From Phorcus lineatus (lineage: Eukaryota > Mollusca > Gastropoda > Trochida > Trochidae): a stretch of DNA of 64,000 nucleotides. Where the stretch lies: contig OV121087.1 of the NCBI GenBank assembly GCA_921293015.1, positions 38,798,630 through 38,862,629 on the forward strand, given 5' to 3'. Positions within the stretch are counted from its first letter, which is position 1. Each line of letters starts with the position of its first letter. The notes under the pieces were generated by a model that was not told where the DNA came from, made no database searches, and saw nothing but the letters and a program-made list of their open reading frames with translations. This document shows, in pieces, positions 1 to 64,000 of the stretch. A program made the position numbers and the translations under genes.

Positions 1-1084
1 AGTAGTTTGAAGAACATTCCAAATTTCTTTGGAGGGAAAAAAAACATAGAATTCCAAATTGCTGAATCAGCAATAATACAATAATGTGAAATACCTCCAA
101 TACAGACTGCAAATAATTAAAGCAGATTATCTATAATTAGGATCTGCTAGAACTATCACGGAAGATGATGTATAAAATATTTATTTCCGACCAGCGAGTA
201 AGTGGACGAGGGGCCATCTACATGCAATATTTGACAACGTTCAGTACACAATCAGAAGCAGGCATACCATTAACGTCATGATCTTTAAACACAGAACAAA
301 CATACCATGACTCAACTTCCATAATTACGTTAAAATACTTCACACGTACAATTGCTGGAGATCCATATGGAGGCAAGCTCAGAGAATGTGTCATAACTTA
401 TAGTGATGTCATTGGCTTTTTAAAAAAAGTTTTAGAGGAAATATTGAGCTTAATTTTTCAAATTTTCTAAATTCTCTCAAAAGACTTCTTAGCACATTTG
501 ACGGTGAAAAAATAATTTTCTTAGGTTTTTATGATATCATTGTCTACAGTCTATTCTTGACCGGTGAATAAAATAAGGCTCATATATGCTATCCCGGAAC
601 CTGGTTACTGTTGGTCTAGGCTGATAATGTTGGGTTTTTTTCTTCAATTTCACAAATGAAATTGAACAAGATAATACATTTGGCATGGATACTTTTCAAA
701 CTTTCAAACACTGCCTGGACTTACATAGAGTCATTTAGATATCAGGACTTTGAATAATATATCTGCCCAATAATTCTACAGGTAGATACACCTGTCTAGG
801 TGTCCCAATTCAGCAAATTTTACATTCATATCACAGCTCATTAACAGAGGGATTAATAAGGGATAAGCCATTGGCGAAAGAAAGACTATCCTTGAATATA
901 TTGTTACCTGCAACTTAAGGGTTAGACTTAATATTGTATGTATCCCAAATGATTTCATTGGTGTAATGAACTCAAATGAATAGTGCAATTAATTAGTAAC
1001 AAACAATATTGAGTAATTGATTTACAGAAATGAGATTTTAGCAATGTGAACTTTGAGGGATTATCCTGTTAGAAATATCATTCA

Positions 1085-1440
1085 GTCATGACCTGTAAGT
1101 AAAGGGTTTAACTTTTCTTGCATAGCAAATTATTTTTCAGGTAGAAAATAAAAGAAATTACAGTGGCCAGCAAGTAAAGGGTAGAACTTCATTTGCATTC
1201 CAAATTATTTCACAGGTAAATCATAAATGAAAATACCATGGCCAGCAAGTAAAGGGTTAAACTTCAAGTTCATAAAAATAATTTCACAGGTAAATTGTAA
1301 TTTAATTTACCTGTTGTCAAAAGTATATAAAAAATAATTTCACAGGTAAATTGTAATTTACTTTACCTGTTGTCAAAAGTTTATAAAAAAATAACTTCAC
1401 AGGTAAATTGTAATTAACTTTACCTGTTGTCAGGTGACCA
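1085..1440. repeat. Two adjoining tandem arrays (~74 bp x3, ~63 bp x3)
   Basis: AAGTAAAGGG-T-AACTT recurs near 1097, 1171 and 1245 with a ~74 bp period. It passes directly into three ~63 bp units built on TTTCACAGGTAAATTGTAATTT and AATTTACCTGTTGTCAAAAG. Each of the latter units holds a near-palindrome (ACAGGTAAATT facing AATTTACCTGT), able to form a hairpin. Confidence 0.8.
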
Positions 1441-2470
1441 GCTCGATCTGATCCTCATTTGCCCCACGTTGTTGTTAAATCCAAGTCCCCCCTCGTATCG
1501 GAGGTAGTCGCGTCTCTGCCACATCCTTGTCATTGTTATATCCACAAACAATATCCAACACAAACCATATCAACTCCCAACTGAAGACTTAAGTCACACT
1601 CAACGTTAGTTCATTAAAGTTCGAGGCTGAAGTCAGCATTGCAGAAATTCTCCCTCAAGAAGTGAATTTGAAAACATGAGCTCAAAGCATAAAAATTAAA
1701 TGAGTTGTACTCAAATTTTCTTTACAGGTTGTATTTTAATCAAAATTAAAAGTCATAGATCTTCATATTTCAAAGACATCCATAACCAGATCTTCATTTT
1801 ACCAGATGGTCATCACCATTTCTTCACGACAGGATAACCACAATCAGTTTCTATTTTCATCTAAAACTAAACCTTAAACACCAAAACAAAACTCAGAAAT
1901 GAAAACCAAATGAAATTTTTGATAGATAGCATATTCAGATAGTCCTCAAAGTTCAAGATATCCAAAGAGTGAATTCTATCACCATATCTTGACTCAACTT
2001 CTATGCAGAAAGTCCACTCAATTCAATTCATCCGCCTTTACAGTAGTCAGACAGAGTTCAAGTTATCCAATAAGTATATTCAATCACCAATCACGACTCA
2101 GGAGTTAGGATAGTCCTTCAGCTTAATTTTATCCAAAGGGTAACTTCATTCACGAATCTGGACACCCAGAATATTCAGATAGTCTCCCCAGTTCAAGTTA
2201 TCCGCCTAAACAGTAGTCACACGAGGTAATGTCCCATGTAGACTGAGACGCTGTATGGCTGACATCTACCGCCGTCTGAAGCTAGCATACAAGTACGCGA
2301 AATCGTCTGTTCAAACCACGAACTAGAGACCAGTCAAGCACGCAAACAATGGGCGGCTGAGTTTGTGGAGTGACCCATTAAATCTCAACGGTGGTCAAAG
2401 CTTGACCGATGGCTGGACAAAATACACAGAATACCCACCGAACAGAGACAGAGATAACCCTGTGGTTTAG
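1441..2470. other. GC-richer non-coding stretch with degenerate repeats
   Basis: No gene is recognised here. From about 1930 to 2220 a phrase like GATAGTCCTCAAAGTTCAAG-TATCCAAAGAGT recurs four times with heavy divergence. From 2200 to 2460 base composition is richer in GC and contains no repeat I can identify. This could be a promoter or first exon of a minus-strand isoform, or a piece of unrecognised mobile element. Confidence 0.3.
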
Positions 2471-5400
2471 CATGATAACAAACACTTGAAGATTCAATAC
2501 CTTAATGATCAGAAGTTCAAACTAATTGACAGTAGCAATTTTCACCGTCTTCAAATTTAATTTGCTCTTGATTTCTTACATTTCATCATCATAATTTGTC
2601 AAACCCTGGAAGAATTTCTATAAAAAAAATTATTGATAACTTTGCAGCATTATTAATTAATAATTAATAATTATTTATTTTCTTATTCAAGACACTTTGA
2701 TCCTCCCATATATGATTATTAGCTATATCTCTTCAGCATTATCATTTTCTGATCTTGAATTCCTTTTTGGTAAATTTTGCAGAAAATGTTGATTGTTGAT
2801 TCAAAATTTACCAAAACAAGATTATCTTTCAACTCCAAGATCAGAAGTTATAATTCTAAATCAATCACGTAGATTATTACAATACCTTTCAATTTTAATT
2901 GCTCATTATAAGTATATCCAAATGGGAAGCAGAAGTCCTTTACTGTGCATTTATTCTTAAATGCATATGAAAACAGTACAAATTAACCCCATTGCTAAGC
3001 ATATTATTTTGAAGTTTATTTAACAAAATTCACAAACTATAGTGAACACCAAAATTACCGCAAGACTTCAACTTCTAAAACACTATTGTAAATGGTTGTC
3101 AAAATAGATGGCAGCTATATGGTTCAATCATAAATTGCTTTAATTTGTTTCAATATGACCCTAACCAGAAGAAAGGTCAGCTAACTGTTGATTTCACATA
3201 ATAGATAATTTTTCCTAACCTTCTTTATTGACGTTTCTTTTTGTGTTTAGTATAGGAGATTATTTTTTACAAAATATTACCATATCATGCTGTCCTGTTC
3301 ATTAATACTTCTCATATTCAATTATGAACACTCAATATACCATGACAATTTCAGTAACTTCTAAAAGAGGAATCTCGAGTGACATTCCAGAAGTTTGAAC
3401 TTGGCGTCAAAGATTATGTCTTTACCTCCACTTTAATAAAATCTCCTTTCAATTCCTTTTCTTTTTAATCCATTCAAAACACTGCTCCAGTAATTTCCTT
3501 TCAGCTTAAATCATTCAGGTTTTGGGAATGATTCAAGGAAAATGCTTGAGAATTAACCATTGAAATACAATTCACTGTGAACAAAAACTAACTACTTGAG
3601 ATGCATGCTTGACTAACCATGGTTAGAACAGCATCTTAATATTTTCTTTGAATTTTTTGGTCCTTTACCTTGAAGCAAGAAAAAATTCTTTATTCTGAAA
3701 TTGTAATATTATATTCAAGAAAGACAATAGGTCATATGTAAGGGATTAAAAAAGCTTATTCTTTGGCAAGGTCTTTAGCATTTAAAGCAATTGCATCTTT
3801 TGCACATGAGGTAATGTTTTGACATAGTGATAATCTTGGGTATAAATCTAAATTATTCTATATTTTCCCCAAAACTTTGGACATCATAGATAAGATAAAA
3901 TGATCTCTGTGTAAAGATATTTTGTGATGTCATTATAGTTATGATTATTTACCTTTGACTGTAACAATTTCAGGTGTTCACCAATTAGTTTTTTAAGTGT
4001 TTATGTTATTTGATTTCTTGACCATAATTTTCATATATTATATGTTATTCATATTCAGAGTTTAACCATGCACATGGTATTTGTAGGTGTTATGATATCA
4101 TGCTGAACTTTTATTCTGATTGTTGCATCTTTTTAATATGAAACATGACAACGACCATTGCGTATGAATGGTCAAAGGCTTTTTGTTATTTGAATCAGGT
4201 AATAATCATTTGTTGTGAGTAACTCTAAACCAACACTGTTAGAAATGAATTTCTAACTTATGAATGTTTATAGAGTAGAATTTATCCTGTTTCAGTGTTT
4301 CAAAAATTAGTGTAAATTCTTTCATAAGGCTAAAGCAAGTGAATCAAAACCATTCTATATTCCTTTTTCACTTAATTAATAAACCTTACCATATTTTGTC
4401 AGGGTACAGAAGTTGGTTGTCACTTTGACACAGATTGAAGTCAACCATGTGAACAGATATCTGAACACATGCATGCATCAAGATTTAACACAGTGAACAT
4501 TTTGTTATCCAATTAAAAATTTTGAATTTTGAATTCTGGATTCTAAAAGAAAAGTCCACTTGTTTAACCATCCATTGTTGGTACTCCACTATGTGCATAT
4601 CCAAAAGTTTCTTTGTAGAGATGATATCATAAATCTTTGAAATCAATGAAGCCAAGAAACAATTACTTCTCAAAATACAATGCAAAAAAAGAATGTGATC
4701 ATCTAATGGTATTTTTTTATCCCTATAATAATCCACTAAATAGAAAAAATTACTCAACTGTAATCCGAAAGTTTCCATGTATACAATAAATGTCCTTGAC
4801 ATGGCAACAGCAATTTAAGAAATCAATGCTAAAACAAAAACAAATTTTTTCTCTTGCAATGAAATAAATGCAAATAACAATAAATCTTATTTTAAAAAAT
4901 CACTCTTGTAGAAAATCAATTTTAAAGAATATGCTGCCACTACCTAAAAATCAACAGAGATAGGTGTGATCATTCTTTGTGATGGATGAATGACAGAAGC
5001 TGTTAGAACTCTGACGGATGACAGCTGAACTAAATACTTCCCTGACATACGTCCTAGTACACATATCTTCTCACTCACTCTAGAACAAAATCGGTCACTG
5101 ACAACAGCTACACCTTTATAAGCATTTTTTAAAAATCATATCTTTCACTTTAAGGTGTCATAATGTTATCATTTGATTCAAAGAAATTTTTCAAAAGTTC
5201 ATATTTTTTTAATTTCTGAATTTCATAATCATAGAAATGAATTTTGGGGTGAAATGCAACTGAATAAAGAATTCATAGATTGAATGAAACATAAACATAG
5301 CCTATTGATCTTAAAAGACAATGGATATTTTCCACTAGAACAATAATCTTGAAGATGACAAAATAGTTACCTCATCAAGTTATCAGTGGGTGCATAAAAT

Positions 5401-6730
5401 GTTTTTACAAGCCTATAAAAAGGATCTATTTATTGAGTTTCTGTAACTAATTCTGGCAATAGGATGGAAGAAAAGAACTGACTGATGCCAACATTTGACT
5501 CATTCAACAAATACCACATTTCGGTCAAATTTAACCAAAATTGGTTGACCCCAAGCTATAAGTTCTCAAAGGTCACCAACTTTCTTTCTCACCCTTCAAT
5601 GGATCTCAAGCAATTTTCAGAAATTTTTTCATCAGATGTCAAAACTGATTTAGAAATACAAATGTATGATTTGGCAATCTCTGGTATTGTGAAATGAGCA
5701 TCTATAACCTGTATAGAACTGGGTCAGCTACTGAATACAACAGCCTCACCTAGTTTTGCGTCACTTACAGTATAATAATGATGCTTATCTTTCCATTCCT
5801 CTCTCACAGTAAAAGAGAGTGAAACAGAGTTGCAGTTTTTATTGCCATATCTGATCTTGTGAGAAAAATGTTCAAAGTATTCAATAAAACTATTTTCATA
5901 CTAATCTACCATGAAAGAAAGTTTCAATGTCAGTTCACCAGTTTCTAAATGGTAAGAAAAAGATTAAAATGTTTAGTTAACTTTTAACAGACAAGTTTCT
6001 TTCTATAAGAGATGAAGTTGTGAAAAAAATTGCAAAAATACATCTACATAGATAACAATAAATGCATGATATGATGTTTAATTTTTGCGAAAAGATTAAA
6101 ATTAGAGATATGCACCATGCAGTATAAATGAACAAACTTGGTTAAAAAAAATTTTTTTATGTATTTTGAACAAAAATAAGGCTTACAACAAAACAGAATG
6201 CTTCATTTGTTCATCAACCATTCTTAGAATTAAAAATGACATAACAGATTACTTTTTTTTTAAAATACCAAAATTCCTCTTCCTCATACTGAGGTTCATG
6301 TAAAAGTTATGACAGCTTGTTTCCCTTAAACCAATTCCCAACCATCTGAAAACATTGACTAACCGGTGTGAGGACATTGCATGACTCTCAGTCATTAAAT
6401 GCTGTAACTATGAATGCCTTGCCAGACAAGCTTCACACAGTGCAAACAACACTAGAACCATGCAAGGAGTTCATACAGAAAGTCACATGTGAAAAGAGTG
6501 GCCATTTTGAATAAGAAATGTAATTAGTTACCTGTACTCATCAACACAGGTGTTAACTAACCGGCCTTGGCCCTTGGAAAGTCGTGACTGCTAAGAAAAT
6601 ACCTTGTTATTTGAATGAGGTTTCAGATTTCTCGCCATTGTCAAATTTAATGGAATTTCTTGATTTGTAATATCATGCAGGAATGTATGTAAACTAATTA
6701 ATGCAAAATAATGACTTATCATGTAAAAAT
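2471..6730. other. AT-rich presumed intron, no gene seen
   Basis: Short ORFs only, none with recognisable domains or paired splice sites. At 5113-5123 the minus strand reads GCTTATAAAGG, a TATA-like motif, followed by a GC-richer 150 bp with donor-like sites; this is weak evidence of a promoter. Otherwise nothing. Confidence 0.3.
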
Positions 6731-7429
6731 ACTAAGGTTTCATATTCAATTAAATCAACTTAGGTTTCATACTCATATAGGCCAACTAAGGTTTCATATT
6801 CAATTAGCCTAAGGTTTCATATTCAAATTAGCCTAAGGTTTCATATTCAAATAAGCAAACTAAGGTTTCATATTCAAATAAGCTAACTAAGGTTTCAAAT
6901 TCAAATAAGGCAATATTTATGTACGCCAACTAAGATTTCATATTCAAATAAGCCAACTAAAGTTTCATATTCAAATAAGTCTAAGGTTTCATATCATTTT
7001 AGCCAACTAAGGTTTCATATTCAAATAAGCTAACTAAGGTTTCAAGTTAAAATAAGGCAATATTTATATAAGCCAACTAAGGTTTCATATTCAAATAAGC
7101 CAACTAAAGTTTCATATTCAAATAAGCCTAAAGTTTCATATCATCTAAGCCAACTAAGGTTTCATATTCAAATAATCCAACTAAGATTTCATATTCAAAT
7201 AAGCTAAAGGTTTCATATTCAAATAGGCCAACTAAGATTTCATATTCAAATAAGCTAACTAAGGTTTCATATTTAAATAAGCCAGTATTCAAATAAGCCA
7301 ACAAGGTTTCATATTCAAATAAGCCAACTAAAGGTTCATATTCAAATAAGCCTAAGGTTTCATATCATCTAAGCCAACTAAGGTTTCATATTCAAATAAG
7401 CCAACCAAGGTTTCATATTCAATTTAGCC
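6731..7429. repeat. Minisatellite, 20-27 bp unit, about 700 bp
   Basis: Roughly 28 units of AACTAAGGTTTCATATTC plus AAATAAGCC, mixed with shorter variants (CTAAGGTTTCATATTC). A variant block containing AAGGCAATATTTAT occurs at 6907 and again at 7054, with the same order of variant units after it. This gives a higher-order period near 147 bp. No coding potential. Confidence 0.9.
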
Positions 7430-9175
7430 AAAGTACAACAAAGCTTAATATAGAATCTCCTTGGTATCATTATCAAACAGACACAAATACCTTTGAAACA
7501 AATAATTCTCCTGACCTTAACAGAAGATAAATCTTGATGAATGGCAATATGATGAAAATATGCTTCTTGTCATCTTGACTGATGCAGGTTTCGAACTGGT
7601 TCAACATGATCAAGAAATGCTTGATCAATACAGTTTATCAATGGAGCTAAGTTGTGTTTTTTCTCATTACCATGGCACCCAATCCTTTTAAAGCCAAAAA
7701 GTCTGAGACATTCACATAATAGGTTCCTGATTTTCAACATTGGTAAAATGTTTTAGTCAGACAAGAGTTGTGAAACATATGTCAGATTGCAAAACCAACC
7801 AAAAAGATTGATAAATGGTTGTTATGTTTTTAAAAGCACTATTTTGACAGTAGCCAAATTTAACATGTTTAAATCTTGTATTGAACTGATTGAGGGATGT
7901 AAGATTGGCATAATCTAATTTGTTTCAAAATTTCAATTCTGTTTTAATTTGACATTAAGCTCAAGCGAAACAACATAATATGCATCAAGGAATTTACTTC
8001 GACAGAATATGTTTGATTGGCATTCATGTTTGTCCCTTTCGAATTTACATGTTTGGAGGCCATATGTTTTGCGCCGTTGACAACTAATCATATCACATAT
8101 TAAAACTTTCCACAATATTGTCATTAAATATCTTTGGAATGGTTCATAAGAACAGATGATGAAATGTTTTCAAAGGGGCAACAGAACAATTTTGGTAAAT
8201 TTTATTTCTTCAAAATTCCCCAAATAAATATTTATTTATGCATCTGGTATTACCTTAACCTCATGACTCAACTTGATTATCTGTAATCATAAACTAAAGT
8301 ATAAAGTATCAAAGTAAAACTGTTGGCGGCCATCATAGTGTGAACGCCTAACAATCATTTAAGGTATCGAAATGGATTCGCATAGATTAACCAAACTTGT
8401 TATGTTTTTGGAGGACTGATTCTTTTGATTAAAAAGATTGCCTTGCAATCTGCAACTAATTTTTTGTGTGTGAGATCATATTTTTTAGCTACTGCTACTT
8501 TAAAATAAATTATGATTAAATTAATTTGACTTCTGAATTATACAATAAGTCATTATAATCATTTGATGACTATGTATGTTATATCTAAATTCAAGCAAAT
8601 ATTTTCATAATTAAAATGAATTATTTTCAATTCATTAGCATCTATGAAAACCATTTTATCATCAGCAAATAGATACCAAAGAATTTGAATAATAATCATT
8701 TCAACTGGTACGCATGTATCTTTGATAGGGTTGAAAATATCTTATCACAGATTTCATCTCAAAAAGAATTTGACATTTAATTTGAGAAATTTATACTTAA
8801 GAAAACCTTATAAAAATCAATCAATAAGGATCTGATGTGTAAAACATGAAAAATCTCTTCATATAAATTTCAACAAATTTCAGAAATACCCTTATCTGAT
8901 GAGAAGTGTGTAGTTGTAGGACTAAGACAAATTAGATTCAACGATAAATGTCTGAATATCATAAATCTTCATTAACTGAAAAAGGAGATGTTAATTCAAT
9001 ATTCCTTGATATCTTGAAATCTTAAAATGCAAATTCATCTTTTTAAGAAATTCTTTGTGTTATTTGATTAATGTAAAATCTTACATTACTTTGTTTCAAA
9101 AAGTAATTTGTGAAATATATTATAAAAATTGTTAAGATCATTTATCTAAATATTACACATCACAGCAAATAACAT
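7430..9175. other. AT-rich presumed intron, no gene seen
   Basis: Nothing recognisable beyond scattered short ORFs; no repeat array and no credible exon. Confidence 0.3.
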
Positions 9176-9180
9176 GATCA

Positions 9181-9900
9181 ACTCACATTTTCACCTGTGC
9201 CGACAAGCTCACCTGCCGAGACTCGTTAGCAAAGGTAAATCTCCACAGAACTAAGTCTCCGAGTGAGTGCTCTAACAAAACCACAAACGTCACTATTACA
9301 CTGCCATAGTGCTTAAAATATCACCAATGCACATTTGAGAGAGAATATTCTTTCCTAATACTTCAAAATGTACTAGTGCCTCTAATATTTTTTAACACAC
9401 AGAACAACAAACCTCATAAATGCACCGTTAGAGAGCGAGAAATGACTTCAATGTGCAATGAAATTTCTGATTACCAACCACTCAGCAATATGCTCTTTTT
9501 GCTGTCAAAACAATCAAAAAAAATTTCGTACTTACATTTTTCATAAGGTAAGTCTCCACAGACAAATTTTCCCCACAAGGGCCCTCACGACATAACATCT
9601 AAAACACTTCCAGTGCACGACTGTTACATATCACCTACGAAGAGTCAGAACTCTTTTTGCTATAAATACTACAAATAGTTTGACTAAAGCTACTTACATT
9701 TTTCATCGACCGTTCGTGAGAAGGCCAACAGGCAACCACAAATCAATGATGTTCTATAATCAATAAATCCGAGCCATGGAGCTACCTGTGGCCAGGTAAA
9801 CAACTTCCTCCAATGAACAGGTGAAAGTGGGAGAGAGAGCTACCTTTGCCCATCACCAGTTACCTGCCTCAGGTGAGATCATAAACTCTCGTTAACACAT
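9181..9900 (-). promoter_or_regulatory. Candidate alternative first-exon cluster, minus strand
   Basis: This GC-richer segment has at least six minus-strand donor-like sites: GTGAGT at 9181-9186, CAG|GTGAGC near 9208-9214, ATGAAAAAT|GTAAGT at 9530-9535 and again at 9692-9697, CCACAG|GTAGCT at 9780-9785, and GAGGCAG|GTAACT near 9859. Three of them sit in diverged repeats that share a CTCCACAG-A...TTTTTGCT pattern. The arrangement suggests duplicated alternative first exons for a shorter isoform of the minus-strand gene. MKN before the donor ends in phase 0, which does not fit the phase-2 end of the PDZ exon, so the exons may be untranslated. Confidence 0.3.
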
Positions 9901-10339
9901 CAATCAATCGCAGAAATGTGATTTCTTCTCCTGCTTGAGGTATTTTGGTTGTTTTTGCACACGGGATATATTAAGTCAATTTCATAACTATGTTTCTTGA
10001 GGCATGAATTAGGATTTTTGTTAAAATAATGATTTCTTAACCCTTCCGTTGCTGAATATTATTTTGACCAGTTTTGCCCCCGTGGCTGAATTTTCCAGCA
10101 CTCGCCTCGCTACGGTAATAACGCAATTAGCCCCTGTGGCTGAATTATTTCGCACCGCGAGTCGCGGCTGTTTTTTCGATAAATGGTGTATTCACATGGC
10201 GGATCACGGATGAAACTGACCGTTCGATACAAAAGTAGCCCGCCAATCCCGTACACAAATGAACGATCTTTATCCGACACTTTGAATGAAATTTTTATCC
10301 TACCTAGAACGGTTTCTATTGCAATATGAAGATTGTCTT

Positions 10340-11600
10340 TATTTAGAGTTACGGAAAATCCTTAAATATAATCGCACAATTAATTTTTTTATATGGAATT
10401 GAAGATACATTATTCCTCTTTACGATGATATATATCTTTTTACAATGCGACCTCTAGTTAGATTTCTACAATTATCTAAAGATTGTCTTTATTTCCGGCT
10501 GAATAAAATCCCTAATACTTAGCGCGCATACATGTATTATATATGGAATTGTAGACAATTTATTCTTCTTTATGATGATAAAAGATTGTTAGAAAATGTC
10601 ATCCTGTTCAAAAGATATACGCCGCGAAAGATGGTTGGGGGTACCCCGAGGATGCTCCGACATAACGGGATTTTTAGCCAGAACTAATTCTCCCTTGGGC
10701 AGTCTGGCATCGGTACGCTAATTAGTACCGTTATACCCCCGGGGCACCCCCGAGGCACCAGCATGCGAGTGCCAGTGTTCTAAGCACCAGCGTTGCTTCC
10801 TGCTGTACCGATCCTCTCGGCGCGTGCAGTCACACGCGGGCGAACATTCCGAGATAATAAAATCAATCATTCTATACGCACGCCGCATCGTTATTTCTTG
10901 CTGCGCATGTACAAATTATACATGGAAATAAAGATAAATCTTTCGTCCTTACGACTGTGAAAAAATAATGAAAAGGTGCCAACTGGTTCAAAAGATATGA
11001 AAAACGAAAGAGTGATACCCTCAACTACTTGAAAACAAATTTTGATAAGCGTTCTATTTGCGACACCAGTCGCATCATCCACCGCATCGTTATTATTGAC
11101 TGCGCATATGCATATTATACATGGAATTAAAAACAATTATATTCCCTTGAAATAGGTGAAAAAAATATAAAAAAGTATAAAATTGTTCGGGAGATATGAA
11201 CCGCGAAAGAGCGACACCCTCAACTACTTGAAAATAGATTTTGACAATCGTTTTATTTGCGACATTTGTCGCAGCACTCGCCGCACCATTTTTATTAATT
11301 GCGCACATGCATATTATACATGGAATTAAAGATCATTCTTTCCGCTTGAGAAAGGTGGAAAAAAATTTAAAAAGTGCCAAATAGTTCGGGAGATATGAAC
11401 CGTTAAAGAGGGGTACCCTCAGACATTTGGGGAAAAAAATTGATAATTGCGACATTTCTCGCATTATTTGCCGCTTCTTTATTATGTGTTGCGCACATAC
11501 ACATTTCATAATGAATCAAAGCCAGTTCTTTTCCCTTTACGATGATGTAAAAAGTATGAAGTTTCGCCACCCGATTCTAAGAAAACAAATTGCGAAAGAT
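10340..11600. repeat. Left-arm tandem repeats of the piggyBac element (~195 bp period)
   Basis: About six diverged units in the same direction. Their TGCGCAYRTR-type cores lie near 10370, 10522, 10902, 11100, 11300 and 11490. Each is followed by a TATACATGGAATTAAAGA-like stretch, a TTTACGATGAT stretch, GATATGAA-CGCGAAAGAG, and a GCGACATTTGTCGCA-like small palindrome. The last four are regularly spaced at about 195 bp; the first two are more diverged. The same unit occurs in the right arm. Short ORFs here do not look like genes. Confidence 0.75.
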
Positions 11601-11694
11601 CGGGGGTAGGTTCGTGATGCGGCTCGTATCGAACGTCCAGTGACAGCTCACATTGACTTTCTCTGTCTCTTTTACGACTTAAAAAAAAGATTAT

Positions 11695-11700
11695 TTTATT
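11695..11700 (-). terminator. Transposase polyadenylation signal AATAAA
   Basis: AATAAA on the minus strand, about 105 bases past the transposase stop codon and inside the transposon. It is the nearest canonical signal in the right orientation, so it is the likely 3' end signal of the transposase mRNA. Confidence 0.45.
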
Positions 11701-11804
11701 GACAATCAGTATTTTATATTACACTTATTCACCTTATTGATGTGAAGAATAAACTTTATAAGGAGAGTAACGCTCATCCACACTTCTGCTTCTTTCTTCT
11801 TTCT

Positions 11805-13799
11805 TCAATCTTCTTGATTATCCCCCTCATTTTCCTTCTCTGACATCAAACTGATATAAGCTTTAGTGCAATCTTGTGACGTGTGATAAATTCTGAAACA
11901 TGGTGCTGCACATAGAGCCACATTACACTCGATACATTCGAAAGAAGATTCTTTGCCTACCCTTTTCTTCTTTCGAACTGGCTGATTTGTTTCTTCGAAT
12001 TCCCTTCGACGAAGTTCTCTATTCGCTTTGGAGCAAACAACACACATGCGTGTTAGGTTTTTCTTCTTTCCAACAGGCTGAATCTTTGATGGAAAGTGAC
12101 GACCATGGAGTCGCAAGACACTATCGTCGCTCGTGCTCGGCCGGCCGCGAGGACGTCTGCGCAGGGAGGGCACTTTTTCTGTTTCGGCGAAGGTGATCAT
12201 ATGCTGCACCAAATCTTTTCTAAATTGACGGCTTGTTTTCAAAGGTTTGTCTTCTGAGAATTCTTTATAGATAATGTAAGAATTCAACATGGCAACGTTC
12301 AACACATGAAACCACACGCGCTTCCACCATTTAAGAGTTTTCATTTTGAACGGGGTGTACGACAGCATCTGGTCGGCCCGATCCACACCTCCCATATATT
12401 TGTTGTATTCGTGCACAATACGTGGTCTCGTATTTGCTTCCCCAGTCACTCGGTTCTTCTTTCCTGTCTCTACAATTTCGGCGTCTTCTACGGTTGACAT
12501 GAGCAACACTGACTTCCTGTCCTCATACCGCAAAACGAGTAGGTCTTGATTGTGATAGATTGTCATATCCCCTTTCTTCTGATTCTTCTGTGCCTTCTTT
12601 AGCTTTTCAGGAATGCCTTTGCGATTTCCTCTCAAAGTTCCCGTCGCACCAGTTCCCATTTCCCACAAGTTTATATACAATGCCACCGAGGAATAGAAAT
12701 TGTCCATGAACACATGATACCCTTTCCCAGCATATTCTTTCACCAAGTCCATGACGAGATCATACGTTTTCCCACCAACAGAAACAGCTTCATTTGTTTT
12801 TCCAGTGTAGAGTTTGAACTTGCAAACATAACCATTTGTTGAGTCGCACAACATGTAGGCCTTTATCCCATACTTCTTCGGCTTGTCGGGATTATATACT
12901 TTGAAACTCAGATTGCCTTTCCAAGGCACCAACCCTTCGTCAACACAAATGTTTTGATGCGGCTTATAAACTCTGGAAAAACGATGCACGATGCGTTGGT
13001 ACAGATAGCCAAGTTTATTCATTGGTGAAAAATGCGGAGTGTTTCGTCCCGGCATTAGGTTGTTATCATTCAAATGTAGATACGTTAGCAGTAGCCAGAA
13101 CCTGTCGCGGGGCATGCACTTGGAAAAGAAGGGCGTCGACGTAACATCACTTGTTGACCAATACTCAGAAAAGTTTCTCTGTACAACCAGAGACATTGCT
13201 ATTGTCATTGCAATGAATACTTTCATTTCTTCGGCATTCGTATCATACCAGTGCCTCAACCGTGAACAGGGTTTCAGAACCTTATCATCGACCTGTTGGT
13301 GGAAGTATCTGTTGGTTTCTGCTGCCAATGATCCATAATCATCTTCATGAAAAAACAGTCCGAAAAAGTCTACAGGTTGCGGGTTATCAGGCAATTCTAT
13401 AAACCGTCCTAATCCCGTTGCGCCAGTAAAATGCAAGTCGACACGTCCACGTTGCCTCGGCCCCTCTTCCCAGCGATCCATAAAATTATCTTGGTCATCA
13501 AAATGTGTGTCCATTTCATTATATTGCTCGTCAAAGCCAATGAACTCTTCCTCTGTGGAAGTACCAGCCGTAGCAGTTTCACCCGTACCAGCTAATATGT
13601 CTCTTGCAATGTTTCTTATTTCTTGATCACTATCAATGTCACTTTCACTATCACTGTCACTGTCACTGTCACTATCACTCTCATCAGTTGATTCCATATC
13701 AGAAGCTTCATCGGCATGGACCTCGTTGATGAAGTCGTCGTCGCTAGACGTTGACGGACCTTCCCAACTCCTGGTTCGCGGCCTCCTGGCCTTAGGCAT
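11805..13799 (-). CDS. piggyBac transposase (DDE_Tnp_1_7), 664 aa, intact
   Basis: The protein cuts the element out at TTAA and inserts it elsewhere; it acts on DNA in the nucleus. Residues 36-58 form an Asp/Ser-rich acidic tract, part of a disordered N terminus. The transposase core runs from about 143 to 512. The three piggyBac catalytic aspartates are visible: Asp287 (ICVDEGLVPWKG), Asp366 (HVFMDNFYSS) and Asp473 (GGVDRADQ, with Asp476 also kept). The conserved WWKR follows at 491-494. A basic stretch (RRRPRGRP, 547-554, and KKK around 578 and 610) could be a nuclear signal. The C-terminal cysteine-rich cross-brace zinc domain is complete: Cys586, Cys589, Cys622, Cys625, Cys630, Cys634, His639, Cys644. 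No frameshift or stop interrupts it. The ATG is the first in frame after a putative 5' UTR splice acceptor. Confidence 0.95.
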   Translation of the reverse strand: MPKARRPRTRSWEGPSTSSDDDFINEVHADEASDMESTDESDSDSDSDSDSESDIDSDQEIRNIARDILAGTGETATAGTSTEEEFIGFDEQYNEMDTHFDDQDNFMDRWEEGPRQRGRVDLHFTGATGLGRFIELPDNPQPVDFFGLFFHEDDYGSLAAETNRYFHQQVDDKVLKPCSRLRHWYDTNAEEMKVFIAMTIAMSLVVQRNFSEYWSTSDVTSTPFFSKCMPRDRFWLLLTYLHLNDNNLMPGRNTPHFSPMNKLGYLYQRIVHRFSRVYKPHQNICVDEGLVPWKGNLSFKVYNPDKPKKYGIKAYMLCDSTNGYVCKFKLYTGKTNEAVSVGGKTYDLVMDLVKEYAGKGYHVFMDNFYSSVALYINLWEMGTGATGTLRGNRKGIPEKLKKAQKNQKKGDMTIYHNQDLLVLRYEDRKSVLLMSTVEDAEIVETGKKNRVTGEANTRPRIVHEYNKYMGGVDRADQMLSYTPFKMKTLKWWKRVWFHVLNVAMLNSYIIYKEFSEDKPLKTSRQFRKDLVQHMITFAETEKVPSLRRRPRGRPSTSDDSVLRLHGRHFPSKIQPVGKKKNLTRMCVVCSKANRELRRREFEETNQPVRKKKRVGKESSFECIECNVALCAAPCFRIYHTSQDCTKAYISLMSEKENEGDNQED

Positions 13800-13812
13800 C
13801 TTTCACATCAAT

Positions 13813-14557
13813 CTGTAAATGATTGAAAATAATTTAGGCACACGCAAGATATAATAACATCAACACATGACCTGTTGTACAGAGAAATTCAATGTGAGCT
13901 TCATGGACATTCAATTGCCACATTTTGTAAGTGTTTGAAACAAATTTGCCGTTGCGCGCCTTTGGCGCCAGCGGTCATCAATAATCCGGACATTTTCTAA
14001 TTGTCCTGGCGAAAGCCGGACATTTTGTTTCACGATTTGCAAAAATAACAAATCAGGACAAATTCTAACATTGCTGGACAATTTCTAACTTTCGGACAAC
14101 TTTTCACAATCCAGCCGAACAAGTTCTAATGTCGCCGGACACTTTCTAACTTTTGGACGACTTTTCACAATCCCGCCGAAGGTGCCGATGGCACCGACGG
14201 CCGCCGACGTTGTATCAACATTATCAACCCTGATGCCGCCTTCTGACTCCTATGCAACGAGCCGGCGAGTCGCGAACAACTGCCTTCTACGTCAGGAAAG
14301 TTCTGATTGTCAGTTGTGGATTACAAAAGTTTTTCAACTTTTGACTTCTCGTCCGAGAATGATAGGTTCCACGGGCCTATCCGTCGGGACGGCCGTAGTC
14401 AACGAGCACCCGGCCCCTTGTCTTTAGTTCACTGGAAGGAACTCATGCCATCCCGACATATATAGCAAATTATTTAAAACCTCGGAATGCTACCAAACTT
14501 TTTTTTCAAAAATGAGTTTCCTCGACCAACAAAAATTTGGCAGAAAAAAACACATAC
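13813..14557 (-). other. Putative 5' UTR intron of the piggyBac transposase
   Basis: On the minus strand a good acceptor (caatcatttacag) lies 13 bases before the transposase ATG. A matching donor (GCCAGCAG|GTATGTG) lies at 14558/14557. Together they would remove 745 bp from the leader and leave the coding exon whole. This is a prediction from splice signals only. Confidence 0.35.
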
Positions 14558-14830
14558 CTGCTGGCGGTGCCCGACGAAAGTCCGCTGAAATTTTTTTTCT
14601 CGAACACGAACATTTTCGTTGGACACATTTTCTCATGACCTGATGGCGGTGCCCGGCGAAAGATCCCCGACATATTGTGTCTCAACCACAAACATTTTCG
14701 TTGGACAACTTTGCCTTGACCTGATGGCGGTTCCCGACGGCATCCCCGACATACTGTGTCTCAACCACAACATTTTCGTTGGACAATTTTCCCATGAACT
14801 GATGGCGGTGCCCGACGCAAAAATCCCCTA
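13940..14830. repeat. Two short-period repeat arrays upstream of the transposase
   Basis: From 13975 to 14175, phrases such as CCGGACATTTTCTAA and GGACAACTTTTCACAATCC recur four or five times. From 14548 to 14830 about four ~80 bp units repeat CTGATGGCGGTGCCCGACG...CATTTTCGTTGGACA. Both lie between the transposase start and the right arm, in the place of its promoter and leader. Small ORFs across the second array are by-products of the repeat. Confidence 0.65.
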
Positions 14831-14969
14831 ACTCAAAAAAGACATCAATAACGCTATGAATGTAAATCCAAAAGTTTTTTTCCTTCAACTTTCATGGTTT
14901 ATAAAACTCTATAATTGAACACTAAAGAAACAGGGTTTCCTTCATAATTTTTTTTACTTATTACATTTA

Positions 14970-15990
14970 TTTATAACATTTTAGCGGCGCTTGTTGAGTC
15001 TTTATTTCTATGAGCGCATAAACAAATTGTATATCAAATTGAGGAGAATTTTCTGCTCTTTACGCTGATACCAAACGTTGTTGAGCGCGCCACTTTGTTA
15101 CAGAAATACGAAATGCGAAACTTGCCAAATTTGCGGCACTTCTTGTGCCTTTATTTTTGTGTGCGCATGTATGATCAATATATTGAAATGAAGAACAACG
15201 TTCCGTCTTTATTTAGACGTAATATTTATCAAAATCCGCCAAGTGGTATAGAAAATATCGAGTGCCAAAGAAAGGTACATGAAAATCGAACTTCAGATCA
15301 CATGAAAAGAACCCTTTGTGCGGCGCTTGCTGCATCGTCGTTTGTTTTAGCGCATGTACATTTTATATATCACTTTGTAGACAATTTATTCCTCTTGATA
15401 ATGATATAAATGGTTTTGAAATGTGTCATTTGTACACGGGGATATGAAGTGCCAAAGTTTCCCTATTTGCGTCACTAACGGAATTGCGAAGTGCGAAAGT
15501 TGTTCTTTTTACGGCACTTGTTGAGTCTTTATTTATTTGCGCGCATAATAATTGATATAGGGAATTAGAGACAATTCATTTGTCTTTATAGTGATGTAAA
15601 ATTCAACAAAATCTTTTTCACGGTGTAAAAGAAATTCATTGTGAAAGAAAGGCACATGAAAATCGCGCTTCAGATCACATGATAAGGAAGTCGGCAAAAT
15701 TACCTTTTTGTGCGGCGCTTGCTGTATCTTTATGAATTGTTGCGCATGTACACATTTTACATGGGATTAAAGACAATCTTTTTCTCTATCTTGTGATATA
15801 AAAAATGTCAAAATATGTTGAGCACATCATGAGAAAATTGGTGTGACAAAACAGTGTAAAACTAAAAATATATAAAAATCACCTTTTTTGCGGCACATGC
15901 GGTATCTTTATTTCACGAGGCGCACATATGTTTTTTACATCGAATTAAAGACATTTCTTTTCTCTTTCAAATGATCCCACCTATATTGAA
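14970..15990. repeat. Right-arm tandem repeats of the piggyBac element (~190 bp period)
   Basis: Six diverged units with cores near 15012, 15162, 15350, 15540, 15741 and 15920. The consensus is roughly TGCGGCGCTTGTTG-TCTTTATTT, then GCGCATGTACA, ATGGAATTAAAGACAAT, and TCTTTA-GATGAT. They match the left-arm units and run in the same direction, so they are direct rather than inverted subterminal repeats. Confidence 0.75.
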
Positions 15991-16471
15991 ATCCGCCCAA
16001 GGGTTCAGAACATAGGGCGTGCGATAGGAAGGCGTGCATAGGGTCAAAATGCACGCGTCTCAGTAAACGATAGCACGCGCGGGTCGGTAAGCTCGTGCGA
16101 GAGGCTAGAAAGTGCCCACAGGCTATTAGCACGTGCGGCGGGGAGTGGGGGAAAATTGAGTGATTTTAACGCTTATTTTCGGTACGATAAACATTATCAA
16201 TATTCTCATAACTTTCGGAGCATGTTCGCGCATTATTTAGACCACCAACGAAACAAAACACGGTAGCTTAGCGGCAGCCGGAACGAAAATACAAGCGTTG
16301 AACTGAGACTACTGCTAGGCAATAAATTTCCGGGACCCGCTACCGAGACCCGCGGTCATAATTAGTTAGCGTGAGAAAAATAGAGTGTGCTACTCGCATC
16401 CCGCTAAGAGGACTTGCGGGCAAAGCTAATTTCATCCCGGAATATTCCGGGACCCGCATCTTAAGGGTTAA

Positions 16472-17150
16472 TTTAGTCAAAGCATAAATGACTTTTAATT
16501 ATGTCAAATAATAATTTGAATAATTGACATTAAAAAACATTGAAGTATTTAGTCAAATTGAATATATATACCGTTTGTAAGTGTGTTTCTTTGGTCAAGA
16601 ATTGTATTATTATGATAATTAAAATAATAACAATTCTAGGATTTTAAAGATATAACAGGAGAAAATTCATATTTTGTAAAAGTCACGCAGTCCAAATGTG
16701 AAAAAAAATTCATAGAGAAATTTGATAAGGTTTTGAAATTTTCACATCGCAGAATTATTCTAATTTGAAACAAGTATCTTTAAAACCGTACAACAATCAT
16801 TAAACTAAGATCACAAAAATTCTAAAGTCTATTTCATCAAATGTCAAATACGTTGAGAAATATGAGCTTAGTACAGAACTCATTTATTTTTTTTAATTAC
16901 ATCTCTATAAATCCATACCCAAATGTACTATTTGGAGAAATTACTTTCAGTTGCAACTGTTCATTATGTGTAATGTTATTCTATGACAGCTTCCATTTTC
17001 TGAAATAAACCCACTTATTTTGTTTATACCTTTACGACAGTGTTACCATAGCAACAAATTACCTTGGAAACAGAAAGCTAGTAAATAGAGCACCTGAGCT
17101 AGCCATATAGGTAATGGCTACAATGTAAGTAGTTACAACTAAATTGGTCA
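16472..17150. other. AT-rich presumed intron, no gene seen
   Basis: Flank of the piggyBac insertion, resuming the AT-rich composition seen before 10 kb. No feature recognised. Confidence 0.3.
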
Positions 17151-17460
17151 GGTGAGGTGATATTTGGTTTAACGTCGCTTTCAAGATACTTCACTCTTAT
17201 CATGGCTGCTAGTATTATTGCAGGGAGAAAGCCTGCAACACTTATGTGGATATGCATTGCTGTGAAACCTGCAAGCATTGGCTGGAACTAGCGAACCACT
17301 GGTGGTATTGCGCTGTCATTCAGCGTAGCATTGCACCCTAACCTTACTGCATGTAGAACAGCTCTCTACTGCTGACCAAAGTTGTCTAGCCCCAGGCTGG
17401 ATTCAACCACGAACCTCTAAATCCTCAGCTGAACACACTAACCACTGCACTATCCCTACC
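17151..17460 (-). mobile_element. tRNA-derived SINE, near full length
   Basis: On the minus strand the element starts with a tRNA-like head: A box TAGTGCAGTGG (within 17438-17453) and B box region GGTTCGTGGTTGAATCC (17399-17415). It continues through a conserved core and ends with TTGAAAGCGACGTTAAACC and a TCACCTCACC tail. It matches the copy at 38183-38495 along its length. I could not make out a clear target duplication. Confidence 0.8.
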
Positions 17461-20400
17461 AAATTTATCTAGAAATTTATGTGAAGATACACATTCTAAA
17501 CATCATTCAATATTTGCATTTTGCAACAAAACAAATGTCAACAAATTGTAATGTTGGGACATAGTTCATAATGTTTTTAAATTGAGAAATAAAAACATCT
17601 TTAAAACATTTTAACAACTTTAATCTTAAAACATCAAAAATATATAGGATTGTGATGTATGTTTCCTTACAGTTTTAAAAATCTGCAGGATTATATAGGT
17701 TCCTATAAACTAAATTAACTAAGATTTGTTTCCTTATGCGGTAACTTTATTCTGAGATCACAGTCTCTCTATCAAAAGATATTAACAATATATTGCTTTT
17801 TCTTCACCTGAATATACTGCCATTCTTCCAGTTTAGCATCTCTAAATAAAATTGATACTAATATTTTTCATCTTTTCTTCAATAAACTATGCTTATAGTT
17901 TCTTGATAATAAATTTTCAAATGACATGAAAAACTTATAAAAGCATTCCAAAAGAGTTACTTTCTCATTGCACTCCAGATTTACACATATATTAACTTCC
18001 ATCTGACACTCAAAAAATGATAATTGAGAAAGTGAAAGGATATGCCAATAATATTCAATTTAAGAAAGACATAGCACATGATATAGTTTGAACATTTCTT
18101 GTACATAAATTATAAGAAAAATCATAATGCACAAAAGTAAAAGAAAAACTAACCAGAAATCAAAATGGTAGCCTGATGGGAGTAAACAAAACCTCAAATT
18201 CATTTATTATCTCTTTATTGTTGTCTTTATCATTTTCCTAATGCGTCATGGAATATCTCAAGTGAAATAATTCAAAATCTGCTATATCTTTATTGTAATG
18301 GCATTTAATAAACCTTATCTCAAACTGCTTGAGACTAAGAAATGCTTGTATTCAGGTTAGGGATTTAATTGCCGTTTCAATAACATGTAATTAATCATTT
18401 TGTCTAACAATGAAAGTGACAACACAGATCAGAATGTTTTGTAAAATAAAGTCTAAATGTATTAACGCCAAGCTGATGTGAATGACATTAATCGACTTTT
18501 ATCCGGTAGCAATAGCCCTGTCAAAATATAACAATGATTTGATTTGCAGTCATCCTACAAAAACTTGAAGCCTTTACTGTTAGGGGTTTTAGATAATCAT
18601 TCAAAAATTATTAACCAATCTTAACAGTGAAAATGTCAAAACTTCAGCCATGGTGTGGTATGCATTCAAAGTATCACTGCATTAAATTTACAATTTACAC
18701 TGTATCAACTTTTCTTTTTCTTCTATTCAGTCATTAAAAAAATGTTAACCATACTATTTCAACATTATGTCTTAATTCCGGCATTTGAATCTCTCCTTTA
18801 AAATGATATAGCTCACTGCAAATTATTTTCCCCATAGAATTGAAGACATATTCTTTCAAATTCAATGGCAATGTGAACAGTTGTTCTAGAACTCATAATG
18901 AATTCATAATTTCAATATATCACATCCCAGGCTTAAGGACAATCTGCGTCTTTCCAACAACCCAGTTCAGGACAAATTAATTACCTATCAGCCTTTCTAC
19001 ACAATGAAAACGTATTGGGTCACCATTAAACATGAACAAACGTGTATTCAATTTCCTCGACATAATTAAATCATCTATCGTTTAAAGACGGTACATAATT
19101 GATTTTAAACATTGTAACCATCTTTCACAAGGACCTTGACCTTTTACGTAAATCAGCACAGACGCGTATTATCGAGAAATTCAACAAGTTGGTTGGGAAA
19201 GATTATTACTACGTTGGTCAAAAGGTAGTTAATCTGTCCAAATATGGCAGATGGCCGTGAAATGTGATCACATGACCTGCAGACGACAGAAAAAGTTACA
19301 TTGCACCTATGTGACAGACATGGTCAATGTGTACAGAGTCAACGCAATCTTAGCAGTAGGACAGAACAATATGGCCGCCAAGTCGTAGTCATTTCTTGTC
19401 AGTCTTCACAAACAATGTAGATGACGGTTTGGAGTTTGGTTTGGTCTGTTGTCAGTAGGATAAACAAACACAGGAACGTACTCTGGTTAAATCTAAATAT
19501 GTCACTGTTTTTTTATAATTAGGAGATAAATCTTGTGTGTTTGAAAATCGTAGACTGATGGGTCGTAAGTTATTTTGGCTTTTTCTAAAGTCACATGAAA
19601 AATCATGAAAAGATACTTTGTCACTTTTAAAACAGAACCTTACATACATCAAACCATATGCAGAATCTTTGCTTACAAGTTAAACCATCACTGAAGGGTT
19701 CAGTAAATTAGTTCAATATGTCTGACCAACTCTGACGTTATCAAAGAAACATAGAAAATCAATGTACATTACAATGTTAGCAGACCAACTAAGAATGCCA
19801 TACCAAGATGAAAGATCAAGACATGAGAACCCCAAATCCCTTACCAAACAAGAAACCATCTGTTATCAACTACAGAATTCTATCTCTATTGCTATCGTGT
19901 TATATGATAATCGGTAAACATGGTGAAAAATCACTCAATCCAACTCAAATCTGGCACGAAAACCAATTATCTTTTGATTTCATGTCGCTGCTCTTCAAAA
20001 GACGAATTTCGAATAGCTGTTCACACTTAACTGCGAGGTTGGTGTAATGCGAACACCGTGTCTAATAGAGCAATGCAATCGGCTGAGCATGATGGGATAC
20101 ATCATTTATCGTAATTTAAAGACCCAAGCCACCCGATCACCTCCCGTTAGTAAACAAATGGGAGGGGCGGTATTCATCGTTTTTACCGCACAAGGGTGTC
20201 GTGTACCCAGAAACGTGTCTAGGATTAGTTGTGGCACAATATTGCATTTCCTGATAAACTCACTCCTTGAAAATAAGCTTCACACTGTCAGTGCTCTGAC
20301 CGGATTGCGCTTATAAAATCTCAAGATGTCAGCCTTAATTGACTGATGTCCATGAGAAAACATCATTTTACACATGCTTGTCTTCTTAAAAAAATTGAAA

Positions 20401-21790
20401 TTCTAACATGGAAACACTGGCAATCACCTGATGATATCTAAAAAAAAGATGACCTTGCATGTTTTGGCAGCATGGGAAAGGAAAGTGTAATAATACAAGA
20501 CATGCTTTCCAAACAGATATGTGTGAGTTATTAATATAATGATTACATTATCAATTCTGTTTCACAAATTCTTAATTGTTGAGATCATACACAATGTTTT
20601 CCTTTCATCAGGTGTAATCCATCATGAAGTCAATCTCTTTTACACCAGATAGAACCTAAATAATGCTCTATAAGGGTAGTTCAGATGGATTTATACGCCA
20701 TCTTTCAACTTCCATAGATAAAACATTCAGAGGTACACAAAAATACCAGATTGTGCAAATGGCTTTCTAGCCATGATGTTCATTGGCTTGAGTGCAAAGG
20801 TCACCTACATGACCACAATAGAACAGCATTCAGATCAGAAACACAGCAAATTAAGAGTGATAGGTTTGAACTGATTTCAATGAGATTGTGATGAAGTAAG
20901 CATCTACTTCAAAATGTTGTCAAAAAAGGACTTTCTCAAGAAAAATACAACCTTTCTTATGAACATGGACAAATGGAACTATTCTAGAATTGTCTGGACT
21001 TGTCAACTAGGTGTATTGCTATATCACAGACAAATGGTTAGAATAACGGTTTGCGCAAAAGAGTCAAAATGTAGGACTCTCTTCGAGGTTGTAAGAATGT
21101 AAGCTATGAAAAAAAGTTAATCAATCACGTCCAAAATTGGGCACAAATTGGATGTTTCACAGGAAAATCTTCCCCCAACACTTAAAAAATGATTAAGACA
21201 AAGTCGAGGTTAAATATTTGAGGTTGAAAAAGGTCATTAGGAAAACAATGCTGTGGAATTCTTCTGAAAAAATTATGTTTTGTGTTTTTTGTCTGTTAAG
21301 CTAATTAAGGACAAGACAATATACTTAAGATGAAAAAAGTTTTTTCTTTCGAGTGTCTGAATTTATCGGACATGTTTTAGGCTCATAATATTGAGAAATA
21401 ATTTTGGGATTTATAACTTTATAATTCATAAGTAATGTTTTTTTGGGCAAAATAGGATTAATCATAAAAAGGCTTCATTTGTCTGCATTAACATCTCTTC
21501 GCATGACAGATTGTTTTTAACATATAGTATTTTTCTATTTATTCATTATTGTATTCAATTTATACTTGTTTATATATTTTTATTTTTTGTTTTTCTATAA
21601 AACAAAATAGATTAATAGACCCCCATTGCTGTAATCAATATTATCTTTGAATAATAAGTATTTTGTCAAAATGGTTCCATAGCTATCAACATGGTTCTAT
21701 CAGAAATACCACTCATAGTGGATATCTCAATCATTTAAAGCTTCTCATTTTGTTTGTGGTTTTTAGTACCCATGCCAGGCACTGATGCTA
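17461..21790. other. Presumed intron, no gene established
   Basis: Mostly AT-rich. From about 19,100 to 20,330 the sequence is GC- and CpG-richer, with a YY1/ETS-like ATGGCCGCCAAG at 19371 and GGGAGGGGCGG near 20161. It could hold an alternative promoter of the minus-strand gene. The open frames there (66-89 residues) resemble nothing known to me. Confidence 0.3.
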
Positions 21791-21794
21791 ATTG

Positions 21795-22110
21795 CTCATG
21801 GTAAAGCTATTTCTTGTTTACTGTGGCAGTGTAAAGTTCAGTGAGAAATGAATTACTTCTAAATTATTTGGTAGAGTTTCTTCAATTCTTTAACACCAAG
21901 GGAGCTCATAACACTGATAATGGTAAACCTTTTTCTTGCAAACTAGAGCGGTGTAAAGTTAAGTGAGAAATGAATTACTTCTAAACTCTTTGGTAGAATC
22001 ACTTCAATTTTTAGCACCAAGAGCGCTCATAACACTTATAATGGTAAACCTATTTCTCTACAGCAGTGTAGAAGTTAAGTGTGAAACAGATGACTCCTCA
22101 GCTGGCACTG
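21795..22110. repeat. Tandem triplication, ~120 bp unit
   Basis: GTGTAAAGTTAAGTGAGAAATG recurs near 21830, 21950 and 22066 (last copy decayed), each preceded by CATAACACTTATAATGGTAAACC-like sequence and followed, in the first two, by AATTACTTCTAAA. Non-coding. Confidence 0.75.
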
Positions 22111-24526
22111 GTAAGTATTACAACCATTATTCACCTGGTTCTCAGAGATCCGATTCCTGGAGTAGGAGCCAGGCTTAGCGCCTTGATCTCCTGATACCAT
22201 TCCAGAGTGGAGTGCTTGTTGCTTTTATGTCTAGAACTTAATGAAGTAACATATGTTTGTTTGGAGAAGTATTAGCAAGTAGTCAAGACTAAGTGAGGTT
22301 AGAAAACAGGCGATGGTGAAAGAGTTCATGATCTTACATTTATGCAGCTGAAATTGTTTTCAAAATAAACTTTTCTTTGAGTTTATTATTTGAGAGGCTT
22401 TCTTCAGGCTGTGAATGAATAACGGTTAATTCAAATTGGAGGAATTTTGAAAAAAGGGGTTTACATATTAAATAAGTGAATCCCGCTCCAGTTATCTGCA
22501 ATTTATCATGAAAAACACCAAATATCATAATATAACCAATGTTGGAAAACAAAGTACAAACCAGTTTTGATGACAAAAAATGGGGTGAATGCAAGTCTAT
22601 TGTCTTTTATTTAAATGTATAAATTTTATCATTTTATATGCAAATGTTTTAATGTGTCTCGTAGGCCAAATGCTATGTGATATTGTTTTGAAATGTCATG
22701 AAAACGAAAATTAGCATGTGATATAATTTTCTTCTTCTTCTTCTTCTTTTTAAGTGCCATTGTGACAGTGGTTCTAACATTGTGTATTACACTAGTTTAA
22801 TATTGCTTCATGAATGTTACAATGAAGTATCTTAAATATGTGAGTAATAAATCATAAATATTCACAGCACAGAAACCGAACCCAAATTAAATGACAAAAA
22901 GGGACTTGGCAGTGTAGTAATGTCAAACATTTCCGTGTGAGGGTCACACATCACAGAGGAAGCTGACACTGGACACACAGTCAATCTGTGATCACCAACA
23001 TGTCACAGACCTATCAAACATTGTCACTAACACACAACTCCATACAGGGTTTACCTGCAATCCTACCTAATTACAAAGAACACTACTATCAGGAAGTTGG
23101 TGGTGTGTGAAGTTTGTGACACTCAACCTTGATCAGATAAAGTTAATATTTTGTGAGTGGAACTCGACTAATGAAGTACAAAAGTTCATTAAACATCATC
23201 AATGACTACCTCCTTGCAATTTATTAACTCTTTACAAGTTTATGAAGCTATTTTACTTAAAATGAAAAAAAAAAATTTTAACGAAAACACTGTTATTCTT
23301 AATTTACAATCATTTCATTTCAACTTGAAATAAGTATTCATTATTAATAATCCATTATTTCTATCATGGAAACATTACTTAGAATAAGAAAGTCGATGTT
23401 AACAATATCACCCTGTCCATGAAGTGACACATATTTGTACATTGTCAACAAGACTTATTTTAAGATTTTATGAGTGCTTCAAATAGTGCTTAATATTACA
23501 AAATAGTGCTTACAATTTCAAACTCAGGAGAAACTAAAAATGTGAATAATTGGGTTTTAATAACAAAAATGAAAATAGGACTTGAAATAAAATGAAATAA
23601 AAAGAAACAACTTAAGGCAAAATGATTTAAAAAATAACACCCATTTAAGTAACGTGCCTTCACACCACAAAATGAAAAATGCCAAAACCTACTTTGATAA
23701 AATATAGTTCAATGCAGAGCACTTTCATTTTAAGATTAAAAATTCAAAAATTGTTGTAGTTATTCAAAACATGATATGTAAGCTTAATAATTTTTTTAAT
23801 ATTTCAAGAGACATGTCTAAATTGAAACTACATTGAACTTTGCAAACAAAACTACACCAAACGTCAATCTTACCTCCGCTTTTCTCTTAAATCCTAAGAA
23901 AAGAAAATGTATCCCTCCCTATATTATATTACATTCTGTGTTTTCAAATTCTAATAACCATCATAGTATATTAAGAAATCATAAATATTTCCTACACATA
24001 TTACAATCAAAAGCCCTGAATTTCACAATATGAATAAAAGAGTTATCTCCCTTAAAAATCCTACTTTTTAAGTAACATATCTTTTAATGTCACAGAACAA
24101 GTAGGGCATTTAAGAGAGCAACAAATTCAATTGAAAATGAATGCACTGATGCAAAGACTTAAGCAACAGAATGAGGTATTGTTTAGCGCTGCTAGGGCAA
24201 TATTTCAGCCAATAGCGTTTTTTGTCTCTTTATTACATACATTATTGTATACATAGAATAACAAAAATCAACTAACTAAACAACTTTATTTTCTACAAAC
24301 ATGAAATATAAAGAAGTTACACATAAATATACATTCATATTCTAGCTACTAGACTTGAAGTGAGGAATTAACTTGATATAACCAATTTGTCAAATAATCG
24401 TACCTTACACACAATTTCTCTCTTTGCTTGAAGGAAAAATTTTCATCTTGGATATATTCAAAATCTTGTCTACAGCTCTGAATCAAAGATCCTATATTCA
24501 TTTTTGTGAACATGTCACTTTCTTAC
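22111..24526. other. Presumed intron 2 of the PDZ gene, left of exon 2
   Basis: AT-rich, with a (TTC)n microsatellite near 22725-22750. A GC-richer 250 bp patch at 22,880-23,140 is rich in TCACA motifs but has no open frame; it may be a regulatory element. No exon recognised. Confidence 0.3.
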
Positions 24527-24672
24527 CTCCAAACTTTGAGAGTGAGTGTGCGGAATGCACTCTCTATCAACTGCTTCGCTTCTTCTTGGCTTGAACATGC
24601 TACTCTGTTTATACCCAGAATAATATCACCCTCCTCTAGTCGCGAGATGTGTGCCTTGCCTCGCGATTCAAT
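24527..24672 (-). CDS. Second coding exon of the PDZ-domain (Shroom-like) gene
   Basis: The exon follows a minus-strand acceptor (gtgtttcag) and ends at a donor (TGGAG|GTAAGA). It has 146 bases, entering in phase 0 and leaving in phase 2. It encodes 48 full codons: IESRGKAHISRLEEGDIILG, then INRVACSSQEEAKQLIESAF and RTLTLKVW, with a split Arg codon. Joined to the first exon this completes a PDZ fold: beta-C (PLQVCEIE), GKAHISRLEEGD-I-ILGINR, the alpha-2 helix EEAKQLIESAF, and beta-F LTLKV. The helix and last strand resemble Shroom PDZ domains (an EA-LI-F--L-L-V pattern as I remember them), though synaptopodin-2-like remains possible. The intron to exon 1 is 21,334 bp. Later exons, including any ASD domains of a Shroom, are not recognisable in the window and should lie left of position 1. 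Confidence 0.85.
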
Positions 24673-24984
24673 CTGAAACACACAATGATAAGAAAAGTTC
24701 ATAATAGTAAATTAAAACCTATTTAACAAGACAGAAGTAAGTAGAGCTCACATTCACCAACAACGTTTATCATGGAATCATTTGAGCAATGTAACCATAA
24801 AAAAGTCTGAATCTATATGACCAATGGGAATAAAATAAATTTTTATCATAAAATAATGAAGTAAAATAATATCCATACCCACACACATATCCCACCGGTC
24901 CTCCATTATAACAAATATCTCTGTTATGATAAAATAAATATTACTTAATAAACCACTGAGCAGATATTAAAAAAGATATGATGA

Positions 24985-25760
24985 GCAGTTATTTAGTTCT
25001 GCTCAAGAATTAAAGCTATCCCTGTAGAAAGTCCAATTTATACTTGCTTCCGTGGAAACAGACAAAACTACCCTGAAATCTGAAAATATCAAAAAAGGCG
25101 GGAGAGAGAGAGAGAGAGTGAGTTGAGGTTTAACGCCGCTTTCAAGATTATTTCACTTATATCGCGGCTGCTAGTATTATTGCATTGTGGCTATGCATTG
25201 CAGTGAAACCTGCAAGCATCGGCTGGAACTAGCGAACCATGGGTGGTACTGTACTAGAACTCAGTGTAGCATTGCACCCAAACCTGACTGCGTGCAGAAC
25301 AGTTCTCTACTGCAGACAAAGTTACCGAGCCCCTGGCGGGATTCGAACCACGGATCTCTTTATCCGCAAAAAAGGTGGGAAGGTGTATAACATACATACA
25401 CATTTTCAGAAAGATACGACAAATGGTTTTGGAGTTCAGCTCCGAAACCTTTCTGACAGAGTTCAACCTGAAATTGTTTACATGGAAGGAAAACAAATGA
25501 AATTTTTAAAATTTGAAAATATCAAGTGACACCACTTTAGTAGGTGGGTTATGCACATCCAAAGTTTTAAATCTATCCCTGTATAGACTCCTAATTAAAC
25601 ACATTTTCATGGAAACAAAACAAAAATTCAGAATTCTGAAATTTTAATAAGCCAACTCTCCAGAAGGTGGATAATACTCGTACAAAGTTTCAGAAAGATA
25701 TGTGGAACAGTTTCTGAGTTCTGCTGCAAAATGATTATGATGGATGGACAAGCTAAATCC
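24985..25760. repeat. Tandem array split by a SINE
   Basis: Phrases CTATCCCTGTA-A-A-TCC, CATGGAAACA-A-AAAA, TTTCAGAAAGATA-G and GAGTTCTGCT recur as at least three diverged units of roughly 180 bp. One unit is interrupted by the SINE at 25104-25367. Confidence 0.6.
25104..25367 (-). mobile_element. 5'-truncated SINE with target duplication
   Basis: Same family as the 17.2 and 38.2 kb copies, on the minus strand. The tRNA head is cut after the B-box region (GGATTCGAACCACGGATC on the plus strand). The insertion is framed by AAAAAAGGCGGGA (25091-25103) and AAAAAAGGTGGGA (25368-25380), a 13 bp target duplication with one difference. A (GA)n run adjoins its tail end. Confidence 0.85.
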
Positions 25761-26719
25761 ATTATTCCGTACTATAACCTAGCGGTTAGGATAAGCAAGA
25801 CTGTTAATTTTTCCATGAAACCTTAGTATAACTGGCAGTAACATTGTTATATTTGGGATCATACTTTTTTCAATATTATAATTGTTGTACTTTTTCGGGT
25901 TGAGTCATTTGTGAGGTTGAAACCCATACTCTCATACTATGTTGATATATTTTTATAATTCTTAACAATATTTTGATAGTATTGGTTAAGTTCTTCATTT
26001 GTACCAATGAGGTGACGAAATATATTTCAAACACTGCAAGTTTTTATAAGTTGAGACAGAAATACGACAACGCCGTCAAAACCAGTGAATTTCTGTGAAC
26101 TGGTTTAGTCTTTATTTTAAATATTTTACATTTCAAATAACCATAAACCTTTAATTTCTGAATTCCAAATGGCAATGACTCTAATCATTGTCTCAAATTT
26201 CTTAAAAATTATAACCCAACTCCAGACATATTCAACACATACTTTTTTCACGACAATTGCCCATGAAATTAAGATTTCATTTTTCAGCAAGTGCGATATC
26301 ACCTTTCAAGCAACACAAGACAACACATGGGCCAATTTCATGAAGTAGTCAAGTATATCAAGAAGGCCGCTTGTCGGAAAACCGCCCATGGAGACGAACA
26401 ATCCTGTCAATCCCTTTCGAATTACCATACCATCATACATTACTTCCTCTCCATTCAGTCTCATAATCATATTTAATGAAAATCAACTGCCAACACCCTT
26501 CCTCTTGGTAAATGAAGCCTAAAGAATACACGCTCACACAAGTCCGATACAACCCCTCCTTTAATCATCCGATCCTATCAAACATAAAGATTCCCTCAAA
26601 TAAACTCAAGACAATGAAGACGTATGGTTCAGTGTACAATAACTGTGCGGCATTCTTGCAAAATGAGTCTCGCTGCCTAGGCGCACATCATGTATGATGT
26701 GAGAATCATGAAAACACCT

Positions 26720-27300
26720 CAAATAGCTAAGCTCAAGGAAAAATACTTTATGTTAAGCTTGGGCCTTCGGGTACAGCCATAAATCAACTTGACCACTCCT
26801 TGGTTTGGAGAAAATCTTTCCTTCTCAAATAAATTTTGTGATATATGTCTTTTTTTTTCAGAATCTATCCCCTTTTCTGGTTTGAATCTGTGTAGATCTA
26901 ACTTTTTATTATAAAATCTTGACCCTCAGATTTGACACTTCAAACTGCTAGGAACAAAGAAAATATATATGTTTAGCTTAAGTCTTTGAGTACAAGTAGA
27001 AATCTTTCATACGACTCCTCATTTTGCCTAAATCTTTTATTTTTCATATAAATTTTGTGATTTTTTGTCTGTTTGAACCTATGCCCTTTTCTTGTTTGTT
27101 TTTCAAATATGTTATGACTCTAACATTTTAATTTGATATTGTGACCATCAGATTTGACAAGTCATATAGCTAAGAACAAAGACAAGTACTTAATTTGCAT
27201 ATAATAATTCTACATTTTTGCAAGCATTGCCAAAAATCTTTTATTTTCAAATCAAATTCTTAAAATATGTTTTCTTTCCAGAGGCTATCTGTTTTCCCTT
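26720..27300. repeat. Tandem repeat, ~222 bp unit, about 2.5 copies
   Basis: TAGCTAAG-ACAAAG-AAA-TACTT, TTTTATTTTCA-ATAAATTTTGTGAT, and CC-TTTTCTTGTTTG phrases recur in order at about 26720, 26945 and 27165, running into a decayed third unit. The poly-pyrimidine stretches belong to the repeat. Confidence 0.65.
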
Positions 27301-28741
27301 TTATTAATACTCTTTAATTTTGGCATGAAGCTTTAACTTAATCTTCAGTGAATATTGTGAGGTATAATTAATTTTTTAATCTGATATGAAAATAAATTTA
27401 ACATAGCAGATTTTCTTACAATATCTTTTGATTTGATTTGACTTATTTTTTTTAAAGTAAGTAAAAGCAAGGCCATGATTTGCCTAAGATCAAAGAATAT
27501 CTACATTTTATATCTACATTATTGATATTTCAACAATAAAATCGTTAGAATGCTTTGACGTAATAAGTTGAGTTGCTATGTCACAAAGTTGATGATGTAA
27601 AAATGCTATGTCATAATGGAGATATCATAACAATGCCTTGACCTCACTACTCAAGAACCCTTACGACAGTTTCATGGCAGGAGACTCATTTTATTATTGC
27701 AATCTTTGAATAACGACTTTGGATTATCAATGATATCTAACCCTCGTGTCTTCATACATCAAACATATCGATATTAAACACAATGTTGCATTTATCAATT
27801 TTTTTTGACAAATTTAATGAGCGAGATTCTCCAGTTAACCCTCTCTGTGAGGAAGAACACATAAGTTCCCTACAATCAAACTCCAAATTTTCTTACAAGT
27901 CAAATTATCATCAGGGCAATGGTAACCTTGAAGCACTTAAACAACTTTAACCAAGACCATTTCATTGCCAACCAGGCCATGCACAGGTTGCTATTTAAAA
28001 AGACTTAAATTTTCACTTAAGGACTAAAGGACCCCGTCTCCAACAAACAAATAGTTACACACATTTAAAAAGTTATCATCTGGGCAGCGGTTCAGCTTAT
28101 GTTGCTGGAATAATCTTTTGCATAAACAACATTCTTTGCAAGGTCAAAACTTGTAATATTTATACCTTAAACTATTTGTATGCAAAAAATGAAAACAAAT
28201 GAAAAACATCTACTTGCTATGAAAAGAATGCCTTATTTACTTAATGCAATATTTTTGCAATATCATTATCGTTTTTCACTGAAAATGGGACATCTTCAAA
28301 TGATACCTTATATGCTTGAAACATATGTTAGAATAAGGTGAAGATAAAACAGAAGTATAGAAAATATCAAAAAGGTAATAAGATTAACGTCCAAAACAAC
28401 CTTATGCTCATAAATGCAAATATAGTACAAATCAAGCGTGTAGCATTTCTATGACTGGGTTATAAAAGCAACACACATATGCACAATCGTACTGTCTGTT
28501 CCACGCTGTGCAACATGTCCCTATTATCCCCATTTTCTAATAACATGAATGACAAACCAAATCAGAGTGACCCCTCAATGCGGTATTCCATATGGCTCCA
28601 CTTTTGCAATATTTTCAACAAAACACCTGAGCACCTTCTCCCCAAAGGGGTTACTCAAGTTATTTCTTCCCTAGTTAACTCTGTTACAAGTGGAATACCT
28701 TATGAGCTACAGGTCCTGCCTGCATGCAATCAAAGTTAGTG

Positions 28742-29640
28742 ATGCAATCAGTGACATATCAGTCAAGAGTATTTGTTCTGTACTCAAAACCACTGATGGG
28801 ACTAGAGTTCCTTTCTCTGTGTGTTGCACAGTTACAAGTCAATGAGATGATGAGCAATATTTCAGCCATTTGTTGCATTATTTCTTACAAGACAGACGTC
28901 ATTCAGATATGTAAGATGGTATTTGTTTGGATAAAAACAAGGTTGGTATTCAAAACTCATACAGAGATGTAAGATGGTATTCGATTGGATAAAAACAAGG
29001 TCGGTAACTGTGTTGCAAATTTTCATAGCTCGAAAGAAGGAAAATGGCAGAGGTTTGAGAGGATATAAGTTGAGGAGCCTTTCTAGAAAGAAAATGGATG
29101 TTATCAAAGTTAAATGTGCAATCAGTGACGTTTCAGCATTTGCACTTGTTCTCGTGAACTTTAGTGGGACTAGAGTTGCTTCACCTGTGTGTTGCCCACT
29201 TGTTTCTTACACAACAGAAGACATTCAAAGATGTAAAATGATATTTGATTTGATAAAAACAAGGTCGTTACATGTCAAGCCAATATTCACTGCTTTGGGA
29301 ACCATGAACACGGCACACTTGTAACAGAGGTTTTGTGAAAAGAAGTAAGTTTAGGAGCCATTTATTAAATAACAAATGAGCAACGTTCATTTAAACTTTC
29401 AGTAGAACGTTCAGATCTGAACTTGTAAATATTCATTTTTTTTATCAGAGGTTTCATAAAAATATGCAAGTTTAGTAGCCATTGTTGAAATAATGAATTA
29501 GTAAACTTCCTTTACAATTTCAGTACCACTTTCAGATCTAAATTTTGTAAACATTAATTTTTCTCATGGCCTCATTGTAACAGTGGATTCGTGAAAATAT
29601 GTATGTTGAGAATTCACTGTTAAAAGAGAATGCCCAGGTA
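28742..29640. repeat. Tandem duplications (377 bp and ~125 bp periods)
   Basis: GCAATCAGTGAC...GGGACTAGAGTTCCTT...CTGTGTGTTGC at 28742 recurs at 29119. Within them GATGTAAGATGGTATT-GATT-GATAAAAACAAGGT appears three times (about 28900, 28970, 29230). From 29320 a second series with AGAGGTTTTGTGAAAA...TTTAGGAGCCATT repeats three times at about 125 bp. ORFs of 80-116 residues here are not conserved between copies and look accidental. Confidence 0.65.
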
Positions 29641-30260
29641 GTTGTTAGATAAAATATGGTAAAAGATGCCTTCCTGGATAAGCTAGGTTATGTTGCACAT
29701 GCCCTGTGTTAAAATGTTTCACGATAAACAAGTGAGTCATGTTAGGCTTGACTGATAAGACGGACATTACTCTCAAAATGATTGATGTTCATCAAATATC
29801 AATTTCATGCTTAATATCCTTGTATATTTTAGTAATCTTCAAAAATGGATTTTGCATGATAAAATATTCCTTGGCTTTTTGCTACACTTAGTGATGAAAG
29901 AACAGCTTTGACATTAAAGACTCTTATGACATCAGCGTTTCATTTTCTAAAGGATGACTTAAATTTTAATCTTCATTGATTGATGGCTAAAGATATTTGA
30001 TAGGATGATATACATGAAAGAACATCATTTTTTATCTTAATCTTTAGAGAAAACAATCAGTGAGCTGAATTTGTCAATGTTTTCAAGATGGGAATACTAA
30101 GCATTAAATGAAAAAAAAACGATATTTGAAATAATTGATAAATGTTTCAAATTTTAAAATTTTATCACTATGATGATAAATTGATAGAATGGGTATGACA
30201 TTAATCACACACATCAAAAAGTCTTTAAATATAAGTAAGGACATTTAATTTTTCAGGATA

Positions 30261-30383
30261 GTGAAGTGAGGTGAGTTGGTGTTTAACGCCGCTTTCAAGA
30301 TTATTTCACTTATATCGTGGCTGCTAGTATTATTGCAGGGAGAAAGCCCGCAACCCCATTGTGGCTATGCATTGCGGTGAAAC
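30261..30383 (-). mobile_element. Short 5'-truncated SINE with target duplication
   Basis: Only the 3' 123 bp of the same SINE family remains (GGTGTTTAACGCCGCTTTCA through the GCAATGCATAGCCAC segment). It is flanked by ATTTTTCAGGATA (30248-30260) and ATTTTTTAGGATA (30384-30396), so it inserted in truncated form, as happens in target-primed reverse transcription. Confidence 0.85.
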
Positions 30384-30396
30384 ATTTTTTAGGATA

Positions 30397-33300
30397 ATTT
30401 ACATGTCTATCAAATTCCAATTGAAAATTAATTGAATAAAATTAAATGACCTCATATTTAAAATAACAATTTAAACTTCAATGTCAGTTCTTAACTTATG
30501 TTCTTAATTTAGAGAAATGTGTGGAATTCTAATGCCTCCTAAATATACCAAATCTTATATAATATCAAAAAATAAATATTGCACAAAATAAAAATATTCT
30601 CGATAGTTTCCTGTACTTTTAGAAAAGTTGCCATAATCCTGGAATGCAGTCTAACTGATGTGTCAAATGAAGGGACATCTTTGAAAGTAAACAACAAAAA
30701 TAAACAAAGCATTGCCTGTCAACACTGTTAACAGTGCAACCATTTGCAATCCTACAGCAAACACCTATTAGGGGCCCGCATTTGCAGACAGACGGAATAC
30801 CAAGCCCATAAAAGGAAGAATGCAGACTTCTACAAATGAGACAATTTTGCTCGGAAGCGCTATGTTTCAAGTGTAAGAAAGTGTCAGTGTGAATTGTATG
30901 ATGACAGATAGGCTTTTCATTTGAAGTCATTTTGCAATGTAAGTTTTAATGATAAATAGAAATGGTGACGATACAGATATTTGACATTTTATCTGTACAA
31001 AAATGTCCAAGAATGATACAAATTGACAGTTTTACAATTCATTATTTTAGTTTTTACTTTTTAGAAACCTTAATCTATTATGGAAATTCAAAATCTTAAG
31101 GTCAACATCACAACAATGTTCCACAACTCATGCATAGTCAGATTAGATATCAATATAATCTATACTACAATTTATTATTTCAATTGTAATGATAATAATT
31201 AAAATGTTCTCATTTGTTTTATTTCGAAAATCCTAAATTTCAACAATTGATACGTATCACATCTACATACTAACACTTGCTTAGTAGTGGTGTTAGTATC
31301 TTCACCAAAACGACGCATCTGTTTCCAATATAGAAGTTGTAAATCCATAAAATTCATAATTCTTGATGTTAAATTTGTTTCAATTTGCACTTTTAATAAA
31401 TTTTATGCTAAATAAATTGTCTTTTGAGGGTAAAACATGTAACCACTCAATATAATTACCTGTATATTAAGATTAAAGTCAGCACGTGTTCATTAACCTT
31501 CTTGTGATATAAAAAAAGATAAATAATCCTATTTGCCAATGTGATTTATAATCCATGCTCTTGAGTATCAAATAAACAAAATGTAACCACTTTTCCTGGT
31601 CATATATCAACCTGAGGGTCCATTGATACTGTGTTCCAACTGCTTGTTACACAGAACATATACCATAATTTCTATAAAAACTTGACTTTTTTACACTTTG
31701 ATAGGCACATAAGACACTATGGTGGAACTATTAAAAAACATTAACTTTGGCAAGGAGCCATGTTATTTTTCTGAATATATATATAAACTGTTGTAGATGA
31801 CGATAAACATTGCCAATAATGTTTTTTACAAAAATATGATTATTCTGCTGTAATTATCTTTTTTTTAAACAAAATAACCTGAATGACCACAATCGTAACC
31901 TGTGGAACAAAACTTACTTTCTTAACTTTAAGCAAAACGATAAGACTTTACCTATAAATTGTCAAGAAAAGTACAGTGGATAGGACTTTTTAAGTGAAAG
32001 TGACTACTGAAAATTTACGACATCAAATAACATATCGGACTAATTTCATGTGATTGAGTAAAGAATTGTCATCTATTGAGCTGACATTTTTTAATTGAAA
32101 AGTGGACAGAATACAAGCAAAAAGCATATGAAATTGTGTTCAATATTTCTTTTTAAAATTCAAAATTTGTGAGCATAATCAATAGAGAATTTGTTATATC
32201 TTAATGAAATTTGTTTTATGGCAAGCTCTATCAGACAAGCAGGTACAGTTCTTAATTTGTGTTCTATGTCTAAATATACTTCCAATCTTTAGTATAATCA
32301 AGTTTCAAATTTAAACACTATCAATCCATAAGTCTTTTGCATTCCTGGAAATGAGAACGGAGGTTTATCGGAGATGGTAATTTAATGGGAAGCATCACAT
32401 TTTGACAAACTCGCCGACACACATGAATAGCTATACCATTGAATCACCAAATTTCAAAACCATATTTTATCCATCCGACAATTTAATTAAACTTAATAAA
32501 CAATTTCTATTAATAAAATAACATTTGGCTATACAAAACGATGAATGATGATTAGACTATGGTCGAGTTATTGAAATGTCAACTTTTGCTACATGGTCAT
32601 TTATTGGAGGTGATTTTAGTTGGTGGCCTAGGAAAAATTTAAAAGGTCGAATTTTTTGAGACGTCAAATTAATGGAGAAATTACGGTAAATCATAAAATG
32701 CAATAATATTTTCATTAAAAAATATGTTGTGTTTGTTTTGACAATATTAGATCATGTATTATTGAATTTATTTACTTGGGAAGTCAACAAATGGACTGTA
32801 GTTAGAATCCGTCTAACCCATTCAGAATATTTATTTCTTTGTAAGTATTTTATTGATTTAGTATTATCTTTTCTGAACTTAAAGTGATTTGTACAATTAA
32901 TGTCATCAAATTTATATCTCTTACATAAACTTTTGATAAATTTGGTAAAAGATTTTGCAGTTGCATGACCATTAAATTTTTTTTAAATTTTGATAAAGGA
33001 ACGTGATTTATTAGATATATAATAGTTTGAAAAAATGAAACAGAACCTGTGATTGATAACATTTGCAATCTTTTCACAGCCAGTCTTGTAGACAAGGAAT
33101 AAATTAGAAAGAAGAGATTTGAAAAATCATAAAACTTTATTACAAAGCAGCAAAATCATGAAAATAACCAGACTATACTATAACATGACTTTATTGTTTT
33201 ACTAGTATTTAATCTGACAGGCTAAAGCTTAATCCCCTTGTCAACAAACATTCACCCATCTGGTAAAACTGGGAGTATTCCCTTTTCAACAATTTCCCCC

Positions 33301-36300
33301 TACCCTCAAACCAAGCTCCCCTTTAACCCCCTCCCGGAGTACCTGTCAGGTTGATGAGTGGGTCTATTCATCGCCATGGGCTTTTGTGTCTCCTAAAGAA
33401 ATCTGATACCAAATAGATGAGACAACAATGTTTTGCCTGTAAATAATCTCCGAGAGAAAAGTCCCCTTTCCGTTATCTCTCCTTACCCTTAGAGGAACCC
33501 ACTGATGCATGTAGGGAAGTCTGAGACGATTGTGACTCATCTATGTTTCAACCTTATATCATTACAGAGATAAATATATCTATATATGTTATGTAAATAA
33601 CTGTGGAGTATTCATCATGAAAAGTGATGAATAAAAAATGTCACAGATCCTTGCATGGATGCCATTTTATAATTTTTTTTTTTAAAAAGGAAAGTGGGAC
33701 CATCCCTTAATAAATGTAACTTCTGGACAAAGTTAAACTTAACACCATATTCAGTCAAATCTTGTATTTTAATACTATAACTACAGAAGATGACACATGG
33801 GTGCAGACATAAGAATGTTGAACAATCTGTGATAAAGATGAATACAACTTATATCATATTATATATCATATTATTTTGTATCTTAGCAGACATAGATAAA
33901 TTCATACTCAAATTCAGTGGAATAGATTGCTAAAATCTATTGTATCTTATTTCTCAGCAGCTTCGTTACAGTGCATTTGTTTATTCGGAAATCTGTTTAA
34001 TAAAATGAAAGTTTTTAAATTAAATAATAAGAATATTGCGTTTCTAACATGCCCGCTTTTCAGATTCAAGTTGTTCAATGGCTCTTTAACAAATCTGGGA
34101 AAGATAGGCCACAGACGAAAGGTTTTTTTTAAGAGTGTCCAGAAGGATGATAAGTTCTTGATATAACAGAGTTTGAGGTAATAGATCAACAAGATGGAGG
34201 CTGTTACGGAGAAGGCAGTGCTGCCAACTTTGGTTCTGGCCACACGGATCCAAATCATTTTTTACTTTTCAACTATCATTTCTATGTTTTATTCAACCAA
34301 ACCCCCTCATCATGGATGACTGGATTTGACTTAACTGATTTTACATGATTTTCATTTTATATACGAGATTGGACTAAAAAAATAACTTCTTTGAATGCTC
34401 CCTGTATATACAGGCAGGATATTACCAAAAAACTGCTCGTGAACCAACCAGCTTAAAAAAACATTTGCAAAATGGTAACATAAAAAGGTAATCAAGATCG
34501 TTTTAAAAACACTGTGACGTGTCTTTCTTCACTATACACTCAGAAATGTGCACATTCAATGATCATGTGTGTTAAAACTTTTTATACACTAAGATTCATT
34601 TCTAATGTTACCTTTACATAAATATGACCCTGAATTTATTGTTACCTTTGCAAGACGATTTATTCATTAAGATATCCATCTGTACTTTAAATACTTAATT
34701 AAACTTGTGAGAAAGATTTGTCATATATACCATTCACCTACATGGGCTTTCATTTATCTCTTTTATAAAATTCAATCACCTATTTTGTAAAAAAAAGGTT
34801 CACATCAAAGGCTTTTATTATTGAGAAATAATTTGTTAATGTTATGCATTTACTACTCTGGAAAAAAATATTTTTTCATAAACACTTCAGTTTCATAGGT
34901 TGGAATTTTCTTTGCAAGAAATATTCACATACTGAGATATCTATTTTTGTACCTGTCTGTTCAATTTGAAAAAGAATTATCAATTAAGATATCTCTTTTT
35001 TAAGTTTAATGCCTTTGTTCACTTTTCAAGAATTACTTATCATTTAACATATACTTATCTGATCTTTGCAAGTGAGTATTTTGGAAAACTGATATTTTGC
35101 AATGTAATGTTTCTGTAAGAGAATATTTTTGTAGTCAAACAATGAAATTTGGATGGCATATTCAAATTAAGGAATCCTTTTTACAGTCTAGCTTCTGCAT
35201 AGAATGCAAGTTATCTTAATACTTATAAAAAGTAAGCAATTTCAGAGCCAAAATATACCAAAAGAGGATGTAAAGAAAATAATTAATAGGTATTAGCTTT
35301 GCTATTCATTAAATATTATGAAAAACATTATTTTATGTAAAATGTTATAAATGTTCTAGAAATATATCTAAGTAGCAATTGCTATTCATGGGCAACTTAA
35401 ACACTGACATTATCATCAGAAAAGCTTAGATATGTTTCAGGACAGAAATTTATAATTGCGATAGCTGTCTACCCGGTACTCAGGAATTTTAAATTCTTTC
35501 TGATTCAACTTGTCATGGTTCTTTCCTGCTATTTTATTAGATCATTTTTTTCTCAAAAGAGGTGCTATTTTGGGCAAGTAATGTTTATGTAATATTTGGA
35601 AATCAGGGATCTTTTTTAACATTTTAACTATTGGATATGTTTTATGACGATCACATCTAAACAAATTAAAATTTCCAGGTGAAGCAAACTTTTTACAAAC
35701 TCTAATAAATAAATTACAATAAATTATTGCACCAAAGAAAAAGCTAAAAATATTATTTTCTCAAAAATCTTTAACATAGCAATAAAGAACAAATGAAAGA
35801 ATGTATAAATAATCAAAGCATAGCCAAAATAAATTATTTTCCTAAATAATCCAACCGAATTTCCATCCATGGGTTGTCGGAATTGCAAGTACTTTCACTG
35901 CCATATATCCAAGTGCATGTGTTGGTAAGGTCATTGCTATTTGTTCTTGCAAAGGTCACATGACCCGACATCCACAAATAAACATCACTCTTACATTGGG
36001 ATCTACACAACTTAACTATGTCAACAAATCACTGGCCACCTAATTCAAAAAAGGTTTGACATCCAATTATATCAACTTAAAAGTATAAAGTGTTATCGAC
36101 AGTTCTGTCATATATGGTTGAAAGCTGTACAGAGATCTATATCAATAATTGGGCTTATCAATATCAAATTTTCTTGTTACCCAGTACCAAAATCAGCCAA
36201 GGATTCTGAACACAAGATAACAGTTTTCTAAGAATTCTGGGTTGAAAATGAAGGATTTTATGGAATGACTTCTGGGTCCATTACTAGTGACTAAATGACC

Positions 36301-37360
36301 ACCAAATCTACAAATTACACACAAAATAAAAATCTGAGGATTCTGCACACACGATTTCAGGTTATTAGGTCTATCTGGTCTTGAGAAAAAGACACAGGTA
36401 GTTTTTAAGGTATGATCCTGTTAGCTTTTTGAAAGGTCTCATCTCACCAAATTTACAGTTTGTGATCCCCATGGAACAAACTACCTTTGATTTCAGCTCT
36501 TTAGAGCTTATAGTTTTTGAGAAGAAGACAAAGTTGATTTTAAGGCATTAGCCCTGTGATCCTTATTTTTGGCAACCAAAAAGCAAAATCTGCAATATGG
36601 GTGTCACGATAGATCCAACTATGAACTTAACGCGATAGTTTTTTTACTTTATCAATTGAACATTTTAAAAAAGATCAATATTATTGATAGCACAGCTAGC
36701 TTTCCATAGTTTCCATAGTTGAGTCGATTAATATGTATTTATGAATCTATAAGCAAAATTCCTTACAAAGGAACAAACTTCAACTTTTAGATAATGAAAT
36801 GCTAGCAGATGTCCCTGACATTTTGATGATTCAAAGGAAAAATGCAAGAAGTAAACCTCTTTAACAGGAAGTTGGGGTTGACTTTAAAGTCATATAGACA
36901 CTAAAACACTGTTTATTCTTGGATTTTGTTATTACATATATTGATGAACAATTTCAATAGCTATTGCAATAGTAGATTGCAATAAAATTGGAATAAATAT
37001 TGCAATTGTCCTTTGTGGACATATTATTATTCTAAGTCATCCCTAATCTGCAGTTCACAAATTCCATTTGACAGGGTATCTGTACACAAAATTTCTCTCT
37101 CTACAACCAGAGCAATTTTGCTAATCTCTATGGCAACACCGTCAAGAATGTTAAACATTGTTCTATTATTATGTCTGATGCAACATTTCCAGACAAAAAA
37201 AGGAAAGGAAAAGTTTATTCAAATGGCAACTATTGAAGAAAAGATACAAGGTTGACAGAATTTGAACAGCATTTAAAATGTTTGAATTAAGCAAAAAGGA
37301 TTCTATTTAATTATCTTTAAGAGATCTCAGTTACAAAAACTCATTTCCCCCTAGTGATCC
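30397..37360. other. Part of the 21 kb PDZ intron 1, no gene seen
   Basis: AT-rich. Degenerate ~75 bp repeats with CTTTGCAAG and ATTAAGATATCT occur at 34,640-35,070. A repeat with TTTTTGAGAAGAAGACAAAG at 36,350-36,600 comes in two diverged copies. A GC-richer patch at 33,220-33,540 has no open frame. The longest ORFs (103 residues) show no domain. Confidence 0.35.
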
Positions 37361-37370
37361 AAGAAAAGGG

Positions 37371-37724
37371 GTGACCATTCATTTTTTTAGAGATAGTGCC
37401 AGAAGCTGCACACTTATTTTAGAACAACGCCAGTGTGTTTTAGCTAAAAAATTATTTCCCCTTTTACTGTATTTATTGTATATATGTTTTATACTCGTGT
37501 TTTTAAAACAAATACTAATTTTATTTTTTACTACTATTTATCAACCTTTTCTTAAGAACTTTACCTCGATGCTTGTATTAAAGACCTTTTTTACCTTTAA
37601 ATGTATTATTTTACGATGGTTGGTCCCTCATAACCCAACTTTGTTTTTGGGTGGCTCATGTATTTTATATAGATTGAGATGTGCAATGTGAGGCTGAATA
37701 AACTATCTGTCTGTCTGTCTGTCT
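37371..37724 (+). mobile_element. 3' end of a LINE-like retroelement with (CTGT)n tail
   Basis: The stretch ends GAGGCTGAATAAACTAT followed by (CTGT)n at 37706-37724. An AATAAA-containing end followed by a short simple-repeat tail is the usual look of a non-LTR retrotransposon 3' UTR in marine invertebrates. No reverse transcriptase is present; the left boundary is uncertain. Confidence 0.45.
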
Positions 37725-38182
37725 TCATTTTCACTTAAACGTTCCTATCAGAAGCTAAAAGCTTCTAATCCTCTTGTCAAACAAAGGAAAGACGTTGGTC
37801 AGTCCCTAACAAAGACAGGTCAAGTATGGTCAAGCTTCTGTCTGCTTTTGAGGATGTGTCTATGTCATGTCCATCACCACCTACACGTTTGACATTCATG
37901 TCAAACAGCTTTTATAGTCCCTTATTTAGATAAATTAGATTTAGTGGCTTCTCTTACTGAATATCACTTAGTAACATTCCTTGAATATTCAAAGCTTTCA
38001 AGGACAGAGATGTAAACAGGTCAATATAATCATTTATAAATGTGCCACATAATTGATTAGTGTAGATGTAACAATTCATAGGAAATATTAATCTTGAATA
38101 AAAAAAACGAATTAATAATCCTAGTCAAGCTACATGATAAGTAATAGATTAATTTTACTGATTTTTGTTTTATAAGCCATCA

Positions 38183-38495
38183 GGGGGCGGGATAGTGCAG
38201 TGGTTATTGCATTAGGCTTCGGACCAAGAGGTCCGTGTTTCGAATCATGCCAGGGGCTCGGTAACTTTGTTTGCAGTAGAGAACTGTTCTACATGCAGTG
38301 AGGTTCGGGTGCAATGCTACACTGAATTTCAGTACAGTAACACCCATGGTTCACTAATTCCAGCCGATGCTCGCAGGTCTCATCGCAAAGCGTAGCCACA
38401 TTTGTGTTGCAGGCTTTCTCTCTGCCTTAATACTAGCAGCCGAGATATAAGTGAAATACTCTTGAAAGCGGCGTTAAACCACATTTCACCTCATC
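38183..38495 (+). mobile_element. Full-length tRNA-derived SINE (reference copy)
   Basis: 313 bp, flanked by the perfect 12 bp duplication TATAAGCCATCA (38171-38182 and 38496-38507). The tRNA-like head has A box TAGTGCAGTGG (38193-38203) and B box GTTTCGAATC (38237-38246). The body carries GTGCAATGCTACACTGAATT, the TGTTGCAGGC...CTGC motif, and the core ATACTAGCAGCCGAGATATA. It ends TTGAAAGCGGCGTTAAACC plus a short CACCTCA tail. This copy defines the family for the four others here. Confidence 0.92.
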
Positions 38496-38599
38496 TATAA
38501 GCCATCAACACCAGCAATTTAAATTTCATTGCATTTAAGAAAATGACACAAACTGAACATGTTGTTTCCTCTTGTACTGGGAAGAAGTCAATAACATGA

Positions 38600-39960
38600 T
38601 AATAGGTATTTACAACAACAAAATATAGTGACAGATCAATTGTCATGTCTGACTAGTGCACATGTACATATCACAAGCACATGTACATATCAAATCAATG
38701 TACATGTCAGTCAGTGTCTGATATTCACCAACACAATGTGTACATTTCAAGTCCATGTCATTTGGACAGGTAAACTAATTGCTTCACATTGACAACTGAA
38801 GAGTAAAGGACTTAAGATATATCCTTGTCTGATACTAGCAGACAATAATTGAATTCAGATAATGATCATAAATAGAAGAACTATAAATTGTCACGAATGT
38901 ACTAAAAAGGTTGATATTAACTGCATTTGCATAAAATGAATACTAGAATTATGACAAGTGCTAATCAATCAGGTTAGTGACAGTTCTATTCATATATTTG
39001 TCAAATTTCCAAATGTGAAAACTATACCATCATCTTAAATTCTAAGAACACAGTGAACTTAATTTGTTTCTTCAAATTTTCCCCTACAAACATTAGTTAA
39101 TTCCAAATGTATCAACTTTAGAGGGTAACAAATCTCATTTCTCAACCCAATTATCCGTAGTCATAAAGAAGAGAACAATCTATCGAACAAAAAACACATT
39201 TTTTTAACACCTTTTAATCATTTAAGGAAAGGAAATGGATTCGCAAAGTTTCATATTCATGAGATCATTTTATTTATCTAAAAAAACATGCTTCTGCCCC
39301 TTTAATATTTGTTTATTTTTAATCATCAATTCTTATTTCCAGAAAGCCTGATCAACATTAAAAAGAATACGTTCAGGGAAATGCATGTCTCATAGAGGTG
39401 AACAAAATTCAAATGATTTTTTTGTTAGACATATTTCTGAACTTATTTAACGAAAGAGATCCTGGAATATTTTATACATCTTTCATTCACACATTCACAA
39501 CGTCTAGACTAGTGGGGCTAAATTCTGAATCTTCACACGTTCAACCAACACGAAGGAAAACAACACACGACTAAAGATCTATCCTTGTCTTAACCAAACA
39601 GGAAATTTAAAGAAATCAGAAAAATATGAGTACGGACATTGGAGAAAATAGAAAATCTTAACCCTCACGTTATTTGAAATGGAAAAATTGACAATCATCA
39701 AATTTGTTCTTGTCAGCACAATTAAGAAATTGACATCTATAGAACCAGTAGAAGTATAAAGGAGAAGTCAATTTCATGATATCAAGTCCTTAGCCTCAAT
39801 GAAGATAGGACAAAGTAGTGACAACCTAACTGTCATGTTCAAGAATAAACATATCATGTTCATTCAAGCCCACATCAGCAAGACAGGTAACTAATTGCTT
39901 CACATGGACACCTCGCCTTGACCGATACAAACACCTGAAATTAACAATGGTCAGTTTAAC
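38600..39960. repeat. Diverged repeats with ACATGTACAT palindromes
   Basis: ACATGTACATATCA palindromic words cluster at 38,650-38,710. The phrase GACAGGTAA-CTAATTGCTTCACAT occurs at about 38,765 and again at 39,883, and -TATCCTTGTCT- at 38,820 and 39,580. This suggests an old ~1.1 kb duplication. Weak. Confidence 0.35.
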
Positions 39961-42842
39961 AGAATCAGCTGACCGTTGCAACTACAGGCTTAGTTTGCAA
40001 TGAACCGTAAACTCATTGGTCAAGTAAAATTGAAATAGCTCTTAAACCAACATTAATTATTTCTAGATCTGACTTAACTCTTTTGTTTGGAAAACTTTTG
40101 AAAAACTTTTTAGAGAACCATTGGATTTTACAAATATTTTAATTTAAATAAAAACAAAACTTCTGCTTGATGTATAAAATGTTGGACATTTTTCTTACCT
40201 GTTTCCTGTTAATCTTAATAAATTGTAACACTTGGAAGAGGAAAGTTATTGTATATATTATATACACAACAGTAACATTATGGAATGACAATTTATTTTG
40301 TGACAAAAATTAATGAAATGATAAAATATTCATCTACAAATTATGAAACTATGACACCACTATGTATTTTGATGAGAAAATATGTTGTCATATTTTAAGT
40401 TACACTGCTCAATCAATATAATACAAATTCGTCTTCACTTCTTCATGGTTAGCAATGGTTTGTTAGTGGTTTTTTTCCAGAAGTTTATGTTAATAGGTTC
40501 TAAAAACAAATTTAGCAAATTTAAAGAAATTGGGTTTGATTCATTTCCAGCCTGATATAAATAATTACCTAAACTCTTATTTTGAAATGATAGATTATTC
40601 TTCTTTTATGATATACATAAGAATACAAGTCATATGTAAATATGAACACTGGGGATATACTGTTCACTACAATAACCATTTACTAAACTACTTTGCATTA
40701 TGCTCACAAAAGTACTTGTGACCTCTGTCACTGAATAACCATGGGAAAAGTTTCAAAATGTGTTTTAAAAAGTCTTTGTTACTGAAACATAAGCGACAGA
40801 AGAGTGTATACTCAATCGAATAGTTCTGAAGTTTTGTTGGGTTTCTTTATTGTTTGCATGTATTTTTAATTTCCTCAATATCACTGTCAAAAGGCACACA
40901 CACCTTCCTAAATAATACACACATTCCAAAATAATCAATGTAAAATTGATTTTACAAAACAGTCTTTGTTGATAAAGGTTTTTGAAATTCAATGTTTAAA
41001 ATTGTTGCACATTCTTTTAGAAATTACTTTTTTACTATAACATTGTCGCTCAGAGAACTCTATTGGACTATTTTCATGTTTAAGATCTTAAAATTGGATA
41101 ACCATCTACCTCTTATGATTGATAAGTATAACAATAAAATCCTTTAGGTAATATCACACAAACCAGAATTATTTCAAGTGTTACAACATAAATCCAGACT
41201 GACAATACAATCAATCAATAAAGGCGTATTTTAACATTATCACATATAACATTTGAAAATAGATCCACAATTTATATTAAGATAAGTTACTAATACTAAA
41301 TAAATATTAATCGATTTGCTGCTATAGAGAATTTTTTTCATAGTTTTTAAAACTTTTGCACAAAGCTATATGGATATGTATAATTCACAATGGTTACTAT
41401 GAAAAGTTAAAATATTTTTTAGAATTAGTGGAAGTTGAAGTTAAAGACTTAAAATAGCAGCTTTAAATCATTCGAGCGAATTGCATTAGTAGAAAGTGAA
41501 AGACATTTACATTCAAGGGTGGATTTAACCACCTTTAAAACTTAAAAGTGTTCTTCACTAAGATTTAAAACTTTAGATTTAGGGGAACAATTTATGGTAT
41601 CCAATTGAGGCAAAACTTTGAGGATTATGTTGTCACTGGCAAATGAAAAGACACCCACATTCAAGCTTTAAGTGAACTACCTTTAGTAAAGATTGGAATG
41701 TAACTAACATTCATCATTTTTCTATAAGCATTTACCTGAAGATTCAACGTTAAAGATTTTAATATTAAGTTTATAAGATCCAAAATGACCATTTAAACCA
41801 TTGACACTAACATTGTCAATGGCAAGAGAAAAGACATCCATAATTCAAGCTTTATGTAAACTATATTTGGTAAAGATTGGAATGTCAGTGACACATCGAC
41901 ATTCTAATCTTATCCTTTAGAAAGTTAGTAACAAGACTTTCTTCTTTAAACATCTATCAATTTAGATTTCAAGAAAGATTGTATAAAATACCATAAAGAA
42001 ATCTGAAGCTGTCACTGCTTCTCAAAGATGGAGTGGCAGCTTATATTATACCATTAGGTAGATCTAAAACTAAGGTATGGATTTGCATGTCAATGAAACA
42101 TATTCACATTCATGATTTGAAGCAACAACCTCAAGAAATGTTCTTATTGATTGATAAGTATAACAGTAAAATCTTTTTTGGCAATATCACGCACACCAGA
42201 ATAATTTCAAGTGTTACAACATGAATACAGAATGACAATACAATTAATCATAAAGGTGGATTTCAACATATCAGATATAACATTTGAAACTAGCTCCACA
42301 ATTTAAATTAAGATAAGTTACTAATACTAAATAAATATTAATCGCTTTGCTACTATAGAGAATTTTTTTCATAGTTTTTAAAACTATAGCACAAAGCTAT
42401 ATGGATATGTATAATTCACAATGGTTACTATGAAAAGTTAAAATATTTTCTAGAATTAGTGGAAGTTGAAGTTTAAGACTTCAAGTAGCAGATTTAAATC
42501 ATTCGAGCGAATGAGTCTTTGAAATTGAATAAATTTATTTCTTGTCCACTGAAAATGTTACATTTTTCAAGTAGCAGTTTCTTAGTTTCAAAGATAGCTT
42601 ACATGTCAAAGATTTAACATCAAAGTTTTCAAATAAGATTTTATTGCATACCAGCAAATCCTTCTCTCCTTCGGTGACAATAAAAAGTGTAAATTCTTTT
42701 TGATCATAAATCTACTGCTTAAATCCCTAAGTAACAGTTTTATAGAAAATCTGTAAAACTTTCTGATTTATGCTGTAATTCAAAGTTCCGATTCTTTTAT
42801 CTACTGTGATTTGAAATTCCATTTCAGATGAAATAGCATCTT

Positions 42843-43299
42843 CATATATATATGTTACAGTTAATATGTATAATCAGGGAATATGTATAATCCCTGAAAA
42901 TTTCAGTGATTATGTATATTCCCTGATTCACTCAGTGAGTATGTATATTCCCTGAAATTTTCAGTGATTATACATATTCCCTGATAAAAGTCAGCAAATA
43001 TTATACATATTCCCTGAATGCTTATAAATGAGATACCAACACAGTTTACAGTTGTTTTCTTCATCTATTATACCTTAACAACATGTTACCACATACACAA
43101 ATGCATGCATCAAACATATGCATGTATGAAACATAGTTTATAATAAATGTTCTTATTTTGATATAATTTTTAACATTATGAAATATTCCCTGATAATAGC
43201 CATTAAATATTACACATGTTCCTATTGTTAGGGATTTTTCCCACGACTAATTAGTGTATAACTGAATTAATGAGATCAAAGAACTGTAACATATATATG
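42843..43299. mobile_element. MITE-like element with internal hairpin repeats
   Basis: The ends are inverted: CATATATATATGTTACAGTT (42843-42862) and AACTGTAACATATATATG (43282-43299). Inside, at 42880-43020, the word CAGGGAATATGTATA and its reverse complement TATACATATTCCCTG alternate at least six times. The 457 bp unit has no ORF and is probably a non-autonomous DNA element. Confidence 0.5.
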
Positions 43300-44145
43300 A
43301 TCGATTTAATGGTCAAGCATTTAACAAATAGGAAATTAATAGGCAGATTTAAGAAGGGAGTAGGACATTGCCTCATATAATTACTCTTGATTAATCAAAT
43401 TACTTTAGATTGATGATAATAATGTGTATAATTATATGGCGCTTTTTCCAGGAACTAATATCTGTTCAATGTGCAACCAACATCATTACCTTGAAAGTAA
43501 TGTACTTTCACAGCAGCTATTAAGGTCAGAGTGAGGCTTGTACATCCTGTTTTCAGGTACCCATTTAAACTGCTTGGTGGACTGGGTACAATGTGGATAA
43601 AGTGTCTTACCAAGGTGCACAACACAAAATTTTGGATTAAAACTTAGACTTTTGGAATGAGAGGCCAGCATGCAGCAGCTGTTTTTCTTTTAAAAACTCT
43701 TTTTTTACAAAAAAATGCCAAAGTATAGTTTAAATTGTCTACAACATACCTACCAAACCACTTTATTCATTTTGATAATTATGTATTAAAAACAAAAGAA
43801 ATTTAATTACATGTTTATTATCAATTTACTCCTTCATTGAATATTTTCCTACCTTAACTTTAAGATTTCAAGTAAGCGTTTATAGACCCTCATAAATATC
43901 ATCAAACATTTTCAGGATAAAACTGTTACTAGCAAAAGAAAGACATTCACATTCAAGTGTGGATTTCACTACCTTTAGAACTTAAAATTGTTCTTCACTA
44001 AGATTTAAAACTTAAGATTTAGGGGAAAATTTATGGTATCCAATTGAGACAAAACTTTGAGGATTATGTTGTCACTGGCAAGTGAAAAGACACCCACATT
44101 CAAGCTTTAAGTGAACTACCTTTGGTAAAGATTGGAATGTAACTA

Positions 44146-44300
44146 CCTAATATTACAGTGTATAAGTCGAGTTTTTTATACCAGAAATTGAGGGGTCAAG
44201 GAGGGGGGGGGTCGACTTATATACGAGGTCTATGTTTGAGACCTAAAAATTCTGAGGTCGAGTGACGATCTGCCGGTAGAAGACAAACAGACGAACAGAC
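44146..44300. mobile_element. ~155 bp insertion inside a duplicated segment
   Basis: The sequence is absent from the paralogous place at 41,707, where AACTA runs straight into ACATTCATC. The insert carries GTATAAGTCGA (from 44160) and TCGACTTATATAC (from 44212) as an inverted pair separated by a G-rich stretch. It looks like a small hairpin element. Confidence 0.5.
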
Positions 44301-45349
44301 ATTCATTCATCATTTTTCTATAAGCATTTACCTGAAGATTCAACGTTAAAGATTTCAATATTAAGTTTATAAGATCCGAAATGACCATTTAAACCTTTGA
44401 CACTAACATTGTCAATGGCAAGCTTAAGTGAACTATATTTGGTAAAGATTGGATGTCAGTGACACATCAACATTCTAGTCTTATCCTTTAGAAAGTTAGG
44501 AATAAGACTTTCTTCTTTTGATATCTATCAATTTAAATTTCAAGAAAGATTGCATAAAATACCATAAAGAAATCTGAATCCTTAAAGAGAAAAGGCATCA
44601 AGATTCAAGTTTTTAAGGAATTACCTCTAGAAATCTAAATTTCTTCACTGGAGAAATTAAAAATCAGATTTGAATAAAAGATTAATGGTATACAATAAAG
44701 ACAATCTGAAGCTCAGACTAGGGTCACAGGCATGCAAAAACAAATCCACCTTCAAATTTCATCCGTTTGTAATAAAAATTTACTTTACTTGAGATTAAAC
44801 TTCCAAGTAGTAGAGCAAACCACACCACCTCCTTCTGGATTTTTTATAAATCAGCCACAAAATGGTCGATCCCCCTTTTAAATAGGTGAACCCCTCACAA
44901 ATATGGAGTGGCAGCTTATATTATACCATTAGGTAGATCTAAAACTAAGGTATGGATTTGCATGTCAATGAAACACATTCACATTCATGATTTGAAGCAT
45001 CAACCTCAAGAAATGTTCTCCACTGCAGAGAAACCATTTAATCTTAAGTTTAGAGGGTTAAGGCTGTTACTAGCAAGCATAAAAGACATTGAAGCCTTAC
45101 ATAAAAACTTGGTTTGGCTATAAAGAGAATAATAAACCTTTACATTGCAAACCATGCATATTGTACTAAAATATCCAGTAAACTTTGCTTTCACCATGCT
45201 TTCAATGGGAGTCTTCCAAGCATGCACTTAACTAGAGAAAGGCTCGTCCGTATTTGGGGGACAATACGGGGTTAGTTCCAAGCTTGCTCAGATAAAAGAC
45301 ATTGTAATGCCTTTAGATAGGACATGAAGCTGAGACATAAACTGTCACT

Positions 45350-46006
45350 GTTATTTATTCAACAATCAAAATGATAGCGGTAGAAAGCTTTGAAATGTTT
45401 GAATAGAAGTTTCTTTTAAGACATTTGTATTTTTTCACATCTTGTTTAGATTGCCTATCTGTGTGTCCGTGACTCTGACCTAAAAGCATTCTATGTTTGT
45501 ATGCAGTAATACGTACATTATTTTCACTAACAAATATAATGTTGTTGACATTCAGTTTGACATTACAAAGCTTATATTCATTTCGTGATAGGAAAACATA
45601 ACTTAATAGCATGTTTGTTTACAACAACAAATATTGGTATGATAAACACAAAATATGCAAAATTCATGTTTTACCAAGTTTGATGTTAAACGTTGCAAAA
45701 GATTATGAAACATCCTCCATGTTTGCAAAATGAACTTAGAAGTAAATTTGTACATACTATTTCAAAATAATGTTTCAAAATATAAGAAATAATTGTAATA
45801 TAAACTTTACAATGATGAACTTTTCAATATTCATTAATAATGACTACAAGTTTGCTCAAATAAAACTTTAAATCTAATTTGAAAACAAAACAAGAGGAAG
45901 ACAAGATACTCAGATTTTAACAACAAGGCCATGTGTCAAACCTGTCATCCAAGTTTTAACAGGTAAGCGTACCTCCGTCAGGTAACAGCGTGACTTATGA
46001 ACTTAC
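45350..46006. other. Start of PDZ intron 1, no gene seen
   Basis: AT-rich sequence next to the exon 1 donor. The ORF of 85 residues on the minus strand has no recognisable feature. Confidence 0.3.
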
Positions 46007-46144
46007 CTCACACACCTGTAGTGGGGTACCCTCCCTTGCCCCACCCCTCAACTCGAACCCCCAGGGCTGTCCGCCTCTCAAAACAACTTCAAAGGGTGAT
46101 TTTTGCGTAAATCCACTTTCTTCTTCGCTACTAGAGGTATCCAT
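46007..46144 (-). CDS. First coding exon of a PDZ-domain (Shroom-like) gene
   Basis: Read on the minus strand, this exon opens with ATG (46144-46142), preceded in frame by a TAG five codons upstream. It encodes 46 residues: a short Ser/Glu-rich leader, then FEVVLRGGQPWGFELRGG, and ends at a consensus donor (GAG|GTAAGT, phase 0). PWGF is the carboxylate-binding loop of PDZ domains whose loop reads P-W-G-F, as in Shroom, synaptopodin-2, and ALP/Enigma/ZASP PDZ-LIM proteins. The reading frame joins exactly to the exon at 24,527-24,672, which supplies the rest of the domain. Such proteins bind C-terminal peptides and organise actin or myosin structures at junctions or Z-discs. The gene is divergent from RanGAP1, about 7 kb away. 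The PDZ call is strong; the subfamily is inferred from two exons only. Confidence 0.85.
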
Positions 46145-46300
46145 AATGTGCTCGCATGTCTACAACTTTATTCGCGTGAACTACCGGCCTAACCACACTC
46201 GTTGAATCACCACTAAATAGACAGTCGCTGGTCTCGTGTCGTTCGCTTGCCGAGTCGGTGGGCTACTGCGCATGCCTCAGGTATATTGATTTGTCTTGTC
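46145..46300 (-). promoter_or_regulatory. Probable promoter / 5' UTR of the PDZ gene
   Basis: Upstream of the PDZ-gene ATG the sequence is GC- and CpG-richer than its surroundings. It contains an NRF1-like TGCGCATGC at 46267-46275. No convincing TATA box is seen. The start site is not defined; this is the most likely promoter for the PDZ-containing isoform. Confidence 0.4.
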
Positions 46301-49300
46301 GGGTCAATGCGGGTCAAATCTTTCAATTATCGGTATTTTTGTTACGTTATGTGTCAATAGAAGGTAAAAACATTATGTGTTCACCTACTAAAATACATAT
46401 GGGACGATGTCAGTGTGACTTTTTCAATGTCACGTTATACAATTGTGTGTCATTGAAGTTGCGAATAGAAGAATAGAAATAGTTGGTGATAAATCAATAA
46501 ATCACGACATAAATAAAATAGATCTAACATAAAATGGTTCAGTCAAGATTTTATTCATTTTGTCTTTTTTCCCTAACCGTTATATAAATAAGCGTTATAG
46601 AACTAATTTCAAATAAACATATGTTTACGACTGTGCCTAAAAAAACAATAACTCAAAGTCACACAATTTAATAATGTGATATCATTTTTTTAGTAATAGT
46701 ATTTAAAAAGGATTATCTTGACGAATTATCCTACTTTGATTTGTCCAATTACCGATATAATAGAGAAACGTATACCTATAGTAATATGATTCATATGATG
46801 TATATTATCGGAGAAAATGTAATAAAGGATATTGTTTTGATGAAATGTGGCACATATTTATTCCATTTAGGTCTATAGTTGTAATCCTTCCCCGTGCACT
46901 TAACCGATTACGAGACCACCCTTCGTGTTTAACGTTTGGAGATGCAAAACACGTTGAACTAAGGAATCAAATTCATAAGAAGCTTAGTCCACATAGTGAT
47001 AATTTGCAAGTCAGTGAAAGTGTCATGTCTGGATAAGCATATATGCATGCATAAATATAGGTATTTGATATAATGCATAACATTTCATAAGTTAATTTTT
47101 AAAAAAGAAAACGAAATTGAAAAGGACCACGTTTTCGATACTTCGATTACAACACTCATGTTACATCGGTACCAGCGTCTATGCATGTTTTGTAGCTCTT
47201 GTCTCTCTACCTAGGTAATAAAAGTTAAATGATTTGAAATATACGATAAAAAGTAAAATTATGTGTTTAGTAATAAACCATTATATTTTAAAACTTCTTA
47301 CATCACAGCTTGCTAATATTAATGGTACATAATTGCTTTCATAACAATTGCTAAGTGCATTTTTAGATTTTTACTATATTCAATTTTCATAAATTAAATA
47401 AAATTGAATATATTAATTCATGGTAATGTCTATGAAAATAATTGTTAGAATTCATGTTACACTCAGTTTCGTTTTACATGGAACCTGTTGTGGTATATAA
47501 CTGTAGGCTATTCACAGATTTTTAATTTAATTTTTTAAATTTTTTATCACGGTTCGTTAAATATATATGTTGACAAAACAAAATATGAAAAGTGTTTACG
47601 GAAAAGTCATTTATTTGTTTATAAAACATCATAACGGCGGCCGACGTCTCAAACGAACAAATCACAAAGCGTGTATATTTCGTGGGAAATCTACAAGATA
47701 TGTACACGCTCTGTCTATACGGGAAACCTGTCAACGTTGACACTCAGGTTGAAAAATACATTGCTCTTACATTTCATTCCCTGAATTTAAATTAGATCAG
47801 CTGTGCCTGTTCTAAACGCAATACAAGACACAAAGGGGTCTCAGGGGGTGAATAAATTGGGCACTTTCCCACGTGGATCTTACCCGCTTGAGTGGTTCTG
47901 TATAAATTAAATTCGTCAAATGTTTTTTTGAGAAATATGACTGCGTTTTAAGTATATTTTATCTTAAATGTATTAATCAGTGACAAGCGTTATTTAGTTA
48001 ACCATGACTTCAAAAGATCGGTACATTTAGTTATTCGATTGCTTTTTAAAGGGATACTGTTTTTGATGAAGTTTTGTTTTGATCCATACGTGCTTAGATA
48101 CCATATAGATTGTATGCTGAATTCGAACCACATCATCTTGCTTGCATATTCATCCCTATTCAAAACTTCATATAGTCACACGTCCTGTTTACACAAACAC
48201 AATATATACACGTATAACATATTAAAAATTATCAACACAATCTTTGTGTGCCTTGTAAGATTTTTCAAGATGTTTTCAAGATTGAGTCATCTTGCACACA
48301 AGGCGCTTTATATTGTCCTGTTATAGATGGAAACTCTTGAACTTGTCTGACTACTGAATCGATCAACACTCAAGTGATAATTTCAGAATCAATTACATTC
48401 GATGAAAACGACATCAATAACTTTAGGCATGAATGAACCACACAATACAGAGTATAACTTTAACTAACAATTTATATCTCGTATATTTCTATGAAAAGCA
48501 GTAACATATACCGCACATATAATTTCTCAGAAACCCATCAAGCTAAAGCAGTTATGAATACACTGAGGTAAGTAAGATGAACATCGAGACAGAATCGACG
48601 CTTTTGAAATGCCCAACTTAACGTATTTGTCTCTTCTGGAAACTCTGTTGGTGGATAATATGTTGCAACTTAAACCCTAAGGCAACATTTCTTTCCCACC
48701 TTTCTTAGATTTTCTCTCTAAACAGGGGCGGATCATTTAATTTATTCCCAAGAAACCTCTGTTACTGGTGGAGCAGTTTCGGGGCTAGAAATACATACAT
48801 GTAATCCTGTTAGTTGTGCAATCAGCGATGTAATCCTAATTCGGTCTGCTCCCGTTAAGGAAACTTGATTTCCTTCATTTGTGCGATGCACACATTCCAC
48901 AAGACAGAAGTCAGGTGGAGCAAATGCGAAGGATAAACTGGGTATATCATATCCGCTGCGTAACGCTAAACATGGCATTGAGGTGGAGATATCTACTTTG
49001 ATAGATGTTACATTCTGCTTTGAATAGTTTTCCACCACACTCAGGATTTTCGAAACTCTTTTACTGAGCACTAAGATACACATAAGAATCATACGTTGAC
49101 ATTTGCTAAAGAGAAATCTTAGCACTATCAGAGCTTGGAAAATTAAGGTGAATTTTATTGTTGAAAATAAGGGTGAAATATGGTCCGATTGTTACAGAGG
49201 TTACGTGAGAATAAATGCTTCTATGAGTGTCTGTCGGAAGAAAATGCTTTCTTGCTGTTGACGAATAGTCCGACTGAAAAACTGTTGATGAAAAAAACAT

Positions 49301-51083
49301 CCAGGTTCAATCAGCCATATAAAACTGATAAACTGTTTCAATAAGACAAGAAAAAAATATCTCTTCATTACGTTATAGTTAGATATTTCATGAAGAGATG
49401 TTGCAAGAATAAAACACTTTTTCATAATACACATCGTATCTTGGAAATATTAATGTCAAAAATATGTTTTAGTTAACACAATTTATGAAAGGAAAACAAA
49501 GCATAAACAAAATGCTGTCGTCGAACCAAACAAACGTATCACACTTTCGCAAGGTAGAAAAGGGAGCAGTTATTATACAAATGGGTTTCCCGTTTGACCT
49601 TTTGATTATCGATATGCCTTTTAGTTACGTCAGTCAAAACATATCCATGGATAACAATATAATCATAAACAGAGAAAACACTTGATTAGTTAATTGTATT
49701 ATGATAATAAGAGGCCTTTTCGATTAGATATAATATAAATATAATATTTTTTTCATTAGATAACCTAAATCCATTACAAAGTTATTGAAAACTATAAAAA
49801 TAAACTTAGCATATTGACGGCAACATAATATATTAATGCCAAAAAGGGTAGAGACAACATAAAAACCAATATTTAAACATAGTCTTACGAAATAAGTCAA
49901 GAGCTTAAAATTTCCACAGGAGACTGATCGTTTTCATGAAATGTAATAAGGTTGAAATCCATTATAATGTAATGGTAACAACATTTGATCAATTTATTCG
50001 ATCATTATCTATAACCTTTGATAATTTTGGATAGTCATCTCAAACTACGTTTAAGATGGCTTTATTCAACGTATTTGATTTGATTTGTCATCCTGTAAAT
50101 AATAAGATTTGCTGAAAATAATAAAGTGGTTAAATGATCCCAACATGCGGTCAAAGAGAATTAGGCTCGAGGTCAAACATTTGGAAATCTTTTGCAAACG
50201 CCACTGACGTAAACGTTCTAATTGAAATTGATTGCTTCTTATGACAAACTGAAATTGATTGTTTCTTATGACAAACTCTCTTTGGAACCTAGATGTATTT
50301 GACGACAATCCACTCGATGGACATCAGATGGAAAGAACAATGTTACTATATCAATCGACATTTATATAGGAAATTGACTCAAGGTTAAACCAGTTTGGAC
50401 ATTTAAGAATCAAATGGAATGCAATAATTTGAATATCTTATAAATAACGATGCTGAGAAAAGGTCCATTGCAACGTCGATGACATCAGTCAGATTGCAGG
50501 TAGCTTTGTGTACTAATGAAATTTTATGTCACGTCCTTCGGCATGGGACGTTAACATAATGTCGCCATATGCAAATTCAACTAGTCATCTGAAACAATAC
50601 CTTTCATTTAGTTTCCGTAAAGAGATAGAAAAAATTGTTAATTTGTTATTTCAATTCTGAGACTCAACTCTATATCAGTTATTGTGAATACGAACGACTT
50701 TAAAGTGACATTTGTAAACAACAGGGGTACCATAGTGATTAAATGTTGGGAAAAGAGTTCACAATATAGATAAAAATTGACACTTCGTTGATGTATACAA
50801 CTTGTCCATCGACAACTTGTTACAAAATATTGATCGATGTCAAATTGTGTTAATGTACTGATCTAACATGCTAAAAAATAATGTTTGTTTACAACTTTGC
50901 TTTATTTCAGACCAGCTAACTTCTTACGATGTTCCTGAAGTTTCTTTGCCATACCTGATTCATCATACACTAAGAAATTCTTAAGAAGGTGTTGATGAGA
51001 ATTGTATGATGTTATTATAATATTCGCTAAGTTATGTAGAAACAATAACAGTTCGGATGATTTTTTTTAATGTCACAGAGATT
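46301..51083. other. Intergenic region between divergent genes
   Basis: AT-rich. A GC-richer spot near 47,635-47,745 (CGGCGGCCGACGTC) could be regulatory. ACGTCC-TTCGGCATG-GGACGT at 50,531-50,551 is a short perfect hairpin resembling repeat tails common in invertebrate genomes. Nothing else recognised apart from the weak ORF at 48,742. Confidence 0.3.
48742..49125 (-). CDS. Unrecognised 127 aa open frame, probably not a gene
   Basis: This is the longest minus-strand ORF outside the transposase. The C-terminal two thirds are compositionally protein-like (SLSFAFAPPDFCLVECVHRT, then VSLTGADRIRITSLIAQLTG). The N-terminal hydrophobic stretch (ILMCILVL) follows a basic start. Its TAA stop lies inside an AATAAA word. 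I recognise no family, no splice sites clearly extend it, and ORFs of 100+ residues occur by chance in this window. It could be a lineage-specific exon or a decayed mobile-element gene. Confidence 0.15.
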   Translation of the reverse strand: MLRFLFSKCQRMILMCILVLSKRVSKILSVVENYSKQNVTSIKVDISTSMPCLALRSGYDIPSLSFAFAPPDFCLVECVHRTNEGNQVSLTGADRIRITSLIAQLTGLHVCISSPETAPPVTEVSWE

Positions 51084-51530
51084 CTTAAAGAACCACTCCG
51101 TGAGTTCTTGGAGTCATATATGCCAAACTTAATCAATGGTGTCATTTGATCGCAAAGTATCGATTGTTACCAAAAAGACACATTTTAAAGCTTACTGATT
51201 TTTTTACACTGACAAAATGAAGGTAGAAGGTCGCAATTATGATCGAAAACCGGACATCGGCGCGCGTCAAATAGTCAAACGTAATTTTGGATACTTATCT
51301 AAAACAGCCAGGAGGGCAGTTAGGAGTTGATAGTGTTTGTTAGGTTATGTAACTAAAATCCATGTGTATTGGAGTGATATCTTCATGGAAAACCAGTATT
51401 TGTCATATATATGTCTTTACGACATGAAAAGTTAAGATGTTTTGATATTATATCACCACATATGCCATTTAATTAGGTTCGTATCAAAGGTAAATAATAT
51501 GTTATGAAAATCACGGAGTGACTCTTTAAA
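51084..51530. mobile_element. MITE-like element, 447 bp
   Basis: Terminal inverted repeats: CTTAAAGAACCACTCCGTGA (51084-51103) and TCACGGAGTGACTCTTTAAA (51511-51530). The inner part at 51230-51298 carries GATCGAAAACCGGACATCGG and GCGCGC. No coding capacity. Confidence 0.65.
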
Positions 51531-52545
51531 AAAGGTTGATAATGTCAAAGCGAACCGATGCTTGTGAGATTTGCAAAAGAAATACTGAAATGCTGAGTAA
51601 CTGTATGAAATCATAAAACAGCTGATGCAGATCATGGGCTCAGGGTGACTCATGGCTGTCCATATACACGAGTCGCGGTATAAAATGTTCGTCAATAAAC
51701 TTATGGTAGAGATACGAGTCATTTAGATAGTGAGGAAATTAAATATTCTTATTATTGAGGTAAGAGTATCTGGATTAGTACAAATGCTACCTGACTGAAT
51801 TGGCGATGTTGCCTGTGTCTGATTTTTTTAATTTAACACAATTTTATTTCCAGAAAACATGTAGTACACAGCAAATTTGAAAAAATACAAACTATAATGA
51901 AAAAGGAATATCAAACAGACTAAGGCCGCCTATATAAATGCTTCTCCTAATACAAATATAACATATAAGGTTATAAGTACATTTATGGAAATAATTTTAA
52001 CTACGCAAGTCAAAAAAACCCAATTCAATTGTACAAGTAAGTTGCCTGTATCTGAGGGTGTGGATTCGAATCTAAAACTAGTCTATCCATCTGTTTGTGT
52101 CTCGCTTTCGGATTATTTTCTTGAACGAATCGTGATATATTTTATTGACGGGGTTATTAGAGAATTTTACCGTTAATCGAGTACTGAGTCCGGATGCGGT
52201 TGTTAACTGTAAGTACTGTACACAAAGGCGGAGTTTATCAATGTACGACATATATTTTTACTCAATGAATAATTGTTAATTTCCCTTATGTTAAAAGGGA
52301 AGATTGATCGAAGCTTTTGTTTATGAAATTTTGGTGTATGGCAGTATGCCATAAATGCTCTCTTTATACCTTCCTGACTTACATCTAAACAGTCCAAATT
52401 ATGGAATGTTCTTGTTTTCAATGATAATCGGAAAACGGTCATAGTAATGTTACGAAGTTGAATTTGAGCGTCAAATTTACATGTAACTTTTTTAAATTAC
52501 CTACTCAACACTACCAACCCGTGTTTGTTTTAGCGTCTGCTATAA

Positions 52546-52759
52546 ATAAGTTTTCAAAATTACGTTTGAGTTATTGGTGCGCGCCACTGTCCGGTTTTCG
52601 ATCACAAAACGCGACTTAAACCTGTTTATTTGGCACATACGGAACACATAAGCTTTATGGTACTGATTTTTAGGTAAATCCACTACTCCTCAATAATATA
52701 GCACCATTTATAAAGGTTGACATATTTGAACCGAACAACATATTCTGTGCCCCTTTAAG
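52546..52759. mobile_element. Inverted partial second copy of the 51.1 kb MITE
   Basis: Reverse-complemented, this segment follows the left 215 bp of the 51,084 element. It starts CTTAAAGGGGCACAGAATATG-like at 52759 and reaches GATCGAAAACCGGACAGTGG and AACGTAATTTTG at 52546. The 71 bp at 52546-52616 is the best-matching part. The other end of this copy is unclear. Confidence 0.6.
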
Positions 52760-52929
52760 ATCTTTGAAATGCAAACAATTCCAACATACAAACTTAAAAC
52801 TTGAAATAGAATAAAAACCAATCCGCTAATAGTTAACATAAAATACTAAGTCGATCATTTTAAAAACACACTTATTTACTGATTTGAACTTAATAAGCTT
52901 TCTCTGACAGAGAACGAAAATTTGGTATC

Positions 52930-53126
52930 GCTTCTGATATTTTACGTGCGATTCCAGTATCGCAACGGGCACCTGCTACATAAAACTCCGAACAGCGTTC
53001 TGTGATCTTGCAGGTGAGTCTATGGGGAGAAACCTACGATGCGTGGAGCTTCGTCACCGGAAGTCTCTTTGAAAAGGCCGCCGCCATTTTTCTGGAAGAA
53101 ACGTGATAAAGATATCAACATCGAAA
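52930..53126 (+). promoter_or_regulatory. RanGAP1 proximal promoter / 5' UTR
   Basis: This GC-richer stretch precedes the RanGAP1 start codon. It contains an ETS-type CCGGAAGT at 53057-53064 and a YY1-type GCCGCCATTTT at 53080-53090, 37-47 bases before the ATG. I see no TATA box. ETS plus YY1 near the start site is a usual arrangement for TATA-less housekeeping promoters, which fits a Ran-pathway gene. The transcription start is not defined by the sequence and is inferred to lie near the YY1 site. Confidence 0.55.
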
Positions 53127-56100
53127 ATGTCGACTTCTGCAATCGACGACGTAACAAATAAACTAGCCCAGGCCACTGTAGCACCGATTCATGAAGTCAG
53201 TTTCAAGGGAAAGGGCTTAAAACTCAACAAAGCCGAAGATGGTAAATAATTTTAACTTTTGAATGTGCCATTTTCTTTTAAAAGAATGTTTAAAGTCCTA
53301 GTTCAAAGTTTTAAAGTAAATGTTGAATGGACATTTCCGATTTATTATTTTTTGAGTATTTGTAGTTACTGAACTAGATATTTTTCATGGAAGTTGATTT
53401 ATTCAAAATCATATGAAAAGCCAAAAATAGAAAAGAGATCAAGAAGAAATCGAAGGAATTAAATATCTTAAAAGTAAAAGTTTTGACCATTACATATAAT
53501 ATATTGATGTTCAATCAGCGTTCTAATAAATATAATGTCACCCTGTTACGACAATGGTTTTGATTAATATTTCTATGAAGTAAAAATAATAAAAATAGTA
53601 AAAATACTGTGCTATGTTGTTTAAGAAAGAGAATTCTTGACATTTTGCAAATTTAAGATATGGTGTCTTATTATCAATCTACAACATTTAAAAAATATAT
53701 AAGAATTATCGGTGGCTTGAAATAAAAAAAAAAATAGAACAATTTATGATAACTATTTTGTTAATTGTAGGTGATATAAAACATAATGAAAACAATATTC
53801 TTAAATCTTAATTTTGCAATTTCTCCAGCAAAAGAAATTGTGGATGCCATTGAGAAGAGTGAACAGATGACATCACTTCAGATGATGGGAAACACTCTTG
53901 GTGTGGAGGCTGCTGAGGAAATTGCAAAAGCTCTCTCAAAACATCCTGAATTTGAAGTATGAAATATCATTTTAATTTATTTTCATTCTTTTTGTTGGAG
54001 ATTTTTTTTATATGTTCAACTTTATCTTGCCCACTAAAATGATCACAAATGTGGAAAATTGTATATAACAAAGTCCTATGAAATTATAAAGTTTCATTCA
54101 TTTCACAAATTCCTCAGAAATATTATGTGCTTTGATAATCTATAATTCTATTGCAGTAAAAAAAAGTTGTTTTGCTAATAGTGTGACTGTATTTTGCATT
54201 TTAATGATGAGAAATGTATTTCTACCTTCAGAGAGCGCGGTGGAGTGATATGTTCACTGGCAGATTGAAAAGTGAAATACCAAAGGCTCTGGTTTGTTTT
54301 TTACCACATATATTGTCATTCCATTATAGAATTTCTTCAAGCAAATCTGCTAACTTTCCCAACCATTCTTAGTTATTACTTGTGAAGTATTAAAATCTTT
54401 GTGCACGTCTGGAAATAAATTATTTTACTTCACCTTTAGTTTTCTAAGAGTTTGAAAAACCAAGAATAATAACCTGGGTTCAGTTATATGGTTGTAAGTT
54501 ATATTATTTTAATTACATAATCTGAAATATAGTTTCTGATTTCTGGTATATTCATTTTAAAACGTTTGTTTATGTGGAAGATGGTGAATCCTTAATCCTA
54601 AATCCTAAGTTAATCTAATTGGCTGAGCATCCTTGTCACTTGCCGATCAAGCTGACAGTTGCTAATTTCAAAGCTGGCCTATTTCAGAAACACCTAGGAG
54701 CAGGTATTCAGACTGCAGGTGCCAAGTTGGTGGAGCTGGACCTGAGTGACAATGCATTCGGACCTAACGGTGTGGAGGGGCTGGTGGATCTTCTCAAGAG
54801 CAGCAGCTGCTACACACTGCAGGAACTCAGGCTCAACAACAATGGGCTCGGCATCACCGGTGGCAAGGTTAGTCATAATTACCATATATTATACCGAATA
54901 TCATATCTAATATTCAACAAGATATCTGGATAATGATTTCTTCATTGATAAATTCATCTAATGAAGGAGTAAGCATTTACTCCGAAATATTATTGTTTTC
55001 TCATTAAAGAAGTTGTTACCCAGAAAATCGTGTCTTTTTTATGTATATATCATTTCTAAATGACCTTAAAAGATTTACTTTTCAACAGTTTCACATGTTG
55101 CACCGACTATTATTCTTTATTTCGTCCCTTGTAACATTAGCCCCTACAACTTCAAAAAATTTCTGTTAGAATAAGAGGTGTTTCACCTTTCACCCCTGCA
55201 AGCCAAAAATCAGGCTAAAAACTATTTGTATCTGGTTTCTTGAAGGTAAAATGGTGCTATTCATCATATAGAAAATTGTTGGTTTTTTTCTGCTAAATAT
55301 TGTCAAATCATCCTTGAGGCCCTGGGCAGGTATCCAAACTTATTAACATAAGGAATAATCCATGATTAGACAGAGGCGAAAGAATGTCCTGGAATATTTC
55401 CAGACCAATAAGTGAAGGGTTTTGTTAAATTGCCTTAAAAACGGCAGGATGGGGGAAAAAAAACATTTATAAAACATGAGAATTTCCATAAAATTGTTAA
55501 AGATGCTGTTTTAAACAAAATGTTTGTGGGAAATTTATGACTATGGAAGTTAATTGATGACTTTGCATTTGTAGTTTAACTTTGAAGGAGACGTACTGTT
55601 ATGATGTTACATTATATTCTACACAAATTCAGATGCTGGCATCAAGTTTGATGGAATGTCACAAAAGTAGCACTGCCGCTGGGAAACCTCTTGCTCTCAG
55701 AATCTTCATATCTGGTCGAAACCGCCTCGAAAATGAGGGAGCAACCGCACTAGCAGAAGTATTTAAGGTATGCAAAGATTGGGATAACATGTAAGAAGGT
55801 GAAGTAGTAAAATTTGATCATTGTTATCAAGTTAACATCATAAATTTTTTATAATATACCGAAAAGACTAATATTTACATTATTGTACTTTTAAATGGGC
55901 AAATGAAGATCCTTTGATCCAAAATCCTGAAATTAAAGGAACATTTGGAAAAGACAAAATTCACATTTTAGGACCAACTTCCTGAAATGAAGCCCCTTAT
56001 TTAAAAAAGGATTGAATGTTGAAGGTCATCCTGAAATGAAGCAGATCATAGTTATTGTTGCCATGGTGAATATCTGCCTAGGTTTGACAAAAAAAATTAT

Positions 56101-59100
56101 TGTTTCAACTGTACAAGTAGTAAATAATAATTGCATACACAGACTAGATCAGGTTAGGTCACTGACCTTCCTGAAAACATGTAGCGGTAACATTGTGGTG
56201 TTATGGGGAGATAATCCCTTTAATCCTATCAACACAGCTTATCCTTGGATATTGTATCAAAACATAAGCGTTGTTTCCACAGGCAATTGGTACACTAGAG
56301 GAGCTGGCTATGCCACAGAATGGAATAAATCATCCAGGAATACTTGCTTTGGCTGACGCAGTCGCAGAGAACAAACGTTTACGAGTGCTAAATCTGAACG
56401 ACAATACATTTACAGAGAAAGGAGCCAAAGCAATAGCCAAGGTAAGAAAGAATCTTGGTTGTTTAAAGATATTTACTTTCATGAGGAAGAATTTGTCAGC
56501 TTACATCTGAGAACTGTTATACAATGCTGGAAGTAAGCCAAAGCTGATCCATCAATGCTGTTTAGTAGTTTATTGCACTTTCAATCAATCCTTACTCTTT
56601 TTTAGTGTAATTTTCTATGATGTCTTTTTTTAAAGATGTGAAATGGGATATACTAATATACATTGTCAAATTCTGTCCCACAAATCACTAAATATTTTTC
56701 AAATACTTTGGTAGACAAATATGATGTAACAGGATAGTGAATATTGTATTCTAAGAGATTATCCTTGTTTTCCAGGCCTTACCAAAACTTGAAAATCTAG
56801 AAGTTATAAATTTTGGAGACTGTCTGTTACGCACAGAAGGTGCAAAAGCTTTAGCAAAGGTTCTGAATGAGGGTCACAAAAAACTAAAGGTGAGTTTGTT
56901 TGCTATTTATGGTGTATTTTGTTTTACCAAATTGCATTTACATTTTCAGTCAAAACTTTAAAATATTTTATCCCCAATTAGGAACCTATCATATTTGTTC
57001 CTGTCAGTGATATATGATCGACTTACCCAAGATCATTTTATCTTTTCACTCAGTATAACAATATTTAAGCTTAAAATGGATTTAGCTCATCAGGCCTTAA
57101 ATGGGCTTATGGCCTGGCATCTGGCGTCTGTACTTCCGTGTGTAAACTTTTCACAATTTAGTCTTCTCCAGATCAAATGGCTCAAGAAGTCTGAAATCTT
57201 CTATATAGACTCCTTGACAAATAAGGTTTCTAATTATAAGTTTAGTGACCCTGTAAACCTAAAAAGGGCCTAAAACATATTTTCATCTGCTTCTTTAGTA
57301 GCAAAAGATCTAGAAAGCTGAAACCTATAGTGTACAGTCTCCTCAGCTGAAGAGGATTCTAATTAATAGACTTGGTCACCCTGTGACCGCTAATAGTGGC
57401 CACAAGGGTCATGCCCTTAAAACCTATCCTCATCATTTTCTCCTGAAGCAAAAGGCCAAGAAAGCTGAAACTTTGGTACAGACTCCTTGGCTGATTGGGA
57501 GTATGATTTAAAAATTTGGTGACCTTGTGACCCCCAATAAGAGCCACGTAGGCCACACCCTCAAAAGCTTAATTTTTTATGAAGTGAAAAGCGTAGAAAA
57601 CTGAAATCTTATGTACAGACTCCAAGCTCATGAGGAATTTAATAAATGTATCTGATGATCCTGTGACATCCATATGGTGACCCTATGACCATTTATTGAA
57701 TGAAATATAGATAGCCCAAAGGGCTGCAGAACCAATGGCTCTATTTGTTTCTTTTCCTCTCCAGGAGTTGATAATGTCAGGCAACGAGATCAGCAGTGCA
57801 GGGGCTAGCATAGTGGCTCAGAGTCTGGAGGACAAACACAGTCTGGAGAAACTGGACTTGAATGGTAGGTCATACAACTGCAACAGAATTTGATTGAGTT
57901 CAGTTGAATACATTTTTGTATGCATCTCTTCAAACATGAATAAAGAAAAATAGTATGTTAATGGATCTCTTAATCAAATCAAAATAATCAAATCATGTGA
58001 AAAATATTCGAAATGACGTAGAGTAGGTGACAATATTTTCAAATTTATTTTTATTTAAATTTTATATTTTTATTTAAATTGTATGCCAGTGTTGCTGATA
58101 GGTTAATAATGCAGAATAGCTTATTTTGAGCCCTTTGACCAATGAAAAAAATAATAAGCTTATTCTTATGAATTTGCCAGAGGAGTTTTTGATACCAAAT
58201 TAATCAGCGGCTGGGTTGATAACAAGCAAACACTTTCTGAGTAAAGTTGCACAGTATGATGTATAATAGTTACAAGGGTTCATAGATGAAAATTAAACAG
58301 TATAAAATATATACTCAACAAAACAAGTTAAGAAACAGTCCAATTTTCATTATCAAAGCAAAGTTAATGTATTAATGATGGAATATCACAATATTGAAAA
58401 TCAGGGTGGTCCTTAACTTATTTTGTTCAGTTTGTTGAAATGAATGTTATAATGTAAACTGTTAATATCTTAAGTCAAAAATTCAAAATGTTCAGAGAGC
58501 TGGTAGGTTATGTATTATTACAAGATAGATCTGTTGCTACTGTGAAGATACTTATTGAGTAACCCTATATCTGTTACAGCCAACATGCTGGGAGAAGATG
58601 GAATAGAACTAGTCAGAGGAGCAATGGAGGCAATTGGCAAGGAGGATGTTCTAGCATCGTTCAGGTAGATATTCACATTCTGGTTGAGAATTTAAATTTT
58701 TTTTTCAGGTTGATATTCTTTATTCTGGTTGAGAATTTAAATTTTTTTTTCAGGTTGATATTCTTTATTCTGATAAACATTCATTATTCTTGTGAATATT
58801 CACTATTCAGGTTATTATTCATTATTCAGGCAAATATTAATTACTCGGGTAAATATTCATTATTCAGATAAATATGTATTTATTATTCTGGTAAATATTT
58901 GTTACTCAGGTTAATATTCATTATTCTGGTAAATTTTCATTTTTGAGGTAACTTCTCATTACTCATTCATTATTCAGGTATATATTCATTACTCTGGGGG
59001 AAAAAATTCAGGTAAATACTTGACATTTGGTAAATTTGTCAGGTAAATATACATGTGAAGAAAAATATGTCTTTGACTGCAAACCTCTTCTGAAATATTC

Positions 59101-60169
59101 ATCATTTGAATTTATATTATTTCCAGTGATGATGAAGGAACTGACGACGAAGCAGGAGATGAAGAAGAAGATGAGGAAGACGTAAGCATTTCTTTTGAGT
59201 GACTTGACAACAAACTCATAGTTGATACATGTGTTTTATTGATTGTGCAGCCAGGGCTTTTAACAATGTTGAGAATTGGCTGATTTGGAGATTTCTGCCA
59301 CTGAAGTATTTTCCTGCTCTCTGAACCTTCTTACTGAAGCCTTTGTACAATATTAACCTTTTCCTGAAAAATTTATTTACATGAGGGTCTCTTTTGTCTA
59401 ATCTGTAAAAAATACCCTTTTTTTTTAGACCTTTGCCATCTCATACTGAAACAAATTAAAAGCCTTGAAGCCAACTTCAGTCCTTTCAACATTTTGTTCT
59501 AATAAGGCCTTATTTTTATGTATGGGGTTAGAATGAGTCTCAAGGTATATGTTCTTCCTTAGGAAGCTGAAGATGACAAAGAAGGGGAGATAAGCGAAGA
59601 TCCAGCCCTGCAGGTCAAAGGTCAATCAATTACACCCACGAAACAAGTAAGTATGACAGATATTCTTACTACATTAAAACATTGCACGTGTGACACAATA
59701 AACCTTGATTTGACGAGTGACTTGTTTTTGCTTTTCACTAATGATTTGTGACGACTTCTTGCACAAGATACCATAACATACTTAGGTTCAATTTATTCTG
59801 TCAATATTCTTTGGTCTTATTGACAGTGATTCTTATTTCTTCTTTCTAAAATTTTTGTATGGTCAGCAGATCCATCATTAAATAACCATATTCTATATTA
59901 TGCTTATTTATAAAATGTTAAAACAAAGATTAGGTAACATTTGAGCAGAGAGTAGTGAAATCTGAGCAGTGAGAAATCATTTTGTAAATTATTTTATTTT
60001 TAAAGTAAAACCTTTTCTTGCTGTTAGCTAAAAAACCCCACTCTTTTGTTATGTGAAAGTTTAAGACGGAATGAATTTAACAAAATTACCAAGAATCTCT
60101 GGTATGTTGCAGGAAGAAGTCGTCACAAAAGACTTGGCCGATGAGTTGAAGGACCTAACTTTGTCATGA
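53127..60169 (+). CDS. RANGAP1: Ran GTPase-activating protein 1, 12 coding exons, 423 aa
   Basis: RanGAP1 stimulates GTP hydrolysis by Ran on the cytoplasmic side of nuclear pores, keeping the RanGTP gradient that drives nuclear transport. Coding exons are 53127-53241, 53829-53956, 54232-54291, 54688-54867, 55633-55767, 56283-56441, 56776-56889, 57765-57864, 58580-58664, 59127-59181, 59563-59646 and 60113-60169. All introns are GT-AG and the frame stays open to TGA. Family signatures include FTGRL (residues 89-93; Arg92 matches the arginine of fission yeast Rna1p), [10 protein letters not shown] (118-127), NNNGLG (151-156), GRNRLEN (189-195) and [10 protein letters not shown]. Leucine-rich repeats run from about 40 to 358 and an acidic tract from about 359 to 391. 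The start ATG has AAA before it and lies just after a promoter-like GC-rich stretch. The protein stops at 423 residues, whereas vertebrate and fly RanGAP1 run to nearly 600 and carry a SUMO-acceptor domain; none is visible here. Identity is very sure; whether this is the only C terminus is not. Confidence 0.96.
57080..57735. repeat. Tandem repeat in RanGAP1 intron 7 (~140-150 bp unit)
   Basis: Three to four units with GAAAGCTGAAACTTTGGTACA, GACTCCTTGGCTGATT and TTGGTGACCCTGTGACC phrases fill most of the intron. It opens with TTAGCTCATCAGGCC...GGCTTATGGCCTGGC...GGCGTCTGT, resembling a dispersed repeat I know from bivalve sequences. It ends about 30 bases before the exon 8 acceptor. ORFs within it are not genes. 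Confidence 0.7.
58661..59050. repeat. Minisatellite abutting the RanGAP1 exon 9 donor
   Basis: About 17 variants of TTCAGGTAAATATTCATTA (roughly 20 bp; first two units extended to ~60 bp) fill the start of intron 9. The exon 9/intron junction TTCAG|GTAGATATTC is itself the first unit, so the array carries many extra CAG|GTAAAT-like sites. Confidence 0.8.
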
Positions 60170-62990
60170 TGGCAGCTAATTTGTCTAGATAAATTGTACA
60201 CTGTAGTTATAACAGATATCGTCCAGTGATCCTCATGAGAACTTTAACCAATTAGAAATACATGCTATTTGGGCTAGTGAAAAAATGTAAAAATACTAAG
60301 GATGTTTTGTGGAGGTGAAATGGGTGAGTTGGTAAGCAGCTGGTACAGACAGTGTTGGTGGTTTTGCCTGAATCTTCAATGTGTCTGTTGAATCATTTAA
60401 GGAAATCGATAAAGAGTACAGAAGAATTTGTACTGTTGCAGATAGTGTCAACCCAACTGTAACAATGTCAACTTCGAGCAAGTTTGACTGACTGTTCAAT
60501 TGTTAACAATTGTTTATGAAAGGTTTGAAGAACTTATAGATGATTAAGTTCTTTATTCATGACTTTTAGTGATCTGTTAGAATATTTCACAATTCATTTA
60601 GAAACTCTGACAATTTTTTGAAACTTTTGAGTGGTATAAGGACTTGTTTGATAATTTGATGAATTTACGCTTTATGCCGTAATACCTTGAATAATTAGCT
60701 GTGTTAAAAATTGACGGCCTTGAATATTTTCCATATCTAAGAACTCATTGATTTGAATAATAGCCTGCCTTGAAGATTATTCTGTTTAGATTTAACGAAG
60801 AAAACAAACTTTGGAATGTCTTCGTCATTATGCTTAGGGATTACATGAATATTAATGCAAAGTTTCATTACAATTTTCATTGAATGAAATTACTTGTGAT
60901 TATGTGTCATTTAAAAACAACACCTACACACCTATGGCCTCAAAAGAATGATACCTAGTAATCAATAGATCTACGAGTTTACTGTGCATGAAATTAATAG
61001 TTATCAGTGAATTTTAAAGGATTTATGATAGTTACCATATGGTTATATCATGAAATGTAATCACATGCCAAAAACAATTTAACAATTCAGAACAGTAAAA
61101 AAAATTTCCTTTACATATAATGTTCTAGTAAGTAGAAGCAATTCTTTTTTCATTGTAATCAAATTAAGTTTGCATTTACCTTTCTTTTTCCTTTTTCTTT
61201 TTAAAGGTAATTGAGTGGCCCATTTTTTGTTTAGTGCTTCAAACAATTCAGGTTCTTATTCTTGTTAAAAAAAATTTAATACACATATTTATACATTTAA
61301 AAAAAATTGCATTTTAAACTCCTTTAATTAACTTTTTAGGTATCATTATTGTTGGATATTTTAATAATTTTAACAGATTTTAAATGTTTTTGTTTTTACA
61401 TCTTCATCAATGTTAAAAATGTTAGGACTTGCTATGTACTAATTTCATTTGTTGCAATATTGTAAAAATAAGAATACCTACTCTGATTATACCAATAATC
61501 ATTAGTGAAAGGACTTTTCGCTAATGGATGAAATATTGCCCAAGCGGTGTTACACAATAACTTTCACTTTTGATTTAGTTCCATTAACAACTTTTACTTT
61601 AAAACTTAAAAGATCTTGGTCTCACATAAATTTATCATGATAAATGATCTTTTACTCTCTAATTGTTTTACTTTGTGAGACGGACAAAGCAAATGTATCA
61701 ATGCAATAACTCAATCATTCCATTGTGGTCAAGCACTCTGTGATAATTAACATTGTCTCTTTGTCTCATTTTCATTTCATTTAGTCACTAGTCATAGATC
61801 TCAGTTATTTTACTCACATAAATGTCATGCCTTACAGAAACTACATTTTGAATGATTTTCAATTATTGTGTGTCATGATGGTATGTTTATGATTGGTTCT
61901 GTATCTCTCATTATAGTTTTAACTTTGGAAAGATACTTTACGAGGTAAAATACGGTTTGGTCTTAGTGTCTATCAAATCAGAGCTTTGAACACAGGAAAT
62001 TGATAATGAACAATATTTAAAAGTATATAAGATACAGATAATAATATCCCCCTACACTCATCAATAGACTAATTGAGTTGAGATAAGTTGTTGCCCAGAT
62101 AATATTACTGCTCTTATTCATGCCACTTCTAAATGTCCTTGGCGAAGACCGTAGATAAGGAAAGATTTTAGAAAATTATATCTTGACTTCATGTAAGATA
62201 GTTATTTTATGGCCCTTTACGAGTGCGCCATGACTCATTTTTGCTCTTCGATGCTCCAAACAAATTAAATATCATTCAGTATGTTAATGTTTACATTTGA
62301 TGAAATTGTTGTGAAAGAAATCTTCACATTTAAAATCAAATACATATACATGAGTATTTGTTGTTTAAAGATTTGCCAAAATTTTTATGAATATCATTGA
62401 ATGTAATTAAATTGACATTTACTGAATTTGTGCTTAAAGAATTCATCTGCATATGTAAATGAATTGGGCATTTATACATAGCATAAAAATCATTTGTAAC
62501 TGTAACATTACAACAGTCATTGTCCTTTTAGTTTGCCAAAATTTATAACAATATTTTTCAATATAATCATGTTTACACTTGCTGAATACTCACTTAAATG
62601 GGATATAGGCACAAATCAAGGACAGTTGTATCATCAATAGTTATTTTTTGTACCTCTCAACACCTGCTTGTTAGAAAATGGAATAAATTCTTTTGAATGA
62701 CTGTGTAGATGTTTTCTTGAAAATCAGTCCTTGCCATTTCATGGATGCACTCCAATTCCTGGTACATCTGGAATTGAAAGAAAACATTGCAGCAGGGTGC
62801 AATGTAGTCCTGCTTCATGACTGTGTATATAAAGGAGCCTTTAATACAGTCTAGGACCACATTCAGCAAGTCTATATTGACTGAATACACATATAAATAA
62901 GGAGCCAAACATTTTTTATTATGGATGAAGGAACATTTAATAATTAAAAAATTTCATAGACTAAATTTTGGTCTAGGTGCAATGGAGACT
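60170..62990. other. RanGAP1 3' UTR and downstream sequence
   Basis: No further exon is recognised, and no segment translates to the C-terminal RanGAP1 domain in any frame that I could see. Possible polyadenylation words are ATTAAA at 62264-62269 and AATAAA at 62682-62687; the true 3' end cannot be set from sequence alone. Confidence 0.35.
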
Positions 62991-62994
62991 TCAA

Positions 62995-63090
62995 TTTGCC
63001 ACGGATGTTAGACATAGTTTAGCAGAGTTGGTACAATGTCAGACTCCCACCAAGAGGTCTCTGGTTTAAATCTGGAAGGTGACCTCATAA
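62995..63090 (+). mobile_element. tRNA-like SINE head, fragment
   Basis: A box TTAGCAGAGTTGG (63019-63031) and B box GGTTTAAATCTGG (63064-63076) are spaced as in a tRNA gene, with CCAAGAGGTCTCT between them. The downstream sequence does not match the main SINE family here, so it is a different family or a decayed copy. It is not a functional tRNA: no acceptor stem is evident. Confidence 0.45.
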
Positions 63091-63379
63091 ACATTTCTGT
63101 TATTTCAAGATAGGGATAAGTATTGAGGCCCATACAGATATAATAGGAAAATGATACAATGCATCAATTAGAAATTTAAGCTAAAACATTTTTAAGGACA
63201 TTCCTATCGGGATATTGTGTGTGAAAACGAAATTCAAGGGGACATTTCCGTTTATACAAGTATGTTTTTGGTACATGATTATAACATAACTCACAGTCAC
63301 ATTTTGATTTTTTAGAGTCGACAACTAGATAAATGAAAGTGCAAACTCTGTAAAATATATCAAAATTGAGAAAAGAAGC

Positions 63380-63577
63380 CATGGGTGCAATGCTACACTG
63401 AATTTCAGTGCAGTACCACCCATGGTTCACTAGTTCCAGCCGATGCTTGCAGGTTTCACTGCAATGCATAGCCACAATAGTGTTGCAGGCTTTCTCCCTG
63501 CAATATTACTAGCGGCCGCGATATAAGTGAAATAATCTTGAAAGCGGCGTTAAACCCCATATCACCTCACCTCACCT
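63380..63577 (+). mobile_element. 5'-truncated SINE
   Basis: It matches the 38.2 kb SINE from GGGTGCAATGCTACACTGAA through the TTGAAAGCGGCGTTAAAC core end and a (CACCT)n-like tail. The tRNA head is missing. The short minus-strand ORF across it, starting MAMHCSETCKHRLEL, recurs in the SINE at 25.1 kb and is a repeat artefact. Confidence 0.85.
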
Positions 63578-63914
63578 TATTGTCATAACTTTATAAATTA
63601 GTAAAAGTACAGCACCTTTTATCATGTCATTTCAATCAAAACAACATGGCGGACCCTACCCGATAAATCAGCCTTTTTAGTTACTTCTTGTTACTGGAAT
63701 ACACACAGACAACTTTATATTCATGTTACAATAAGCTGTACGTACCAGTACATAGTTTTTCCAGTTCAGAATGATCCAATGCAAGACTGATCCAAGTCAG
63801 ACAGACTAAACTCAATACTTATCTTAGTCTCTGTCTTACTTCTTCTCTAACACCTCGTACACATAATGTGATGCATTATAATTGTTTGATCCAATCTGAA
63901 GGCCTTGGACTGCC

Positions 63915-63980
63915 CAATAATATAGCAGAGTGAATAAAGCGCCCAGTTTGTGATCAAGAAGTCCGGTACTCGACATTTTT
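63915..63980 (+). mobile_element. Possible second tRNA-like SINE head at window edge
   Basis: TAGCAGAGTGA (63923-63933) resembles an A box and GGTACTCGAC (63965-63974) a B box, with TGATCAAGAAGTCC between them. The layout resembles the 63.0 kb fragment. Incomplete and weak. Confidence 0.3.
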
Positions 63981-64000
63981 CTCTGTTGAAGTAAACTGTT

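What the first reader, a model, noticed from the sequence alone, without database searches (positions are those of the whole stretch)
10037..16471. Complete, unusually long piggyBac transposon with an intact transposase
Both TTAA duplications, matching CCCTT...TGC ends, all catalytic aspartates and the full zinc domain are present. Yet the element is 6.4 kb, well above the 2-3 kb I know for autonomous piggyBacs, because of large non-coding arms. Such coherence points to recent mobility.
Basis: partly seen in the sequence, partly recalled or inferred. Interest (0 to 1): 0.7.

Follow-up and report, generated by a model that had tools for sequence, protein, structure and literature searches.

The report
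Freshly spread long-armed piggyBac jumping gene
This is an intact, very recently active piggyBac "jumping gene" with hundreds of relatives that share its exact ends in what appears to be a sea-snail genome; it is longer than textbook examples but not record-long, and its main interest is as a natural experiment in how such elements swap their enzyme, their ends and their spacer DNA.

Summary
Window 10037-16471 is a complete 6,435-bp piggyBac-superfamily transposon: TTAA on both sides, 12-bp imperfect inverted tips (9 of 12), an intact 664-aa transposase with three catalytic aspartates and a piggyBat-like zinc domain. It belongs to a young burst. The exact 30-bp left end occurs 513 times, the exact 33-bp right end 554 times; of the 67 best-matching transposase copies scored (1,736 candidates), 64 have no stop; seven full copies differ pairwise by 4-22 substitutions; empty TTAA sites are visible in a satellite. 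Chromosome lengths identify the host as the topshell Phorcus lineatus (inferred).

Length alone is not exceptional (published piggyBacs reach 9.5 kb; Daphnia Pokey is similar). Less expected: both arms consist of 12 old, same-direction ~180-bp modules. Sister elements share much of these arms (right arm 0-4% different) but have a diverged transposase (dS 0.26) and right end, and transposase and right-end types segregate together. A 2,452-bp non-autonomous partner matches closely only over the terminal 104 bp and about 470 bp. I read this as exchange of arms against a linked transposase/end pair, as inferred for Pokey. Activity was not tested.

The parts
10037..16471 (.). complete piggyBac-superfamily transposon including both TTAA copies (6,435 bp)
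10037..10040 (.). left TTAA target-site duplication
   Evidence: TTAA in 29 of 30 left ends read, the window's own included
16468..16471 (.). right TTAA target-site duplication
   Evidence: TTAA in 30 of 30 right ends read, the window's own included
10041..10052 (+). left 12-bp tip CCCTTCCGTTGC (9 of 12 match the right tip)
16456..16467 (-). right 12-bp tip, inward CCCTTAAGATGC
10037..10140 (+). left cis-end (inferred): 104 bp identical to the 2,452-bp non-autonomous partner; GCTGAA motifs at bp 11, 45 and 99 from the tip
16000..16471 (-). right cis-end zone (inferred), 0-5% different from the non-autonomous partner per 60 bp; only from about 16120 outward does the partner match the window type better than the sister type; GCGGG[AT] at bp 11, 64, 115 and 128 from the tip
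16435..16452 (.). 18-bp perfect palindrome TCCCGGAATATTCCGGGA at bp 16-33 from the right tip, inferred binding site of the transposase zinc domain
   Evidence: layout compared with piggyBat (PMC11707139 section 7)
11805..13799 (-). transposase, 664 aa, intact
12939..12941 (-). codon of catalytic D287 (arithmetic from residue number)
10321..11606 (+). left arm: six ~180-bp modules (10321-10487, 10467-10639, 10871-11021, 11047-11220, 11247-11419, 11435-11606)
14973..16036 (+). right arm: six ~180-bp modules in the same direction (14973-15120, 15118-15279, 15297-15457, 15490-15656, 15688-15855, 15863-16036)
14058..14180 (.). two 61-bp tandem repeats upstream of the transposase
14556..14828 (.). 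3.4 copies of an 82-bp tandem repeat upstream of the transposase

Best explanation
An autonomous cut-and-paste piggyBac-superfamily transposon that spread very recently, and may still move, in a topshell genome (inferred Phorcus lineatus, chromosome 7). Shown: intact transposase, TTAA duplications, hundreds of dispersed copies of the exact ends, dozens of nearly identical open transposase frames, clean empty sites. Inferred from piggyBat: the transposase core reads GCGGGT at bp 11-16 of the right end, and its zinc domains, as a dimer, grip the palindrome centred at bp 24-25; the enzyme pairs this with the motif-poorer left end (GCTGAA at bp 11, 45, 99), excises the element seamlessly and inserts it at TTAA. 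Inferred from the mosaic: transposase and right end evolve as one functional unit, while stretches of the module-filled arms between them are exchanged among sister elements by recombination or gene conversion. A similar exchange probably put the window-type ends on a 2,452-bp non-autonomous element with a different interior, which the window-type transposase probably mobilises. The arm modules are probably not needed as a particular sequence for mobility; a regulatory role is possible but unproven.
For: Transposase family and residues. Ends, TSDs, copy counts. Intact copies: 64 of the 67 scored (of 1,736 first-look candidates, the best scored first) without stop at 99-100% identity; 5 of 6 fetched full copies with an open 664-aa frame, and 4-22 substitutions per 6,436 bp in pairs of the seven copies. 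Empty sites: five uninterrupted units of a ~409-bp satellite with one TTAA at the insertion point of copy L071, 0-2 mismatches to the joined flanks. Recency: arms differ on average 0.40-0.41% pairwise, mostly by singletons (69 of 79 and 82 of 91 variable sites). Mosaic: window versus S663/S665 differs 4-12% per 250 bp across the CDS (dN 0.04, dS 0.26), but 0-1.6% (S663) and 0.6-4.0% (S665; two windows without letters) between 13787 and 16037, and 8-24% in the last ~435 bp. Linkage on contigs C1 and C2: the 11 window-type transposases have the exact window-type left end in 10, right end in 10, sister-type right end in 0; the 13 transposases of the list have 0, 0 and 10 (Fisher p 5.6e-6 for 10 of 11 against 0 of 13). 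Ends shared with the partner: 104 bp left without a difference, ~470 bp right at 0-5%, then 10-26% (one partner copy, L075). Sisters keep GCGGGT and the palindrome arms CCCGG/CCGGG while its middle changes.
Against: No excision, expression or polymorphism was measured. The copies read were chosen by similarity to the window, which biases age downward and intactness upward. The mosaic rests on one full copy of each sister (L008, L005) plus pieces of L003, L004 and L007. L006, which has a stop in its frame, does not show near-identical arms (about 92-94%). Against S663 the left arm differs by 0-7.5%, overlapping the CDS range, so only its right arm and the stretch beside the stop codon are near-identical. 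The sister-type label of 12 of the 13 transposases comes from the list, not from sequence read. Palindromes of 14 bp or more occur 18 times in the rest of the window, so the terminal one is notable by place and length, not by existing. Module columns are only weakly protected (p 0.0017, 0.07, 0.04, 0.21 in four comparisons, uncorrected).
Confidence: 0.85

Rival explanations
1. A dead or dying family: the burst is over (silenced by the host), and what we see are recent but no longer mobile copies.
For: No expression data; the ~2.45-kb class outnumbers full copies (47 against 18 of 74 paired ends on C1, C2 and part of C5), a state in which non-autonomous copies may titrate transposase; four partner copies differ pairwise at 9-23 sites per ~2,452 bp.
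Against: 64 of 67 scored frames have no stop (best-scoring copies only); two of six fetched copies differ from the window by only 4 and 5 substitutions in 6.4 kb; transposase dN/dS between window and sisters is about 0.15.
Confidence: 0.3
2. The near-identity of arm stretches between sisters is due to strong selection on arm modules, not to exchange.
For: Conserved columns across modules; slight depletion of substitutions at those columns.
Against: Stretches outside modules are as conserved, e.g. 11607-11786 and 14537-14972 lie in windows with 0.0% against S663; each module's best match within its own element is only 59-78%, so modules tolerate change; silent sites of the CDS differ by about 26%. 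S663 and S665 differ more in the left arm (1.6-9.3%) than in the CDS (0.4-1.6%), the reverse pattern, which fits a mosaic.
Confidence: 0.12
3. Assembly artefact: copies collapsed or propagated during assembly.
For: Repeats are error-prone in assemblies.
Against: The flanks of the 60 ends read differ, except for two copies inserted in the same satellite; private substitutions occur in most copies; the public assembly that matches by size is PacBio HiFi with QV 56.5 (PMC10444997, passages).
Confidence: 0.02
4. The 2,452-bp partner is a plain deletion derivative of the window element.
For: Same ends; no transposase.
Against: Only 282 bp (82%) and about 831 bp (92%) align; 7 of its 9 modules found are at best 60-69% like any window module.
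Confidence: 0.05

Closest known systems
piggyBat (Myotis lucifugus)
   Same: Best solved relative (E 1.7e-71 alone; 1.2e-93 as a profile); GCGGG motif at bp 11-16 of one end followed by a palindrome; repeated G motifs on one end, weaker motifs on the other; zinc-domain ligands align as far as H639.
   Different: G motifs at 11, 64, 115 and 128 instead of 11, 55 and 99 (PMC11707139 section 7); 6.4 kb with modular arms. Percent identity to piggyBat was not computed.
Pokey A/B and mPok (Daphnia)
   Same: Long piggyBac (5.1 kb on average, up to 9.8 kb) with ~200-bp repeats in a non-coding arm; two lineages with diverged transposase and different terminal repeats but shared arm repeats; non-autonomous partners matching each lineage's ends (PMC3849761, passages).
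   Different: Pokey repeats come from the rDNA spacer, lie in the 5' arm and evolve in concert; here modules lie in both arms, are diverged from each other and stay colinear. Relation to rDNA could not be tested (search unanswered). Pokey has a 28S rDNA target site; the copies read here are dispersed.
Coral CMITEs / AmiPB1
   Same: piggyBac-dependent non-autonomous elements whose interior and ends seem to have different histories (PMC2872659, abstract and Discussion).
   Different: CMITE interiors are conserved and ends vary; here the partner's ends are shared and the interior differs.
piggyBac (Trichoplusia ni)
   Same: TTAA target, CCCT tip (recalled), related transposase (E 5.3e-52 with 6x67).
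   Different: About 2.47 kb; its zinc domain did not align; end motifs differ.

Membership tests
piggyBac superfamily | DDE_Tnp_1_7 transposase domain over most of its length | tested here: met
   PF13843 positions 2-349 of 349, 310.5 bits, cut-off 22.4
piggyBac superfamily | three catalytic aspartates | tested here: met
   D287, D366, D473 aligned to piggyBat D237, D309, D413; invariant in the 8 sequences of A1
piggyBac superfamily | TTAA target-site duplication | tested here: met
   29 of 30 left and 30 of 30 right ends read, the window's own included; five empty sites with a single TTAA
piggyBac superfamily | short inverted tips beginning CCCTT or similar | tested here: met
   CCCTTCCGTTGC / CCCTTAAGATGC, 9 of 12; CCCTT given as the most conserved tip in PMC10813416 section 11
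piggyBac superfamily | C-terminal cysteine-rich domain | tested here: met
   eight Cys/His, aligned to piggyBat through H639; Pfam zf-Tnp_2 below cut-off
piggyBac superfamily | seamless excision | not testable with these tools
   needs a cell assay or population data
piggyBat-type ends | GCGGG(A) at bp 11-16 followed by a palindrome on one end | tested here: met
   GCGGGT at 11, 18-bp palindrome at bp 16-33; five GCGGG/CCCGC in the last 150 bp, reached in 0 of 1,000 shuffles
piggyBat-type ends | regular 44-bp repeats of motif plus palindrome | tested here: not met
   motifs at 64, 115, 128; by eye only the one at 128 is followed by a half-palindrome
Pokey | insertion into the 28S rDNA site | tested here: inconclusive
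   60 ends read lie in differing flanks; flanks were not searched for rRNA, and rDNA insertions elsewhere are not excluded
Pokey | arm repeats derived from the rDNA spacer | not tested
   search for rDNA in the host genome did not complete
Pokey | placement in the Pokey clade of transposases | not tested
   no Pokey sequence was fetched

The most novel reading that the evidence does not exclude
This genome catches the birth of new transposon specificities: transposase and right end are exchanged as a linked pair between elements that otherwise share modular arms, and a non-autonomous parasite has followed by acquiring only the ~104-bp and ~470-bp ends of the currently successful transposase. 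The ~180-bp modules, kept in order and not homogenised, would be a functional scaffold (for example chromatin or transcription) rather than filler.
Probability: 0.3. Interest if true: 0.65.

Novelty: new member of a known kind. Interest (0 to 1): 0.4.

Why it matters
A very young piggyBac burst with hundreds of copies of the same ends, two co-resident transposase/right-end types and an end-matched parasite would make the question of how transposases and their ends co-diverge directly testable by cross-mobilisation. It also suggests the minimal cis-ends (about 104 bp and at most about 470 bp) from evolution alone, and offers a possible active piggyBac from a mollusc. For annotation, it shows that a 6.4-kb piggyBac can be mostly modular arm.

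Tried and rejected
Rejected: (1) that the 2,452-bp class is a plain deletion of the window element. (2) That the arm modules are palindromic protein sites or RNA hairpins: self-complementarity mean z 0.64 over the 12 modules, RNAalifold energy 0.0. (3) That the modules occur elsewhere in the window: no match at E up to 1 with the module profile. (4) That the modules are transposase sites of the GCGGG type: seven scattered GCGGG/CCCGC outside the first and last 150 bp of the element. (5) Rfam on the whole window: no match at gathering score. (6) Four other window ORFs against Pfam at E up to 0.01: no match.

Could not be done: structure prediction (14 calls answered 'busy': 60, 63, 67, 70, 72, 77, 81, 84, 92, 95, 101, 105, 109, 113); rDNA search in the host (no usable answer; 54, 61, 68, 74, 94, 103, 108, 112 unanswered); count of the sister-type left end (80, 107, 111 unanswered). 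Prior-art searches: seen as capped listings apart from the papers named. In one search (10 of 1,062 papers listed) no listed paper held both 'Phorcus' and 'piggyBac'. Subscription papers and Repbase are not covered, so I claim no more than that I did not find this element in print. Host searches: (listings), then PMC10444997 (passages).
Full report
What is there. The window lies on contig C12 of a 957.8-Mb assembly. Its coordinates 10037-16471 hold TTAA-CCCTTCCGTTGC ... GCATCTTAAGGG-TTAA, a 664-aa transposase in one open frame on the minus strand at 13799..11805, and two non-coding arms. The transposase matches PF13843 over 348 of 349 positions. It is closest among solved structures to piggyBat (E 1.7e-71 alone; 1.2e-93 as a profile) and then to T. 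ni piggyBac. The three catalytic aspartates are D287, D366 and D473. The C-terminal Cys/His pattern aligns with piggyBat's as far as H639. The N-terminus holds a run of Ser-Asp repeats.

The host. The mitochondrial contig C74 gave a COX1 in an open frame under the invertebrate mitochondrial code; that the neighbouring frame is ND2 is my reading. The lengths of the 14 contigs printed agree to within 0.01 Mb with the chromosome table of the Phorcus lineatus assembly xgPhoLine1.1 (79.43, 69.66, 65.39, 62.25, 59.84, 58.7, 52.04 ... Mb; span 957.8 Mb; PMC10444997, passages). That paper gives 78 scaffolds against 74 contigs here, so the identification is an inference, though a strong one. The window would then be on chromosome 7.

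A young burst. Exact 30-bp left ends number 513 and exact 33-bp right ends 554, reversed controls 0. Thirty left and thirty right ends were read, each set including the window's own copy (L012, L047). The junction falls at the same base in each; TTAA is present at 29 of 30 and 30 of 30. Flanks are unrelated except for two copies in one satellite. The protein search scored 67 of 1,736 candidates, best first, at 99-100% identity; 64 have no stop. Six further full copies were fetched: among the seven, pairwise differences run from 4 to 22 substitutions in 6,436 bp, and five of the six keep the 664-aa frame; L074 has a 2-bp insertion. In 30 left and 28 right arms (two partner-type right ends dropped) the mean pairwise difference is 0.41% and 0.40%, and the mean distance to the majority 0.22% and 0.20%. 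These copies were picked by similarity to the window, so the figures are lower bounds for the family. At a neutral rate of 2-4e-9 per site and year (assumed, not tested) 0.2% is roughly half a million to a million years.

Empty sites. Copy L071 sits in a satellite with a ~409-bp period (offsets). Five uninterrupted units in the fetched flanks show the same site with a single TTAA and 0-2 mismatches to the joined flanks. This is the direct signature of insertion with TTAA duplication.

The ends. Read inward, the right end is CCCTTAAGAT-GCGGGT-CCCGGAATATTCCGGG: GCGGGT at bp 11-16 and an 18-bp perfect palindrome at bp 16-33. In piggyBat the left end has GCGGGA at bp 11-16 and an imperfect palindrome three bp downstream; the core domain reads the first and two zinc domains the second (PMC11707139, section 7 and passages). 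Five GCGGG/CCCGC occur in the last 150 bp against 0.65 expected, and none of 1,000 shuffles reach five. The terminal palindrome is the only one of 14 bp or more in the element, but 18 such palindromes occur in the rest of the window. In the two sisters GCGGGT and the palindrome arms are kept while the middle changes from AATATT to GCCTGT. The left end has GCTGAA at bp 11, 45 and 99 instead. I infer an asymmetric, piggyBat-like synapsis; it was not tested.

The arms. A profile built from the repeats found recovers 12 modules in the element, six in each arm, all on the + strand, and none elsewhere in the window. The best match of each module within the element is 59-78%, but the module at the same place in sister S663 is 94-100% alike and in S665, where present, 86-99%. 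The array is therefore old and colinear and not homogenised, unlike the rDNA-derived repeats of Pokey (PMC3849761, passages). S665 lacks two of the right-arm modules.

Sisters and mosaic. One search scored 116 of 1,060 piggyBac candidates; the window copy was not among them. Of the eight loci read, L003-L008 are sisters at about 92% protein identity (L006 with a stop in the frame), and L001 and L002 are a second family at about 34%. Against S663 (L005) and S665 (L008) the window differs by 4-12% per 250 bp in the CDS (dN 0.04, dS 0.26), by 0-1.6% (S663) or 0.6-4.0% (S665) from 13787 to 16037, by 0-7.5% (S663) or 0.8-3.6% (S665) in the left arm, and by 8-24% in the last 435 bp. The two sisters are alike in the CDS (0.4-1.6%) and right end (1.2-2.2%) but differ by 1.6-9.3% in the left arm. 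The divergent block against both sisters runs from 11932 to 13649 (S663) or 13668 (S665), inside the CDS at both borders. So transposase and right end diverged together, while part of the arms did not. Pieces of L003, L004 and L007 agree (right-arm pieces 97.5-99%); L006 does not (about 92-94%). On C1 and C2, the two contigs wholly covered by the printed lists, the 11 window-type transposases have window-type left ends in 10, right ends in 10 and sister-type right ends in none; the 13 transposases of the list have 0, 0 and 10. Of these 13 only one (L008) was read as sequence. Sister-type right ends number 388 in the genome, reversed control 0.

The non-autonomous partner. Of 88 left ends on C1, C2 and part of C5, 74 pair with a right end on the same strand within 20 kb: 47 span 2,395-2,458 bp, 18 span 6,296-6,439 bp, 9 other lengths. 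The four ~2,452-bp ones read show no match to the transposase region. One of them (L075) matches the window without a difference for 104 bp on the left and at 0-5% per 60 bp for about 470 bp on the right, then at 10-26%. Between about 16000 and 16120 it is as close to S665 as to the window, so the type-specific right end is the last ~350 bp. The simplest reading is that an older modular element acquired the ends that the current transposase recognises.

What it works like and what it is. By every defining feature tested it is a member of the piggyBac superfamily; by its ends it is piggyBat-like, though without piggyBat's regular spacing; by its natural history (long repeated arm, two transposase/end types with shared arms, end-matched partner) it parallels Pokey. 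Length is within the published range. It is a new member of a known kind, unusually clean and young. The most novel part, linked exchange of transposase and ends against shared arms, rests on few full-length sisters and needs the genome-wide breakpoint map named under next steps.

Noticed in passing
L001, L002 (G000:C32:9831581, G000:C15:4226321): A second piggyBac family, about 34% identical to the window transposase, with open frames of 568 and 572 aa; L001 has a zf-Tnp_2 match over the cut-off.
   Followed up: partly
L083 / L005 (G000:C11, around 23775864): The one S663 copy read lacks the first ~142 bp of the window type; in their place stands a GCGATGCGAAGTAGCGAAG-like repeat, so this class, or this copy, may have lost or replaced its left end.
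   Followed up: partly
L023, L025, L041, L045 (G000:C13): A ~409-bp satellite hosts two insertions and is joined to a fragment about 88-90% like the element's right arm that stops 140 bp short of its end.
   Followed up: partly
L015 (G000:C13:33182979): One otherwise normal copy has CTAA instead of TTAA on the left.
   Followed up: no
window 13626-13679: Ser-Asp repeat run in the transposase N-terminus (residues 41-58), acidic, possible casein-kinase-type phosphorylation sites (recalled from piggyBac and piggyBat work).
   Followed up: no
window 41143-45019: Blocks of 75-244 bp repeated at 88-97% identity about 1.0 and 2.4-2.9 kb apart: an unrelated dispersed or locally duplicated repeat.
   Followed up: no
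window 6731-7433 and 58660-58994: Minisatellites with units of about 27 bp and 19 bp.
   Followed up: no
window 17187-30383: Stretches of 67-135 bp near 17.2, 25.2 and 30.3 kb match each other in pairs at 85-96% identity, probably one interspersed repeat.
   Followed up: no
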